From: Halanaerobium saccharolyticum
GTDB lineage: Bacteria; Bacillota; Halanaerobiia; Halanaerobiales; Halanaerobiaceae
Length of the DNA stretch: 59,571 nt
Assembly (NCBI RefSeq): GCF_004362045.1
Contig: NZ_SNWX01000017.1
Coordinates: 1-59,571, forward strand
Direction of reading: 5' to 3'
The notes beneath the pieces were generated by a model. The model had not been told where the DNA came from and made no database searches. It saw nothing but the letters and a program-made list of their open reading frames with translations. Made by a program: the position numbers and the translations under genes. Positions 1 to 59,571 of the stretch are shown here, one piece after another. Numbering within the stretch: the stretch's first letter is position 1; each line of letters begins with the position of its first letter.

Positions 1-972
1 ATAATAACTCACAACCTTGATGAGAAGGAGCAGTTGTTAAGTCCCCAGAAGAATTACAATTTGCTCACTAAAAACAATAAAGATGCTAAAGTGGACCTTA
101 AAGTAGCCAAGGAGCTTGCGAAGAAGGAACAAACCTCTTTTATTTTTTCTAGTGAGATGGATCATATTTATAAGGGTAATAAAGCCTTTAGCGAATTTGC
201 TGATATTATAATGGAGATTAAACAGTATGCTCGAATGAACCTGTTTGTGATCAGAAATTCTCGTTCAGGTATGATCAATGCCAATCTAATTATACCTTTC
301 TGTTTTCAGCTTAGTGATTCAGAGAGAATAGAAGGTGGAGATCTGGCAATAGCTCTGTCTGAGCCGACAACAGTTCCTGAGCGGGTCCTCTCTACTGTCA
401 AAAATGTTATCGAGAACTTAAACATTGTCTTAAAAGAGATAATACCAGAGCTAACAATTAAAATTAAAGAGTATGGAGAAGAATTGGATGAGAACGGTGA
501 TCCAGTTATTAAAATAGAGCTGCTGGCAGAAAGAGGAGATATTAAGATTCCTTTGAGATATGAATCAGATGGTATTAAAAAGATCATATCTATCTTGAGT
601 GCAATGATTGCTATGTATAATAAGCCTGGTATTTGTCTTGCAGTGGATGAACTTGATGCCGGTATATTTGAATACCTTTTAGGTGAAATTCTGGAGATCA
701 TTCAGGATAGAGCTAAGGGGCAGTTGGTCTTTACTTCTCATAACCTAAGACCGCTGGAGAAACTGAATAAAGAGTCACTTATTTTTACAACTACTAATCC
801 TCAGAATCGATATATTAGATTCACCAATGTTAAGGAAACCAATAATCTAAGAAGCTTCTATTATCGTGGAATTAAGTTAGGTGGACAGGACGAGGAAGTT
901 TATGAGAGAACAAATGAATACAAAATAGCCAGAGCTTTTAGGGCTGCTGGTAGAGTTGATGCTGATGACTAG
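1..972 (+). CDS. AAA-type ATPase, 5'-truncated (probable defence ATPase)
   Basis: The frame is open to the left edge, so this is the C-terminal part of a larger protein; the first 11 visible codons precede an internal TTG and are also coding. It keeps a Walker B-like segment (CLAVDELDAG) and a downstream H-loop-like segment (FTSHNLRPLE), the arrangement of ABC/SMC-like AAA ATPases of the AAA15/OLD type. The Walker A part must lie upstream. The stop overlaps the start region of the next gene, which encodes a TOPRIM-like protein, so the two are probably translationally coupled and work together. AAA15 plus TOPRIM pairs are known in anti-phage systems such as PARIS and AbiL; membership of a named family cannot be settled from this fragment. 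Confidence 0.75.
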   Translation: MITHNLDEKEQLLSPQKNYNLLTKNNKDAKVDLKVAKELAKKEQTSFIFSSEMDHIYKGNKAFSEFADIIMEIKQYARMNLFVIRNSRSGMINANLIIPFCFQLSDSERIEGGDLAIALSEPTTVPERVLSTVKNVIENLNIVLKEIIPELTIKIKEYGEELDENGDPVIKIELLAERGDIKIPLRYESDGIKKIISILSAMIAMYNKPGICLAVDELDAGIFEYLLGEILEIIQDRAKGQLVFTSHNLRPLEKLNKESLIFTTTNPQNRYIRFTNVKETNNLRSFYYRGIKLGGQDEEVYERTNEYKIARAFRAAGRVDADD

Positions 973-1642
973 AAAATTAATTCTATTCTTAGTAGAAGGT
1001 ATAACGGAGGAAATATCTTTTGGTCTTATTTTTTCTGAGATATTTGAGGATAAAGAGATTGAATTTCAAATTGCTCGTGGAGATATAACTACCAGGAATG
1101 GAGTTAATTCTCGTAATGTGATAGAAGTAATCAATGAAGAAGTATTATCTTTTTTGGACAAAGAACATTATAATAAAGGGGATATTTTAGAAATTATTCA
1201 TTTGCTGGACACTGACGGAGCATATATCAGTGAAAATTTGATCGAAAAGCATGATAAGGATAAGATTTACTATTATGGTGATAAGTTATGTACCAGACAT
1301 CCTGAAAACACAAAGAAAAGAAATAATAAAAAAAGCAGCATCATGGATAGACTGAGTAGGCATTCTAAAATAAATGGTATTCCATATAACGCTTACTACT
1401 TATCCTGTAATTTAGAACATGTGCTTCACAATGATGCAAATATTGATGATAATCTAAAAGTAGAAAAAGCTGAAGAGTTTAGTGATAGCTATTTTGAAAA
1501 GAAATTTGAGTTTTTGGATTTTATTAGAACTAATAGTTTTGCTGTCGAAGGTGAATATGAAGAAACTTGGGAGTTTATTAAGCAGGGAAATAACTCCTTA
1601 AACAGATATAGCAATTTGTACCTTGTTTTTGAAAATATCTAG
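965..1642 (+). CDS. TOPRIM-like protein paired with AAA ATPase
   Basis: The N-terminus has a hydrophobic strand followed by VEGITEE, and about 75 residues later LLDTDG. Glu after a first strand followed by an acidic DxDG pair is the metal-binding layout of TOPRIM nuclease or RloB/DUF4435-like proteins. A later YYLSCNLEHVLH segment is not one I can assign. Candidate starts are TTG 956, ATG 959 and ATG 965; none has a strong Shine-Dalgarno site, and I chose 965 because it gives an N-terminus directly before the first beta strand. Overlap with the ATPase stop suggests coupled translation. Likely role: nuclease or effector half of a two-gene defence system. This is inferred from motif and context only. 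Confidence 0.6.
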   Translation: MTRKLILFLVEGITEEISFGLIFSEIFEDKEIEFQIARGDITTRNGVNSRNVIEVINEEVLSFLDKEHYNKGDILEIIHLLDTDGAYISENLIEKHDKDKIYYYGDKLCTRHPENTKKRNNKKSSIMDRLSRHSKINGIPYNAYYLSCNLEHVLHNDANIDDNLKVEKAEEFSDSYFEKKFEFLDFIRTNSFAVEGEYEETWEFIKQGNNSLNRYSNLYLVFENI

Positions 1643-1776
1643 CATTTTTAATGGCTTATTTTTCTATTAGCAATCTCAAAAATTGAACAAAATTTCTAGC
1701 GGGACCACGTCTTAATTATGAATTTCAGATCGACGTTCGACGCCCCACCCCCTAGAGCATAACTGAATACTTAAAG
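1643..1776. other. Non-coding gap with a GC-rich patch
   Basis: No gene is seen. The stretch is AT-rich except for about 1717-1755, which holds a small inverted repeat (TCGACGTTCGA) followed by CGCCCCACCCCC. The composition change is abrupt. It could be a recombination scar, a protein-binding site or part of an origin; nothing in the sequence decides. Confidence 0.4.
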
Positions 1777-1836
1777 AAACTGAGCTGTCTGGATAGTCTC
1801 TTAATTGAGGCTTTCCTGGCAGCTCTTTTTTTATGC
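1777..1836 (+). terminator. Hairpin followed by T-tract upstream of a small gene
   Basis: GAGCTGTCTGGA pairs imperfectly with TCCTGGCAGCTC across an AT-rich loop and is followed by seven T residues. It has the form of an intrinsic terminator. It sits before a strong Shine-Dalgarno site and a 40-codon gene, an arrangement repeated before other small genes in this block. Confidence 0.6.
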
Positions 1837-1912
1837 CTAAATTTAAGTTAAGGAGGTGAGTGTAGATAAGGGAGTGGGCTTAGTCCAAAATGATGAAAAG
1901 GAGGTGAATCAG

Positions 1913-2035
1913 ATGGCTTCTAATACACTTGTTATCTTATTACTTGGTGCTTTAGCCTGGCAGAGTTTGTTCAGTGGAAATATTCTGCTGGCTTTGTTCT
2001 TTATTCTCTTTGATCTTTATCTGATATCTGAGTAA
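1913..2035 (+). CDS. Small hydrophobic membrane peptide (40 aa)
   Basis: An excellent Shine-Dalgarno site (AAGGAGGTGA) lies just before the ATG, and the 40-codon frame ends in a clean stop. The product is almost entirely hydrophobic from residue 6 to 38, with two runs separated by QSLFSGN, so it is probably a one- or two-pass membrane peptide. Similar peptides occur in phage and integrative elements as holin-like or conjugation accessory proteins, but no family is recognised. It starts a series of small genes that each have their own hairpin leader. Function unknown. Confidence 0.55.
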   Translation: MASNTLVILLLGALAWQSLFSGNILLALFFILFDLYLISE

Positions 2036-2087
2036 ATGCTGTTTAAGTTGAAAGTCAAAATAAAACTAAAATACGGAGGTAATAATT

Positions 2088-2510
2088 ATGTTTAAAAATG
2101 AAAACAATGTTGAGACTGTTTTAAGACTAAGAGAAATGCTGGTTAGAGCAATGATGGCAGAGAATGATGTAATGCAGGAGCTGGTCCTAAATAAGCTGGA
2201 TGAGCTGGGGCTTAAGAGAAAAGATGAGCTCAAATATGCTGAGAAGATTATTGCTTCTAAGAGTGGTGACAATGCCTTTAAGAAGCTTGCTCAGACAGCT
2301 GAGAATGGCGTTAAAAAGGCAGCTGGACTTGCATCTACTGGAACTAGGAATGTTGCTAAAGTCACTGGGGTGGCTGCATCAAAGGTCGATAGAGCTGCCC
2401 TGAAGGCAATAGAGAAGTCGGTTATCGCTGCCAATTCTACCAGACTTAAATCAGAGAGTGTTTTCTCAGGACTGAAAGATGCATTCATGGAAGGTTGGAA
2501 TAATGCTTAG
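2088..2510 (+). CDS. Hypothetical protein (140 aa), alpha-helical
   Basis: The start is supported by an ACGGAGG site eight bases upstream. The protein is predicted to be largely helical and charged: an N-terminal half rich in Glu, Arg and Leu, then an Ala/Lys/Val-rich stretch (residues 70-120) of amphipathic helix character. There is no signal peptide or clear membrane segment. I do not recognise the family. It lies between two hairpin leaders in the small-gene block of the element and is followed closely by a 57-residue protein. A structural, DNA-associated or virion-like role is possible, but that is a guess. Confidence 0.6.
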   Translation: MFKNENNVETVLRLREMLVRAMMAENDVMQELVLNKLDELGLKRKDELKYAEKIIASKSGDNAFKKLAQTAENGVKKAAGLASTGTRNVAKVTGVAASKVDRAALKAIEKSVIAANSTRLKSESVFSGLKDAFMEGWNNA

Positions 2511-2521
2511 GATTAAACTCA

Positions 2522-2560
2522 GGGGACTGTCAGTGAGAGCTGATGGTCTCTTTTTTTATT
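2522..2560 (+). terminator. Hairpin and T-tract between two small genes
   Basis: GGACTGTCAG and CTGATGGTCT form a stem (with G-T pairs) around a short purine loop, followed by seven T residues. The next gene's ribosome binding site begins a few bases later, so this could be a terminator-like attenuator rather than a plain operon end. Confidence 0.6.
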
Positions 2561-2574
2561 TGGAGGTGAAAATT

Positions 2575-2748
2575 ATGCCGGTTAATGGTGTGCCGAGTGA
2601 TGAATGGAGAGTAAAGAGAGCTTTAGGACCTTATGCTGAGCCAATGGATGAGGATGAGCTGGAAAGAGCAACAAGACTGCTGCAGGAAAAGAAGAAAAGA
2701 GCTGCAGTTTTAAGTAGTGATGATCAGGAATTTAAGATGCCCTTTTAA
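2575..2748 (+). CDS. Hypothetical small acidic/basic protein (57 aa)
   Basis: The frame is open further upstream, but the strong site GGAGGTGA places the start at this ATG; the upstream extension would run back through the hairpin leader. The product has a Pro/Gly-rich N-terminus (VNGVPSDEWRVKRALGPYAEP) and then a Glu/Lys/Arg helix. No signal peptide, membrane segment or metal motif is visible. The gene directly precedes radC with almost no gap, so the two are probably co-transcribed. I do not recognise the family. Confidence 0.55.
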   Translation: MPVNGVPSDEWRVKRALGPYAEPMDEDELERATRLLQEKKKRAAVLSSDDQEFKMPF

Positions 2749-2781
2749 ATGAATACTAAAAACATAAAGGAGATGAGAGTA

Positions 2782-3237
2782 ATGGTAAATATTCAGAAGT
2801 TTAGTTTAAGAATCGTTAAGGAGTCAGGTGGAAGGTATGACATTGATAAGTATGTGAGGAACCCATTTCAGGCAAGAGATCTCTTTGTAGAAGTGGTTGA
2901 ACTGGACAGGAGAGCAGAAGAAGTATTTGCTATCGCTACCCTTGACGTTAAAAACAAAGTAACAGGGGTATTTGAGGTTTCTACAGGTACGTTGACCTCA
3001 AGCCTAGTTACTCCCAGAGAGGTCTTTAAACGTGCAATACTGCAGAATGCAGCGGGTATAGTTTTAGCTCACAATCACCCTTCTGGGGTGGCGGGTGCAA
3101 GCAGTGATGATATCTCAATTACTAAAAAGCTGCAGAAGGCTGGCAAGATAATGGGAATTAATGTTGTGGACCATATAATAATCGGCAGCAGAGATAACTT
3201 TATCAGTATGCAGGAAGAGAATTTGATGAAAGACTGA
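2782..3237 (+). CDS. radC: RadC-family JAB/MPN domain protein
   Basis: The central sequence AHNHPSG, followed by SSDD and later DHIIIG, is the JAMM/MPN+ zinc-metalloprotease signature (H-x-H ... S ... D) found in RadC. The length (151 residues) fits the short, MPN-only RadC forms common on plasmids, phages and genomic islands; full chromosomal RadC proteins are over 200 residues and carry an N-terminal helix-hairpin-helix region, absent here. I chose ATG 2782 because AAAGGAG lies at good distance; ATG 2749 and 2773 are in frame but poorly placed. RadC's biochemical role is not established. Island copies are often found near recombination genes, as with recT here. Confidence 0.85.
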   Translation: MVNIQKFSLRIVKESGGRYDIDKYVRNPFQARDLFVEVVELDRRAEEVFAIATLDVKNKVTGVFEVSTGTLTSSLVTPREVFKRAILQNAAGIVLAHNHPSGVAGASSDDISITKKLQKAGKIMGINVVDHIIIGSRDNFISMQEENLMKD

Positions 3238-3266
3238 ATCAATAAAAATTAATAATAGTTAATTAA

Positions 3267-3290
3267 CCTGGCCGGCGCCGGGCTTTTTTT
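3267..3290 (+). terminator. GC-rich intrinsic terminator after radC
   Basis: A six-pair stem CCTGGC/GCCGGG with loop CGGC is followed by C and seven T residues. It is GC-rich in a very AT-rich region. A strong ribosome binding site for the zinc-ribbon peptide follows within about 25 bases. Confidence 0.8.
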
Positions 3291-3323
3291 ATGTCTAAAA
3301 AGCAGAGAAAGGAGGTGATTAAG

Positions 3324-3452
3324 ATGTATGTAAAGCACTGTCCTGAGTGTAAGAAGAAGTCCTACAGCTCCTGTAAGAAGGGTGAATGGAACTGCCCCCA
3401 CTGTGATCATGATCTAAGTGATGAAGAAGCTCAAAGACCAGAAGAAGACTAA
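3324..3452 (+). CDS. Zinc-ribbon peptide (42 aa)
   Basis: The perfect site AAAGGAGGTGATT precedes the ATG. The product has four cysteines in zinc-ribbon spacing: CPEC near the N-terminus and CPHC about 15 residues later, with one more Cys between them, then an acidic tail. Such peptides usually bind one zinc and act in protein-DNA or protein-protein contacts. It sits between two hairpin leaders, directly before recT. Specific function unknown. Confidence 0.6.
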   Translation: MYVKHCPECKKKSYSSCKKGEWNCPHCDHDLSDEEAQRPEED

Positions 3453-3461
3453 ATTATAATG

Positions 3462-3488
3462 GGAGGCCTGGATTAAATCTGGGTCTCC
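3462..3488 (+). promoter_or_regulatory. Hairpin before recT
   Basis: An 11-pair stem (GGAGGCCTGGA against TCTGGGTCTCC, with several G-T pairs) around loop TTAAA lies just before the recT ribosome binding site. The T-tract after it is weak (TTAAATT), so it is a poor terminator. It may affect mRNA stability or translation, or be a relative of the neighbouring leader hairpins. Confidence 0.5.
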
Positions 3489-3512
3489 TTAAATTAAGAG
3501 GAGGAATAAAAA

Positions 3513-4406
3513 ATGAGTGCAAATAGTAAAGTTGTTGATATTAACAGAAAGAAAAAAGAACTGATTACTTTTACTGAAGAGGAGTTAGAAACCCTGAGAC
3601 GAACTGTTGCCAGAGATGCAACCAGTGATGAGTTTAAGATGTTTATCTATCTGGCTAAAAACTATGGACTTGATCCTTTCAATAAGGAAATATTTTTCTG
3701 GAAGAAAGACGGCAAGCCAACAATTATGACTTCCAGGGATGGTTATCTAAAGATAGCTGATAGGCATCCCCAGTATGATGGGCTAGTTTCAGATGTAGTT
3801 AGAGAAAATGATAAGTTTAGACGAAAAGAAACTGGAATTAATCATCAATATGGGACCAACCGCGGACAGATCGTCGGTAGTTACGCTTTAGTTTATAGAA
3901 AGGACAGAAGCTATCCCGTTTATGTCTTTGCTCCCTTTGAAGAATACAGGTCAGATACTAAGGTCTGGAAGCAGTATCCTTCTGCTATGATTCTTAAAGT
4001 AGCTGAATCAATGGCTTTAAAGAGAGCTTTCAGTGTTTCTGGTCTTGTTTCCAGGGAAGAAATGGCTGTACAGCAGCAGAGTGATTATAACTTTGATGAG
4101 ATTCCATTTAGCCAGGTACAGGGCAAGAAAAATAAAGGTAAGACTCAGAAAGATGAAACTTTAAAAAACGATCAAGTTAACTCTCTAACTGAAAGAGAGC
4201 GTGCTATCAAAGAAATAGTTGGTAGTGATCCCAAGCTGAAAGAAGATCTCTATAATTATCTCAGACATGTAAAAAGAGAAAAAGGTATAGACAGCAGCAA
4301 AAAGATATCGATCAACAGCTTAAGCAAGGATCAGTTTGATCAGTTGAAATCTATCTTAAATACATTCAGCAGGTTAAGTGCTCAGGAAAGGAAGGAAATC
4401 TCATGA
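3513..4406 (+). CDS. bet: RecT/Bet-family single-strand annealing protein
   Basis: The N-terminal two thirds match phage recombination protein Bet: FTEEELETLRRTVARDATSDEF, then LAKNYGLDPFNKEIFFWK, SRDGYLKIAD and the basic MALKRAF segment. These annealases bind single-stranded DNA and pair complementary strands during phage or ICE recombination. Residues 205 to 297 are a charged, linker-like tail that may contact host SSB. The usual partner exonuclease (YqaJ/lambda Exo type) and SSB gene are not next to it. The start follows GAGGAGG. The stop overlaps the ATG of a LysM protein (ATGA), so the two are translationally coupled, an unusual partnership. Confidence 0.88.
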   Translation: MSANSKVVDINRKKKELITFTEEELETLRRTVARDATSDEFKMFIYLAKNYGLDPFNKEIFFWKKDGKPTIMTSRDGYLKIADRHPQYDGLVSDVVRENDKFRRKETGINHQYGTNRGQIVGSYALVYRKDRSYPVYVFAPFEEYRSDTKVWKQYPSAMILKVAESMALKRAFSVSGLVSREEMAVQQQSDYNFDEIPFSQVQGKKNKGKTQKDETLKNDQVNSLTERERAIKEIVGSDPKLKEDLYNYLRHVKREKGIDSSKKISINSLSKDQFDQLKSILNTFSRLSAQERKEIS

Positions 4407-4669
4407 ATAAACTAACCATATCCGCTGTATTGATGGCAATACTGCTTCTGACAGCAGCAATTTTAGCTCAGACAGGTCCAGATGATATTATTGATAGTTA
4501 CAGCTGGAATGAGGTTTATGTGGTAAAGCGAGGTGATACCCTCTGGGAGATAGCAGAAGAGATTAACTCTGACCTTGACCCGCGGCTGATGGTAGCAGCC
4601 ATTAAAAAGGTCAATGAGATTGAGACAATGATCAGAGTTAATCAGAAGATTGTGATTCCAGAAAAGTAG
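4403..4669 (+). CDS. Membrane-anchored LysM protein, YneA-like layout
   Basis: An N-terminal hydrophobic segment (residues 8-22, ILLLTAAILA core) is followed by a LysM domain over about residues 38-86: VYVVKRGDTLWEIAEEI and a closing NQKIVIPEK. LysM binds peptidoglycan, so the domain should be outside the membrane. At 88 residues with one membrane segment plus one LysM, it resembles the layout of YneA, the SOS-induced cell-division inhibitor of Bacillus, though that protein is normally next to lexA. Here it overlaps recT by four bases, so it is made whenever the annealase is. I see no LexA-type box upstream. It could instead be a wall-binding accessory of conjugation or lysis. Confidence 0.7.
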   Translation: MNKLTISAVLMAILLLTAAILAQTGPDDIIDSYSWNEVYVVKRGDTLWEIAEEINSDLDPRLMVAAIKKVNEIETMIRVNQKIVIPEK

Positions 4670-5146
4670 ACTGAGAAAGGGTTAAAGCTTTCAGAAATCT
4701 TTTCTGGTTTAAAACTATGATTTAATAATATCACTGGAGCGACTAATCTTCAAAAATAATTCTGCAGTCTTCATTGTGAATAAAGGTAAATCATGATGGA
4801 GGCTGCTTATATTCTAATCTAGCCTATATCCCTTTAAATGCTTGTTTTGAAGGTGTTTATCTGTTAATATACAAACAGTCAGATAAGGCAAAAATAGACG
4901 TATATGGCTCTCTGAGACCTTTTAAGAGTGGCTATTCCAGTGTGTAATGCATGTGTAAGATAATTTAAATATAGTTGTTTATATCGCTCTTTTTCTACAA
5001 AATACGACAATAATAACTGCTGCAGCAATAAAGGAAAATTAAAGAATTTATTGAAGTATAAATAGTAATAGGTAAAATATTTTCTTGCTGTTGACAATAC
5101 GGTGTCAGAGTAGTGAGCTACAATAAATTAAAGGGGATGAAAAATA
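4670..5146. other. 477-base intergenic stretch
   Basis: There is no convincing gene on either strand. A 55-codon open stretch (4780-4947) has no start codon. A TTGACA at 5091 and a TACAAT at 5119 lie upstream of the secreted-protein gene but are 22 bases apart, too far for a standard sigma-A promoter. The gap separates the recT block from the restriction block and may mark a module boundary. Confidence 0.4.
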
Positions 5147-5587
5147 ATGAGAAGAAAACTGGAATTAAGTCTTGCTTTAATATTTGTGTTGGTCTTCACT
5201 TTTTCGATTCAGGCTGCTGGACCAGAAGATCTATTTCTTGATTCTGCAGCTGCTCAAGAGGTTATAAAGGAGCAGGCAACAGAAGACTGGGAAGATGATT
5301 TTGAAATGGTTAAATACCAGATTGATAACCAGACTGCAGCCTATAACTGGCTTATAAAAGTAGAGGATCATATTGACTTATTGGAACTGGCTAAGGAAAA
5401 ATGGGATACCGATTATGAAATGATTAAGTACGAATATGAAAACCAGGTAGCTGCCTATAACTGGGTTCAATCTCAAGACGAACATCCAGAAATTATGGCT
5501 GCTGCAAAAGAAAAATGGGGCCTTGACTATGAAATGGTCAAGTATGAATATGAAAACCAGGTAGAAGCTTATGAAAGCATTAATTAA
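5147..5587 (+). CDS. Secreted protein with three 38-residue repeats
   Basis: A signal peptide is clear: MRRKLELS, a hydrophobic core to about residue 20, and a cleavage region IQAAG. The mature part contains three copies of a unit with period exactly 38 residues, starting at W48, W86 and W124. Each unit reads W-x-x-D-Y/F-E-M-V/I-K-Y ... NQ-x-x-A-Y, and is strongly acidic and helical. The third copy is cut short near the C-terminus. Repeats 2 and 3 are nearly identical, which suggests recent duplication. I do not recognise the family. It lies just upstream of the type I restriction operon but has a 52-base gap and its own ribosome binding site, so it need not belong to it. Confidence 0.7.
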   Translation: MRRKLELSLALIFVLVFTFSIQAAGPEDLFLDSAAAQEVIKEQATEDWEDDFEMVKYQIDNQTAAYNWLIKVEDHIDLLELAKEKWDTDYEMIKYEYENQVAAYNWVQSQDEHPEIMAAAKEKWGLDYEMVKYEYENQVEAYESIN

Positions 5588-5639
5588 ACTTTATAATATA
5601 TAATAAATGAGAACTTAACTATTCTAGGAGGAACTGTAA

Positions 5640-7133
5640 ATGTCAAAGTTAACATTAGAAGAATTAGAATCACATCTCTGGGAATCAGCCAATATACTAA
5701 GAGGTAGTATTGATTCCGCAGATTATAAAAACTACATATTTGGACTATTATTTCTAAAAAGAATGAATGATGTATTTATGGAGAACAGAGAGCACATTAT
5801 TGAAGAATACGGTGAAGAAGTAGTAGATGATCCAGACTTTTACACTGAATCAAAGGTATTTATTCCTGAAAGAGCTCGCTGGTCTGCAATTAAAGAACAG
5901 ACTGAAGATATTGGAGCAGCTATCAATAAAGCCTTTGTAGTTTTAGAACAGGAAAACTCTGTTTTAGAAGGAGTGCTGACTACAGTTGATTTCAATGACA
6001 AGGATAGATTACCTGACAGTGTGTTAGAAAAATTAATCCAGCACTATACTGATTTAAAATTAGGAAATGAAAACTTAGAAGATGCTGATCTTTTAGGTAG
6101 AGCTTATGAGTACTTAATCAGACAGTTTGCTGATGATGCCGGTAAAAAAGGTGGGGAGTTCTATACTCCCCGTGAGGTGGTTCAACTATTAGTAAGAATT
6201 TTAGATCCTCAGTCTGGAGATCGAGTCTATGACCCGGCCTGCGGTTCTGGCGGGATGCTTATTTATTCAGCAGAACATATTAGAAAAGAAGATCAGGATA
6301 GAATGGAGAACATTTCTCTTTTTGGTCAGGAAAGAAACTTAAATACCTGGTCTATTGCTAAGATGAATATGTTTTTACATGATCTTTATGATGCTCAGAT
6401 TAAAAGAGGTGATACTTTTACAGAACCACTGTTTTTAGAAGATGGTGGTAAGCTGCAGCAGTTTGATAGAGTAATTGCCAATCCAATGTGGAATCAGAGT
6501 TATGCCAAGGGTGATATTAAGGAGTCTCAGGCATATAATAGATTTAATTATGGTTTTCCACCTAAAAACTCTGCTGACTGGGCCTGGGTTCAGCATATGC
6601 TAGCAAGTGCCAATCGTGATGGTAAGGTTGGTGTAGTCTTAGATAATGGTGTGCTTTTCCGCAGCCGTTCTGAAGGTAAGATCAGAAAGAAAATTTTGAA
6701 GGAAGATTTAATTGAAGCTGTGATTGCACTGCCTTCCAATCTGTTTTACAATACCTCGTCACCTGGTTGTATTTTAATGCTAAATAAGAATAAGCCTGCT
6801 AAAAGAAAAGATAAGGTTATTTTTATTTATGGTGAGGAAGATTATGAAGAAGGAAGCAACCAGAACTTTTTAAGAGAGAAAGACTTAGAAAAGATTTTAG
6901 ATGCCTACCACAACTTTGAAGATATAGAGAAATATTGTAGAGTTGCTGATATGGAAGAAATAGAGAGAAACGATTTTAACCTAAATGTCCCTCGCTATGT
7001 GGATACAACAGAAGAGGAAGAACCAGTGGATGTTGAAGAAGTATTAACTGAGCTTGATCAGTTGGAAAAGGAAAGAGATGAGATAGAATCAGAGATGATG
7101 GGCTATCTTAAGGAGCTTGGTTATCATGGTTAA
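5640..7133 (+). CDS. hsdM: Type I restriction-modification methyltransferase subunit
   Basis: It transfers a methyl group from S-adenosylmethionine to the N6 of adenine at the site chosen by HsdS. An N-terminal HsdM helical domain is followed by GEFYTP (172-177), then the SAM-binding motif DPACGSGG (198-205) and catalytic motif IV. Motif IV reads NPMW (281-284) where NPPF/NPPY is more usual; Asn, the first Pro and the aromatic residue are kept. Length (497 residues) is normal. The start follows an AGGAGGAACTGTAA spacer. The last codons overlap the hsdS start, typical of operons that must keep M and S in balance. Confidence 0.95.
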   Translation: MSKLTLEELESHLWESANILRGSIDSADYKNYIFGLLFLKRMNDVFMENREHIIEEYGEEVVDDPDFYTESKVFIPERARWSAIKEQTEDIGAAINKAFVVLEQENSVLEGVLTTVDFNDKDRLPDSVLEKLIQHYTDLKLGNENLEDADLLGRAYEYLIRQFADDAGKKGGEFYTPREVVQLLVRILDPQSGDRVYDPACGSGGMLIYSAEHIRKEDQDRMENISLFGQERNLNTWSIAKMNMFLHDLYDAQIKRGDTFTEPLFLEDGGKLQQFDRVIANPMWNQSYAKGDIKESQAYNRFNYGFPPKNSADWAWVQHMLASANRDGKVGVVLDNGVLFRSRSEGKIRKKILKEDLIEAVIALPSNLFYNTSSPGCILMLNKNKPAKRKDKVIFIYGEEDYEEGSNQNFLREKDLEKILDAYHNFEDIEKYCRVADMEEIERNDFNLNVPRYVDTTEEEEPVDVEEVLTELDQLEKERDEIESEMMGYLKELGYHG

Positions 7134-8397
7134 AGAGGGATACAGAAATACTTCCATTGGAGTTATTCCAGATGATTGGAAAGTTGAGCGTTTAAGTGAT
7201 GTTGGTAAAGTAACTGGAGGTAATACTCCAAGAAGGAGTACAGATGAGTATTGGGGAGGAGATATTCCCTGGCTTACCCCTTCCCAATTGACTGGGAAAT
7301 TGATTAATGAGATTAGTGAAACTGATGAATATATTACAGAAAAAGGATTTGAAAATAGTTCTGTTAAATTATTACCTCCTGGTACAGTAATTATGAGTAG
7401 CCGTGCTACTATAGGTGAAACAGTTATTAATAAGGTTCCTATGACAACAAATCAGGGATTTGCTAATATAATTTGCGATGAAAATAAAGTTTATAATTAC
7501 TACTTATTATATTTATTACGTTATATTACTCCACGTTTGGAGGCTTTAGCAGGAGGAAGTACTTTTTTGGAGATTAGTAGGACTAATGTTAGAAGTGTAA
7601 ATATTCCTGTTCCTTCTCTACTTGAACAGAAAAAAATAGCTTCAATCCTATCATCAGTAGATAAATCAATAGAAAAAACTAGTGAAATAATTGAGGAAAC
7701 AAAAGAACTGAAAAAAGGATTAATGCAGGAGCTACTTACTAAAGGGATTGGACATAGTGAGTTTAAGGATAGTCAGTTTGGTGAGATTCCTAAGAGTTGG
7801 GAAATTAAAGTGATGAGTTATGCAGCTAAAATTAATCCCAGATATAAAATACCAGAAAAGGAAAAGTATTTATTTTTAGAAATGGATTCAGTTAACGAAC
7901 ATTCTCCTGAAGTAGATGGTTATGAAAGCAGAGAAAAAAGTAGATGTACAAATGTTAAATTTAAAGAAGGTGACGTATTATTTGCTAGAATTACCCCAAG
8001 TACTGAAAATGGTAAAACAGCTTTGATTGAAAATCTTGAAGAGGAAGTTGCTTTTGGATCTACAGAATTAATTGTATTATCACCAAAAAAAGATTTAATA
8101 ACTTCAGATTATATTTATTATCTTTTAAAATGGAGTAAAGTTAGAAATTTAGCTATCTCAATGATGGAAGGTTCTACAGGAAGGCAGCGTGTTCCAAGAG
8201 AAGTTTTTGATGGTGCAATAAAAATACCACTTCCTCAACTAGAAGAACAAAAGAAAATAGCATCAATCCTAACATCAGTAGATGCTAAGATACAGAAAGA
8301 AGAAGAATATAAAGCAAAACTGGAGCGACTTAAAAAAGGTTTAATGCAGAAGCTATTAACAGGAGAGATTAGAGTAAATACAGATATGGAGGTTTAG
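7126..8397 (+). CDS. hsdS: Type I restriction-modification specificity subunit
   Basis: HsdS recognises the bipartite DNA site and docks HsdM and HsdR. Two target recognition domains are visible, each opening with a GxIPxxW-type motif (SIGVIPDDWKVERL near residue 10; FGEIPKSWEIKV near 215) and each followed by a conserved coiled coil: LEQKKIASILSSVDKSIEK and LEEQKKIASILTSVDAKIQK. I start at ATG 7126 because AAGGAG lies 10 bases upstream; the in-frame TTG 7117 is too close to it. The gene overlaps the hsdM stop by eight bases. The two coiled coils are near-identical at DNA level, so domain exchange by homologous recombination is possible. Confidence 0.95.
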   Translation: MVKEGYRNTSIGVIPDDWKVERLSDVGKVTGGNTPRRSTDEYWGGDIPWLTPSQLTGKLINEISETDEYITEKGFENSSVKLLPPGTVIMSSRATIGETVINKVPMTTNQGFANIICDENKVYNYYLLYLLRYITPRLEALAGGSTFLEISRTNVRSVNIPVPSLLEQKKIASILSSVDKSIEKTSEIIEETKELKKGLMQELLTKGIGHSEFKDSQFGEIPKSWEIKVMSYAAKINPRYKIPEKEKYLFLEMDSVNEHSPEVDGYESREKSRCTNVKFKEGDVLFARITPSTENGKTALIENLEEEVAFGSTELIVLSPKKDLITSDYIYYLLKWSKVRNLAISMMEGSTGRQRVPREVFDGAIKIPLPQLEEQKKIASILTSVDAKIQKEEEYKAKLERLKKGLMQKLLTGEIRVNTDMEV

Positions 8398-8400
8398 AAA

Positions 8401-11400
8401 ATGACTGGAAATTGGGATGAGTATAATCAATCAGAAAAACCTGCTTTAGATTTATTGGATACTTTAGGCTATAAAGTCTATGATCAGCTGAATAAAGATT
8501 TCGTAGAGCTGCCGGCAAGAGAATCAGAACACCAGGTGATTTTAATTGAGGAGCTTAAAAGTTCACTTAAAAGAATCAATCCCTGGATCAATGAGAATAA
8601 CTTGAATAAGGCTGTTAACGAGATCAGACCAGCCCGTCTAAAAGCTAACTCCTTGATGGCAGCCAATGAGATCATCTATGATAAGCTAATTAATCATATC
8701 AGTTTACAGCAGGATATAGGTCATGGGAAGAAAAATCAGACTGTTAAGTACATAGATTATGAGAATCTTGATAATAACTCTTTTATAGCAATCAACCAAT
8801 TTCGAGTCAAAGGAAAAGATCCTATTAAACCTGACATAATACTGTTTGTTAATGGTTTACCTCTTGCTGTAATAGAATGCAAAAATAATACAACCTGTGA
8901 TGATCCAGAAGAAAATGCGATAAAACAATTAAGAAGATATCAAAACATTAGAGATGATTATCAGGAAGGTGCAGAAGAACTATTTTACCCCAACCAATTG
9001 CTTGTTGCAGCCTGGGGTGATTCAGCTTCTTCAGCTGCTGTAGGTGCTCCAGCACAGGCTTATAAAGGCTGGAAGGACCCTTATCCCTATACTAAAGACT
9101 CTTTGGCAGAACTACTGGGGAAAGAGCCGACAGGACAGGATATACTTCTTTTCTCACTTTTCAAAAAGAATAGGTTTTTAGATATTATCAGGAACTTTAC
9201 TGTTTTTGAAGATAAGGGTAATGCTAAAATTAAAATGGCCTGCCGCTACCAGCAGTACAGAGCTGTGCAGAAAGCAGTAGAAAGAATAAAGAATGCTGAG
9301 AGTTTAGAAGATAGAAACGGAACTGTCTGGCATACTCAGGGCTCAGGTAAGTCTTTAACCATGCTCTTTTTAGCCCTTAAACTGAGAAGGATGAAGGATA
9401 TTGGCAATCCTACAATGTTGATTGTAACAGATAGAGTTGACCTTGATGAACAGATAAGTGGAACTTTTAAAAAGTGTGGCTTCCCTAATCCAGAAAGAGC
9501 CGGCAGTGTAAAAGACTTAAAAGAGCTTTTATCCTCAGAAGCGGGCAGAACTATTATGACCACTATCCATAAGTTTCAGGAATATGAAAACGAAAAATAT
9601 CCTGTTTTAACTGAAAGAAAGAATGTATTTGTAATGGCTGATGAAGCACACAGAACTCAGTTTAAAGATTTAGCCTCTAATATGAGGAGAGCTTTACCAA
9701 ATGCAGCTTACATAGGTTTTACAGGAACACCAATTGATAAAGAATCAAGAAGCACCTTAAGAACCTTCGGTGATTATATTGATACTTACACTATAGAAGA
9801 ATCAGTTGCAGATAATGCTACACTGCCGATTAAATATGAGAGTAGGCTGGCCGAGTTACATGTAGAGGATAGAACTCTAGATGAAGTCTTTGATCAAACC
9901 TTCCACAGATATTCAGATGAAGAAAAACAGAAGATAAAAGAAAAATACGCTACTGAAAATGATATAGCTGAAGCAAGTTCCAGGATTAAAACTATTGCCC
10001 TGGATATCATTAAACATTATACGGAAAAGATTGCCCCTTTTAAGGCTCAAATAGTGGCCGTAAGCAGACAGGCAGCAGTTAGGTATAAAGAGGCGATTGA
10101 TGAGTTAGATGGTCCAGAAGCGGCTGTATTAATCTCTGGTGGCCATAATGATGAGGGCTTGCTTAAAAAATACAGTGTTGATAATGATCAGAAATCTAGA
10201 ATAGTTGAGAGGTTTAAGAATCCTCACTCTTCACTTAAAATAATCATCGTTTGTGATATGCTCTTGACTGGTTTTGATGCTCCAGTTGAGCAGGTTATGT
10301 ATTTGGATAAGTCTCTGAAAGAACATAACTTGCTGCAGGCTATAGCCCGAGTTAACAGAGTTTATCCTGAGAAGAATTATGGTCTGGTAGTAGATTATTA
10401 TGGAGTCTTTGATAACCTTAAAAAAGCACTGGCTATCTTTAATCCTTCTGATGTGGAAAACGCTGTAACTCCAATTGAAGATGAGAAACCAAGACTGGAA
10501 GCCAATCACAGAGAGGTAATGAAATATTTTAGAAATACAGATATGAATGACCTGGAAGCCTGTATTGAGCTCTTTGAAGATGAAGAGAAGAGAAATGACT
10601 TCAAAAATGACTTTAAGGATTTTGCTAAGAGTATGGATATCATCATGCCTCACCCGATAGCTGATCCTTACAGGGGTGATTTATATAAGCTGAGTAAAAT
10701 TCATACAGCAGTTAGAAATAGGTATCGTGATGACAGTATTGATATCAAAGGTGTGGGAGAAAAGGTTAAAAAACTGATCGATGATCATATCAGAGCAAGC
10801 AGTGTCAGAGTCTTGCATGAGCCAGTATCTATACTTGATGAGAAAGAATTTGAAGAAACTCTAGATGACTTAAAATCTGATAAGGCTAAAGCCAGTGAGA
10901 TGGAGCATGCGATAAAGAAAGAAATTAATGTACAGATGGAAGAAAACCCTGTCTATTATAAAAAACTAAGTGAGCGACTGGAAGAGATCATCGAAAAGAG
11001 AAAAAATAATCAGATGAGTCTTTTAGAACAGATTGGTGAGATGAAGGATATTATTAATGATATGAGAACAGTCCAGTCAAAGGCAGAAAAACTGGGATTA
11101 AACAAGAAAGAGTTTGCCCTCTATGAGCTTCTTTTAAATGAGAGAGAAAAAGAAGAAAAGGGCAAAGTTGCAGAAGAGCCTGGTGAATATACTGCAGGTG
11201 AAGGTAGTAACGAGCCTTATGTAAACAAAACTGTCAAGGAAGTTACTCAGAGTATCTTTAATGACTTAAGTGAATACACTAAGATTGATCTCTGGCGGCA
11301 GAAGACTGAAGTGCTGCAGAAAATGCGAAAAACAACCAAGGTTCATTTGATCAAATATGACGAGTTCAAGCAGAAATATGAGAGTTTAACCAACAAGATA

Positions 11401-11433
11401 ATTAAGCTCTCTCAGAATATATTTATGTTTTAA
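8401..11433 (+). CDS. hsdR: Type I restriction endonuclease subunit
   Basis: HsdR translocates DNA using ATP and cuts it at a distance from the unmethylated site. The N-terminal PD-(D/E)XK nuclease shows PDIILFVNG followed by VIECKN (about residues 143-161). The SF2 helicase motor has Walker A GSGKS near 313, a DEAH box near 413 (ADEAHRTQ), TGTP after it, and a QAIARVNR motif VI. Full length at 1010 residues with no frameshift, so restriction activity is plausible. The start ATG is three bases after the hsdS stop. The C-terminal part is rich in Glu/Lys helices and probably contacts the methylase core. Confidence 0.95.
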   Translation: MTGNWDEYNQSEKPALDLLDTLGYKVYDQLNKDFVELPARESEHQVILIEELKSSLKRINPWINENNLNKAVNEIRPARLKANSLMAANEIIYDKLINHISLQQDIGHGKKNQTVKYIDYENLDNNSFIAINQFRVKGKDPIKPDIILFVNGLPLAVIECKNNTTCDDPEENAIKQLRRYQNIRDDYQEGAEELFYPNQLLVAAWGDSASSAAVGAPAQAYKGWKDPYPYTKDSLAELLGKEPTGQDILLFSLFKKNRFLDIIRNFTVFEDKGNAKIKMACRYQQYRAVQKAVERIKNAESLEDRNGTVWHTQGSGKSLTMLFLALKLRRMKDIGNPTMLIVTDRVDLDEQISGTFKKCGFPNPERAGSVKDLKELLSSEAGRTIMTTIHKFQEYENEKYPVLTERKNVFVMADEAHRTQFKDLASNMRRALPNAAYIGFTGTPIDKESRSTLRTFGDYIDTYTIEESVADNATLPIKYESRLAELHVEDRTLDEVFDQTFHRYSDEEKQKIKEKYATENDIAEASSRIKTIALDIIKHYTEKIAPFKAQIVAVSRQAAVRYKEAIDELDGPEAAVLISGGHNDEGLLKKYSVDNDQKSRIVERFKNPHSSLKIIIVCDMLLTGFDAPVEQVMYLDKSLKEHNLLQAIARVNRVYPEKNYGLVVDYYGVFDNLKKALAIFNPSDVENAVTPIEDEKPRLEANHREVMKYFRNTDMNDLEACIELFEDEEKRNDFKNDFKDFAKSMDIIMPHPIADPYRGDLYKLSKIHTAVRNRYRDDSIDIKGVGEKVKKLIDDHIRASSVRVLHEPVSILDEKEFEETLDDLKSDKAKASEMEHAIKKEINVQMEENPVYYKKLSERLEEIIEKRKNNQMSLLEQIGEMKDIINDMRTVQSKAEKLGLNKKEFALYELLLNEREKEEKGKVAEEPGEYTAGEGSNEPYVNKTVKEVTQSIFNDLSEYTKIDLWRQKTEVLQKMRKTTKVHLIKYDEFKQKYESLTNKIIKLSQNIFMF

Positions 11434-11445
11434 TCGGAGGTAAGA

Positions 11446-12174
11446 ATGCAGCAAATCAAACTGGGAAATACACTAATAAATTATGAAATAATACGCACTA
11501 GACGCAAAACAATGGGGATTATTGTTGATCATGAGAGGAATTTAATAGTCAGATCTCCAAAAAATACAGCAGAAACTAAAATAGAAGAGGTACTAAAGAA
11601 AAAAACTAACTGGATTCTTTCCAAATTAAAGGAAATGGATAAGATTAAGCCGGCACCAAAAGAAAAAGAATTTATGACCGGGGAGAAACTTTCTTATTTA
11701 GGTAGAAGATATAGATTAGAGGTTAATCCGGCAGAAAATTCAAAAGTGGAAGTAAAGCTCTACCAGGGTAAGTTTATTATTGACTATCCAGTGGAACTTG
11801 AAGAGAAAAAAGAACAGCGAAGAGAAAAAATTAGAGTTGCTTTAATTGAATGGTATCGTGAACATGCTAAAGAAAAGATTAATGAGCGAGTGGATAAGTA
11901 TAAGGTTAAGCTTGATGTTGAACCAAATAATGTAGTTGTAAAAAAACAGAAGAAACGTTGGGGCAGCTGCAGCAGTAAAGACAATCTCAACTTTAACTGG
12001 AAGATCATCATGGCACCAATGTCCATCGTGGATTATTTGGTAGTACATGAACTTACGCACCTGATACATGACAATCATTCTAGAGATTTCTGGGCCACGG
12101 TAGCTGCTGTTATACCTGATATTAAAGAAAAGAAAGAGTGGCTAAAAGTTAACGGTAGAAGATTAGACTTTTAG
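11446..12174 (+). CDS. DUF45/YgjP-type zinc metallopeptidase
   Basis: The C-terminal sequence VVHELTHLIHDNHSRDFW contains the HExxH zinc motif with a further His downstream, as in the YgjP/DUF45 (M48-like) family. The KKRWGSCS segment before it is also characteristic. Length (242 residues) is typical and there is no signal peptide or membrane segment, so it is cytoplasmic. It starts 12 bases after hsdR with site CGGAGGTAAG and is surely in the same operon. Such peptidases are often the last gene of type I restriction operons. Their role is not established; control of restriction subunit turnover is a reasonable guess. Confidence 0.88.
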   Translation: MQQIKLGNTLINYEIIRTRRKTMGIIVDHERNLIVRSPKNTAETKIEEVLKKKTNWILSKLKEMDKIKPAPKEKEFMTGEKLSYLGRRYRLEVNPAENSKVEVKLYQGKFIIDYPVELEEKKEQRREKIRVALIEWYREHAKEKINERVDKYKVKLDVEPNNVVVKKQKKRWGSCSSKDNLNFNWKIIMAPMSIVDYLVVHELTHLIHDNHSRDFWATVAAVIPDIKEKKEWLKVNGRRLDF

Positions 12175-12193
12175 AAGATTGAGGAGATGATTT

Positions 12194-13192
12194 ATGAGTC
12201 CGAAAATATATAGTGATATATTTGAAGCTATACGTCATTTTGAATCAAATAGTCCTTTACTAAATTTGAAATCAAAACGTCTTGGCTATATTAGAAGAAA
12301 GCTGTCTTTTAATCTCATGCAAATGCCAAACGGTAAAATGTCTGCTTTACCTAAAAACATGTTTTTTACTTTTTATAGGGGAGAAAATGATAATTACGAT
12401 TCGAGATATCCTTGTAAACCCAGTATTTTTAGAGGTAATCCTACTAGAAAAGATGTAATGATAAATCGGCTCAAAATTATTGACTTCTCCTTAATATTAA
12501 AGACTCATCCCAAAGTTATATTTGCAGAGAATGACGGTATGGATATTCATTATGATGCATTAGCTCAACATTATGAACTTAAGACCGATTTGTTGGACCT
12601 AAGCTCTGATATTGCTGTTGCAGCATTTTTTGCAACACATATTTATAACAGTGAGGAAAGTAGATTTACTCCAAGAACTGAAGGAGTAGGTTGCATTAGA
12701 AGTTATATGGGCCAAGAACTTATAGCTAATGATCTAAATAATATGAAGCTAATTGGATTACAGCCGTTTAAACGGCCTGGTGTTCAATGTGCCTTTGGGA
12801 TAAAACTAGATTACAATGAAGATTTCTCTAATATGTCTAACAAAGTATTATTCAAGCAAAAACTAAAATACAACAAAATGATTAACAGTTTATTCTGTCA
12901 TGATGACTTTAATAAACTTATACCTCCCGAAGATGATGTGAGTGAGATTGCTAAAAATATAAAGAAATCAAAAATAGTTAGCAAAGAAGCAGTCTCTATA
13001 TATTGTGACAAAAATGAAATAAATAAAGAAGATTTAATCAGCGATTTAAGTGAAAATGGTTACAGCATGGTTGACAGCCCAATATATAAATTATCACGCC
13101 AACGGAGAAGGGCAATAAAAAGAAGAATGAAAAAAGATGGGCCTTATGGAGATGCAGAAATAAGATTTAGAGCTTGCTGCTATCCAGAATAA
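12194..13192 (+). CDS. FRG-domain protein
   Basis: The FRG domain takes its name from a conserved FxxxFRG-like motif. Here FYRGE (60-64) and PSIFRG (76-81) are followed by LAQHYELKTDLLDLSSD (123-139) and AVAAFFATH, the conserved pattern of the family. FRG proteins are repeatedly found in phage-defence islands; their biochemical activity is not established. The C-terminal 50 residues are very basic (RQRRRAIKRRMKK), which could bind nucleic acid. It follows the peptidase gene by 19 bases with GAGGAGATG as binding site, so it probably belongs to the same transcript as the type I operon. No membrane segment. Confidence 0.8.
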   Translation: MSPKIYSDIFEAIRHFESNSPLLNLKSKRLGYIRRKLSFNLMQMPNGKMSALPKNMFFTFYRGENDNYDSRYPCKPSIFRGNPTRKDVMINRLKIIDFSLILKTHPKVIFAENDGMDIHYDALAQHYELKTDLLDLSSDIAVAAFFATHIYNSEESRFTPRTEGVGCIRSYMGQELIANDLNNMKLIGLQPFKRPGVQCAFGIKLDYNEDFSNMSNKVLFKQKLKYNKMINSLFCHDDFNKLIPPEDDVSEIAKNIKKSKIVSKEAVSIYCDKNEINKEDLISDLSENGYSMVDSPIYKLSRQRRRAIKRRMKKDGPYGDAEIRFRACCYPE

Positions 13193-13232
13193 AAAGATAA
13201 CTTTGTAGCAATTTGATAAAGGGGGAAGCTTT

Positions 13233-14192
13233 GTGAAGAAATACTTACTAATTATTTTAATTATAGTACTTGCTATAACACTTACTGCCTGTAATAGTGG
13301 AAATGGCCTAACTAATACTGAGGATTCTTTTATTACCGGGACTGTAAGTGTGTTAAAGGATGGAGTTAGCAGCAATTTAAGTAATGTTGTTATAGAAATA
13401 GATAATAAGCAGGAAGTGACAAGTGAGAATGGAAGTTATAAGATTGAGGATTTAGATAGTGGAAAAGCAACAGTAAGAGTACTAAAAGGAGCTTCAAATG
13501 TTAGTTCGAAAGTTGTTTCACAATCAAATGAAGATCAAATAGTTTTATGGGAGAATACTATTAATATAGATGCAGGAGAAAATATAGTTGATATACCTGT
13601 AAACACAATAGCAAGTGTGCTTAAATATTACTCTGAGTTTCATAATAAAGGAGTTTGGCAAATAGCATTTTATGCTAATCCTTTATCTGGGAAAGAAATT
13701 GAGTCTGGTAAAGTAATTGATCCAGATGGGAAAGAATATACTCTGGAGCCTCACTTTGGTTCTCAATGGCATCAATACTGGAATCTAACTGAACCTTTAG
13801 CAGGATACTATACCTATATAGTTGAATTTGCTGATGGAACTCAAGAAGAATTTAAGGCTGAGATTAAACTTTTAGACTTTCAGATAGACTTTCCGAATTT
13901 AAATTACCCTGTTGCTAATCAGGTTATCGATACAGTAGCACCTACTTTTGAATTTGATTATATCCCAGAAACAGACAAAGCTTATCTTAGAATTGAAAAG
14001 AAGTTAGATAATGATGAGTGGGAAAGATTAGACTGGATTACTGTTAATAATGCTCAGGAATATAAAATTAAGGATAATATTTTGGAGGCTGGAAATGATT
14101 ATCGGTGGACTTTACAGACTGTTGTTTCTGCTGATGTATTTCCCTGGAGTGAAGCAAAACCACAATATGAATATTTTACTATCAGCAAATAA
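13233..14192 (+). CDS. Lipoprotein with carboxypeptidase-regulatory-like domain
   Basis: A lipoprotein signal peptide is clear: MKKYLL, a hydrophobic run, then the lipobox LTAC with Cys20 as the lipidated residue. It is therefore anchored on the outer face of the membrane. Residues 35-90 (GTVSVLKDGV ... GSYKIEDLDSGKATVRV) look like a carboxypeptidase regulatory-like beta-sandwich. The C-terminal half resembles fibronectin/Ig-like sandwiches (FPNLNYPVANQ ... APTFEFDY). Start is GTG after GGGGGAAGC. It lies within the same-strand string between the FRG gene and the nuclease-like gene, an unexpected place for a surface protein. Exact function not recognised. Confidence 0.75.
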   Translation: MKKYLLIILIIVLAITLTACNSGNGLTNTEDSFITGTVSVLKDGVSSNLSNVVIEIDNKQEVTSENGSYKIEDLDSGKATVRVLKGASNVSSKVVSQSNEDQIVLWENTINIDAGENIVDIPVNTIASVLKYYSEFHNKGVWQIAFYANPLSGKEIESGKVIDPDGKEYTLEPHFGSQWHQYWNLTEPLAGYYTYIVEFADGTQEEFKAEIKLLDFQIDFPNLNYPVANQVIDTVAPTFEFDYIPETDKAYLRIEKKLDNDEWERLDWITVNNAQEYKIKDNILEAGNDYRWTLQTVVSADVFPWSEAKPQYEYFTISK

Positions 14193-14214
14193 TTTAAAGG
14201 GTGGATGATACTTG

Positions 14215-15201
14215 ATGAATATTTTTACTGCTTTAAGTCAGGGTAAAGGAAGCTTAAATGAGAATAACATGAGTGCTATGCTTTCGTTTCTCATTAACCC
14301 CTATCAGGAACATGGATTAAAAGACACTTTTTTAAAAGAATTCCTTAAGCTTTTAGATGAACTTACTGCAAAAGAACTATTTGAAAATAACAGTGACCTG
14401 CTGAAAAATAAAAATAGCCTTGAAGTAGAAGTTACTCTTGAGTCTCCATATAATTACAAAGGACAAAAACGATATTTAGATATTGAGATTCAGATTTATG
14501 ATGATATGTTTGATCCAGTGACAGCTGAATATGAAACTAAAGAAATTCTAAAAATAGCTGTTGAAAACAAGATAAAGCCTTCTTCTGCTCAAAATGATCA
14601 GTTTAGACAGGAGTATAAGGCTATTAGATCAGAAATTAATAGAACTGAAGATAAGGAAACAAAAGTTTTAATGGTTTTTCTAACCCCTTCTGGTGATTTT
14701 AATTCACTTAAAAAAGAGTTTGATAATTTAATAATTGATCATGAATCAAATGATGATAAGGTTTGGTTAAAGTGGGATGCGGCGGATGATTCAGGTACAC
14801 TTGCAGGATTATTAAAGTCATTACTTAAGAGTGAAGCTAACTTTGAAATTGATCCTATTTCAGATTATGTTAGAAACACCCTTAAAGCCTTTATTCGACA
14901 TATTATTGAGACGAATATTAAATTTACTTCTCCAGAGCGAGTAGCTGATGATTTGGGTGATATTAAAGAGTCTGTAACTGTAGAGCTAAGAGATGGAAAA
15001 TATAGAATTGAAAAGTATGAGAGCAGCTCAATTAAGGTCTATAATCTAAATGAACAGGAATATGAAGTAGCAAAACCATTATTAAGAAAGATAATAAAGG
15101 ATAAAAATTTAGATGTCAGTTTATATTTTGACTCAGGGAATAAAAGAAATACTAGATCACTGGGGAGAAAGGTAATAAAAGCATTGAAAGTAAAGGAATA
15201 A
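14215..15201 (+). CDS. PD-(D/E)XK nuclease superfamily protein
   Basis: Conserved features match the PD-(D/E)XK family with an N-terminal NENNMSAMLSFLINP segment (residues 15-29), a YLDIEIQI strand with Asp89 and Glu91, and then IAVENKI with Glu117 and Lys119 as the ExK pair. QNDQFRQEY follows, as in this family. Proteins of this type are usually annotated as hypothetical nucleases and often lie in defence islands. No membrane segment is visible. The in-frame TTG one codon upstream is a weaker start than this ATG, which follows AAAGGGTGG. It sits 22 bases after the lipoprotein and 32 before the membrane protein, so one operon is likely. Confidence 0.75.
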   Translation: MNIFTALSQGKGSLNENNMSAMLSFLINPYQEHGLKDTFLKEFLKLLDELTAKELFENNSDLLKNKNSLEVEVTLESPYNYKGQKRYLDIEIQIYDDMFDPVTAEYETKEILKIAVENKIKPSSAQNDQFRQEYKAIRSEINRTEDKETKVLMVFLTPSGDFNSLKKEFDNLIIDHESNDDKVWLKWDAADDSGTLAGLLKSLLKSEANFEIDPISDYVRNTLKAFIRHIIETNIKFTSPERVADDLGDIKESVTVELRDGKYRIEKYESSSIKVYNLNEQEYEVAKPLLRKIIKDKNLDVSLYFDSGNKRNTRSLGRKVIKALKVKE

Positions 15202-15233
15202 CTAAAGGAGTATTATAACGCAAGGAGGGGTTT

Positions 15234-15713
15234 ATGGAGAATTGGGTACCAGTTGTAGGAACTGTTTCTTCTATAATAGGGACAATTGCTGCAATTATTG
15301 CTGCTTATTATTCATTCAAATCTAGGCCTAAAAAAGTTAAGAATTTAAAGGTTAAAGTTGAAGATATTAACTCTTTGGATGATAAAGATAGGTGGGATGT
15401 CAGTTTTGCTTTTTGTAATGGAGAAGAAAGTTTGATTGCTAGAAATGGAATAGTAGTTGTGGAAACAGAGGGTATTGGCCTTATTAAAGTTAATCCCGTC
15501 CAAGACGCATCGGGTAGATTCGGTGCTCCAAGTGTAGCTTTTGATAATAATTCTTTTAATTATTCTTTTAAAAATCTCAAACCAGAAACAAAACGAATTG
15601 TATCAATAAAATTGGATGCAAAGCCAGGTAATTACCTTTTGCAGTGGCGGGCAAATGGAGAAAATATTAAAAAGATGAGTGATGAAGTAAAACTAAAACT
15701 AAGAAACGATTAG
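15234..15713 (+). CDS. Membrane-anchored protein (159 aa)
   Basis: One N-terminal membrane segment (about residues 6-27, WVPVVGTVSSIIGTIAAIIA) is followed by basic residues (KSRPKKVKN), so the C-terminal domain should face the cytoplasm. That domain alternates short beta strands and is compatible with an immunoglobulin-like sandwich. A good site (AAGGAGGGG) precedes the ATG. The gene is last in the same-strand string running from hsdM. I do not recognise the family. In defence operons, small membrane-anchored proteins of this size are often effectors or sensors, but there is no direct sign of either here. Confidence 0.65.
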   Translation: MENWVPVVGTVSSIIGTIAAIIAAYYSFKSRPKKVKNLKVKVEDINSLDDKDRWDVSFAFCNGEESLIARNGIVVVETEGIGLIKVNPVQDASGRFGAPSVAFDNNSFNYSFKNLKPETKRIVSIKLDAKPGNYLLQWRANGENIKKMSDEVKLKLRND

Positions 15714-15896
15714 ATGATCAATTCACCACAATAGTTAATAAGGTGAGTTGATATTTGTGGTCTTTATCACTGTTATAGCAACCTTAGCGGCGGTGGAGGC
15801 CTAATATTTTACTTATGAACTCACTTCAATAGATGTCTATACTGTGTTAAATGAGCTTTTATGTATCTTAAACAAATCAGAGAGGGGACTAAAATA

Positions 15897-16442
15897 ATGA
15901 AAAAAGTTGAGCCGATCAGAGATAAGGAATTAATTGAGGAGATTAAACGCCTATTGCTGATGGATAATTACAGAAATTACCTGCTTTTTGTGCTCGGAAT
16001 TAATACTGGCCTTAGAATTGGAGACATGCTGCAACTAAAAGTTTCTGATGTAAGGAATAAGACACACATCCAGATCAAAGAACAGAAGACTCAAAAGTCA
16101 AAGAAGTTCTTTATTAATGGTGCATTGCGAGATGCTTTAGATCAATACATTAAAAACATGGCTGATCATGAGTACCTCTTTCAGAGTAGAAATGGGACCA
16201 ACAAACCGATCACTAGAAGTCAGGCATATAGAGTGCTAAGTTCTGTAGGTAAAGAAGTTGGTCTGGAATCCATTGGCTGCCATTCCACTCGCAAAACCTT
16301 CGGTTACCACCATTATCAGCAGTACAAAGATGTGGCAATGCTGCAGAAACTTTTTAATCATTCTGCCCCGAGTATTACTTTAGATTATATAGGAGTAAAT
16401 CAGGATTTGATGGATGAATCAATGCGAGAATTCGAACTGTAA
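15897..16442 (+). CDS. Minimal tyrosine recombinase
   Basis: The catalytic set of the tyrosine recombinase family is present: Arg40 (NTGLRIGD), His129-x-x-Arg132 (CHSTRKTFG), His155 (FNHSAPS) and Tyr164. At 181 residues it lacks the N-terminal core-binding domain of XerC or phage integrases, like the short integrase-like proteins found on Firmicutes plasmids and phages. I start at ATG 15897; a 12-codon upstream extension has no ribosome binding site. It could resolve dimers, invert a nearby segment or act on a second attachment site. It is separate from the main integrase near the tRNA. Confidence 0.85.
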   Translation: MKKVEPIRDKELIEEIKRLLLMDNYRNYLLFVLGINTGLRIGDMLQLKVSDVRNKTHIQIKEQKTQKSKKFFINGALRDALDQYIKNMADHEYLFQSRNGTNKPITRSQAYRVLSSVGKEVGLESIGCHSTRKTFGYHHYQQYKDVAMLQKLFNHSAPSITLDYIGVNQDLMDESMREFEL

Positions 16443-16690
16443 GTTAGAAAATAGATAATGCTCTAAGTTCCTATGTGAAAAGGGCTGAGAAGGCTCGAGA
16501 ATAGCTGTTTGAAGCCCTGTGTTTATGCTGGAGATTCTTATGTAGAACGGTTAGGAACAGCTTTAAATAGCCTTTGTGCGCTCCCTGCAGTATATTGTCT
16601 GTTAAGTCTTTTTTTCTACTGCAGATATGTGCTATAATAGAGTTAGTAATATGCATCTGAGTATAATAAATTTAGTAGGAGGTCATTAAT
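16443..16690. other. Intergenic region before the UPF0175 gene
   Basis: No gene is seen. A TATAAT at about 16632 is preceded by a poor -35 region. CTGCAG occurs on both sides of a T-rich stretch (16586-16625), forming a weak inverted repeat. These could be a promoter and operator for the two small genes that follow. Confidence 0.35.
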
Positions 16691-16945
16691 ATGTCTAGAA
16701 AAATGGAGATTGAATATCCTGATACTTTACCAGATTTGCTTCAAGAGAGTTCTGAAGTATTTGAAAGAGAAGCTAAAATGGCAATGGCAGTCAAACTATT
16801 TGAACTCAAACGAATATCTTCGGGTATGGCTGCAGAAATGGTTGGGATGGATCGAGTAACATTTCTGTTAGAGTTGCACAGATATGGTGTAGAAATGATA
16901 AATATGGAGCCAGAAGAATTAGCTTCTGATGTTGAGAATGCCTAA
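16691..16945 (+). CDS. UPF0175 family protein
   Basis: The sequence matches the UPF0175 pattern: an N-terminal strand (MEIEYPDTLPDLL), then EREAKMAMAVKLFELKRISSGMAAEMVGMDRVTFLLELHRYGV, which contains a helix-turn-helix (residues 38-62). UPF0175 proteins are small DNA-binding antitoxin-like proteins, often paired with a PIN-like DUF3368 toxin. No such toxin is adjacent here. The start follows GGAGGTCATTAAT. It is followed after about 50 bases by a ribbon-helix-helix gene on the same strand. Confidence 0.8.
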   Translation: MSRKMEIEYPDTLPDLLQESSEVFEREAKMAMAVKLFELKRISSGMAAEMVGMDRVTFLLELHRYGVEMINMEPEELASDVENA

Positions 16946-16996
16946 AACTCATTAATTTCTTATTTGCTGGATTATTTTATGAGGGAGGTGACTATA

Positions 16997-17203
16997 ATGG
17001 AAAACAATGAGAATATACCTGATGACTTTTTCATCATAAAGAAGAAAAATCATAAAGGTAAGAAAAAACAGGTTAGTTTTTATTTATATCAAGACGAAAT
17101 TGATATAATTGATGATTTATCTAAAAAATCAGGCCGAACTAAATCATACGTTGTTAGGAGATTCATTAATGGATGTGAAAATAAGGCTAAAGTAGTAGAA
17201 TAA
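16997..17203 (+). CDS. Small ribbon-helix-helix-like protein (68 aa)
   Basis: The C-terminal 45 residues show a basic strand (KKQVSFYLYQDE) followed by two helices (IDIIDDLSKKSGRTKSYVVRRFI), the pattern of CopG/MetJ ribbon-helix-helix DNA binders. The site GGGAGGTGACT favours ATG 16997; an 11-codon upstream extension starting TTG is unlikely. Proteins like this regulate plasmid copy number, toxin-antitoxin operons or relaxosome genes. It lies between UPF0175 and a 100-residue unknown, upstream of the replication protein on the other strand. Confidence 0.6.
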   Translation: MENNENIPDDFFIIKKKNHKGKKKQVSFYLYQDEIDIIDDLSKKSGRTKSYVVRRFINGCENKAKVVE

Positions 17204-17271
17204 TTTTTAAAAGTTCATTATTCTAACTTGTTGAAGTTTAGGTAGTCTTGTCGATTACTACATTGTATATT

Positions 17272-17300
17272 TTGACAAGCTCAATAATATTAATTAGCAT
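17272..17300 (+). promoter_or_regulatory. Probable sigma-A promoter for the 100-aa gene
   Basis: TTGACA and TAGCAT are separated by exactly 17 bases, and the next start codon lies 57 bases downstream behind an AGGAGCTGAT site. Confidence 0.55.
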
Positions 17301-17357
17301 TATCTTTAGATCTATTAATTATCTTAGAACTAAATATCATAATAGGAGCTGATAAGC

Positions 17358-17660
17358 ATGACAAAGCAATTTGAAGTTGGCGCAAGTTACCAGGCAAAGA
17401 ATTATAGAGACAGTGGCTATAACTTTCCTAAAGGAGAGTATCACCTTAAAATTATCCAGGAAGGATTCCCTGAAAAGCCAGTTAATGATGAAGAACAACT
17501 AGTCATTGCTGAAGAACAGTGGCTGGATGGCTTAGAGGGTACTGATCAATACAAGACTGATCTGGAAGGTAATTGGTACTATTTTGAGTTCCCTTTAAAT
17601 GATGAGGGTGTAGAATACATGTGGATACCTGAATCAGTGGTATTTGATGTATTTGAATAA
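17358..17660 (+). CDS. Hypothetical protein (100 aa)
   Basis: A good ribosome binding site (TAGGAGCTGATAAGC) and its own promoter support expression. The protein is acidic and Trp/Tyr-rich, without signal peptide or membrane segment. Alternating strands (YHLKIIQEG, WYYFEFPL, YMWIPESVVFDVFE) suggest a small beta-rich fold. I do not recognise the family. It is monocistronic, between the ribbon-helix-helix gene and a convergent replication gene. Small acidic proteins of mobile elements are sometimes inhibitors of host defences or nucleases, but nothing here shows that. Confidence 0.6.
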   Translation: MTKQFEVGASYQAKNYRDSGYNFPKGEYHLKIIQEGFPEKPVNDEEQLVIAEEQWLDGLEGTDQYKTDLEGNWYYFEFPLNDEGVEYMWIPESVVFDVFE

Positions 17661-17849
17661 ACGTTAAGTATAGCAAGAAATGGACATTTTCTTTCTCTGG
17701 CCGGCTGGACCACTTTTATATAAGTTTTAGACATAGATCTCCCTGTGGTTATAGCCCGGCAGTTAAAATCCTGCGGCGCACATCCAGGTTTTATCTAATA
17801 TAGAAGAAGAGAGCAATATTTAGTTGTCAATGTTCAAGCAGGAGAGACA

Positions 17850-19271
17850 CTATGCTGCAACAGTAGCCGGCATATATTCCTGATCATTGTAGAAAAGTTC
17901 ATGCTTGGCCTGATAGTATATATCTTTGGTTATGATGTCGCTATTAAGTTTCTCTGCTATTTCTAGAATCTTATACAGCAGCTGACCTGTTAGTTGTTCT
18001 ACCAGTGAGTAGAGATTGGAATCTTCCATAACCATTCTAGTTATTCGGAAGTCCTTCGAATAATATCCTTTACCTTCGAACCTACTTTCCCAGTCTGCTT
18101 CAACAGAATTACTAAATACATATTGGTCTACTAGTCGTTGTAATTCAGGAGTAATTACCTCCAGTGGCTGCTTTAGTAAGTCATTACTTCTCAAAAGTAT
18201 TTTTCTGTTTTTAGTTCTAGGATCTTTTCTGGTTTCACTAATTTCTTCGCAGAGATAATTAGACAACTTGGTTGCTTTTGCCTTTAAATTATCTCTTTTA
18301 CTGATGTGTAGACCTGGTCTACTAATCGAATTAAGAGAGCTAATATGAGCTATTCCGTGACCCCACTTATTCTGGAGTTTTGACTGCTCCAGATACTTTA
18401 GATTAGACAGCATGTGAAAGTGTGGTCTACCGTTTTCCTGGAATTCTAAAACTGCTATGTATTTGAAGTCACCTTCATAAGCTTCTGATAAATTCTTCAG
18501 ATTCTCAATGAATTTACTGAAAGCCGAATAGGCATTTTCGATATTATGCGGAGACTTACCAGATAGAAGAGAGTTGATTCTTGAAGCTAGTTCTCTTTTA
18601 ATAGCTTGATTATGAGCTCTGACACTTTTAAATGTTCTTTCATCTTTTACAAAAGACTCTTCTATTTTGGCGATCATAGATGAAGCCTGTTCGATTAAGA
18701 TGTTTATAATTTTTTTACGTAGAGTCTTTTCTTCCTCACTGTTATTTAAGTATCTTCTATCTTTCTCCTTTTTATACTTCAGGTTGGTCTTACCTTTAAG
18801 AAGCTGCAATTCACTTTCACTCAACTGATCAGCAAGGTAGAGTTCATTTTTATCTTTATCGCTTCTTTTTGAAGAAAATAGGCTGTAGAAGTCTACATCT
18901 CCCATAGTTACTGTGGTAAAAGTATTCATGTCTTCAATATTAGCAATGGTCAATTTCCAGGTCTTTTTTTTCAGTTGATTGATATTTGAAGCTATTCTTT
19001 CTTCTGGAGTTGGAGTATAGGTACTTTTACTTCTTGATGGTTTGTTATCATTTGTCCTAGGCTTCCATTTATTTTCCTTTTCTCCGCCCCTATATATTTC
19101 ATCTTCATAACTTATTTCATCGAGAATATTACCGTATAGATCTAGCTTTCTCGAGTACCATACTCCTTTAATATCCCTTTCGATAGAGTTTAATGTTGCT
19201 ACATTTCTGCCTTCCGCCTTATCCTCATTCTTTTTCATGGTAGTTCTGAGATTTTGAGCTGTCACTGTCAT
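17850..19271 (-). CDS. rep: HUH-type rolling-circle replication protein
   Basis: The sequence YIAVLEFQENGRPHFHMLSN contains the HUH metal-binding motif (His284-Phe-His286), preceded by a hydrophobic strand, and is followed by WGHG and, at Tyr339, KLSNYLCEE, which would be the nucleophile tyrosine. This is the order of Rep proteins of the rolling-circle replication-associated group: they nick one strand at the origin and remain bound through the tyrosine. The first 200 residues are charged and helical and not assigned. Start ATG follows CGGAGGTAATAATA. Transcription is opposite to the integrase. An integrative element with Rep can copy its excised circle; an origin is expected nearby. Confidence 0.85.
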   Translation of the reverse strand: MTVTAQNLRTTMKKNEDKAEGRNVATLNSIERDIKGVWYSRKLDLYGNILDEISYEDEIYRGGEKENKWKPRTNDNKPSRSKSTYTPTPEERIASNINQLKKKTWKLTIANIEDMNTFTTVTMGDVDFYSLFSSKRSDKDKNELYLADQLSESELQLLKGKTNLKYKKEKDRRYLNNSEEEKTLRKKIINILIEQASSMIAKIEESFVKDERTFKSVRAHNQAIKRELASRINSLLSGKSPHNIENAYSAFSKFIENLKNLSEAYEGDFKYIAVLEFQENGRPHFHMLSNLKYLEQSKLQNKWGHGIAHISSLNSISRPGLHISKRDNLKAKATKLSNYLCEEISETRKDPRTKNRKILLRSNDLLKQPLEVITPELQRLVDQYVFSNSVEADWESRFEGKGYYSKDFRITRMVMEDSNLYSLVEQLTGQLLYKILEIAEKLNSDIITKDIYYQAKHELFYNDQEYMPATVAA

Positions 19272-19398
19272 TATTATTACCTCCGTTATAGTTGTCCTTT
19301 TTCTTTTGATTCTGGAATATATCTTCTTTAAGTAAATTGAGTAGTTGAATGTTACTGAGTTTAGATTTCTTTAACTTTAAGATCTCGTCTACTTTCAC
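19225..19398 (-). CDS. Possible small protein overlapping the rep start (57 aa)
   Basis: A GTG codon lies 11 bases after AAGGAGG, and the frame runs 57 codons, ending inside the first part of rep (47-base overlap in a different frame). The N-terminal 30 residues form a Lys/Leu helix (VKVDEILKLKKSKLSNIQLL); the rest is Asn/Ser/Lys-rich and less convincing. Coupled small genes are common before Rep genes and can control copy number. It is not certain that it is translated. Confidence 0.35.
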   Translation of the reverse strand: MKVDEILKLKKSKLSNIQLLNLLKEDIFQNQKKKDNYNGGNNNDSDSSKSQNYHEKE

Positions 19399-19685
19399 TG
19401 TTTTAGAAGCCTCCTTAATCCGATCACAGGATTTCGTAAGTACTTAAGTAGTTATTTAAAAGAACTTAACAGTAGGTCTTTTTTTATGGCTGCAGGCAGA
19501 GAACCTTGCTTGGGATCCTCCACCTGCTTCCCCCCATTTTAAAAAGTGCTTCTATATATATAATACCGATTAAAAGGCCATTTTTGACAGTAATTTTCAA
19601 ATTTTAATAATAAGATTCATCTATGGCACTAAAAAAAACTAATGTTTGCCCTCGGAAGATGCTTATAAGATAATTAGTTAATAAA
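19399..19685. other. Structured gap upstream of rep; possible origin
   Basis: No gene is seen. The stretch holds a TACTTAAGT/ACTTAACAGTA inverted repeat ending in seven T residues (about 19440-19486), a GC-rich segment with GCAGG/CCTGC ends, a run of six C, and a TA-rich tract (about 19553-19566). Origins of rolling-circle elements usually lie just upstream of or within rep, so this is the natural place to look. No nick site is identified. Confidence 0.35.
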
Positions 19686-19720
19686 CAAAAAAAGACCCAG
19701 GCCCGTTAAGACCTGGATCT
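19686..19720 (-). terminator. Terminator after the excisionase-like gene
   Basis: Reading the minus strand, AGATCCAGG pairs with CCTGGGTCT (one G-T) around an eight- to ten-base loop and is followed by seven T residues. Confidence 0.75.
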
Positions 19721-19770
19721 GTTGGAGGATTTTCAGATTATTACTTTACTATTTTGAGTGTGATAAGTTT

Positions 19771-19799
19771 GGGGGAGAGTGATCACTTCTTTCTCCCCC
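19771..19799. repeat. Inverted repeat GGGGGAGA/TCTCCCCC
   Basis: An eight-base perfect inverted repeat flanks a 13-base loop that itself contains the palindrome GTGATCAC. It lies just downstream of the excisionase-like gene. It may be a second transcription stop or a protein-binding site near the attachment module. Confidence 0.5.
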
Positions 19800-19810
19800 T
19801 ACTATTATAA

Positions 19811-20086
19811 TTAAACGATTACCTGTTCTTCCAAATCTAGATCTTCTTCAGATCCGTAAAACCAAGCAAGGAACTCTGCTCTTGAGACTGTCCATTTACC
19901 TCCCATCTTTCTTGCAGGAATTTCTCCTGCTTCCAGCATCATATAAATTTTAGAATCAGATAGAGGCAAAAGCTCTTTTAAGTCGCTTACACCTAAAGAA
20001 AAAGGAATCTGCTCAAAGTCAAAGTCGATTTGTTCTTTTACGGCATTCTTAAAATAAATTATCAGATCTGTTTTAGTATCTTTCAT
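19811..20086 (-). CDS. xis: Excisionase-like helix-turn-helix protein
   Basis: Residues 28-75 (SDLKELLPLSDSKIYMMLEAGEIPARKMGGKWTVSRAEFLAWF) match the short MerR-type helix-turn-helix of HTH_17/excisionase proteins, which bend DNA at attachment sites and steer integrases toward excision. Length 91 residues is usual. A TAGGAGGATTTAAG site precedes the ATG. It is transcribed divergently from the repressor, with its own promoter, so the pair may form the switch between integrated and excised states. The name xis is by analogy; it could also be a DNA-binding regulator of rep. Confidence 0.65.
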   Translation of the reverse strand: MKDTKTDLIIYFKNAVKEQIDFDFEQIPFSLGVSDLKELLPLSDSKIYMMLEAGEIPARKMGGKWTVSRAEFLAWFYGSEEDLDLEEQVIV

Positions 20087-20165
20087 CTTAAATCCTCCTA
20101 AAATATTAGTGTGTGCAAATATTGAACAACAATCAATTGCTGTTTATTTGCTTTATTACAACAAT

Positions 20166-20194
20166 ATTATAGCATGAAGTTTTATTATTGTAAA
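20166..20194 (-). promoter_or_regulatory. Promoter for the excisionase-like gene
   Basis: On the minus strand TTTACA and TATAAT are separated by exactly 17 bases, a near-consensus sigma-A promoter about 80 bases before the excisionase-like start. Confidence 0.7.
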
Positions 20195-20223
20195 GTATAA
20201 TCCTAAAATTAATAAAAAAGTGT

Positions 20224-20252
20224 TTGAATAAATCCCAAAAGTATGTTACAAT
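20224..20252 (+). promoter_or_regulatory. Promoter for the repressor gene
   Basis: TTGAAT and TACAAT are separated by 17 bases and lie about 20 bases before the GTG start. It faces away from the opposite-strand promoter, leaving 29 bases between the two -35 boxes, a suitable place for operators. Confidence 0.7.
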
Positions 20253-20272
20253 ATATTTGGAGGTGAGAGAAA

Positions 20273-21013
20273 GTGAAAAAAGATAAAGTGAAATTAATGA
20301 ATTTAGTAAGTAGAGCAATTGGTGATAAATCAGTCACGAAGTTTGCTAAAGAAGCAGACATACACAGATCTTATTTATCTAAACTCAAAAACGGGTCGCT
20401 TGAGTTTGATCCTAAGCCAGATATTTTAGAAAAAATAGCCGAGAATAATGATAAAGTTCGTTATATTGAATTAATGGTAGCCGCAGGTTATCTGGATGAG
20501 AAGTATCTTTTAGTTATGGATAAGGATGACGAGGGGCAATATGAGGAAAAAAAAGATACTCAAGGAGCAAAAGGGTTACTTTCAACTTATCTTGAGCAGG
20601 TAGAAAAGAAGAACCCTAGAGAAATGGTTACAAGTTACAATTATAATAATGAAGCTTTTTGGGATGAGAAGCAAGAATGTGTTAAAGAAGACTATTTCAC
20701 TTTTCCAGAAGGCTATGTTACAGATTCCTCTTATGCTTTAAAGATGACAAACAATAAATTTAAGGATTGGGGAATTATAAGAGATGATTACATTCTAATT
20801 AGACCCATAAATGATGAGCCTGAGAATGGCTCCACAATATTATTGATTATCAGAAAAGGTGGTGGTTGCAACAGAACAATTAAAAGATACTACATTATTA
20901 ATAAAGATAAGGTGAGATTAGAACCAGATGTTGAGAACTATGGCGAAATTGATAAATCAGAAATTGAGGTTAAAGGATTAGTAGTTTTTGTAGGAAGACA
21001 ATATATAAAATAA
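20273..21013 (+). CDS. Phage-type repressor, HTH plus S24 peptidase-like domain
   Basis: The N-terminal domain has a helix-turn-helix (residues 21-41, VTKFAKEADIHRSYLSKLKNG). The C-terminal half resembles the S24/LexA self-cleaving domain: a serine near residue 152 (TDSSYALKM), DDYILIRP, and Lys204 (TIKRYYI) at the position of the catalytic lysine. Such repressors (CI or ImmR-like) keep elements quiescent and are inactivated by RecA during DNA damage. The GTG start follows GGAGGTGAGAGAAA. It is the first gene of a two-gene operon with the integrase, so the repressor and integrase are co-transcribed. Whether it cleaves itself is not proven; the usual Ala-Gly cleavage site is not obvious. Confidence 0.8.
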   Translation: MKKDKVKLMNLVSRAIGDKSVTKFAKEADIHRSYLSKLKNGSLEFDPKPDILEKIAENNDKVRYIELMVAAGYLDEKYLLVMDKDDEGQYEEKKDTQGAKGLLSTYLEQVEKKNPREMVTSYNYNNEAFWDEKQECVKEDYFTFPEGYVTDSSYALKMTNNKFKDWGIIRDDYILIRPINDEPENGSTILLIIRKGGGCNRTIKRYYIINKDKVRLEPDVENYGEIDKSEIEVKGLVVFVGRQYIK

Positions 21014-21027
21014 TAGGAGGAATTAAT

Positions 21028-22191
21028 ATGGGAAGCTTTAAACAATTGAAATCAGGGAATTGGCAGGCGCAGGTGTATCTAGGCAAGGATCCAGAAACAG
21101 GAAAGGCAATGAGAGATTATAAGACATTTACTCGTAAGAGAGATGCTAAGAAATGGGCTAGAAAAATGGAATTACAGGCTGATCAGGGAGTTGTAGTACA
21201 GACGGACATGACAGTAAAGGATTTATTATTGAAGTGGTTTGAGGAGTACGCGGTTGTTCAGACAGAAAAGACTACTCATGATAGATATGAGATCATACTT
21301 AAAACTCATTTGATTCCTGCCCTCGGACATATCAAGTTAAAAGAACTGAGTCCGGCTCACATTCGAGTATATTTGCAGAAGAAGCGGAAAGATGGAAGAA
21401 AGGACGGTAAAGAAGGCGGGTTATCAGAAGCAACTTTATTAAAGCACTATAAGAAGCTGAAGCAAGCTTTAAGCTTTGCGGTTAGAAATAGATACATTGC
21501 AGCTAATCCGGCTGATCCTGTTGAAGCACCGAAAATTGATCGGAGAAGGAATAATACCATTGTTGCTTTAACAAAAGAAGAAATAAGTAAACTGTTAGAG
21601 GTTGCTAAAGAGGATGATCCGCTATTACATGACTTTATCTATCTTGCGGTCCATACAGGTATGAGAAAAAGTGAGCTTTTAGGCCTGGAATGGGATAATG
21701 TTGATTTTGAGAATAAAAAGATTCGGGTGAGACAGGCTCTGGTAGGTGAAAAGGGTAATGGCTCTGTTCTAAGAGAAAGTACTAAAACGGCTAATAGTAA
21801 CAGGAATATCGATATTACTGACGAAATAGTAGAAGTACTGAAGAAAAGAAAAGAGAAACAGGAGGAGTTCAAAGAATTCCTGGGAGATAATTATCACGAT
21901 GAATATAATCTGGTGTTCTGCAAAGAAGATGGTGAAAAATATTATCCAGACAGATATAATGTTAGATATGCTGAATTAAGAGATAAAGCTGGATTAGATA
22001 AAGAAAAAACGCTCCATACACTTCGCCATACACACGCTTCGATTTTGCTGCAGTTAAATGAACATCCTAAGATTGTTCAGGAGAGATTGGGTCATGCCTC
22101 AATCACTCAAACAATGGATACTTACTCTCATTTAATTCCAACTTTACAGGCTGAAGCTGCTGAAAAAGCTTCTAAATTTCTGGATGCTTGA
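21028..22191 (+). CDS. int: Tyrosine integrase of the element
   Basis: A full-length phage/ICE integrase: an N-terminal arm-binding AP2-like domain (MGSFKQLKSGNWQAQVYLG), a SAM-like core-binding domain (about 60-170) and a catalytic domain with Arg near 213 (HTGMRKSE), HTLRHTH near 330 and LGHASITQTMDTYSH with the tyrosine near 366. Length 387 residues matches the Tn916/ICEBs1-type integrases. The AGGAGGAATTAAT site precedes the start, 14 bases after the repressor. Its end lies about 110 bases from the 3' end of a tRNA-Arg gene, the classic arrangement for an integrase next to its attachment site. Confidence 0.95.
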   Translation: MGSFKQLKSGNWQAQVYLGKDPETGKAMRDYKTFTRKRDAKKWARKMELQADQGVVVQTDMTVKDLLLKWFEEYAVVQTEKTTHDRYEIILKTHLIPALGHIKLKELSPAHIRVYLQKKRKDGRKDGKEGGLSEATLLKHYKKLKQALSFAVRNRYIAANPADPVEAPKIDRRRNNTIVALTKEEISKLLEVAKEDDPLLHDFIYLAVHTGMRKSELLGLEWDNVDFENKKIRVRQALVGEKGNGSVLRESTKTANSNRNIDITDEIVEVLKKRKEKQEEFKEFLGDNYHDEYNLVFCKEDGEKYYPDRYNVRYAELRDKAGLDKEKTLHTLRHTHASILLQLNEHPKIVQERLGHASITQTMDTYSHLIPTLQAEAAEKASKFLDA

Positions 22192-22260
22192 TTGCGGTGG
22201 ATAGAAAGTACTGCGGTGAAATCACGGTGGGAAGCTTAATGAGAATAGATACTGAAAAAG

Positions 22261-22289
22261 AAAAACTGCTATAATCGCTGTTATAGCAG
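22261..22289 (-). terminator. Terminator of the tRNA-Arg gene
   Basis: On the minus strand CTGCTATAA and TTATAGCAG form a perfect nine-base stem around a six-base loop, followed by TTTTTC. It lies just after the tRNA 3' end, inside the presumed element end. Confidence 0.8.
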
Positions 22290-22299
22290 GAATGATATA

Positions 22300-22374
22300 T
22301 GGTGCCCCCAGCAGGAATCGAACCTGCGCTCAAGGCTTCGGAGGCCTTTGCTCTATCCACTGAGCTACGGGGGC
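22300..22374 (-). tRNA. tRNA-Arg (anticodon CCG)
   Basis: A full cloverleaf with encoded CCA can be drawn: acceptor GCCCCCG/TGGGGGC, D stem GCTC/GAGC, anticodon stem AAGGC/GCCTT with loop CTCCGAA, T stem GCAGG/CCTGC with TTCGATT. Anticodon CCG reads CGG arginine codons. Its 3' end faces the integrase, so it is the probable integration site. The second copy of the attachment sequence must lie to the left of this window. Confidence 0.95.
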
Positions 22375-22518
22375 ATTACCTAAATTATTTTAACAGACAG
22401 ACCGGTCAATGTCAATAAGCTGCAAATTTTTATTATTTAAAGAAATCATTTAACAGATTTCTTTTCTTTGAGATATTATAATTTTATATAAGTAAATCCA
22501 TCAAAAGGAGAATAAAAT

Positions 22519-22548
22519 ATGACTGATATTTGTGATTATAATGAGTGA
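22519..22548 (+). CDS. Possible 9-residue leader peptide before the CDF gene
   Basis: An ATG well spaced from AAAAGGAG opens a nine-codon frame (MTDICDYNE) whose stop overlaps the start of the cation diffusion facilitator gene (ATGAGTGA). The transporter gene itself has no other ribosome binding site, so translation may be coupled through this peptide. Alternatively the short frame is a byproduct of a displaced start. Confidence 0.35.
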   Translation: MTDICDYNE

Positions 22549-23434
22549 ACATCAGCATGAACATGATCATTCTGCAGCGGGGAATATTAAATTTGCTTTT
22601 TTCTTAAATTTATCTTTTTCGATCATTGAAATCATTGGTGGACTTTTAACCAACAGTATGGCCATCTTGTCTGATGCCTTACATGATCTTGGAGATTCTA
22701 TTTCTCTCGCAGTTTCCTGGTATCTGGAGAACTTTTCGCAAAAAGGGGCAGACAAAGATTTTAGTTATGGTTATGCTCGTTTTTCACTTCTGGGGGCTTT
22801 AATCAACAGTATTGTTTTGATTTTAGGTTCATTTTTTATTCTATCAGAGGTAATACCCAGATTATTTAATCCTCAGGCTGTTCATCCAGAAGGGATGTTA
22901 TTTCTGTCTCTCCTGGGAATAGTGGTTAATGGGATTTCAGTTTTAAAATTAAGAGGTGGCAGTTCTTTGAATAAGGAAGTCGTAAGCTGGCATCTAATGG
23001 AGGATCTGCTGGGCTGGACAGCAGTTTTGATTGTTAGTATAATTTTAATTTTCAAAAGCATTCCAGTTTTAGATCCGCTTTTATCCTTATTAATTAACTT
23101 CTATATTTTATATAATGTATTTTCTAAGTTGAAAAGAGTTTTGAATATTTTTCTGCAGGGTGTACCAGGAGAGATAGAGATTGGAAATCTGCAGCAAAAA
23201 ATAGAAAATGAAACTTCGGCTCTTTCAGTGCACCATACTCATCTCTGGACATTAGCAGGAGAGAATAATTTTCTCAGCACCCATGTTATTATTCCAGATC
23301 AATTTTCGAAAGAAGAAATAATTAAGCTTAAATCTGAGATAAAAGATTTGCTGGCTGCAGAAAAAATTGATCATGTAACTGTGGAAATAGAATACAAAAA
23401 TGAGCAGTGTGAGAGTGAAGATTGTGATATATAA
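22541..23434 (+). CDS. Cation diffusion facilitator family metal exporter
   Basis: The protein has six hydrophobic segments, a His-rich N-terminus (SEHQHEHDHS) and the metal-binding HDLGD motif in a membrane segment (SDALHDLGDSIS), with the second half HLMEDLLGW of segment V. This is the CzcD/ZitB layout of zinc, cobalt or cadmium efflux by proton exchange. A cytoplasmic C-terminal domain has SVHHTHLW, the conserved start of the CDF dimer domain. It is the first gene of the core genome beside the element. Starts at GTG 22532 or this ATG are both possible; the ATG lies nearer the conserved N-terminus. Confidence 0.9.
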   Translation: MSEHQHEHDHSAAGNIKFAFFLNLSFSIIEIIGGLLTNSMAILSDALHDLGDSISLAVSWYLENFSQKGADKDFSYGYARFSLLGALINSIVLILGSFFILSEVIPRLFNPQAVHPEGMLFLSLLGIVVNGISVLKLRGGSSLNKEVVSWHLMEDLLGWTAVLIVSIILIFKSIPVLDPLLSLLINFYILYNVFSKLKRVLNIFLQGVPGEIEIGNLQQKIENETSALSVHHTHLWTLAGENNFLSTHVIIPDQFSKEEIIKLKSEIKDLLAAEKIDHVTVEIEYKNEQCESEDCDI

Positions 23435-23495
23435 GCAGTCAAATTTTTGACAAAAATCTTTTAATGTGGTAAAGTAATTAAAAATAGAATATTGT

Positions 23496-23636
23496 CTTAT
23501 CAAGAGTGGTGGAGGGATCTGGCCCTGAGAAACCCGGCAACCAGCAGTTATACTGCCCGGTGCTAAATCCAGCAGGTTGAGCCTGGAAGATAAGTAGTTG
23601 TGCACCCCACTTCTACTTAGGAAGTGGATTTTTTAT
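23496..23636 (+). promoter_or_regulatory. SAM-I (S-box) riboswitch
   Basis: The S-box consensus is complete: the P1 stem CTTATC/GATAAG, AGAGTGGTGGAGGGA, GGCCC-GAAACCCGGCAACC, GGTGCTAAATCC, and the anti-terminator overlap. The intrinsic terminator CCACTTC/GAAGTGG with six T follows (23607-23634). When S-adenosylmethionine binds, transcription stops before metF; when it is scarce, the methionine-cycle genes downstream are expressed. About 130 bases of leader separate it from metF. Confidence 0.97.
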
Positions 23637-23763
23637 TTCATGTTATTTTTTAAACATGAACTTCTAGCAGTGTCTACTAAAAAATCAGAGAGTAATTTGA
23701 GCAGAGGTTTTAGATATATAATTTTAACAGCAGCGGAGAAGCATAAGGAGGATAAAATTAGAA

Positions 23764-24651
23764 ATGAAGATTAAAAATATTTTTGAGGAAAAAGAAGTAG
23801 TATTTTCCCTGGAGGTTTTTCCACCCAGTCCTGATGTGCCAATTGAAAATATTTATCAAACTTTAGAAGAGTTAAAAGATATTGACCCGGATTATATCAG
23901 TGTCACCTATGGTGCTGGTGGAGGGGTTAGAAAAAATAGAACCTGTGAGCTTTCTTCAATCATCAAGGAAAAATACGATGTAGAGGCTCTGGCCCATTTA
24001 ACCTGTATTAATTCTGACCGGGAAACTTTAAATAAAATTCTGTCCCGGCTGGAGAGTAAAAATATAGAAAACATTCTGGCCTTAAGAGGAGATAAACCGG
24101 TAGATGGGGAAGCTATTGGTGATTATAATTATGCCTATCAGCTGATTGAGCATATAAATAAAAATAATGACTTTGGAGTAGCTGCTGCCTGTTATCCGGA
24201 GGGACACCTGGAAACAGATAGTCTGGAACAGGATCTGGAATATCTAAAACAAAAGGTTGATTGTGGAGTTGATTATTTAATCTCTCAGATGTTTTTTGAT
24301 AACTCACTTTTTTATGAATTCCGCAGTAAGGCAGAAAAAAAGGGGATAAATGTCCCTATTGAAGCAGGAATTATGCCTGTTATCAACAAAAAACAGGTAG
24401 GGAGAATTATAGAATTATCGGATGCATATTTTCCCGAAAAATTCCAAAAGATTTTAGATAAATATGATGATAATCCAGAAGCTTTACGAGATGCCGGGAT
24501 TGCCTATGCGGTGGAACAGATAGTTGATTTAATATCCAGTGAGGTTGATGGAATTCATCTTTATACAATGAATAATCCTTATGTTGCCCGCCGAATCAAA
24601 GAAGCAGTTGGATCATTGATTACTCACATCAACGGGAAAAAGGCTGATTAA
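23764..24651 (+). CDS. metF: Methylenetetrahydrofolate reductase
   Basis: MetF reduces 5,10-methylenetetrahydrofolate to 5-methyltetrahydrofolate, the methyl donor for methionine synthase. Conserved family sequences are SLEVFPPS at the N-terminus, SVTYGAGG, HLTCI, NILALRGD and SQMFFDN. Length 295 residues matches the single-domain bacterial enzyme, which binds FAD. The gene is first after the SAM riboswitch and is followed after one base by the MetH-reactivation-domain gene. In clostridia and other acetogens MetF may work with a partner protein, but no such partner is seen here. Confidence 0.95.
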   Translation: MKIKNIFEEKEVVFSLEVFPPSPDVPIENIYQTLEELKDIDPDYISVTYGAGGGVRKNRTCELSSIIKEKYDVEALAHLTCINSDRETLNKILSRLESKNIENILALRGDKPVDGEAIGDYNYAYQLIEHINKNNDFGVAAACYPEGHLETDSLEQDLEYLKQKVDCGVDYLISQMFFDNSLFYEFRSKAEKKGINVPIEAGIMPVINKKQVGRIIELSDAYFPEKFQKILDKYDDNPEALRDAGIAYAVEQIVDLISSEVDGIHLYTMNNPYVARRIKEAVGSLITHINGKKAD

Positions 24652-24652
24652 A

Positions 24653-25408
24653 ATGGAATTAGAAATTGATAGAACAGAAGTTTTAAGGTATTTACAGAGT
24701 TCTAAGGATTTAGAAGACGATAATATTAACCGTTTAATTGAAGAAGCAACATCTGAAATCAAAAAGTTAATTAATTTCCGTTACCTTTATCAAAAATTTC
24801 CGATTGAGCTGTCTGAGGATGGAATAAAGGTAAAAGGAACAACCCTAACTCTAAAAGGGAAAAGTATAAAAAAACATTTAAATAATTCCAAAGAAATCTA
24901 TATAATGGCCGCTACCCTGGGAGCTCAGGTTGATAAAAAAATTTCCTATTATGAAAAAGTTTCAGTTACAAAATCGATGATATTTGATGCCTGTGCCACC
25001 ACGGCTATCGAAGCAGGCTGTGATCAGGTCGAGGCTGAGATCAAAGAAGAAGTTCTGGCAGCGGGGAATGAGGATATAACCTTTCGCTATAGTCCTGGCT
25101 ACGGAGATCTGGGGATTGAGATTCAGAAAGAAATTTTAAGAATTTTAAAGGCACCAAAAAAAATTGGGTTAACTGCTTCTAAATATAATATGTTAATTCC
25201 CACTAAATCAGTAACTGCAATTATTGGGGTTATTACAGAAAAAACTGAAGTTGATCATCAGGCTGAAGATCGTATAGATAGGGGTAACGAAAACGAAAAT
25301 TTAGAAGAGAGAGATTTAGAATTTGAGACAAGGCACTGCAAAAATTGTATTTTATATCAGGACTGTGAGCTGAGAAGAAAGGGGATTTATTGTGGAGCTA
25401 AAGGATAA
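24653..25408 (+). CDS. Stand-alone MetH reactivation (AdoMet-binding) domain protein
   Basis: The sequence RYSPGYGD is the hallmark of the MetH activation domain, with TLGAQVDKKI and ATTAIEAGCDQVE before it. In E. coli this domain is fused to MetH, binds S-adenosylmethionine and helps reduce and remethylate the inactive cob(II)alamin. Here it is a separate gene between metF and metH, overlapping the metH start by 17 bases. The C-terminus carries four cysteines (HCKNCILYQDCELRRKGIYC), which may bind metal or an iron-sulfur cluster. Length 251 residues is normal for the free-standing form. Confidence 0.9.
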   Translation: MELEIDRTEVLRYLQSSKDLEDDNINRLIEEATSEIKKLINFRYLYQKFPIELSEDGIKVKGTTLTLKGKSIKKHLNNSKEIYIMAATLGAQVDKKISYYEKVSVTKSMIFDACATTAIEAGCDQVEAEIKEEVLAAGNEDITFRYSPGYGDLGIEIQKEILRILKAPKKIGLTASKYNMLIPTKSVTAIIGVITEKTEVDHQAEDRIDRGNENENLEERDLEFETRHCKNCILYQDCELRRKGIYCGAKG

Positions 25409-27785
25409 ACTGGGAAACCAGATAATATTATTTGATGGAGCTATGGGAACAGTACTGCAGCAGCGGGGTTTAAAGGCCGGTGATGTTCCTGAAAAATTGA
25501 ATATAGAAAAAAGGGAAGAAATTGTTGAGATTCATAAAAGTTATTTAAAGTCAGGAGCCGAGATTTTAACAACCAATACTTTTGGTGCCAATGCCCTAAA
25601 AATGAAAGAAACAGATTATTCAGTGGAAGAAGTGGTTTCTGCTGCTGTCCAGAATGCCCGGCAGGCAGTAATAGAATCCGAAATTGAAGCAGCTGTTGCT
25701 CTGGATATGGGGCCTTTAGGTGAGCTTTTAGAACCGATGGGCAGTTTAAGCTTTGATGAAGCATACAGTCTTTATCAGCAGCAGGTACTGGTCGGAGTGG
25801 AAGAGGGAGCTGACCTCATACATATAGAAACAATAGCTGATCTTTATGAAGCCCGGGCGGCTGTCCTGGCAGCTAAAGAAAATTCAAATCTACCTGTGTT
25901 TTGTACTCTGACTTTTGAAGAAGATGGTCGGACCTTTACCGGAAGCAGTATTCACTCCATGATTTCTGTGCTGGAAGGCCTGGGAGTAGACGCGATTGGA
26001 CTCAACTGCTCTCTGGGACCGGAAAAACTGGAACCCCTGGTTGAAGAGGTGCTTCAATATTCTAAACTCCCGGTTATCCTGCAGGCCAATGCTGGTCTGC
26101 CGGTAGTGGAGAATGGAGAAACAGTATTTAAAATCTCTCCAGCTGAATATTTTAAACCAATAGCCCGTCTTTATGAAAAAGGACTGGCAGTTATTGGAGG
26201 CTGCTGTGGAACAAACGAAGAGTTTATTTCTTTGATTGCTGAGAATTTAAAAAATAAAAAAGTCAAAGAACGGGAAATTATAAAAGAAAGTCTTGCCTGT
26301 TCTCCCTCTCAGTCTGTTAATCTGGCTGGAGTTAATGTGGTGGGAGAAAGAATTAATCCAACCGGGAAAGCCGCATTTAAGGAAGCTTTAAGAAATGGTG
26401 ACCTGGACTATATTCTAAAAGTGGCTGTAGAAGAAGTAGATGCAGGAGCAGATATTCTGGATGTAAATCTCGGGCTGCCGGAGATAGACGAAAAAAAAGT
26501 GATGGTTAAACTGATCAATGAACTGCAGGGAATTCTGGATATTCCCTTACAGATTGATTCCAGTAACCCAGAAGTAATAGATGAGGCCTTAAGATATTAT
26601 AATGGAACAGCAATTGTCAACTCAGTTAACGGAGAGCGTGAAGTGCTGGAGAAAACTCTGCCTGCGGTTAAAAAATATGGCGCAGCAGTTATTGGTTTGA
26701 CTATGGATGATGAGGGGATACCCACAACTGCTGAGGGACGTTTTGAAATTGCCGAGAGAATAGTCAGCAGAGCAGCTGAACATGGGATCAGCAGAGATAA
26801 GATTATTATTGACTGCCTGACCCTTACTGCTTCGGCCCAGCAGGAGGGAGTCAGAGAAACTTTACGAGCAGTAAAGATGGTAAAAGAAAAACTGGGAGTT
26901 AAAACCACCCTCGGAGTTTCTAATGTTTCGTTTGGTCTGCCAGCTCGTCCTGTTTTGAACAGGACTTTTTTAGCAATGGCTCTTTATCAGGGTTTAAATC
27001 TTCCAATTATTGATCCTAATGATGTTGAGATGATGGCGGCAGTTAAAGCAGCTGCTGTGCTGAATAATATTGATCAGGGTGCTGCTCAATATATTGAATA
27101 TATGTCTGAACTGGAGAATAAAACTGAATCTGAGTCAGAAGCGGAAGAAGATCTGACTGAAAAAAATGATTTACAGACCGTAATTATTAGAGGCTTAAAA
27201 AGTGAATCTGCCCGTCTGACTCAGGAACTTTTAAAAGAGAAAGAAGCATTAGAAGTGGTAAATGAGTATTTGATTCCTGCACTTGATATGGTAGGAGAAC
27301 GCTACGAAAAAGGTGATATCTTTTTGCCGCAGCTGGTACAGTCAGCTGAAACTGTAAAAGAAGCGTTTTCTGTTTTAAAAGAGGAGATGGCCCGGACAGG
27401 TGGGAGAGATATTACTAAAGGTAAAATTGTAATGGCTACTGTTAAAGGTGATGTTCATGATATTGGAAAAAATATAGTTAAAACTGTACTCGAAAACTAC
27501 GGCTATCAAATCATTGATCTGGGCCGGAATGTAAATATCAGAGAAGTGGTTAATGCTGTGGTAGAAAATGAGGTTCAACTTTTAGGATTGAGTGCACTAA
27601 TGACCACCACTGTTAAAAATATGGAAAAAACGATTAAAGCAGTCCGGGATAAAGCTCCAGAGTGTCAGATCATGGTGGGGGGGGCTGTATTAACTACTGA
27701 TTATGCAGAGATGATAGATGCTGATTTTTATGCCAGAGATGCAAAAGAAGCTGTAGAAATTGCAAAGAAAATTTTTGCAGAATAA
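25392..27785 (+). CDS. metH: Cobalamin-dependent methionine synthase (lacking activation domain)
   Basis: MetH transfers a methyl group from 5-methyltetrahydrofolate through cobalamin to homocysteine. Domains in order are: homocysteine-binding (FDGAMGT; zinc-ligand NCSLGP and GGCCGTN), pterin-binding (VVGERINPTG from about residue 310), the B12 cap, and the B12-binding Rossmann domain with KGDVHDIGKN. The activation domain is missing, and the 797-residue length fits that. The missing part is supplied by the preceding gene. The GTG start lies within the preceding gene. Confidence 0.97.
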   Translation: MELKDKLGNQIILFDGAMGTVLQQRGLKAGDVPEKLNIEKREEIVEIHKSYLKSGAEILTTNTFGANALKMKETDYSVEEVVSAAVQNARQAVIESEIEAAVALDMGPLGELLEPMGSLSFDEAYSLYQQQVLVGVEEGADLIHIETIADLYEARAAVLAAKENSNLPVFCTLTFEEDGRTFTGSSIHSMISVLEGLGVDAIGLNCSLGPEKLEPLVEEVLQYSKLPVILQANAGLPVVENGETVFKISPAEYFKPIARLYEKGLAVIGGCCGTNEEFISLIAENLKNKKVKEREIIKESLACSPSQSVNLAGVNVVGERINPTGKAAFKEALRNGDLDYILKVAVEEVDAGADILDVNLGLPEIDEKKVMVKLINELQGILDIPLQIDSSNPEVIDEALRYYNGTAIVNSVNGEREVLEKTLPAVKKYGAAVIGLTMDDEGIPTTAEGRFEIAERIVSRAAEHGISRDKIIIDCLTLTASAQQEGVRETLRAVKMVKEKLGVKTTLGVSNVSFGLPARPVLNRTFLAMALYQGLNLPIIDPNDVEMMAAVKAAAVLNNIDQGAAQYIEYMSELENKTESESEAEEDLTEKNDLQTVIIRGLKSESARLTQELLKEKEALEVVNEYLIPALDMVGERYEKGDIFLPQLVQSAETVKEAFSVLKEEMARTGGRDITKGKIVMATVKGDVHDIGKNIVKTVLENYGYQIIDLGRNVNIREVVNAVVENEVQLLGLSALMTTTVKNMEKTIKAVRDKAPECQIMVGGAVLTTDYAEMIDADFYARDAKEAVEIAKKIFAE

Positions 27786-27844
27786 GTTTATTTTTATAAT
27801 TGATTTTATAAAAAACATTTTTGGAAAATAGTTTGAATTAAAAT

Positions 27845-27870
27845 TGCCTCCAGTTTTTAAACTGGAGGCA
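27845..27870. terminator. Bidirectional terminator between metH and the gamma-CA gene
   Basis: A near-perfect palindrome TGCCTCCAGTTT/AAACTGGAGGCA with a two-base loop stands between two converging genes. Confidence 0.8.
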
Positions 27871-27879
27871 TAATTAATC

Positions 27880-28398
27880 TTATTTTATTTCTTCAATATC
27901 TTCCTGCCTGGCAGCTAGATCAGCGTAATGAATTGCATGCTGTTTTAATTCAATTATTTTTTCTTTTGTAATGCTGCGAACTACTTTAGCAGGAACTCCC
28001 AATACCAGGCTTCCCGGGGGGATTTCAGCATTTTCTGGAACTACTGCTCCGGCACCAACAATACAACCTTCGCCAATCCAGGCTCCACTTAAAATTGTAG
28101 CATTCATACCAATTAGTGATTTATTACCAATTTTACAGGCGTGAATGACTGCATTATGGCCAATAGTTACATAATCACCAATTTCAACTCCCTGATTTTG
28201 CTCAACATGAACAGTGGAGTTCTCCTGAATATTTGAGTATTTTCCAATTTTAATTTCAGCTAGATCCGCTCTCACAACAGTATTATACCAGATGCTGCTG
28301 TGTTCAGCTATTTCTACATCTCCAATAACTCTGCTGCCGGGAGCAATAAAAATATTTGCCGCAGTAGTGGGTTTTTTCTTTTTGAATTTATAAAGCAT
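27880..28398 (-). CDS. Gamma-carbonic-anhydrase-like hexapeptide protein
   Basis: The protein is a left-handed beta-helix: repeated hexapeptides (GDVEIAEHSSIW, GKYSNIQENSTV, GDYVTIGHNAVI, GNKSLIGMNATI). Histidines at the gamma-carbonic anhydrase ligand positions are present (STVHVEQ, IGHNAVIHAC). Trimeric zinc or iron enzymes of this group hydrate CO2; related YrdA/PaaY proteins have uncertain substrates. The length (172) is typical. It is read opposite to metH, apparently alone. Confidence 0.88.
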   Translation of the reverse strand: MLYKFKKKKPTTAANIFIAPGSRVIGDVEIAEHSSIWYNTVVRADLAEIKIGKYSNIQENSTVHVEQNQGVEIGDYVTIGHNAVIHACKIGNKSLIGMNATILSGAWIGEGCIVGAGAVVPENAEIPPGSLVLGVPAKVVRSITKEKIIELKQHAIHYADLAARQEDIEEIK

Positions 28399-28480
28399 TT
28401 TTAAAACCTCCAGTTTTATTATTCTCTAGTTAATTATTTCTATTTAAAGTTTAAAACTCCTTTTTTAATGGTCATTTAAC

Positions 28481-28509
28481 TTGCAAGGATTGATAAAATA
28501 ATTTATAAT
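28481..28509 (+). promoter_or_regulatory. Promoter for the nadD operon
   Basis: TTGCAA and TATAAT are 17 bases apart and lie about 30 bases before the nadD start, fitting a sigma-A promoter. Confidence 0.65.
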
Positions 28510-28539
28510 TAAAGATGTATAAAATTAGAGGTGAAAAAT

Positions 28540-29142
28540 ATGTCAAAAAAAAGAGTGGCTATTTTTGGTGGGACCTTTGATCCCCCACATTTAGGACATT
28601 TTATTATAGCGGAACAGATAAAAAATCGTTTCTCCCTGGCCGAAATAATTTTTATGCCGGCTGGAATGCCACCACATAAAAAAAATAAAGATATTTCACC
28701 TGATCAGGATAGGTTTAAAATGCTAAGATTAGCTGTAGATAAAAATCAAGGTTTTTCTATTTCTGACTGGGAGATTAAAAAAGATGGTTATTCTTATACT
28801 GCACAGACTTTGTCTCAATTTGTACCTCAGCTTGATGCAGAAGAGGTTTTTTTTATTATAGGTGCTGATTCTTTAGCAGAAATTTTTAAATGGAAAGAAC
28901 CAGAATTCTTATTATCAGAAGCTAAATTTATAGTCTATAATCGACCTGATTATGACTTTGGGGAAATTTTAAGCCAGCAGAAATTTCAAGCTTATTTAAA
29001 TAATATTTTGACGTATCGAGGCCTGAATATAGAAATATCTTCTTCTTTTATTAGAGAAGAAGTTAGAAAAGGAAATTCTATTCGATATTTAACTTTAGAA
29101 CAAATTGAAGAGTACATAAGAGAAAATAATCTTTACAGGTGA
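28540..29142 (+). CDS. nadD: Nicotinate-nucleotide adenylyltransferase
   Basis: NadD adenylylates nicotinate mononucleotide in NAD synthesis. The N-terminal GGTFDPPHLGHF is the nucleotidyltransferase T/HxGH motif, and SSFIREEVRKG near the C-terminus is the ISSTxIR motif. I start at ATG 28540, because the in-frame GTG 28531 is part of the ribosome binding site GAGGTGA. It heads the conserved Firmicutes block with yqeK, an LCP gene, rsfS and leuS, and ends four bases before yqeK. Confidence 0.96.
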   Translation: MSKKRVAIFGGTFDPPHLGHFIIAEQIKNRFSLAEIIFMPAGMPPHKKNKDISPDQDRFKMLRLAVDKNQGFSISDWEIKKDGYSYTAQTLSQFVPQLDAEEVFFIIGADSLAEIFKWKEPEFLLSEAKFIVYNRPDYDFGEILSQQKFQAYLNNILTYRGLNIEISSSFIREEVRKGNSIRYLTLEQIEEYIRENNLYR

Positions 29143-29146
29143 TTAA

Positions 29147-29734
29147 ATGTATTTAAAAAAAGAGGAATTAAATTCTGATCTTGATTTAGAACAAATAAAA
29201 AAGATATTAGGTAGAGAGAGATTTCAGCATACATTATCTGTACTTAAAGCAGCTTTAAAGATTGCAGAAAAACAAAATTTTAACCTTAAAAATGTAGAAA
29301 CAGCTGCTTTATTACACGATATTGCAAAAAGTAAAAATGAGAGAGAATTAAAAGATATGGTTAAGAACTCAAACTGGGAACCGGATCGGCTGGAGTTAGA
29401 GATTACTCCAGTACTGCATGCACCAGCAGGAGCAGTGATGGCAGAAAATATATTTGGAATAACTGATCCGGAAATTTTAGAAGCAATTCGCTTCCATACT
29501 CTGGGCCATCCGGAAATGGGAGGAATAGCTAAGGTTATTTATGCAGCAGATTTTATATCTGAAGATAGATATTTTGACGGTTTAGATGAAATTAGAATTG
29601 AAATCGAAAGAGATTTTGAATCAGGATTATATTTAATTACGTCTCATATTATTAAATATCAGCTTGAACAGGATAATATGATCCATCCTTATTCAAATGA
29701 TTTCCGAAATAAATTATTAAAGAGAAGTGATTAA
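29147..29734 (+). CDS. yqeK: YqeK-type HD domain hydrolase
   Basis: An HD-domain phosphohydrolase with ALLHDIAK as the HD pair and HAPAGAVMAE and RFHTLGHPEMG as further conserved His regions. YqeK proteins hydrolyse diadenosine tetraphosphate symmetrically, cleaning up this alarmone. Length (195) is normal. It follows nadD immediately and precedes the LCP gene by three bases, so translation is likely coupled through the block. The ATG 29147 follows a weak GTGATTAA site. Confidence 0.9.
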   Translation: MYLKKEELNSDLDLEQIKKILGRERFQHTLSVLKAALKIAEKQNFNLKNVETAALLHDIAKSKNERELKDMVKNSNWEPDRLELEITPVLHAPAGAVMAENIFGITDPEILEAIRFHTLGHPEMGGIAKVIYAADFISEDRYFDGLDEIRIEIERDFESGLYLITSHIIKYQLEQDNMIHPYSNDFRNKLLKRSD

Positions 29735-29737
29735 TAA

Positions 29738-30901
29738 ATGTTAGAAAAATTAACTGACTGGAAATATATAGCTTTAATTATATTTCTGGTGATTATCGGG
29801 ATTGCTATTCCATTTTTGTGGAATGATGAATTAAGTCAAATTTCTTCCAGTGGACCTTTTAAAGATAACAAAGTCAATATTCTGGCTGTAGGTTATGATT
29901 CAAATATCAATGGACCTTCTCGTGCAGATACTATTATTTTAATTAGCCTGAATGTAGAAAGTAATAAGGCAGGTCTTATTTTTCTACCCCGTGATACTTA
30001 TATAAATTCTGATAAAAGAGAATTCACTAAATTAAATTCTTCTCATGTTTATGGGGGAATTAAGTTAACTCAGAAAACAGTGGAAGAAATGCTGGATATT
30101 GATATCGATTATTATTTAGAAACAGATTTTACCGGTTTTGAAAAGATAATTGATCGATTAGGTGGGATAAATATTAAGGTTTCTGAGCGTTTACATTATG
30201 TTGATAAAGCAGGTGGACTTTATATAAATATTCCTGCAGGTCAGCAGACTTTAAATGGGGAAGAAGCCCTGCAGTATGTTCGTTATCGTGATATAAGAGG
30301 AGATATCGGTAGAATTGAAAGACAGCAGAAGTTTATTAATGCTGTTTTAGCTAAGGTCCTTTCTCCTTCTATTATCCCTAAAATACCCGGGGTTATTAAA
30401 GAAGTAAATCAAGCAGTCAATACTAATATTCCATTTCAGGATATTACACCATTTCTAAATACAGCTAAAGAAATTAATTTAAACCAGATTGAATCTAAAA
30501 TGCTGCCCGGAAGACCTGAATATATAGATGGAATCAGCTACTGGGTCCCAAATCTTGAGCAAGCAGAGATAATGATTGACAATCTGGTCAGAAACAAATC
30601 GTATATTCAAAATAAGAAATATCAGTTAACGGTTTTAAACGGGGTTGGTGAGTCCGGTGCTGCTTCGAGGACAGCAGATTTATTAAAGCAATATGGTTTT
30701 CAGATTGCTGAGATAGGAAATGCTGATCGTTATAATTATCAAAGTTCCATTATTAAGTATTATGCTCAGAAGGATAGAGAGACAGCTTCACAAATTGCAG
30801 AACTGCTGGGTGGTCAGACCGAATTTATTGAAGATGCTGAGGAAGATTCAGCTAAAAATATAGAAGTTATAGTTGGAGCAGGCTATGAGAAGTCTGTATA
30901 A
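29738..30901 (+). CDS. LytR-CpsA-Psr family protein
   Basis: An N-terminal membrane segment (residues 10-26, ALIIFLVIIGIAIPFL) is followed by an LCP domain: NILAVGYDS, RADTIILISLN, FLPRDTYI, KLNSSHVYGG, and YVRYRDIRGDIGRIERQQ. Such proteins attach teichoic acid or other anionic glycopolymers to peptidoglycan, and work outside the membrane. A C-terminal LytR_C domain (about 305-385; QLTVLNGVGESG) is present. Position after yqeK and before rsfS is common in clostridia. Confidence 0.92.
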   Translation: MLEKLTDWKYIALIIFLVIIGIAIPFLWNDELSQISSSGPFKDNKVNILAVGYDSNINGPSRADTIILISLNVESNKAGLIFLPRDTYINSDKREFTKLNSSHVYGGIKLTQKTVEEMLDIDIDYYLETDFTGFEKIIDRLGGINIKVSERLHYVDKAGGLYINIPAGQQTLNGEEALQYVRYRDIRGDIGRIERQQKFINAVLAKVLSPSIIPKIPGVIKEVNQAVNTNIPFQDITPFLNTAKEINLNQIESKMLPGRPEYIDGISYWVPNLEQAEIMIDNLVRNKSYIQNKKYQLTVLNGVGESGAASRTADLLKQYGFQIAEIGNADRYNYQSSIIKYYAQKDRETASQIAELLGGQTEFIEDAEEDSAKNIEVIVGAGYEKSV

Positions 30902-30915
30902 GGAGGAGCTTATTA

Positions 30916-31284
30916 ATGTCAGATTTAAATATTAAGGATATAGCTTTACTGGCTGCTGATGCAGCTGATGATAAAAAAGCAGAGGATATAGATATTTTAA
31001 ATGTTCAGGGTTTAACGGTGATTGCAGATTATTTTGTACTCTGCAGTGCTAATTCTGATCAGCAGGTTAGAGCTGTGGCAAGATCTATTGATGAAAAACT
31101 ATCTGAAATAGGTATTGAACCCAAGAAAATAGCTGGGATGGATGATGCAAGATGGGTGCTGATGGATTATGCTGATGTAATTGTTCATGTTTTTCATAAA
31201 AGAGAAAGAGAATATTATGATCTGGAACGACTCTGGTCAGATGCAGAGAAAATTCTGCGTCAGGAAGATCAAGAAGAGTTGTAA
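30916..31284 (+). CDS. rsfS: Ribosome silencing factor
   Basis: RsfS binds ribosomal protein L14 and blocks joining of the ribosomal subunits under starvation. The family pattern is clear: DIDILNVQGLTVIADYFVLCSANSDQQVRAVA, DDARWVLMDYADVIVHVFHKREREYYDLERLW. Length 122 residues is standard. The gene lies 14 bases after the LCP gene behind AAGGAGGAGC, and 88 bases before leuS, as in other Firmicutes. Confidence 0.96.
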   Translation: MSDLNIKDIALLAADAADDKKAEDIDILNVQGLTVIADYFVLCSANSDQQVRAVARSIDEKLSEIGIEPKKIAGMDDARWVLMDYADVIVHVFHKREREYYDLERLWSDAEKILRQEDQEEL

Positions 31285-31372
31285 ATTGGCCTGAGTAGGA
31301 GGCTGGATATAATTTTGTTTTATTTTAATAATATAGATAAAATTTTTGAATAAATGAGGAGAGTGAAGATCT

Positions 31373-33868
31373 TTGCAGGACTATTATCCATTTCAAGAAG
31401 TAGAGAAAAAGTGGCTTAAAAATTGGGAAGACTCAAATTTACATAAGACTGGAGATGATCCGGATAAGGAAAATTATTATGTTTTAGAAATGTTTCCCTA
31501 TCCCTCTGGGAATTTGCATATGGGTCATGTAAGAGTGTATTCTATTGGAGATGTTATTGCCCGATATAAAAGAATGAACGATTATAATGTTTTACATCCG
31601 ATGGGCTGGGATGCTTTTGGGCTGCCTGCGGAAAATGCAGCTATCAAGCATGGAAATATTCATCCTAAAGAATGGACCTGGGATAATATTGCCCATATGA
31701 AAGAACAGATGAAGGCAATGGGTTTAAGTTATGACTGGGATCGGGAAGTAACTACAGCAGCAGAGGATTATTATAAGTGGACTCAGTGGTTTTTTACTCA
31801 GATGTTTAATGATAATTTAGCCTATAAAAAAGAATCAACTGTTAACTGGTGTCCAAGCTGTGAGACAGTACTGGCCAATGAGCAGGTAGTAAATGAAGCT
31901 TGTGAGCGCTGTGGAACTGAAGTTGATCACCGTGATCTTGAACAGTGGTTCTTAAAAATAACTGATTATGCAGAAAGACTCTTAGAAGACCATGAGCTTT
32001 TAGAAGGCTGGCCGGAAAAAGTAAAAACTATGCAGAAAAACTGGATCGGCCGCAGTGAAGGTACTAGAGTTAATTTTGAACTGCCAAAACTGAATAAGGA
32101 TTTAGAAGTCTTTACAACCAGACCTGATACTCTTTTTGGTGCAACCTATATGGTTCTGGCACCGGAGCATCCTTATGTTTCAGAATTAACAGCGGGGACT
32201 GAAAAAGAAGAAGAGGTTCAGAAATTTGTCAAAAAAGTTAAGAAGCAGAAAGAACAGGAAAGAACATCTGCCGAAACAGAAAAGCTGGGTATCTTTACCG
32301 GCGCCTATGCTGTTAATCCTGTTAATGACGAAAAAATTCCTGTTTATATAGCAAATTATGTCCTGATGGGTTATGGTACTGGAGCAATTATGGCAGTTCC
32401 AGCTCACGACCAGCGTGACTTTGACTTTGCCCGCAAATACGATATAGATATTAAAGCTGTAATCCAGCCAGAGGATCAGAAAGAAGAACTGGTTGGTTCC
32501 GAAATGGAAGAGGCTTATGCTGGAGATGGATATCTAATTAATTCTGGTAAATACAATGGTTTAAAGGTAGAGGAAGCTTTTGATAAAATGGCTGAAGATT
32601 TTTCAGAAGCAGGTTTTGTCAAAGTAGAAACTAATTATCGACTGCGTGACTGGTTAATCTCCCGACAGCGCTACTGGGGAGCTCCAATTCCTATTGTTTA
32701 TTGTGATGACTGTGGAACAGTAGCAGTCCCTGAGGAAGATCTACCGGTTGAACTGCCACATGATGTTGAGTTTTCTCCAACCGGAGAGTCACCACTAAAA
32801 AAAGTAGATAGTTTTGTTAATACCACCTGTCCTGAATGTGGTGGTCCGGCTAAAAGAGAAACTGATACCATGGATACTTTTGTTGATTCTTCCTGGTATT
32901 TTATGCGTTATGCAGATCCTAAAAATGAAGAAATGCCATTTACTAAAGAAAATTTGGATAAGTGGTTCCCGGTTGATCAGTATATCGGTGGAATTGAACA
33001 TGCTATCCTGCATCTGCTGTATGCCCGTTTCTTTACCAAGGTTGTTCACGATATGGATCTAACAGAACATGTTGAGCCCTTTACTAACTGGCTGGCTCAG
33101 GGAATGGTGCTTAAAGATGGGGCCAAGATGTCCAAATCAAAAGGTAATGTAGTTGATCCTAAAGATATTTTAGATGAATACGGTGCAGATACAGCCCGTT
33201 TATTTATACTTTTTGCTTCACCACCGGAGAAAGACTTAGAGTGGAGTGATAAGGGAGTTGAAGGTGCTGACCGTTTCTTAAATCGTGTCTGGCGCTTTGT
33301 CACAGAAAATCTGGAACTGATCAAAAATGAAGAAGCTGAAGTTGACGCTGACAGCCTGGATAAAGACGCTAAAACTCTTTATCGGACAATGCATGCCAGC
33401 ATTAAAAAAGTAAGTGAGGATGTTGGAGAAAGATTAAACTTCAACACAGCAATCAGTGCAATTATGGAGTTAACAAATGAAGTTTATTCTTATTTAAATG
33501 ACCGCAGTGCTGAAGAAACTAATACTGCCTTAATTAAAGCAGCTGCAGAAAACATTGTTCTTTTACTGGCACCATTTGCTCCATTTATTACCGAAGAACT
33601 CTGGCAGCAGCTTGGACATCAGGAAAATGTTCATGCAGCTCAGTGGCCGGAATATAAAGAGGAAGCTCTTAAAAAGGATGAAATTACAATTGTCATCCAG
33701 GTTAATGGTAAGGTAAGAGATAAGATTAATATTGCTGCAGATGCTTCTGAAGAAGAAGTAAAAGCCCAGGTTATGGAAGAAAAAAAGATTCAGTCCTATC
33801 TTGAGGATGGAAATTTAGTTAAAACAATTTATATTCCAAAGAAATTAGTCAACCTGGTAATTCAGTAA
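31373..33868 (+). CDS. leuS: Leucyl-tRNA synthetase
   Basis: A class I enzyme that charges tRNA-Leu. The HIGH motif is HMGH in PYPSGNLHMGHV, and KMSKS is AKMSKSKGN. A zinc ribbon CPSC...CERC, the CP1 editing domain (about 220-410, TRPDTLFGATYMVLAPEH) and the tRNA-binding C-terminal domain with IQVNGKVRDKI are present. 831 residues is the usual bacterial length. I keep the TTG start: GAGGAG lies upstream, and a GTG near it is out of frame. Confidence 0.98.
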   Translation: MQDYYPFQEVEKKWLKNWEDSNLHKTGDDPDKENYYVLEMFPYPSGNLHMGHVRVYSIGDVIARYKRMNDYNVLHPMGWDAFGLPAENAAIKHGNIHPKEWTWDNIAHMKEQMKAMGLSYDWDREVTTAAEDYYKWTQWFFTQMFNDNLAYKKESTVNWCPSCETVLANEQVVNEACERCGTEVDHRDLEQWFLKITDYAERLLEDHELLEGWPEKVKTMQKNWIGRSEGTRVNFELPKLNKDLEVFTTRPDTLFGATYMVLAPEHPYVSELTAGTEKEEEVQKFVKKVKKQKEQERTSAETEKLGIFTGAYAVNPVNDEKIPVYIANYVLMGYGTGAIMAVPAHDQRDFDFARKYDIDIKAVIQPEDQKEELVGSEMEEAYAGDGYLINSGKYNGLKVEEAFDKMAEDFSEAGFVKVETNYRLRDWLISRQRYWGAPIPIVYCDDCGTVAVPEEDLPVELPHDVEFSPTGESPLKKVDSFVNTTCPECGGPAKRETDTMDTFVDSSWYFMRYADPKNEEMPFTKENLDKWFPVDQYIGGIEHAILHLLYARFFTKVVHDMDLTEHVEPFTNWLAQGMVLKDGAKMSKSKGNVVDPKDILDEYGADTARLFILFASPPEKDLEWSDKGVEGADRFLNRVWRFVTENLELIKNEEAEVDADSLDKDAKTLYRTMHASIKKVSEDVGERLNFNTAISAIMELTNEVYSYLNDRSAEETNTALIKAAAENIVLLLAPFAPFITEELWQQLGHQENVHAAQWPEYKEEALKKDEITIVIQVNGKVRDKINIAADASEEEVKAQVMEEKKIQSYLEDGNLVKTIYIPKKLVNLVIQ

Positions 33869-33935
33869 AATTTACAGCTACCGGTTACTACTCGTTTTAT
33901 GTCGAAATAAGTCGAAAATATAATAAATAATAATT

Positions 33936-33978
33936 AACTCCTGTGAGTCTTTTAGCAAATAAACTCGCAGGAGTTTTT
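33936..33978 (+). terminator. Terminator after leuS
   Basis: AACTCCTGTGAGT and ACTCGCAGGAGTT form a 13-base stem with one G-T pair, followed by TTTTT. Confidence 0.88.
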
Positions 33979-34033
33979 GTTAGAAATAATAATTTTTAAA
34001 CTTGATAAATTAACTATTAATTAACGAAATTTG

Positions 34034-34062
34034 TTGACTTTGAAAATCGTTTTCAGTATAAT
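34034..34062 (+). promoter_or_regulatory. feo promoter with overlapping Fur-like box
   Basis: TTGACT and TATAAT are 17 bases apart. The spacer is filled by the inverted repeat TGAAAAT-C-GTTTTCA (34041-34055), which resembles the 7-1-7 Fur box. A Fur-type repressor bound here would block RNA polymerase when iron is ample, which suits feoAB. A second TGATTTTCA-like half site lies near 34129. Confidence 0.75.
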
Positions 34063-34162
34063 AAAGTTAGGAAAGAAGAAATTATAATAATTTATAATTA
34101 ATTAGTTAAGATTTTGGTTTTTATCAGATGATTTTCAAAAAGCAGCAGGAGGGAAAAAATTA

Positions 34163-34390
34163 ATGACTCTAGTTGATATGAAACATGGAAATAAATTTAT
34201 TATAGATAAAATTGAAGATAAAGAAACTCGCTTACAGGCTTTGCGTTTTGGAATAAGTGAAGGCTCAGAAATAGAAAGTGCAGGTTCAATACCTGGTGGC
34301 CCGGTAATCTTAAAAAAGAACTTACAGGAAATTGCTATTGGACGTCGAACTGCAGAAAAAATAAGTGTTAAGAAAAAAGGAATGATTTAG
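34163..34390 (+). CDS. feoA: Ferrous iron transport protein A
   Basis: FeoA is a small SH3-like cytoplasmic protein that supports the FeoB iron transporter. The sequence MTLVDMKHGNKFIIDKIEDKETRLQALRFGISEGSEI followed by GGPVILKKNLQEIAIGR has the family pattern, and length 75 is typical. It is the first gene after the Fur-like box; the feoB TTG start comes immediately after its stop codon. Confidence 0.95.
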   Translation: MTLVDMKHGNKFIIDKIEDKETRLQALRFGISEGSEIESAGSIPGGPVILKKNLQEIAIGRRTAEKISVKKKGMI

Positions 34391-36253
34391 TTGAGTCACT
34401 GCGGTCAAACAGAGATAGAAAATGAACTGCAGGCTGATAAAAAGATTGTGCTGGCTGGAAACCCCAATGTAGGTAAGTCTATATTTTTTAATTACCTCAC
34501 AGGTATTTATGTCAGTGTTTCTAATTATCCCGGGACTACCCTTGATATCACGAGCGGCAAAATGGGTGATGCAGCTGTTTATGATACACCAGGAGTTTAT
34601 GGAGTCGGTTCCATAAATGATGAGGAAAGAGTAGCCAGGGATTTTATTATGTCTGCAGATATTATAATTAATGTTGTTGATGCAAGTCATCTGGAACGAG
34701 ATTTATTTTTAACCCAGCAGCTTATTGATCTGGGTAAAAAAATAATTGTGGCGCTAAATATGATGGATGAGGTAGAGAAAAATAATATTTCTATTGATCT
34801 TGAAGCTCTGGAGAAAGAACTGGGTGTCCCAGTTATTCCAACAACAGCTGCCAAACATAGAGGCCTGGACAAACTTAAGCACTCAATTGATCAGGCGGTA
34901 AAAGGTAATACTATTTTTGCTGAAAATTCGGATTTAGAAAAAGAACTGAAAGATATTGAAGCTGTGACTGAAAATAGAGCTGATGCTTTAATGATTTTAG
35001 AAGAAGATGAAAACATTCGCTGTCAATATCCTAGCCTGAAAACTGTTCCAGAATTGAGAGAAGAAATATATACTGCTCGCCGTCAGCGGGTGGATCAGAT
35101 TACTGATCGAGTTTTAAGTTATGATGAAAACACAAGTCAGCTGGCAAGAAAAATTGGGGCTTATATGTTAAAACCAGTGACAGCTATTCCAATGCTTTTA
35201 GTGCTCTTATATTTAATTTATCAATTTATCGGGGTTTTTGTTGCTCAGACAGTTGTTGGTGTTACTGAAGAATTAATTTTTGTTGAAAATTATGAGCCTT
35301 TTGTGCGTAATATAATAGCAAATACTATTGGGCTGGAAAACTTTTTTGGCCAGCTTCTGGCAGGAGAATATGGAATCTTAACCATGTCGGTGACCTACAT
35401 TTTTGGGTTGCTATTACCCCTGGTGGCCGGATTTTACTTTTTGCTTTCTCTACTGGAAGATTCAGGTTATTTACCCAGAATTGCAGTGCTCATGGATCGC
35501 CTACTGCAGAAAATTGGTCTTAATGGTCGGGCAATTATCCCCATGCTTTTAGGATTTGGCTGTGTAACCATGGCCACCATTACCACCAGACTACTGGGAA
35601 CAAAAAGAGAGAGAATTATTTCTATTTTTCTTTTAGGTCTTGCAATTCCCTGTTCAGCTCAGCTTGGTGTTATAGCAGGTTTAATTGCCCAGCTTGATGT
35701 CTTTTATATTCTGGTTTATGTACTGACAATTTTTGCAGTTTATGTTCTGGCGGGGACTTTTTTGAATAAGGTTTTACCTGGAGAGTCAAGTGATTTATTA
35801 ATTGATTTACCACCAATCAGGCTGCCGGATCTAAAAAATGTCTTTAATAAAACTTATCAGCAGACAGTAGCCTTTGTTAAAGAGGCGGGTCCAATTTTTG
35901 TTTTTGGTGCTGCCCTGATTACTGTAATGCAGAAAACAGGTCTGCTGGCCCTGATTACCAGGGGAGCAGAACCAATAACAGTTAATTGGCTTGGACTGCC
36001 GGCCGAAACGGCAACCGCTTTTGTGATGGGGATTATCAGGCGTGATTTTGGAGCGGCTGGTTTAACCTCAATTGCTTTAACATCAGCCCAGATTACAATT
36101 TCTTTAATTACTTTAACTTTATTTGTACCCTGTATTGCAGCAATGATGATTATGATTAAGGAACGAAACTTTAAGGAGTCAGTTTATATCTGGTTTGGAA
36201 GCTGGATTACTGCTTTTATTACCGGTGGACTGGTCAATTTACTGATTTTTTAA
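34391..36253 (+). CDS. feoB: Ferrous iron transport protein B
   Basis: FeoB imports Fe2+ across the cytoplasmic membrane. The N-terminal G domain has G1 GNPNVGKS (residues 23-30), SNYPGTTLD for G2, DTPG for G3 and NMMDE for G4, then a GDI-like helix bundle. The membrane part contains the Gate motifs GFGCVTMATITTR and GLAIPCSAQLGV. At 620 residues it is shorter than E. coli FeoB (about 770), normal for Firmicutes. It starts at TTG directly after feoA, so translation is coupled. Confidence 0.96.
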   Translation: MSHCGQTEIENELQADKKIVLAGNPNVGKSIFFNYLTGIYVSVSNYPGTTLDITSGKMGDAAVYDTPGVYGVGSINDEERVARDFIMSADIIINVVDASHLERDLFLTQQLIDLGKKIIVALNMMDEVEKNNISIDLEALEKELGVPVIPTTAAKHRGLDKLKHSIDQAVKGNTIFAENSDLEKELKDIEAVTENRADALMILEEDENIRCQYPSLKTVPELREEIYTARRQRVDQITDRVLSYDENTSQLARKIGAYMLKPVTAIPMLLVLLYLIYQFIGVFVAQTVVGVTEELIFVENYEPFVRNIIANTIGLENFFGQLLAGEYGILTMSVTYIFGLLLPLVAGFYFLLSLLEDSGYLPRIAVLMDRLLQKIGLNGRAIIPMLLGFGCVTMATITTRLLGTKRERIISIFLLGLAIPCSAQLGVIAGLIAQLDVFYILVYVLTIFAVYVLAGTFLNKVLPGESSDLLIDLPPIRLPDLKNVFNKTYQQTVAFVKEAGPIFVFGAALITVMQKTGLLALITRGAEPITVNWLGLPAETATAFVMGIIRRDFGAAGLTSIALTSAQITISLITLTLFVPCIAAMMIMIKERNFKESVYIWFGSWITAFITGGLVNLLIF

Positions 36254-36361
36254 TAATTTAGGACTGCCTGGATTTATATTGAAGTATCGTTTGCAAGTTT
36301 ATAATTAATAATTTTACTTTTAATTATTTTGGTAGTTCAAGAGGAAAGAAGGTGTTTTAGT

Positions 36362-36523
36362 TTGGATAATTGTGATCTAAATCCTCAGGCAGAAGAGGAG
36401 AAAAAAATTGTCTGTCCCACCTGCGGCTATAAAATGAAGGAATTTAAGAAACTCAAATGTCCGCGCTGTAACAGCTATCTATTTAAAAAGTGTACTGAAT
36501 GTGATAAGTGTTCTTTATTTTAG
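36362..36523 (+). CDS. Cysteine-rich zinc-ribbon peptide after feoB (53 aa)
   Basis: The product holds four CxxC-type pairs or clusters: CPTC, CPRC, and CTECDKC, with an acidic first part and one lone Cys near the start. TTG 36362 is chosen because AAGGTG lies about 10 bases upstream; a further 11 codons are open before it. It may bind zinc or an iron-sulfur cluster, and its position after feoAB suggests a role in iron handling. It is not the membrane-type FeoB-associated cysteine peptide, as it lacks a hydrophobic segment. Confidence 0.7.
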   Translation: MDNCDLNPQAEEEKKIVCPTCGYKMKEFKKLKCPRCNSYLFKKCTECDKCSLF

Positions 36524-36594
36524 CTTCAATATTTGCTAAAATAGATTAGCAATGTTTTGAACCAAAATTTTTTATAAGGAAAGAGTGATTATTG

Positions 36595-37050
36595 ATGAAA
36601 GAAAGAGCCAGAGTAATTAAAAAAGAAAATGGTCAAAGTCTGGTTCAGATTATAAGAACCTCTGCCTGCAGCCACTGTGACGAAAAGTGTATGCTGGCTG
36701 ATGATTCACATGAGGTAGAGGAAATGGAAGTTTTAGTTAATGATCCCATTGGAGCTGAAGTGGGAAGTACAGTTGAACTGGAAATGGGTGCCAGGCCGAT
36801 TTTGTTTTCCGCACTTGTAGTCTATTTGCTTCCTCTGGTTGCGATTATAGCTGGTTATTTTGCCGGCAGCAGTTTGTTGAGCGGCATAATTAGTAATTTA
36901 GAAATAGCAGGGATTATTGGTTCAGGAATCGGATTTTTATTATCTTTTGCTTTGCTTAAGTTTTTTGATAAAAAAGCAGGCTCTAAAAGTTATTTTCATC
37001 CTGAAATAACAAGAGTTGTAACTCACAATGGCTTTTATTATGAAAGTTAA
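36595..37050 (+). CDS. RseC/SoxR-reducing-system family membrane protein
   Basis: The N-terminal domain holds a Cys cluster (CSHCDEKC) as in RseC/MucC, followed by two membrane segments (about residues 65-85, ILFSALVVYLLPLVAIIAG, and 95-120, GIIGSGIGFLLSFALLKFF). RseC relatives occur with Rnf-type electron transport and the SoxR-reducing system; in anaerobes they may connect to Rnf or iron-sulfur redox. I chose ATG 36595 over the preceding TTG codon. Both follow GGAAAGAGTG. It stands alone between the Cys-rich peptide and the argF leader. Confidence 0.8.
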   Translation: MKERARVIKKENGQSLVQIIRTSACSHCDEKCMLADDSHEVEEMEVLVNDPIGAEVGSTVELEMGARPILFSALVVYLLPLVAIIAGYFAGSSLLSGIISNLEIAGIIGSGIGFLLSFALLKFFDKKAGSKSYFHPEITRVVTHNGFYYES

Positions 37051-37291
37051 TTATAAATAAATTATGATTATTGATATGATGATTGGCAGGCTGGGTGCTT
37101 CTGCTGTAGCTGCAATTGGGTTACATCCTGGTACATCCGCTCGGCCTTGGTTTTTTAACCTGGTGCCTGGACAGCAGTGGTTATAGATTGGACAGTTAGA
37201 GGAAGCTATGTATTTTACCGATTTAAAAAGGTAAAGTGGAAACTAGTAAATATTTAATTATTATCTGAATATTTTTACTTTTTTAAATAAC
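37051..37291. other. Intergenic gap before the argF promoter
   Basis: No gene, RNA or repeat is recognised. The middle (about 37080-37190) is richer in G and C than its flanks (GGCAGGCTGGGTGC ...) and could be a remnant of something, but no open frame with a ribosome binding site is seen. Confidence 0.4.
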
Positions 37292-37320
37292 TTGCAATTT
37301 TTCCGATTCAGCTATATAAT
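37292..37320 (+). promoter_or_regulatory. Promoter of the argF leader
   Basis: TTGCAA and TATAAT are separated by exactly 17 bases; the T-box leader starts about 40 bases downstream. Confidence 0.7.
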
Positions 37321-37359
37321 AATAAAAAATACGATTTATGATAAAATAAGATAAATCCA

Positions 37360-37586
37360 GTGAATGAGAGAGTAAAAATAATTTTGCTTTACAGCAAGTC
37401 GGAGCAGCTGTGAGTCCGATAAGTAGATTATTTTGAAGCGCACTCAGGAGGAGCTCTTCCAAAATTAGTAGGTAGAGACGTTGTTGAACGCGTTAAGTTT
37501 TAGAGTGGTCAGTTATTAACTGGCAACTAGAGTGGTAACACGGGTAATTCCTCGTCTCTTATTTGATAAGAGAGCGGGGATTTTTT
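37360..37586 (+). promoter_or_regulatory. T-box riboswitch, probably arginine-specific
   Basis: A T-box leader that senses uncharged tRNA: GTGAATGAGAGAGTA at the start of stem I, GAAGCGCACTC near the specifier loop, a T-box-like core AGAGTGGTAACACGGGTAATTCCTCGTCTC, and a terminator (CCTCGTCTCTT/AAGAGAGCGGGG with one bulged G) before six T residues. CGC at 37439-37441 would be an arginine specifier codon, fitting argF. The core differs from the usual AGGGTGGTACCGCG at several bases. The specifier position is my inference. Confidence 0.88.
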
Positions 37587-37732
37587 AGTTTATATTGTTT
37601 TATGCAGGTTTTATGCAGGTGATAAGTTTTTTAACTAAAAGTTTTAGCAATTTAATTATTAAAGTAAATTAGAGCAGTGAGCAGGGTAGAAGAGGATATT
37701 TATGCCAGAGAGAATTCAAGGAGGAGATTATG

Positions 37733-38722
37733 ATGGCTTATAACTTAAAGGGAAGAAATTTTTTAACATTGAAGGATTTTTCAAAAATAGAAATTAATTA
37801 TCTATTAACTTTATCAGAAGATTTAAAAGCTAAAAAGAGAGCAGGAATAAAAGGAAATAGTCTGGAAGCAAAAAACATAGCCTTGATTTTTGAGAAACCA
37901 TCTACCAGAACTAGATGTGCCTTTGCAGTTGCAGCAAAGGATGAAGGTGGAATGCCCGAGTATCTGGGTAAAAATGATATTCAGTTAGGAAAAAAAGAGA
38001 CTGTGGCTGATACAGCCAGAGTTTTAGGAAGAATGTTTGATGGAATTGAATTTAGAGGTTATGAACATCAAACTGTGGAAATTCTGGGTGAATATGCAGG
38101 GGTTCCTGTCTGGAATGGACTGACTGATCTTTACCATCCAACCCAAATCCTGGCTGATTTTTTAACTTTAAAAGAAAACTTTGGTAAATTAGAAGGACTT
38201 AATCTGGTTTACACGGGGGATGGCCGCAACAATATGGCTAACTCGCTGATGGTCGGTTCAGCAATCATGGGAGTAAATTATACTATTGTTGCTCCAGAAG
38301 AACTCTGGCCTGAGAAAGAGCTGGTGGCAGAATGTAAGGATCTGGCAGCAGAGTCAGGAGCTGAGATTAAACTAACCGCTGATGTAGAAGCAGGTGTTAA
38401 AGGGGCAGATGCAATCTATACTGATGTCTGGGTTTCGATGGGTGAAGAATCTGAATTCAAAAAAAGAATTGAGCTTTTAACTCCCTATCAGGTAAATATG
38501 GATATGATAAAAATGACAGAAAACCCTGATGTTATATTTTTACACTGTCTGCCAGCTCATCATAATATCGAGACTGAAAATGGCAGGAAAATATATGAAG
38601 AATATGGGCTAGAAGAAATGGAAGTTACAGAAGAGGTATTTGAAAGTAAATATTCTAAAGTTTTTGATGAGGCAGAAAATAGAATGCATACAATAAAAGC
38701 TGTCATGACAGCTACATTATAG
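37733..38722 (+). CDS. argF: Ornithine carbamoyltransferase
   Basis: The enzyme joins carbamoyl phosphate to ornithine to make citrulline. [12 protein letters not shown] is the carbamoyl phosphate loop (SxRT), [10 protein letters not shown] binds ornithine, and FLHCLPAHH holds the active-site Cys. Length about 330 residues fits. Two adjacent ATGs are possible; the second (37733) is better spaced from AAGGAGG. Control through the T-box leader suggests a biosynthetic role in arginine supply; catabolic use cannot be ruled out. Confidence 0.95.
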
Positions 38723-38733
38723 GAGTGATTGAG

Positions 38734-39243
38734 ATGATGACAGCAGTGAGCAGGCAGTCCAAATATACATGTAGACAGGGTACTTTAGCTGATGCAGAAG
38801 AAATTCATATTTTGATGCAGCAGGCTTTTGCAGATTATGCAAAGAAAAAATGTGAGCAGAATGATCAAGAAAAAGTTATTAATTCCGCTCTCCAGGAAGA
38901 ACTGGAGGCCGTAAAAGAGGATCTAGAGAATAATATAGTTCTGGTTCTAAGTGATGGGGAACAAATAATTGCCTCACTCAGACTGGAAGAAATTAGCGAT
39001 AAACGCTACCTCCTGAAAAGATTTGCCGTTTCGCCTGACTATCAGAATCAGGGTCTGGGAACAATGCTTTTTCAGCAGGCAGTTGAAAAATTAAAGGAGT
39101 TAAATGCTCATTATCTTCAGCTTTATTCTTCTCTGGAAAATGAAAAATTAATTTGTTTTTATCAGGGACTCGGTTTTAATTGTCTGGAAACAGATCACAG
39201 TAAAGGTTATGAACGCGGTCTCTGGGTAAAAACAATTAAATAA
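38734..39243 (+). CDS. GNAT-family N-acetyltransferase
   Basis: Acetyl-CoA binding motif A is clear: LLKRFAVSPDYQNQGLGTMLFQQAVEKLKE (about residues 88-115), with motif B after it (LYSSLENEKLICFYQGLGFNCL). The length (169) is typical of single-domain GNAT enzymes. It starts 11 bases after argF with an AGGAG site that overlaps the argF stop, so the two are co-transcribed. The substrate is not known; an arginine-related amine is possible from context. Confidence 0.85.
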   Translation: MMTAVSRQSKYTCRQGTLADAEEIHILMQQAFADYAKKKCEQNDQEKVINSALQEELEAVKEDLENNIVLVLSDGEQIIASLRLEEISDKRYLLKRFAVSPDYQNQGLGTMLFQQAVEKLKELNAHYLQLYSSLENEKLICFYQGLGFNCLETDHSKGYERGLWVKTIK

Positions 39244-39244
39244 A

Positions 39245-39267
39245 TTTGTCGAAATTCCCTCGACAAA
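39245..39267 (+). terminator. Hairpin after the GNAT gene
   Basis: TTTGTCGA and TCGACAAA form a perfect eight-base stem around AATTCCC, followed by CTTCATTTT. A weak terminator. Confidence 0.55.
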
Positions 39268-39312
39268 CTTCATTTTAAATAATTAAATGTTATTTAAGAA
39301 TGGAGAAGTGAG

Positions 39313-39345
39313 AAACCCACTCTGTTTTGTGAGCAGAGTGGGTTT
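39313..39345 (+). terminator. Hairpin before selA
   Basis: AAACCCACTCTG and CAGAGTGGGTTT form a perfect 12-base stem around TTTTGTGAG. Only a short T-run follows, but the stem is very stable. Confidence 0.75.
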
Positions 39346-39431
39346 CCTATTTTAATCTGCATTTTAAGAGGAATTACCCGGTATTTCGAGAATTAATATT
39401 ATTAGAATGCTTAAAATCTGGAGGAAATAAA

Positions 39432-40853
39432 ATGAACAGGCAAAAATTATTATCATCTATTCCGGCGGTTAATGATTTCTTAGCAGCAGAACAGGCAGAT
39501 AGAATAATTAATAAATATTCGCGTACTAGATTTTTAAAAACTCTGCGCAGTGAACTTGAAAAAATCAGACAAATAATACTTGCTGAAAAAGCAGAAATGG
39601 AAGAAACAGATATTGATTGTCAGGAACTAAAAGTTGGAGAAATATTAATTTCAGTTTCAAAAAGACTGGAGGCAGAAGATAATGAGGGGCTAAAAAGGGT
39701 TATTAATGCTGGCGGCATAATTCTCCACACCAATCTGGGTCGATCCTTACTTCCGGAAAATGCTTTAAATAAAGTTAAAGAAATTGCCGCAGAATATTCG
39801 AGTCTGGAATTTGATCTAGAGAATGGTGAAAGAGGTTATAGATATAAAAGAACTAAGCAGCTGCTCAGAGATTTAACGGGAGCAGAATCTGCAGTGGTGG
39901 TTAATAATAATGCAGCAGCTGTTATGCTGGTCTTAAAAACTATTGCAGAAGACAGAGAAGTAATTATAGCTAGAGGTGAAATGGTAGAGATTGGTGGTTC
40001 TTTTCGAATACCTGAAGTTATGGAGAGCAGTGGAGCAATTTTAAAAGAAGTTGGTTCTACAAATAAAGTGTATCTAAAGGATTATTTAACTGCAGTTGGT
40101 GAAAAAACAGGAGCTCTACTTAAAGTTCATACCAGTAATTATCGGATTCAGGGCTTTACTCATTCTGTCAGTGCAGAAGAGATGGTTAAGGCAGCCCATC
40201 AGCATGATTTAGTCGTAATTGAAGATCTTGGCAGCGGCATTTTATTTGATCTTTCGGAATATGGACTGCCCGAGGAACCCACTGTTAAGGAAGAAATTTT
40301 AGCAGGAATTGATATTCTGACCTTTAGTGGAGATAAGCTGTTAGGGGGACCTCAGGCTGGAATTATTGTTGGTCGAGAAAAATTCATTTCTCAAATTGAG
40401 CAGCATCCACTGATGCGAGCTTTAAGAGTTGATAAAATGACTCTGGCTGCGCTGGAAGAAACTTTAAAACTATATTATAATCTGGAAGAGGCGCTGCAAA
40501 AGATTCCCACCCTAAAAATACTGACAGAAAAGGCGGAAAAAGCTAAAATCAGAGCAGAAAAGCTGAAAGCTAAAATTGAGGCTCCAGCTGGAGTCAAGTT
40601 TACAATAATTGAATCAGAAGCAAAGGTCGGGGGTGGTGCTTATCCATTGAATACTTTTAAAAGTTATGCCCTGGCAGTTGAAACAGGAGATTTGAGTCCG
40701 GAAAAGTTTGTGTATAAATTAAGACAGTTAAAAACCCCTGTAATCAGCCGAATCCAGAATGAACTGATAATTTTTGATTTAAAAACAGTATTTGAGCATC
40801 AGCTTGAGGAGCTTGCTATTTCAATAAATAAAGTGCTGGCAGAGGTGTTTTAA
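39432..40853 (+). CDS. selA: L-seryl-tRNA(Sec) selenium transferase
   Basis: SelA converts seryl-tRNA(Sec) to selenocysteinyl-tRNA(Sec) using selenophosphate and pyridoxal phosphate. The PLP-lysine segment FSGDKLLGGPQAG is present, with INAGGIILHTNLGRS and AVVVNNNAAAVML. Length 473 is normal. It is preceded by TGGAGGAAATAAA and ends exactly where selB begins, forming the selA-selB-tRNA-Sec cluster. The selD gene is not in this window. Confidence 0.96.
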   Translation: MNRQKLLSSIPAVNDFLAAEQADRIINKYSRTRFLKTLRSELEKIRQIILAEKAEMEETDIDCQELKVGEILISVSKRLEAEDNEGLKRVINAGGIILHTNLGRSLLPENALNKVKEIAAEYSSLEFDLENGERGYRYKRTKQLLRDLTGAESAVVVNNNAAAVMLVLKTIAEDREVIIARGEMVEIGGSFRIPEVMESSGAILKEVGSTNKVYLKDYLTAVGEKTGALLKVHTSNYRIQGFTHSVSAEEMVKAAHQHDLVVIEDLGSGILFDLSEYGLPEEPTVKEEILAGIDILTFSGDKLLGGPQAGIIVGREKFISQIEQHPLMRALRVDKMTLAALEETLKLYYNLEEALQKIPTLKILTEKAEKAKIRAEKLKAKIEAPAGVKFTIIESEAKVGGGAYPLNTFKSYALAVETGDLSPEKFVYKLRQLKTPVISRIQNELIIFDLKTVFEHQLEELAISINKVLAEVF

Positions 40854-42776
40854 GTGAAAAAAAATTTGATAATTGGTACTGCAGGACATATAGATCACGG
40901 TAAGAGCACTTTAATCAAAGCCCTGACTGGAGATGAGACCGACAGACTGGACCAGGAAAAAACAAGAGGAATTTCGATAGAAAATGGTTTTTCCCAGCTG
41001 GAAAACGAAAAAACTAGAGCAGAAAATTTGAAACTGGGAATTGTTGATGTACCGGGGCATAAAAAATTTGTCAATAAAATGCTTTCTGCTGCAGCCGGGG
41101 TTGATCTGGCTCTGATAGTAGTGGCTGCAGATGAGGGAGTAATGCCTCAGACTAAGGAACATCTGGCTATATTGGATCTGCTGGGAGTAAAAAAAGCCAT
41201 TATTGTGCTGACTAAAATCGATCTGGTGGACAGGGAATGGCTGCAGTTAATAGAATTGGATTTGAGAGATCATTTAAAAAATAGTTTTGCAGAAACTGCA
41301 GAAATTGTCAGAGTTTCTTCTACAAAAGAGGCGGGAATTATAGAACTTAAAGACTTAATAGTCAAGACTGCCTTAAAAATGGATCAGCAGCAGCGATCAG
41401 AAATTACTTATTTCCCAGTTGATCGAGTTTTCAGTCTCAAAGGTTTAGGAACAGTAGTGACTGGAACCTTATTTAGCGGTCAGCTTAAGTCAGGAGATGA
41501 ACTAAGTCTTTATCCCGAGAAAAAAAGATTAAAAATTAAAAGTTTGGAAAGCCACGGCTGTGAGAAGCAGCAGATTAATGCAGGCAGCAGAGTCGGAATC
41601 AATATTAGTGGAATAAATAAATCAGAAATTAAAAGAGGGGATATTATTGCTGAGTCAAACTCTCTTTTAAAAAGCAAATTTTTTGAGGGAGAACTCAGGC
41701 TGTTAGATGATCTAAATTTTACAGTAAAAAACGGGGATCAGATTCATTTTCATACTGCAGCTCTAAAAACAAGGGGAAGAATATATTTATACAATAAAAA
41801 AGAAGCTTTTCCGGGAGAAAAGGTTTATATTAAATTAATACTTGAAAAAGCAGCAGCTCTGGTTTTTAAGCAAAAATTTGTATTGAGGCGTATTTCTCCT
41901 CTGAACACAATTGGTGGCGGAGAAATTTTAGAACTGGATCCTCCTCCCAGCCGGAAAGTCGATAATAGCAAAACTGTAAAGAAATTAAAAGAATTAAATA
42001 AAGCTTCTATCAGAAGAGCAGTTGAATTATTTATCGAAAAAAGGCAAAATGAGCCGGCAAAAATTGAATTGTTAAAAAAGAAAAGTGCTTTAAAATCTAA
42101 AAGTTTAAAAGAAATTTTAAACAAACTGACTGCTGAAGAAAAAATTTTGGAACTGGCTCCTGAAAAAAGTTATATTCATCAAAGCAAGTTAAAAGATATA
42201 GAAAATAGTATATTGAAAATTGTCTCTGATTATCATCAGGAATATAGTTTGAAACCGGGTATAAAAAAGGAAGAACTTCGTTCCCGTCTGGATTTTAAAT
42301 TAAAGAAAAATGAATTAAATTCTTTACTTCAGATATTATATAAGAAAGAACTTCTAAAAGAAAAAAACAATTTAATTGCTCACAGTAGTTTTCAAATAAA
42401 ACTAAGTCCTGAAATTAAGGAAATTAAAGATAAAGTCATCAAAAAATATAAAAAGCATCTTTTTTCTCCACCGACCAGAACAGAGATGTTTAATTATTAT
42501 CAACTTGAAGAAGAATTATTTGATTATCTGGAAAATGAAGGGGTTTTAATTCGCCTATCAGCAGAATTATATTTTCACATTAGTGTACTAAATGAACTTA
42601 ATGAAATGTTTAAAGAATATTTTAGAGAAAACGACTGTATTGACCTGGCTGAATTCAGGGATTTAATTGACAGCAGCAGGCGTTATGCTTTACCTTTACT
42701 GGAAAAAACGGACCAAATAAAAATTACTAAAAGAGTAGAGGATTATCGCTATCCAGGTGAAAATTTAGAGTTATGA
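40854..42776 (+). CDS. selB: Selenocysteine-specific elongation factor
   Basis: SelB carries selenocysteinyl-tRNA to the ribosome at UGA codons that have a SECIS hairpin. The N-terminal GTPase has [20 protein letters not shown] and TKIDL; domains II-III follow, then C-terminal winged helices that bind the SECIS RNA (about 380-640). GTG start directly at the end of selA. At 640 residues it is full length, so UGA recoding should work, which implies selenoprotein genes elsewhere in the genome. Confidence 0.96.
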   Translation: MKKNLIIGTAGHIDHGKSTLIKALTGDETDRLDQEKTRGISIENGFSQLENEKTRAENLKLGIVDVPGHKKFVNKMLSAAAGVDLALIVVAADEGVMPQTKEHLAILDLLGVKKAIIVLTKIDLVDREWLQLIELDLRDHLKNSFAETAEIVRVSSTKEAGIIELKDLIVKTALKMDQQQRSEITYFPVDRVFSLKGLGTVVTGTLFSGQLKSGDELSLYPEKKRLKIKSLESHGCEKQQINAGSRVGINISGINKSEIKRGDIIAESNSLLKSKFFEGELRLLDDLNFTVKNGDQIHFHTAALKTRGRIYLYNKKEAFPGEKVYIKLILEKAAALVFKQKFVLRRISPLNTIGGGEILELDPPPSRKVDNSKTVKKLKELNKASIRRAVELFIEKRQNEPAKIELLKKKSALKSKSLKEILNKLTAEEKILELAPEKSYIHQSKLKDIENSILKIVSDYHQEYSLKPGIKKEELRSRLDFKLKKNELNSLLQILYKKELLKEKNNLIAHSSFQIKLSPEIKEIKDKVIKKYKKHLFSPPTRTEMFNYYQLEEELFDYLENEGVLIRLSAELYFHISVLNELNEMFKEYFRENDCIDLAEFRDLIDSSRRYALPLLEKTDQIKITKRVEDYRYPGENLEL

Positions 42777-42882
42777 GTTTAATATTTAGGTGAAAAATTT
42801 GATTTTAAATAGGCTATTATCTTTTGTTGTAACTGCTTGAATAACTTGAAATATCATGTTAAAATTATAAGAGAAAATCTTG

Positions 42883-42981
42883 GGGAGTGGCTGTGTCCAT
42901 GGTGGACATCCTGGACTTCAAATCCAACGGCAGGCAGGCGGACCTGTCTGTGGTGGGTTCGATTCCCACACATTCCCGCCA
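42883..42981 (+). tRNA. selC: tRNA-Sec (anticodon UCA)
   Basis: The long tRNA has an acceptor stem GGGAGTGG/ACATTCCC (8 pairs, the last a G-A mismatch), a six-pair D stem (GTGTCC/GGACAT), anticodon loop CTTCAAA with TCA, a long variable arm (GGCAGG/CCTGTC) and T stem GTGGG/CCCAC with TTCGATT, then G and CCA. These are the hallmarks of bacterial tRNA-Sec. It lies 106 bases after selB. Confidence 0.93.
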
Positions 42982-43081
42982 TTTTGACTGCAGTCTGGAG
43001 ACTGTAGTTTATTTTTGTTTAAGCTTTTATTTTCTATCATTTTTATTATATTACAAAATATAGGGAATGGGGAGAATTATA

Positions 43082-44281
43082 ATGTATGGATTGGTGCTGG
43101 AAGGTGGTGGAGCCAAAGGAGCTTATCATATTGGCGCTCTTAAGGCTCTCAACGAACTTAATATTGAAATAGATGCAGTTGCAGGCACTTCCATTGGGGC
43201 AATGAATGGAGCGATGTTTGTCCAGGATAAATTAGATATTGCCTATGATTACTGGTATAATATTTCGACTTCCAAAGTTTTGGATATAGAAGATAAATAT
43301 TTATCTGAACTTTTAAATTTGAGCATCAATCAGAATAATTTATCATATTTTATCAATAAAGCTAAAGAGGTACTGCAAAATCGTGGCCTTGATAATTCTT
43401 TTTTAAAAGAAATTCTGGAAAAAAATATTGATGAAGAAAGTTTGAGGAATTCTAAAATTGATTTTGCTATAGTTACCCTCTCTTTAAGTGATTTAAAACC
43501 TCTTGAATTATTTATAGAAGATATTCCAGAAGGAAAAGTACTGGATTATATTATGGCCAGCTCTTATTTACCTGCATTTAAAATGCAGCGGATAGACGGC
43601 AAAATTTTAATTGATGGTGGATTTTATGAAAATTTACCTCTTAAAACTCTTCAAAATAAGGGTTATAAAAAAATTATTGCAATTAGAACTTATAGCCTGG
43701 GAGATATTGAAAAAAAGACTGATCAGGATAAAGAATTGATATTTATTAATCCCAGTCAGGAACTGGGAAGAATGCTTAATTTTGATCAGCAAAATGCGCG
43801 CAAAAATATCAAAATGGGTTACTATGATACGATGAAATACTTTAAAAACTTAAGTGGAAGTAAATATTATTTGAATATCGAAAAAGAGGAAGAATATTTT
43901 ATAAATTATTTATTGAATCTTGATCAAAAGATTATCAGGAGACTTTTAAAACAGCTGTCTCTAACAGAAGAACCATATCTTCGTTCTTTTTTCGAGAATT
44001 TGATTCCTAAATTGGTTAACTTATTAGAACTAAATTATCAGGCAAGTTATAGTGTAATCGTGACCCAATTATTGGAGGAAATGGCATCTTTTTTAAAAAT
44101 TGATAGATATCAAATTTATAATTTTGAAGAATTATTAGAGATAGTCAGAGAGAACTATCAGCAAAAAAATGAAAGTTTTTCCAGAAAATTGCCTGCATTT
44201 ATCAAAACGAGTAATTTACTGCCCGGGCAGTTAAAAAAGGATCTTCTTTTAGATGTTGCTGAGAAGCTGTTTATTCAATGA
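43082..44281 (+). CDS. Patatin-like phospholipase
   Basis: A serine lipase of the patatin/RssA family. The oxyanion loop LEGGGAKGAYHIGAL is at the N-terminus, the nucleophile is in AGTSIGAMNG (GxSxG), and the catalytic Asp in IDGGFYENLPL. The C-terminal 200 residues are helical and not assigned. I start at ATG 43082 because GGGGAG lies seven bases upstream; a five-codon extension is in frame but would contain that site. It probably acts on phospholipids in the cytoplasm or at the membrane. It stands between tRNA-Sec and udk without clear linkage. Confidence 0.92.
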   Translation: MYGLVLEGGGAKGAYHIGALKALNELNIEIDAVAGTSIGAMNGAMFVQDKLDIAYDYWYNISTSKVLDIEDKYLSELLNLSINQNNLSYFINKAKEVLQNRGLDNSFLKEILEKNIDEESLRNSKIDFAIVTLSLSDLKPLELFIEDIPEGKVLDYIMASSYLPAFKMQRIDGKILIDGGFYENLPLKTLQNKGYKKIIAIRTYSLGDIEKKTDQDKELIFINPSQELGRMLNFDQQNARKNIKMGYYDTMKYFKNLSGSKYYLNIEKEEEYFINYLLNLDQKIIRRLLKQLSLTEEPYLRSFFENLIPKLVNLLELNYQASYSVIVTQLLEEMASFLKIDRYQIYNFEELLEIVRENYQQKNESFSRKLPAFIKTSNLLPGQLKKDLLLDVAEKLFIQ

Positions 44282-44388
44282 GGAGATAGTGGATTTGATA
44301 AATAATAAAAATATAATATCAAAACTGAGACAAAAATTTTTAAATACTTTTCAAAAATAATTAATCAAATTATGAAGGGGTTAACTGA

Positions 44389-45003
44389 ATGAGTGCATTA
44401 TTAATTGGAATTGCAGGAGGAACTGCATCAGGTAAAACAACACTTGCAAGAATTTTAAAAGATTCTTTTCAGGATAAAGTAACTATTTTAAAGCATGATT
44501 ATTATTATCATGACCGCAGCCATTTTAAGGTAGCAGATCATAAAATTAATTTTGACCATCCGGATTCTTTTGAGACTGAACTGCTGGTCAAGCAGCTGCA
44601 GGAGTTAAAGGGTGGTAAAAAAGTAGAAAGACCTGTTTATTCCTATAAAACAAATGAGCGGCTGGGAAAGAAGAAAAAAGTAGAACCAGCACCAATTATT
44701 ATTGTAGAAGGTATTTTAATCTTTCATTATGAATCTTTAAAAAATCTTTTTGATTTAAAAATTTATGTAGATACAGATGCTGATATCAGGTTACTTAGAA
44801 GAATCAGCAGAGATATTAAAGAAAGAGACAGAACCTTTGAATCTGTTAAAAATCAGTATTTAAAAACTGTAAAACCTATGCATCAAAAATTTGTAGAACC
44901 GAGTAAATATCAGGCAGATATAATTATTCCACATGGTGGTTTAAATGAGATAGCAAATGATTTAATTATTAAAAAAATCAAGGATTACTTGCGACAGATT
45001 TAA
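44389..45003 (+). CDS. udk: Uridine kinase
   Basis: Udk phosphorylates uridine or cytidine for pyrimidine salvage. The P-loop is GGTASGKTT; HDYYYHDRSH and FDHPDSFETELL are conserved substrate-binding segments, and RRISRDIKERDRTFESV the lid. Length 204 fits. A stable terminator follows. It is separated from the patatin gene by about 107 bases and is likely monocistronic. Confidence 0.95.
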   Translation: MSALLIGIAGGTASGKTTLARILKDSFQDKVTILKHDYYYHDRSHFKVADHKINFDHPDSFETELLVKQLQELKGGKKVERPVYSYKTNERLGKKKKVEPAPIIIVEGILIFHYESLKNLFDLKIYVDTDADIRLLRRISRDIKERDRTFESVKNQYLKTVKPMHQKFVEPSKYQADIIIPHGGLNEIANDLIIKKIKDYLRQI

Positions 45004-45006
45004 TTA

Positions 45007-45033
45007 ATAGCAGCTCAGGCTGCTATATTTTTT
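45007..45033 (+). terminator. Terminator after udk
   Basis: ATAGCAG and CTGCTAT pair around a six-base loop, followed by eight T residues. Confidence 0.88.
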
Positions 45034-45102
45034 TATATTAAATGTAAAAAAATTACAGGAAATCTAAATTTTATCTCGAATAAGCCTTTAGGAGGTGTTT
45101 TT

Positions 45103-45762
45103 ATGTTCAAAAATAAAAGAGTAATTTTTATTTTAGTTGTCGGATTGCTGTTGTTGTGTTTTCGTTATTATAATCAAAACATTCAGCAGAGTACGACTTT
45201 AAATCCGGAAGCCAATTTAAATCTTCTAGAAGCAGGCAGTGTAGCAGAAAAAAATGTGGAAAAAGAGAATAATGTTCAAATAGTTGTCCATTTAGCCGGA
45301 GCTGTCAAAAATGCAGGAGTTTATAAACTAAATAAAAATGATAGACTTGTAGATTTAATCAGAGCAGCTGGCGGACTTATGGAAAATGCTGATCTAAAGC
45401 AAATAAATTTAGCTGAAAGGTTATATGATGGGCAAAAATTAAATATTCCCGAAATATCAAAAAATAACCAGCAGGAAATTAATCAGATTCAGGGGGATTT
45501 TAAATTTTCCGATTCACAGAATAAAGATAATTTTTTGCTCAATAAATATTCTACCTCCAGTGATAGTGATTTAATAAACATCAATCAGGCTGATCAGAGT
45601 CAATTAGAAAAATTAAGTGGTATTGGTCCTTCTAAAGCGGCAGCAATTATTAAGTATAGAGAGCAGAATAGTTATTTTTCTCGAAAAGAAGATCTCTTAA
45701 AAGTTAGTGGAATTGGAGAGAAAACACTGGAAAATATTAAAGATGAGATTGTTTTACAGTGA
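45103..45762 (+). CDS. comEA: Competence protein ComEA
   Basis: ComEA binds incoming DNA outside the membrane. A membrane segment (residues 7-20, VIFILVVGLLLLCF) is followed by an SLBB domain (about 60-120, VVHLAGAVKNAGVYKL) and a C-terminal double helix-hairpin-helix (about 150-219, INQADQSQLEKLSGIGPSKAAAIIKYR), which is the DNA-binding part. Length 219 is typical. A GGAGGTG site precedes the start; the stop overlaps the comEC start by four bases. Confidence 0.95.
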   Translation: MFKNKRVIFILVVGLLLLCFRYYNQNIQQSTTLNPEANLNLLEAGSVAEKNVEKENNVQIVVHLAGAVKNAGVYKLNKNDRLVDLIRAAGGLMENADLKQINLAERLYDGQKLNIPEISKNNQQEINQIQGDFKFSDSQNKDNFLLNKYSTSSDSDLININQADQSQLEKLSGIGPSKAAAIIKYREQNSYFSRKEDLLKVSGIGEKTLENIKDEIVLQ

Positions 45763-48086
45763 AAATTATAAGAAGACCGGCTTTCTATCTGGCGGCAGCT
45801 TTAACAGCAGGAATTTTAAGTAGTTATTTTTTATTAAGTCATAATTTGATTTTAAGTTTAAAAATATTACTGATTACTGAAACTATTTATTTATGTTTTT
45901 ATACAGTTTTTAAATTAAATATTTCAAAAAAATCAATTTATACCTGGCTTGCAATTTTATTTTTGTTTCTGGGCAGTCTTTTATATAGTTATCAGGAATA
46001 TCAGTATCGAAGTAAGTATTCTCTCCATAATTTTGCTGACTCTGGAATGAGTCAGCTGCTGGCAGAAATTAAACTGGATCCTGGAGATCTAGAGAGTGAT
46101 AAAGTTTATCTTCAAGTATATTCAGTTAATGGGACAAGAGTAAAATATGGTAGTGCTATAATTACTTCAGAAAAATTAAAGAGATTCAATGATGGAGATT
46201 TGATTACTCTAGAACTGGAATTAACAAAACCGGCTCCTGCTCTGAATCCCGGTTCATTTTCTTATGTAGAATACTTAAAAAGAAAAGGTGTTTATCTACA
46301 GGGCTGGAATCCAGAAAATATTAGCCTAATCAGAAAAAACAAATCCCTAAAAAATCTAATTATTAAAGTCAAAAAGCTCCTTTTGAATAATATTAATCAG
46401 TTATTTACTGAGGATAATGCTGCTTTTATCAAAGCAATTTTACTGGGGGAAAAAGAATATTTAAGTTATGAACAGGAATCTTTACTCAGAAATTCAGGGG
46501 CCAGCCATCTACTGGCTATTTCGGGTCTGCATATGGGAATTTTGATTCTAACATTTTCTTTTATTCTATTTAAGCTCTGTTCAAAGAAAAGAAATGCTCT
46601 TTATTTACTCTCTTTTTTGACTTTTATCTATATTATTCTGGTAGGGGCTGCTGTTTCAATTATTAGAGCAGCACTGCTGGCGCTTCTGTTTTTATGGTCT
46701 GACGAATTTAATCGGGAAGGAGATTTTTTAAATATAATTTCTCTAACTTTGATTATTAATCTGCTGCTCGATCCCCAGGCCTTATTTACGGTTTCCTTAC
46801 AGCTTTCTTATATCCTGGTTCTGGCTTTGTTTTATTTAACTCCGGTTTTAAATCGCTGGCTGCCTGGCTTTTTAGCAGTATCTCTGGCAGCCCAGCTGGC
46901 CTCACTGGCAATCACAGCCTATTATTTTAATGAATATGCCTTTATTGCTTTAGTTACAAATCTCTGGGCTATTCCCTATATTACAGTTTTACTGCCCTTA
47001 ATCTTTATTTTACTTTTACTTTCGCTAGTCAGCTTAAATTTTTTTGGATCGCTGGCAATTTTAATTGAGCTGGGATTAAAACTATTATTTAATGGTTTTG
47101 AATTAATGACTTTAATTCAGGGAAGGCCTCTGGTTATTGCAAGGCCGAAATTAATTACTATCTTTATTTATTATTTGTTTCTCTTTGCCATTCCTTTTAT
47201 TTATCGAAAAAGATATATTTGGCTTAAGGCCAGAAAATATAAATTATGGCAGAAAATAGTCCCAATTTCTTTACTCTTAATAATTGCCTTTTTATTTTAT
47301 AATCCCCCTCCAGATAATTTAGAAATAAATTTTCTGGCTGTAGGTCAGGGAGATGGAATTTTTATTCAATTTCCAGGTGGGCAAAATATGCTAATTGATA
47401 CCGGTCCCCCCGGGAAGGAAGGCAGAAATATTGAATACAGTATTATCTCCTATTTAAATTACCTCGGTGTTAGTACTGTAGACTATTTAATGATCAGTCA
47501 TTTTGATGCAGACCATGCCGGAGGACTTCCGCATCTACTGCAGCGGAAAAAGGTTAAAAATATTATGATTCCTCCCTATCATGAGAGAACTAAATTGCAT
47601 CACCAGCTGGCAGAAGGTCTTAGTGAGGGTAATTCTAAATTATATTTCTTAACTGCCGGTGTTCATTTTAAAATTGCTGGCTGCAGCCTGGAAATTTTAA
47701 ATCCTGAGTCAAATAGGATCAAAGAAGATAGAAATGAAAACTCTATAGTCTTTCTACTTAGATATCGAAAAAATAAATTTTTATTTACCGGAGATTTATC
47801 TAAGGCAGGAGAAGCCCGAATAGTAAAGGATTATAATTTGGACAAAATTGATGTTCTCAAGGCCGGTCACCACGGCAGTAAAACATCTAGTGGTGAGATA
47901 CTGCTTGATGCAGTCAGACCTGAGTTGGCTGTTATTTCGGTTGGCAGAAACAACTTTGGTCATCCTTCAGCAGAAGTTATTAGAAGATTTAAGCGAAAAT
48001 CAATTAGCTATCTGCGTACTGATCAGAGGGGAATGATTAAATTGATTTCTGATGGACAGAATATTTATTTTAACTGCTTTAGATAG
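45759..48086 (+). CDS. comEC: Competence DNA channel ComEC
   Basis: ComEC forms the membrane channel that takes in single-stranded DNA. The protein has an N-terminal DUF4131-like part, the Competence transmembrane domain (about 225-490; LLAISGLHMGILIL) and a C-terminal metallo-beta-lactamase-like domain with HFDADHAGG and KAGHHGSKTSSG, thought to degrade the other strand. At 775 residues it is full length. GTG start overlaps comEA. Natural transformation is possible if the pseudopilus genes are present elsewhere. Confidence 0.95.
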   Translation: MKIIRRPAFYLAAALTAGILSSYFLLSHNLILSLKILLITETIYLCFYTVFKLNISKKSIYTWLAILFLFLGSLLYSYQEYQYRSKYSLHNFADSGMSQLLAEIKLDPGDLESDKVYLQVYSVNGTRVKYGSAIITSEKLKRFNDGDLITLELELTKPAPALNPGSFSYVEYLKRKGVYLQGWNPENISLIRKNKSLKNLIIKVKKLLLNNINQLFTEDNAAFIKAILLGEKEYLSYEQESLLRNSGASHLLAISGLHMGILILTFSFILFKLCSKKRNALYLLSFLTFIYIILVGAAVSIIRAALLALLFLWSDEFNREGDFLNIISLTLIINLLLDPQALFTVSLQLSYILVLALFYLTPVLNRWLPGFLAVSLAAQLASLAITAYYFNEYAFIALVTNLWAIPYITVLLPLIFILLLLSLVSLNFFGSLAILIELGLKLLFNGFELMTLIQGRPLVIARPKLITIFIYYLFLFAIPFIYRKRYIWLKARKYKLWQKIVPISLLLIIAFLFYNPPPDNLEINFLAVGQGDGIFIQFPGGQNMLIDTGPPGKEGRNIEYSIISYLNYLGVSTVDYLMISHFDADHAGGLPHLLQRKKVKNIMIPPYHERTKLHHQLAEGLSEGNSKLYFLTAGVHFKIAGCSLEILNPESNRIKEDRNENSIVFLLRYRKNKFLFTGDLSKAGEARIVKDYNLDKIDVLKAGHHGSKTSSGEILLDAVRPELAVISVGRNNFGHPSAEVIRRFKRKSISYLRTDQRGMIKLISDGQNIYFNCFR

Positions 48087-48188
48087 GAAACTAACTTTTA
48101 TTTAAGACTATAAACTGGAGAGAAAAGTTTAGATATGTTAAAATAGAGAAGGAAGAAAAATAACGAAATATTGTTGGGGTGAAATTAG

Positions 48189-49196
48189 ATGGATTTAGAA
48201 GAGTTTATTAAAAATGAAAAAGAAGCAAAAAAATTATATTATATTTATGCAGATAATTCTTATCTCAGAAATAAATTTAAAGAGAAATTTATTGAAAAAT
48301 TTGTGCCGGAGGCAGTTAGAGATTTCAATCTTTCTTATGTTAATCCCGGTGATGAATATTTAAAACGACTCTCAAATGCTGTTCAGACTCCTCCAATGGG
48401 GGCAGAAAAGCGATTTATAATTTCTCATTTTACAGAGGATGATTCTCTAAATCAGAGTGAGCAGGAGAGACAATTAAAAATTTTTAAAAACATTGATCAG
48501 AGTGCCAGTCTGCTTTTCTTAACAGCCAATAAAGTGGATAAACGAAAAAAGTTTTATCTAAGTTTAAAAAAAATTGCAGAATATCAGGAATTTGAAACTC
48601 CCCGTTATCGAGATTTAGATCAGTGGATTATTGCTCGTTTTAGGGAAAATAATAAAAAAATTGACAGCCGGAGTGTAAAGATGCTGGAAAATATGTTCAG
48701 CAATAAACTGGAAATATTGAATAGTGAAATTGAAAAGGTAGTAACACGTTATCCAGATCAGGAAAAGATTTCTTATTATGATCTCAAAAATATCATCAGC
48801 AGAGAAAAATTTCTAGAAGATGAAGAAATCTTCCACTTTCTTGATTTAATTGGTGACAAAAAAACTGATCAGGCTCTTTTGACTTTAAAAGAAATGCTAA
48901 ACAAGGGAGTTTATCCTTTATATTTGCTGACAATGCTTAAAAATCAGATTGAGCTTTTAATGCAGGTTAAATTTTACAGTCAGTACACTCAGGATAATTA
49001 TAAGATTGCTAAAAAAATTGGTAAACATCCCTATCCGGTAAAAAAATCACTGCAGCGGTGTAGGAACTTTACCCAGAAAGAATTAGAAAAAATATTGGAT
49101 GAAATATTAAGAGCTAACTACCACTTTTTGACAGGTTACTATCCGGATCAGAATACGGCTCTGGAAATGATTATAATCAAATCAATTGCTTATTAA
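48189..49196 (+). CDS. holA: DNA polymerase III delta subunit
   Basis: HolA opens the sliding clamp as part of the clamp loader. The family is weakly conserved, but YYIYADNSYLRNKFKEKF at the N-terminus, LLFLTANKVDKRKKFYLSL in the middle and the C-terminal collar (PYPVKKSLQRCRNFTQKELEKILDEIL) fit, as does the length of 335. Its position between comEC and rpsT is the standard Firmicutes order. A TTGGGGTGAAA site lies before the start. Confidence 0.93.
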   Translation: MDLEEFIKNEKEAKKLYYIYADNSYLRNKFKEKFIEKFVPEAVRDFNLSYVNPGDEYLKRLSNAVQTPPMGAEKRFIISHFTEDDSLNQSEQERQLKIFKNIDQSASLLFLTANKVDKRKKFYLSLKKIAEYQEFETPRYRDLDQWIIARFRENNKKIDSRSVKMLENMFSNKLEILNSEIEKVVTRYPDQEKISYYDLKNIISREKFLEDEEIFHFLDLIGDKKTDQALLTLKEMLNKGVYPLYLLTMLKNQIELLMQVKFYSQYTQDNYKIAKKIGKHPYPVKKSLQRCRNFTQKELEKILDEILRANYHFLTGYYPDQNTALEMIIIKSIAY

Positions 49197-49205
49197 ATCT
49201 AAAAA

Positions 49206-49238
49206 AAGTTCAGCCTGTTTGTTAGAGGCTGAACTTTT
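49206..49238 (+). terminator. Terminator after holA
   Basis: AAGTTCAGCCT and AGGCTGAACTT form a perfect 11-base stem around nine bases, followed by a T-run on the plus strand and A residues before it, so it could work both ways. Confidence 0.88.
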
Positions 49239-49254
49239 TATTATAGATAAATAA

Positions 49255-49278
49255 AAACTCACCCAGCTGGATGAGTTT
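49255..49278 (-). terminator. Terminator after rpsT
   Basis: On the minus strand AAACTCA and TGAGTTT pair around TCCAGCTGGG, followed by TTTATTTATC. Confidence 0.7.
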
Positions 49279-49349
49279 AATAATTTAAAAGATAGCTATC
49301 TTTTAGATATATTTTAATAAGGACATTTGTCCTAAATTTAAAATTAAAA

Positions 49350-49610
49350 TTACATATTATTATACATCTTTGTGAGGCGGGATTTTTTGCGGGCTGCATT
49401 GTTTTTATGAATAATATTTCTAGTTACAGCCTTATCGATGACCTTTTTAGTCTCTTTTAACTGTTCTGCAGCAGCTTCTTTGTCCCCTGCTTCAACTGCC
49501 TTTTCCATATCTTTAATCGCATTTTTTAATCTATCTTTCCATTCGCGATTTTGAGCAGTTTTCTTTTCTGTTACCTTAACTCTTTTCTTAGCAGATTTAA
49601 TAATAGGCAT
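49350..49610 (-). CDS. rpsT: Ribosomal protein S20
   Basis: A small basic protein of the 30S subunit that binds 16S rRNA early in assembly. MPIIKSAKKRVKVTEKK, NREWKDRLKNAIKDMEKA and IHKNNAARKKSRLTKMYN match the family, and length 86 is right. A very strong GAGGGGGTGAAG site precedes the ATG. It is transcribed against its neighbours, as in many Firmicutes. Confidence 0.97.
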   Translation of the reverse strand: MPIIKSAKKRVKVTEKKTAQNREWKDRLKNAIKDMEKAVEAGDKEAAAEQLKETKKVIDKAVTRNIIHKNNAARKKSRLTKMYNNM

Positions 49611-49776
49611 CTAACTTCACCCCCTCTTAAAAGTAAGTATTTATAGTCTCAGACTTAATTTGCAACATTTCAATTTTAACATGTTGTTATCTAAAATGCA
49701 AGAGTTAAATTCAAAAAACAGCTTCTCTTAAAATGAGATTAATAAATTATAACTTAAATGGAGTTAAAAAAGAAAA

Positions 49777-49805
49777 TTGATTAATCAGCCTAAGTATAAT
49801 ATAAT
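49777..49805 (+). promoter_or_regulatory. Promoter for lepA
   Basis: TTGATT and TATAAT are 17 bases apart, about 65 bases before the lepA start. Confidence 0.6.
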
Positions 49806-49869
49806 TAAAGTGCTGTGGATAGTATAATTAATCCGGCAAAAAGTTTTAGTATAAAAGGAGGAAGTTTTT

Positions 49870-51657
49870 TTGCAGACTGATAAGATTAGAAACTTTTGCA
49901 TAATTGCTCATATTGATCACGGGAAGTCGACTCTTGCTGATCGTATGTTAGAATATACAGGTACAATTACAGATCGCAAAATGCAGGAACAGGTTTTAGA
50001 TAAAATGGATTTAGAAAGAGAAAGAGGCATAACTATTAAAGCTCAGGCGGTGACAATTGAACATCAGGGTTATGAGCTGAATTTAATTGATACTCCTGGT
50101 CATGTAGATTTTGCCTATGAGGTATCCAGAAGTCTGGCTGCCTGTGAGGGAGCTCTTTTAGTTATTGATGCTGCTCAGGGAGTTGAAGCTCAGACAATGG
50201 CCAATATTTATCTGGCCCTGGAACATGACCTGGAAATCATTCCAGTTATTAATAAAATTGATTTACCATCAGCCAATCCGCAGAGGGTTAAGGAACAGCT
50301 ATTAGATATCGGTATTGACCCTGATGAGGCAATTCTGGCCAGTGCAAAAGAAGGAACAAATATTGATCAAATTCTGGAGGCAATTATTAAGCGTGTCCCA
50401 GAGCCATATAATGGAATAAATCAACCTTTAAAAGCATTGATTTTCGATACTCTCTATGATTCCTATCAGGGCGTAATTGCCTATGTTAGAGTTATGGAAG
50501 GCTCTGTTAAAAAGGGAGATAAGATTTTGTTGATGTCCAATCAAAAAAGTTATGAAGTGGATGAGGTTGGATTTTTTGATCCCGCGATGCAGAAAAAAGA
50601 TGAATTGAGTTCCGGCGAAGTAGGTTATATTATTTCGGGAATCAAAGATGTACGCAACTGTCGAGTAGGTGATACAATTACTTTAAAGAATAATCCTACC
50701 GAAAAAGCCCTTCCCGGATATCAGAAAGTACAGCCTATGGTATTTAGTGGTCTTTATCCAACAGATAATGCGGATTATGAAATTTTAAAAGAAGCTTTAG
50801 AAAAGCTGCAGCTTAATGATGCTTCTTTTACCTTTGAGCCAGAGACATCTGAAGCCCTTGGTTTCGGTTTCCGCTGTGGTTTCTTAGGTCTGCTGCATAT
50901 GGAGGTTATTCAGGAAAGACTGGAGAGAGAGTATGATCTGGATTTAGTAATTACTGCTCCCAGTGTAGAATATCAAATTATTAAAAAGAATGGTGAAGAA
51001 TTGAAAATAGAAAATCCGGCTGCTTTTCCGGATCAAAGTGAAATTGATAAAATAAAAGAACCTTTTGTTACTGCAGAAATACATCTACCGGAAGAATATG
51101 TGGGCCAGGCGATGGAGCTCTGTCAGGACAACCGGGGTGAATTTAAGGATATGCAGTATATAGATCAGGATCGAGTAACTTTAAAATATGAAATGCCTTT
51201 AAGTGAAATTATTACAGAATTTTTTAACCAGTTAAAATCACGAACCAGAGGCTATGCAACCCTGGATTACGAATTAGAAGGATACAAAGAATCCAATCTG
51301 GTTAAACTTGATATTTTACTTAATAAAGAGGTTGTGGATGCTTTATCTATAATCGTTCATGAAGAAGATTCGTATCAGCGGGGTAATGATCTTGTTAGAA
51401 GATTAAAAGAAGTAATCCCCCGACATATGTTTAAAGTTCCAATTCAGGCTTCAGTTGGTGGAAAAATCATAGCCAGAGTCAATATTCCTGCTGTGCGCAA
51501 AGATGTACTGCAGAAATGTTATGGTGGAGATGTCAGCCGCAAGCGTAAATTACTTGAAAAACAAAAAGAAGGTAAAAAGCGGATGAAACGGGTTGGAAGT
51601 GTCGAAATTCCTCAGGAAGCATTTATGACAGTTTTAGAAAGGAATGAAAATGCCTGA
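49870..51657 (+). CDS. lepA: Elongation factor 4
   Basis: LepA is a ribosome-associated GTPase that influences initiation and back-translocation. G1 [13 protein letters not shown]3 DTPGHVDF and G4 NKIDL are present, as is the C-terminal LepA-specific domain ([38 protein letters not shown]). Length 595 is standard. It starts at TTG after AAAGGAGGAAG, and its end overlaps the hemW start. Confidence 0.97.
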
Positions 51658-52882
51658 TTTAAAATTTGAAAATGCAAATGCACTATATATTCACCTTCCA
51701 TTCTGCACCAGTAAATGCCCTTACTGTGATTTTTATTCAGTTAAATATTCAAAACAAAGGGTGGACCTCTACTGGGCCGCCCTTTTTATGGAATTAGAGG
51801 AATTAACTCATAAAGTAAATAACCATTTACTGCAGACTATTTATCTGGGAGGAGGAACTCCCTCTCTAGTAGCTCCTTTTTTTATAGGAGAATTGATTAA
51901 AAAGATTAAAAATAAGTTTAGAGTTATTCCGGCGGCCGAAATTACGATTGAAATTAATCCGGCTTCTATTACAGAAGAAAAAATTATTGCTTTAAAAAGA
52001 GCGGGAATTAACCGTCTAAGTGTTGGGATCCAGAGTTTTAATGATCAGCATTTAAATTTTTTAGGGCGCAGAAGTAGCAGTGAGAATAATAAAAAAATAT
52101 TAACTTTAGTTGATCAGTACTTTGATAGTTATAGTGCTGATCTAATTTTTGCTCTACCTGAACAGAGTTTAAAAGAGTTCGAAATTGATTTAGAAGAGAT
52201 GCTTAAATTTAATCCTCCTCATATTTCGTTATATAATCTTGAAATACATGAGAATACTCCTTTTTATCAGCGCTATAATCAGGGGGAACTTAAACTGCCG
52301 ACAGAAGAAGTTGATGCAGAAATGTATGAATTGGCTTTAAAAAAATTAAAAACTGCTGGTTATCAGCATTATGAGATTTCTAATTTTGCCCGTAGAGGAT
52401 ATAGAGCCCGTCACAATTATATTTACTGGCTCTATCAGCCTTACCTGGCCTTAGGTCCAGGAGCAGCAGCTTTTGATGGTAACTGCCGCTCGCAAAATCT
52501 GTCTGATTTAAGTTTGTATCTTAAATATTATAATCCACAAAATTTATCCTTTGCCGAGTTTTTGGAGAGTGAAGTTAGTCAACCAGCAGGTAGATTTAGA
52601 CAAAACAAACAAAACCAGGAAATAAAAATTAGAGAATTAAACTGTTTGAGCAAAAAAGAGAAGATGGCCGAATACTCATTTCTTGCTTTAAGAACAGCAA
52701 AAGGTTTATTTTATCATAAATTTTACTGTCAATTTAAAGTCGATTTTAAATCTCTATATAAAGAAGAGATTGCAGAATTAAAAGAGAATAATTTAATTGA
52801 AGAAGGAAATGAGCGTATCTATCTGACGGATCGAGGTAAAGAAGTAGCTAACAAAGTTTTTCTTAAATTTTTACTTGATTAA
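51650..52882 (+). CDS. hemW: HemW-type radical SAM heme chaperone
   Basis: The radical SAM cluster motif CTSKCPYC (CxxxCxxC) lies at the N-terminus after YIHLPF, then GGGTPS, SVGIQSF and [10 protein letters not shown] as in HemW/HemN-like proteins. Such proteins bind heme and an iron-sulfur cluster; the group was formerly called coproporphyrinogen III oxidase but lacks that activity where tested. ATG 51650 is chosen over 51644, because AAAGGA is better spaced. It overlaps lepA by eight bases. Residues 300-335 look like an insertion relative to the usual length. Confidence 0.93.
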
Positions 52883-52895
52883 TTCCAATAATTAT

Positions 52896-52962
52896 TTGAC
52901 AAAAAAATATCAATGTGTTATTTTATTATTAGCTGTTAGCACTCTCCTTAATCGAGTGCTAA
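52896..52962 (+). promoter_or_regulatory. Heat-shock promoter with CIRCE operator
   Basis: The CIRCE inverted repeat TTAGCACTC-N9-GAGTGCTAA is perfect (52936-52962) and lies just upstream of hrcA. TTGACA at 52896 with TATTTT 17 bases downstream is the likely sigma-A promoter. HrcA binds CIRCE and represses the operon when GroEL is free to fold it. Confidence 0.95.
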
Positions 52963-52977
52963 AAAAAGAGGTGAGAA

Positions 52978-54027
52978 ATGATGGTTGAGGAATTAGATCC
53001 GAGAAAAAAGCGAATACTGCAGGCCATCATTCAGGAACATATAATTTCTGCATCTCCAATTGGCTCAAGGACACTTGCAAAAAAATATAATCTGGATGTA
53101 AGTCCTGCAACTATCAGAAATGAAATGGCTGATCTGGAAGACTTAGGTTATTTGGAACAGCCCCATACATCTGCAGGAAGAATACCTTCTGATAAAGGCT
53201 ATCGCTATTATGTTGATCAGCTTATCAGCAGGAAGAAAAATGAAGCTCCTGGAGTAATCGAAAATGTGGAAAATTTATATCAGGATCTTCAGGATGTACA
53301 GGATATTATTTCTGGTATGGCAAAAATGCTTTCTAATATGACTCATTATACGGCGATGGTTAGTGAGCCCAAAAGTCAGGTCAGTCGTTTAAAAAAAGTT
53401 GAAATAATGCAGCTGGCAGATAATTCTCTGCTTTTAGTTCTGGTTACAGATACAGGAATGGTTAATAATAAAATTATTAATCTTGATCAGAGTTTATCTA
53501 CAGCTAAAATTTCTTATCTTAATAAATTTTTAAGCGAAAAGTTAGAAAATAAATTACTTGCCAATTTAGATACTAATTATCTAAAAGAAGTAGAAAAAGA
53601 GCTTCTGGCAAAAGTTGACCTATCTGTTGATTTGTTTAAACAGTTTTATAATGAGTTTGAAGGTGCATTTGAACCTGGTGGAGTTAAAGTTTATCTGGGA
53701 GGTACTTCCTATATTTTAGAGCAGCCGGAGTTTAATGATCTGGAAAAAGTCAAGAAGATGCTCAAATTACTTGATCAGGAAGAAATGCTGAATAAAATTA
53801 TTAATAGTATTTCTGGTTCTGATCTTGAAATTAAAATTGGTCAGGAAAATGAAGTTGAAGATATTAAAAACTGCTCACTTGTTGTTGCAACTTATTATAT
53901 TTCTGAGCGAGCAGTTGGAAAAATTGGTGTTATTGGTCCCACCCGAATGGAATATCCACGTGTTATTTCTTCGGTGGATGTTATTTCTGATATTTTAAGT
54001 AAATTAATTTCTAAAGCTAGTGGGTGA
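52978..54027 (+). CDS. hrcA: Heat-inducible transcription repressor
   Basis: HrcA represses class I heat-shock genes at CIRCE. The N-terminal winged helix (KKRILQAIIQEHIISASPIGSRTLAKKY ... SPATIRNEMADLEDLGYL) and the GRIPSDKGYRYYVD segment are family hallmarks. Length 349 is normal. ATG 52978 and ATG 52981 are both possible; both follow GAGGTGAGA. It autoregulates through the upstream CIRCE and ends where grpE begins. Confidence 0.97.
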   Translation: MMVEELDPRKKRILQAIIQEHIISASPIGSRTLAKKYNLDVSPATIRNEMADLEDLGYLEQPHTSAGRIPSDKGYRYYVDQLISRKKNEAPGVIENVENLYQDLQDVQDIISGMAKMLSNMTHYTAMVSEPKSQVSRLKKVEIMQLADNSLLLVLVTDTGMVNNKIINLDQSLSTAKISYLNKFLSEKLENKLLANLDTNYLKEVEKELLAKVDLSVDLFKQFYNEFEGAFEPGGVKVYLGGTSYILEQPEFNDLEKVKKMLKLLDQEEMLNKIINSISGSDLEIKIGQENEVEDIKNCSLVVATYYISERAVGKIGVIGPTRMEYPRVISSVDVISDILSKLISKASG

Positions 54028-54032
54028 TAATT

Positions 54033-54668
54033 ATGGACAATAAAAAAGAAAATAATAATTTTGAAGAAAAAGTTGAGAATCCCGAAAATAATGAAACTGC
54101 AGAAAATAATAATTTTGCAGCAGAGGCAGAAAATGCTGAGGTTGAGGTAGAGTTAAATGAAGAAGAACTAAATGGTATCCAGATGGAGCTTTCCCGGGAA
54201 GAATTAATTGAGGAAGTTAAGGAAAAAAATGAAATGATTGAAGAAATGGATGCCGAAATAGATGATTTATTAAGCAGACTACAGCGCTTACAGGCTGATT
54301 TTGTTAATTACCGCAAAAGAAGTCAGCGAGAAAAGGCTGAGATGACAACCCAGGGGAAAGTAGAACTCTGTGCCAGTTTGCTGCCGGTAATTGATAATTT
54401 TGAGCGGGCTTTGAAGGCGGAGGACAGAGTAGATGATTTTTACCAGGGAGTAGAGATGATCTACAAACAGCTTTTAAAAACTCTAAAAGATCAGGGTATT
54501 GAAGAAATTCTGGCAGAAGGGGAAGAATTTAACCCTGAATATCATGAGGCAATCATGAGAGTTGAAAGTGAAGAATTTGAAGAAGGAATTGTAGTTGAGG
54601 TTGTTCAAAAGGGTTTTAGTCTCAATGATCGCGTAATTAGACCGGCGATGGTTAAAGTAGCCGGATAA
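54033..54668 (+). CDS. grpE: Nucleotide exchange factor GrpE
   Basis: GrpE releases ADP from DnaK. A long acidic N-terminal tail (residues 1-55, rich in Glu and Asn) leads into the coiled coil (ELIEEVKEKNEMIEEMDAEIDDLLSRLQRLQADFVNYRKRSQREK), and the C-terminal beta domain with GVEMIYKQLLKTL and VVQKGFSLNDRVIRPAMVKV. ATG 54033 follows GGTGATAATT; an in-frame GTG at 54024 overlaps the hrcA stop. Second gene of the heat-shock operon. Confidence 0.96.
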   Translation: MDNKKENNNFEEKVENPENNETAENNNFAAEAENAEVEVELNEEELNGIQMELSREELIEEVKEKNEMIEEMDAEIDDLLSRLQRLQADFVNYRKRSQREKAEMTTQGKVELCASLLPVIDNFERALKAEDRVDDFYQGVEMIYKQLLKTLKDQGIEEILAEGEEFNPEYHEAIMRVESEEFEEGIVVEVVQKGFSLNDRVIRPAMVKVAG

Positions 54669-54772
54669 AATAAAGTCTTGAAGTTTCAATAATTTTGTTA
54701 TAAATTCTATTTATTATTAATCTGGTTTTTTGTTAAGTATTTTGACAACAATTTTCTAAGGAGGAATATAAA

Positions 54773-56671
54773 ATGGGTAAAGTAATTGGTATTGACTTAG
54801 GTACAACTAATTCCTGTGTGGCAGTAATGGAAGGTGGAGAACCTACTGTTATTCCTAATAAAGAAGGTGCTAGAACTACTCCTTCTGTAGTAGCATATTC
54901 TAAAAAGGGAGAAAGAATTGTCGGTGAACATGCAAAACGTCAGGCAGTAACTAATCCTGATCAGACAATTTCTTCAATTAAAAGAGAAATGGGTTCAGAT
55001 TTTACAGCAACACTTAATGGAGAAGAATATACTCCACAGCAAATTTCAGCAATGATTTTACAGAAATTAAAAAGGGATGCTGAAGAGTATTTAGGTGAAG
55101 ATGTTGAGGAAGCTGTTATTACAGTACCTGCCTACTTCAGTGATGCTCAGCGTCAGGCAACAAAAGATGCTGGTAAAATTGCAGGTTTAAAAGTAGAAAG
55201 AATTATCAACGAGCCAACAGCTGCTTCTTTAGCTTATGGTCTTGATGATAAAGGTGAAGAAACTATTTTAGTTTATGACCTTGGTGGAGGTACCTTTGAT
55301 GTTTCCATTCTTGATATTGGAGATGGAGTTTTCGAAGTTATCGCAACTAATGGTAACAATCACCTTGGTGGAGATGATTTTGATCAGAGAATCATCGACC
55401 ATTTAGCAGAAGAATTTAAAAATAGAACTGGAATTGATCTAAAGAAAGATAAAATGGCACTTCAGCGTTTAAAAGATGCGGCTGAAAAAGCCAAGATAGA
55501 ACTTTCCAGTGTTAAGCAGACAAATATTAATTTGCCTTTTATTACTCAAACTGATGAAGGGCCTGAGCACTTAGATATTGATTTAACAAGAGCTAAGTTT
55601 GAAAGTCTAATCACTGATTTAATTGAACAGACAATGGATCCAGCCCGCAAAGCTCTTGCAGATGCTGGTATGGATAAATCAGATATAGATGAAGTTATTC
55701 TTGTTGGTGGTTCTACCAGAATTCCTGCTGTTCAGGAAGCAGTTAAAAACTTGATCGGGAAAGATGCACACAAAGGTATTAATCCTGATGAAGTTGTAGC
55801 AGTTGGTGCTGCAATTCAGGCTGGTGTTTTAGCGGGAGATGTAGATGATGTTGTACTACTTGATGTTACACCATTATCTTTAGGTATTGAAACACTTGGT
55901 GGTAAGTTCACTAAATTAATTGATAGAAATACAACAATACCTACTTCAAAGAGCAAGATATTCTCTACAGCTACTGACAATCAGACAAGTGTAGATATCC
56001 ATGTACTGCAGGGTGAAAGAGAATTGGCACAGCATAATAAAACACTGGGCCGTTTCCAATTAACTGATATTCCACCTGCACCACGTGGAGTACCTCAGAT
56101 TGAAGTAGAATTTGATATTGATAAAAACGGTATTGTTCATGTATCTGCAAAAGACAAAGGTACAGGTAATGAGCAGAAGATCACTATAAAATCTACAAGC
56201 GGTTTATCTGACGAAGAAATAGAAGAAATGGTAAAAGATGCTGAAGAACATGCTGAAGAAGATAAAAAGCGGGTAGAAAAAATTGAAACACGCAATGAAG
56301 CAGATGCTTTAGTTCATCAAACAGAGAAAACTCTAGAGGAAGCAGGAGAAAAAGTTGATTCTGCAATTAAAGATAAGGTTGAAGCAGCTAAAGAAGAGTT
56401 AAAAGAAGTCTTAGCAAATGAAGATGCTGAAACTGAAGAAATCAAAGAGAAAATGGAAGCTTTAACTGATGAATTAACAGAGTTAAGTTCCGAATTGTAT
56501 TCTCAAGCTGAAGGAGCTCAGCCTGGTGCTGGTGCAGCTGGAGCTCAGCCAGGAGCCGGAGCGGGACAGGCAGGTCCACAGCCGGGAGCTGGAGCAGGTC
56601 AGGCTAATGCAGATGATGATACAGTCGATGTAGACTTTGAAGAAGTAGATGACGAAGAGGAAGAAAAATAA
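54773..56671 (+). CDS. dnaK: Chaperone DnaK
   Basis: The Hsp70 chaperone. The actin-like ATPase starts [29 protein letters not shown] and [12 protein letters not shown] are phosphate-binding motifs; the linker [15 protein letters not shown] leads to the substrate domain. The C-terminus has an unusual Gly/Ala/Gln/Pro repeat stretch (GAQPGAGA in three imperfect copies, about 580-610), then the acidic tail [14 protein letters not shown]. Length 632 is close to normal. Preceded by AAGGAGGAATATAAA. Confidence 0.97.
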
Positions 56672-56708
56672 ATCAGAAATTAACTAATAAATAAGAAAAA
56701 GAATATAC

Positions 56709-56746
56709 CAGTTTAGGGAGAGTATGACTCTCCCTATAACTGTTTT
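56709..56746 (+). terminator. Hairpin between dnaK and dnaJ
   Basis: TAGGGAGAGT and ACTCTCCCTA form a perfect 10-base stem around ATG, extended by CAGTT/AACTG, with a T-rich run after it. It probably reduces dnaJ expression relative to dnaK by partial termination or mRNA processing. Confidence 0.8.
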
Positions 56747-56777
56747 CTCTTTCTTTTTATAGAGAGGTGATTTTAAG

Positions 56778-57902
56778 ATGGCAAAAAAAGATTATTACGA
56801 ACTGCTCGGTGTTGACCGGGATGCCGATCAAAAAGAAATTAAGCGGGCTTATCGTAAGCTTGCCAAAAAATATCATCCTGATATGAATCAGGAAAAAGAT
56901 ACCTCAGAAAAGTTTAAAGAAATTTCTGAGGCTTATGAGATACTAAGTGATCCGGATAAAAGAGCACGTTATGATCAGTATGGACATTCAGGTATAAATG
57001 ATCAGGACTTCAACTTTGATGATTTTGCTCAGGGTGGCTTCGGTGGTCTTGATGATTTATTTAATATGTTCGGTTTTGGCGGTGGAATGGGCGGCCGCAG
57101 AAGAAGTGGACCCCGCCGTGGAGCCGATCTCCAGTACAGATTAGAAATTTCTTTTGAAGAAGCTGCCTTTGGCGGTAAAAAAGAAATTAGAATTCCCAGG
57201 GAAGAAGAATGTGATCGCTGTGATGGCAGTGGGGCTGAACCAGGAACTGATGTAAAAACATGCCCTGAATGTAATGGTCAGGGACAGGTGCGCAGCAGTC
57301 AGCAGACTCCATTTGGCCAGTTTACTCAGAGCAGAGTCTGTCCCAAATGTGGTGGAGATGGGAAAATTGTTGAAGAAGCATGTCATAAGTGTAATGGCTC
57401 TGGTAAGGTAAGAAAACAGAGGAAATTAACTGTAAATATTCCGGCTGGTGTTGATACTGGAACCAGACTACGGATGTCCGGAGAAGGTCAGGCTGGAGAA
57501 AAAGGTGGCCCGGCAGGAGATTTATATATAGTAATTGATGTTCAGGATCACGAAATCTTTGACCGCAAGGGTGATGATGTCTACTGTGAGGTGCCAATTA
57601 GTTTTGTGCAGGCCACATTAGGTGATAAGATTAAAGTGCCTACCCTGGAGGGTAAGGTTCAGTTTGATATTCCTGAGGGGACTCAACCGGGTACAACCTT
57701 TAGATTAAAGAACAAAGGAATTACTCATCTAAACGGTTATGGTCGTGGAGATCAATATATAAAAGCTAAGGTCATGATTCCAAAGGACCTGGATGACAAA
57801 CAAAAAGAACTGCTGGCAGAATTTGCAGAAATTAGTGGTGAAGAAATAAACCCGGAGCATAAAAGCTTTTTAAAAAAAATAAAAGACGCAATTAATATTT
57901 AA
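56778..57902 (+). CDS. dnaJ: Chaperone DnaJ
   Basis: The Hsp40 partner that stimulates DnaK's ATPase. The J domain has [16 protein letters not shown] with the HPD motif; a Gly/Phe-rich region follows; the four zinc-finger repeats are [24 protein letters not shown] and CHKCNGSG. Two beta-sandwich substrate domains follow. 374 residues, type I DnaJ. AGAGGTGATTTTAAG precedes the start. It is fourth in the operon after the partial-termination hairpin. Confidence 0.97.
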
Positions 57903-57966
57903 GCGTAATTATTTTCAACAGTTTAAATATTAATAATAAGCAACTCTAAACAATGGAGTGAAAAAA

Positions 57967-58719
57967 ATGCATAGATTTTTTATAGATCAGAGTACTGAAA
58001 TTGGTAGAACTATAATTATTTCTGGAAATGACTATAACCATCTTAAAAATTCCCTGCGCCTAAATATAGGTGACAGGGTTATTCTTTCTGATGGTAATGG
58101 TTTTGATATGGAAGCAGAAATACTTAAGTATAGCGATGAAGGTGCAGAACTTAAAATTCTAACTAAAGAAAAAGCAGATGTTGAAGCTAAAACAAAGATC
58201 TGGCTGGCTCAGGGACTGCCCAAAAAGAGTAAGATGGATTTAATAGTTGAAAAGGCAACTGAAATTGGTTTTGCAGGTTTAATTCCATTAGAAAGTAAAA
58301 GAACTATTGTAAAGTATGACCACAAAAAGAAGAATAAAAAACAGAGCCGCTGGCAGAGAGTTGCCGAAGCTGCTGCTAAACAATCGGGTAGAGCAGTGAT
58401 TCCTGAGATTAAAGATTTTTACAGTACTGATAATTTAAGTAATTTAAAAGAAGAATTTGATTATATTTTACTTTTATGGGAAGATGAAAAAAAATACTCA
58501 ATCAAACAGTTTTTTAAAGAAAATAATGTTGCTGCTGAAGCCAGAATTTTATTAATTATTGGCCCGGAAGGTGGATTTTCTGAAGCAGAGGTAAATCAAT
58601 TTAAAGCTGGACTGGGTGCCCAAATTATTACTCTTGGTCCCAGAATTTTGAGAACAGAAACTGCTGGGATTACAGCTTTAACAGCAATCCTGTATGAGAA
58701 AGGTGAACTTGGTGATTGA
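57967..58719 (+). CDS. rsmE: 16S rRNA m3U1498 methyltransferase
   Basis: RsmE methylates U1498 of 16S rRNA. An N-terminal PUA-like domain (MHRFFIDQSTEIGRTIIISGNDYNHLKNSLRLNIGD) precedes a SPOUT knot with IGPEGGFSEAEV and LGPRILRTETAGITAL. Length 250 is typical. ATG 57967 has a GGAG site nine bases upstream; the in-frame GTG 57958 would overlap it. In many Firmicutes prmA stands between dnaJ and rsmE; it is absent here. Confidence 0.96.
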   Translation: MHRFFIDQSTEIGRTIIISGNDYNHLKNSLRLNIGDRVILSDGNGFDMEAEILKYSDEGAELKILTKEKADVEAKTKIWLAQGLPKKSKMDLIVEKATEIGFAGLIPLESKRTIVKYDHKKKNKKQSRWQRVAEAAAKQSGRAVIPEIKDFYSTDNLSNLKEEFDYILLLWEDEKKYSIKQFFKENNVAAEARILLIIGPEGGFSEAEVNQFKAGLGAQIITLGPRILRTETAGITALTAILYEKGELGD

Positions 58720-58833
58720 GTTAAAGTCTACTAGAAAACCTCGGTGGGCTTGCTCCTAGGAAAGAGAAGACGGTATTGAATTTTAAGTATTATGTTTAGC
58801 TATAAAATAATCTAAAAACACAAGAACGGATGT

Positions 58834-58862
58834 TTGTTTAACCTCTTTGCTTATGGTATAAT
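58834..58862 (+). promoter_or_regulatory. Promoter for tnpB
   Basis: TTGTTT and TATAAT are 17 bases apart; the tnpB start lies 20 bases after the -10 box. Confidence 0.55.
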
Positions 58863-58882
58863 ATTAGTGAGGAGGTGAAAGC

Positions 58883-59571
58883 ATGACAAGTAAAAAAATT
58901 GTAAGAGAAAAAGGATATAAGTTCAGGCTATATCCTAATAAAAAACAAAAAATATTAATAAACAAATCAGTTGGTTGTACAAGGTATATATATAACCATT
59001 TTCTTGCAAAAGCTAAAGAAGATAAATATAAAACATATACTGAATATTCTAAGCAGCTAACAAAATTAAAAAAAGAATTAATTTGGCTAAAAGAGCCAGA
59101 TAAATTTGCTTTACAAAATGCTCTTAAAGATTTAGATAAAGCTTTTAATAATTTTTTTAGCGGCAAATATGATTTTCCTCAGTTTAAATCTAAAAAGAAT
59201 ATTAAAAATTCTTATCGGACTAATAAGTTTATTAGAAAAAGTGGAACTACCAATATTGAAATAAAAGATAATAAGATTAACCTGCCTAAATTGGGGTGGG
59301 TTAAATACAGTAAATCTCAAAAAGTTAAAGGCAAAATATTAAATGTGACAGTAACTAAGACTAATACAGACAAATATTTTATATCAATAGCAGTTAAAGA
59401 GGAAATCAAAAAATTACCTGAGGTAGATAAAAAAATAGGTATAGACCTGGGACTTAAGGAGTTTGCCATTACTTCGGATGGTGAGAAAAAAGCTAATCCT
59501 AGAATTTTAAATAAATATGAGAAAAAGATTGCCAGGTTAAATAGAAGTTTAGCTAGAAAAGAAAAAGGATC
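58883..59571 (+). CDS. tnpB: TnpB, IS200/IS605 superfamily, 3'-truncated by the window
   Basis: The frame is open to the right edge and gives 229 residues of a TnpB protein. The N-terminus (MTSKKIVREKGYKFRLYPNKKQK, then VGCTRYIYNHFL) and the first RuvC segment (IGIDLGLKEFA, Asp188) match; ANPRILNKYEKKIARLNRSLARKEKG follows. TnpB is an RNA-guided DNA nuclease, ancestor of Cas12, guided by an RNA made from the element's right end, which lies outside the window. The start follows GAGGAGGTGAAAGC. No tnpA transposase is next to it on the left, so this may be an IS1341-type element moved in trans. Confidence 0.93.
   Translation, partial: MTSKKIVREKGYKFRLYPNKKQKILINKSVGCTRYIYNHFLAKAKEDKYKTYTEYSKQLTKLKKELIWLKEPDKFALQNALKDLDKAFNNFFSGKYDFPQFKSKKNIKNSYRTNKFIRKSGTTNIEIKDNKINLPKLGWVKYSKSQKVKGKILNVTVTKTNTDKYFISIAVKEEIKKLPEVDKKIGIDLGLKEFAITSDGEKKANPRILNKYEKKIARLNRSLARKEKG

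Follow-up and report, generated by a model that had tools for sequence, protein, structure and literature searches.

In Bacillus subtilis YneA, the membrane helix takes the protein to the divisome by way of FtsW TM7, and glycan binding by the LysM domain is required for blocking septal synthesis; the available text of that work assigns FtsW binding to membrane residues K5, E6, F10, V11 and F14, and glycan binding to LysM residues D46, T47 and I81 (PMC13396833). Phage lambda provides the other point of reference: its kil gene overlaps gam and cIII in the PL operon, which also holds exo and bet, and the accessible portion of the same account states that P22 kil is required for efficient growth without anti-RecBCD activity (PMC3961180). 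Why phages and other elements should arrest division, and why the genes that do so should lie by recombination genes, has been a question since lambda kil, and a LysM counterpart recurring beside several annealase families makes it testable. A search of titles and the opening lines of abstracts, outside of which most subscription papers fell, found no pairing of an annealase with YneA or a LysM protein, and neither LysM nor YneA appears in the main text of a paper that surveyed the gene neighbourhoods of annealases in phages of Firmicutes (PMC8093625).

The window, by which we mean the whole analysed stretch of 59,571 nucleotides of Halanaerobium saccharolyticum DNA, contains such a pair. Its features in the vicinity, with the basis of each assignment in brackets, are the following.

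2088..2510, + strand: ORF of 140 aa without a Pfam family, conserved 5' (Pfam, relatives)
2479..2748, + strand: ORF of 89 aa without a family, kept in the module (Pfam, relatives)
2749..3237, + strand: radC-like JAB-domain gene, adjoining recT in related loci (Pfam RadC, 6.8e-39)
3267..3282, + strand: terminator-like hairpin, 3' of radC and 5' of the Cys-rich ORF (consensus scan only)
3291..3452, + strand: Cys-rich, zinc-ribbon-like ORF of 53 aa, 5' of recT and kept in relatives (weak Pfam and NCBIfam matches only)
3513..4406, + strand: recT, Bet/RecT-family single-strand annealing protein, 297 aa (Pfam, NCBIfam, PHROG 2780)
4388..4396, + strand: AAGGAAGGA, ribosome-binding-site-like, 6 bases 5' of the lysM start (read from the sequence)
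4403..4406, + strand: ATGA, overlap of the recT stop and the lysM start (sequence)
4403..4669, + strand: lysM, YneA-like protein with a membrane helix and a LysM domain, 88 aa (Pfam, NCBIfam, AlphaFold2 model)
5640..11433, + strand: type I restriction-modification genes hsdM, hsdS and hsdR, 3' of the pair (PADLOC for hsdM and hsdR)

By its profile matches in Pfam (PF03837, E 1.1e-36, 126.7 bits against a cut-off of 24), NCBIfam (Bet TIGR01913, 84.2 bits, above the cut-off of 76.95) and PHROGs, the recT product is a Bet/RecT-family annealase. The initial annotation had described the recT stop as overlapping the start of an 88-residue ORF, which is correct (the bases ATGA are common to both), and had pointed out that neither an exonuclease nor an SSB gene is adjacent. 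This also holds: the neighbours are radC, the Cys-rich ORF of 53 aa and an ORF of 146 aa that has no family, and a PDDEXK_4 nuclease-like gene is found at 14212, about 10 kb from the pair. The hairpin at 3267-3282 would group the Cys-rich ORF, recT and lysM into one unit, and we infer that recT and lysM are co-expressed; promoter-like sites show no excess in a consensus scan (12, with 11.8 expected). Internal repeats around 'EKWxxDYEMxKYEYENQVAAYNW' and a signal-like start mark the 146-aa ORF (5147-5587); it has no Pfam or NCBIfam family at 0.01 and one weak PHROG match of unknown function.

Conservation of the pair, on which the initial annotation had made its proposal depend, is borne out, although not at every recT locus. 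Among 101 relatives, recT has 26 matches in 17 genomes; a LysM gene lies downstream at 14 of these matches and was not found in the 1.5 kb inspected at the other 12. Nine of the 14 LysM-bearing loci are arranged as in the window. Four others, one of them in the window's own genome (G000), have an ORF of 84-95 aa between recT and lysM and are referred to as C14-type, and in one genome (G012) the two genes are separated by a 12-base gap. The copy on contig C14 (L003, 4247-7329) gives G000 a second recT-lysM-radC module; upstream of it is a gene that looks ArdC-like by eye, and the region holds tyrosine recombinase-like genes. A LysM gene in another relative (G005, contig C37) has radC but not recT on the same 8.7-kb piece.

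The junction itself is kept in all nine window-type loci, as ATGA in eight and GTGA in one, and AAGGAAGGA is present upstream of lysM in every one of them. The dN/dS values for these loci are 0.125 for recT (n = 8) and 0.365 for lysM (n = 9), and two C14-type pairs give 0.05 and 0.12. Both genes thus seem to be maintained at the protein level, with the tighter constraint on recT, and both look to be under purifying selection; together with the 9/9 conservation, this suggests that the junction is more than chance. The L046/L196 locus (metagenome assembly, isolate M55B147) has a recT with two in-frame stops next to an open lysM frame; the L196 recT was excluded from the recT dN/dS value only.

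The 88-residue protein has one membrane helix and a LysM domain (PF01476, residues 39-86, E 2.6e-8 in Pfam), the build ascribed to it at the outset. An AlphaFold2 model (mean pLDDT 83.4, pTM 0.66) has a helix at residues 3-21, a short helix at 26-32 and a strand-helix-helix-strand fold at 37-85; searching the PDB with it gave LysM proteins as top matches, all weak (best E 0.025, none at 0.001). The best NCBIfam match is YneA (NF010723, E 1.6e-12, residues 3-87 of 88), with a score of 47.2 bits that falls short of the curated cut-off of 60. Small size, an N-terminal membrane helix and a C-terminal LysM domain are those of YneA; a lexA neighbour is lacking, as is a LexA box in window positions 1-5700. 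Because it is below the cut-off and lacks the LexA link, we keep the window protein outside the YneA family and, judging from sequence, call it YneA-like. The LysM motif GDTLW is invariant in 10/10 aligned rows.

Host lexA in G000 is accompanied by a resolvase-like gene and by a YneA-like gene in divergent orientation (names by eye), and the product of this lexA-linked YneA-like gene scores 65.9 bits. Across 14 family genomes, the listed NF010723 matches with open frames shorter than 150 aa number 29, namely 14 lexA-linked (a LexA motif nearby), 14 recT-linked and one radC-linked protein; every other match listed has a frame of at least 303 aa. Their scores are 48-68 bits for the lexA-linked and 34-48 for the recT-linked proteins, and five of the latter lie at or below 42.6 bits, the level of the best long LysM protein listed, so that the NF010723 score alone cannot separate all classes. 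A LysM-domain signature composed after the sequences had been viewed is found in 13/13 element domains and 24/26 lexA-linked ones, against 0/25 other LysM domains; only one of three Alicyclobacillus domains and two of five viral domains have it, and so do three of four small LysM domains of unchecked context, which were counted separately. YneA is also the top NCBIfam match for each of the eight further TM-LysM proteins, mobile or viral, that were scanned, and two of these pass the cut-off (62.1 and 60.6 bits). The proposed likeness to YneA is thus borne out by the top NCBIfam match and by a common LysM signature, the latter defined post hoc. That the element's lysM is a recent copy of host yneA was considered and rejected: in a LysM-domain tree with 53 usable columns and many open forks, all but one of the 13 element sequences group in a clade of their own (support 100/98), apart from the clade of the lexA-linked YneA proteins of the genus (97/90); the thirteenth, from G012, falls outside the element clade with weak support.

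The recT-lysM pair sits on an element integrated at a tRNA-Arg(CCG) gene of G000, the relevant features of which are as follows.

17850..19271, - strand: G2P-type replication protein (Pfam REP_ORF2-G2P, 4.5e-12)
20273..21013, + strand: repressor-like HTH protein with a LexA-like tail (Pfam HTH_3, 3e-5; 23% identity to host LexA)
21028..22191, + strand: tyrosine integrase of the element (Pfam Phage_integrase, 9.9e-29)
22300..22374, - strand: tRNA-Arg(CCG), the integration site (ARAGORN)

An HTH_17 protein also adjoins the integrase, the repressor-like protein and the G2P protein near the tRNA. As expected of a tRNA-site integrative element, the integrase lies by the tRNA and part of the tRNA is repeated at the far end: a repeat search found a 16-17-bp piece of tRNA-Arg at the left end in six genomes (G003, G004, G008, G009, G011 and G013) and on G000 contig C51, which holds the left end of the G000 element and aligns at 99.5% with the left portion of the element in G004; it did not find this repeat in the G005 stretch. 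Two genomes (G006 and G010) lack the recT block at this site, although their flank with the tRNA and metF aligns with the window. G000 belongs with Halanaerobium: near-identical loci occur in other genomes under names such as H. saccharolyticum, H. congolense, H. kushneri and H. salsuginis. Mobility of the element is evident from sequence identities: its P-type ATPase is 99-100% identical in seven genomes and its recT 93-97% in eight, against 74-97% for metF, the chromosomal neighbour in the window, where these genomes have that gene (in G013, recT is 96% and metF, on a separate contig, 74% identical). The P-type metal ATPase, CadA-like by eye, is in the left part of the element (L121, 2008-4245, contig C51). 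A tRNA-SeC(TCA) was located by ARAGORN at 42883-42981, in the chromosomal part of the window.

The type I restriction-modification genes are exchangeable cargo, different genes standing there in L071 and L076. Within them, hsdS (7117-8397) is 36-67% identical in four relatives, beside near-identical hsdM (99%) and hsdR (95-97%), and the strong divergence of hsdS therefore points to exchange of target specificity. At the left end of the window (34-1642) is a pair consisting of an ATPase and a 228-aa protein, which is full length in L073 (4856-6944); that ATPase (472 aa) matches AbiLi in PADLOC (2.1e-30), its 228-aa partner has no PADLOC match, and the pair occurs without recT in G008.

Induction of the pair by DNA damage, which the initial annotation had brought up, finds no support in these sequences. 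A host LexA-box pattern built from the lexA-yneA intergenic stretches does not match anywhere in window positions 1-5700. The element part of the window has three LexA-like sites scoring at least 8, as compared with a mean of 3.55 in shuffled sequence; the best of them, at 19635 (score 13.0), is unconserved in 5/5 relatives, and a site of 15.0 in the G004 element and contig C51 lies, by its coordinates, within the P-type ATPase gene. Alignment of the repressor-like protein (20273..21013) with host LexA finds neither the catalytic serine nor the Ala-Gly site at the positions that we take to be those of LexA. SOS control of the element pair is accordingly rejected for now.

The pairing is not confined to the Halanaerobiales. 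A survey of 41 genomes around Alicyclobacillus contaminans (a family that we take to be the Alicyclobacillaceae) with NF010723 at E 1e-9 or better gave 35 matches in 21 genomes: 14 beside lexA, 10 abutting a recombination region, three in other phage-like early regions, three elsewhere on the chromosome and five long hydrolase-like proteins, which are included in the 35 but which we do not term YneA-like. (L314 was grouped with L305 and L306 by protein likeness, not by its neighbours; the latter two are short chromosomal LysM proteins with GDTLY in place of GDTLW, and a scan of their neighbourhoods found neither lexA nor a recombination gene adjoining.) The 10 recombination-abutting cases, whose neighbours were identified directly for a set of references and otherwise by similarity to these or by eye, comprise five with RecT (one of them RecE-RecT), one with ERF-SSB, three with a Mu Gam-like protein and a phrog_10048 protein, and one in which a phrog_3657 protein accompanies a DUF3799 nuclease. 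No function is known for either the phrog_10048 or the phrog_3657 proteins, which we regard as annealase-like from position alone. In all 10 cases there is a possible start codon for the LysM frame within the upstream gene. A recT-linked prophage protein of A. contaminans scores 62.1 bits, above the 60 required for YneA, and a sister protein encoded next to ERF-SSB scores 59.7 bits.

A LysM ORF is found at 15 of 69 recT loci (25 on viral contigs and 44 in named genomes), and all 15 are from named genomes, 12 of Halanaerobiales and three, which is every one, of Alicyclobacillus; a LysM gene was found at 0/25 of the viral-contig recT loci. Scans of IMG/VR with LysM proteins gave at least 15 different short ORFs in which a membrane-like segment accompanies LysM, and among the matches listed a recombination gene, as called by a small set of reference proteins, lies within 1.5 kb of 5/15 of these short ORFs versus 1/128 long or contig-cut LysM ORFs. 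On inspection, the TM-LysM gene of L345 has an SbcC-like gene and then a Sak4-like annealase gene after it, and that of L416 has an SSB gene about 1.5 kb away; the gene comes after a DNA polymerase in L324 and before a replication initiator in L356. L170 is cut by the contig end; in L237, where a protein of 100% identity is encoded, a DUF2800 nuclease-like gene comes next. Bacillus jumbo phage Goe21 has a LysM protein that is annotated yneA and, at 60.6 bits, is over the cut-off. The window LysM protein gave one partial match each in plasmid and in phage records, and the other LysM proteins found chiefly endolysins, lysins and LysM structural proteins among phage records. Two loci labelled phage, L243 and L245, were set aside as host DNA, lexA adjoining their LysM gene.

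The recT-lysM pairing is real and wider than first observed, with a putative division block as its likeliest reading. To the specific proposal that the element-borne LysM protein acts like YneA but independently of LexA, blocking septal wall synthesis, and is produced along with RecT, we give somewhat better than an even chance. The membrane helix would bring the protein to the divisome, where FtsW is its putative target, and the LysM domain would bind nascent septal glycan, as B. subtilis YneA does at FtsW. Expression of lysM within the recombination unit would take the place of LexA control, and host division would be delayed during copying, annealing and recombination of element DNA; lysM would then fill the role that kil has beside the lambda red genes. 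Elements may, that is, hold back division while they copy and recombine their own DNA, and the presumed benefit would lie there. Speaking for this reading are the YneA matches and the signature, the recurrence beside recombination genes of several families and the purifying selection. Counting against a division block are the 12/26 recT matches in relatives and the 25/25 viral recT loci without a LysM gene, the higher dN/dS of lysM (0.365, exceeding 0.125 for recT), the missed YneA cut-off and missing LexA link, a score not far above those of some long LysM proteins, and the few Alicyclobacillus and viral domains that have the signature.

The same absences, and the small ORF that intervenes in C14-type loci, would suit a hitch-hiker, that is, a small envelope protein of the kind of accessory gene that early regions gather, with no tie to annealing and no need for a division block. 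We think this unlikely: the gene recurs beside unrelated annealase families, its possible start codon lies within the upstream gene in 10/10 cases, and its LysM domain is of the YneA type rather than the tail or lysin type. Distinctly less probable is a decoy that would vie with host YneA for FtsW or glycan, letting the host divide despite an SOS response triggered by single-stranded DNA. The host does own a lexA-linked yneA, the element protein is only 28% identical to its product, and an element acting in the direction opposite to a division block is on record in ICEBs1, which, according to the available text, limits the SOS response of its host (PMC11841131); a decoy could, however, drop either the helix or the LysM domain, both of which YneA needs, and the element protein retains the two. 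Alteration of the wall or membrane against entry of rival phages and elements would accord with the type I restriction system and AbiLi-like ATPase of the element, but is very improbable, the homologues having been seen in recombination and replication regions and none beside defence genes.

The septal-inhibitor reading can be put more generally for the phages and elements of Bacillota and Halanaerobiales: their annealase and recombination cassettes would have a YneA-like TM-LysM protein as a general, hitherto undescribed partner, an effector taken over from the host SOS division checkpoint, freed from LexA and attached to the element's own recombination genes, and a counterpart of lambda Kil that acts on septal wall synthesis instead of FtsZ. 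We offer this tentatively, at a little under an even chance. If true, early-region 'LysM domain protein' genes would gain a function, and septal wall synthesis would emerge as a repeated target of mobile elements.

How far do known systems go toward this arrangement? The window protein is, like B. subtilis YneA, small, with one N-terminal helix and one LysM domain, and matches over its full length; it differs in falling below the cut-off, in having neither a lexA neighbour nor a LexA box and in the overlap of its gene with recT. Goe21 yneA encodes a phage-borne member of the YneA family but has no annotated annealase within the 6-kb stretch inspected. PhiNM1 Gp11 is a small early phage protein that blocks Gram-positive division and disturbs FtsW; it differs in having 53 residues and two predicted membrane helices and in binding MurG and DivIC, a LysM layout is not reported in the accessible part of its description, and SPO1 gp56 is, by a title in the reference list there, a protein of the same kind (PMC11237401). 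The Rac prophage of E. coli likewise has a division inhibitor, Kil (KilR). Its gene lies near recET. KilR prevents formation of FtsZ rings and has, as far as the available text goes, no significant similarity to lambda Kil (PMC3961180). Lambda Kil itself acts on FtsZ/ZipA, and the division inhibition of the window protein is putative. Nor is lambda Kil known to be a LysM protein. The likeness is one of layout, the small division-inhibitor gene overlapping gam, by the portion of that account at hand (PMC3961180), as lysM overlaps recT in the window. With its position inside a recombination unit matched in this way, lambda kil would be the best parallel for the recT-lysM arrangement.
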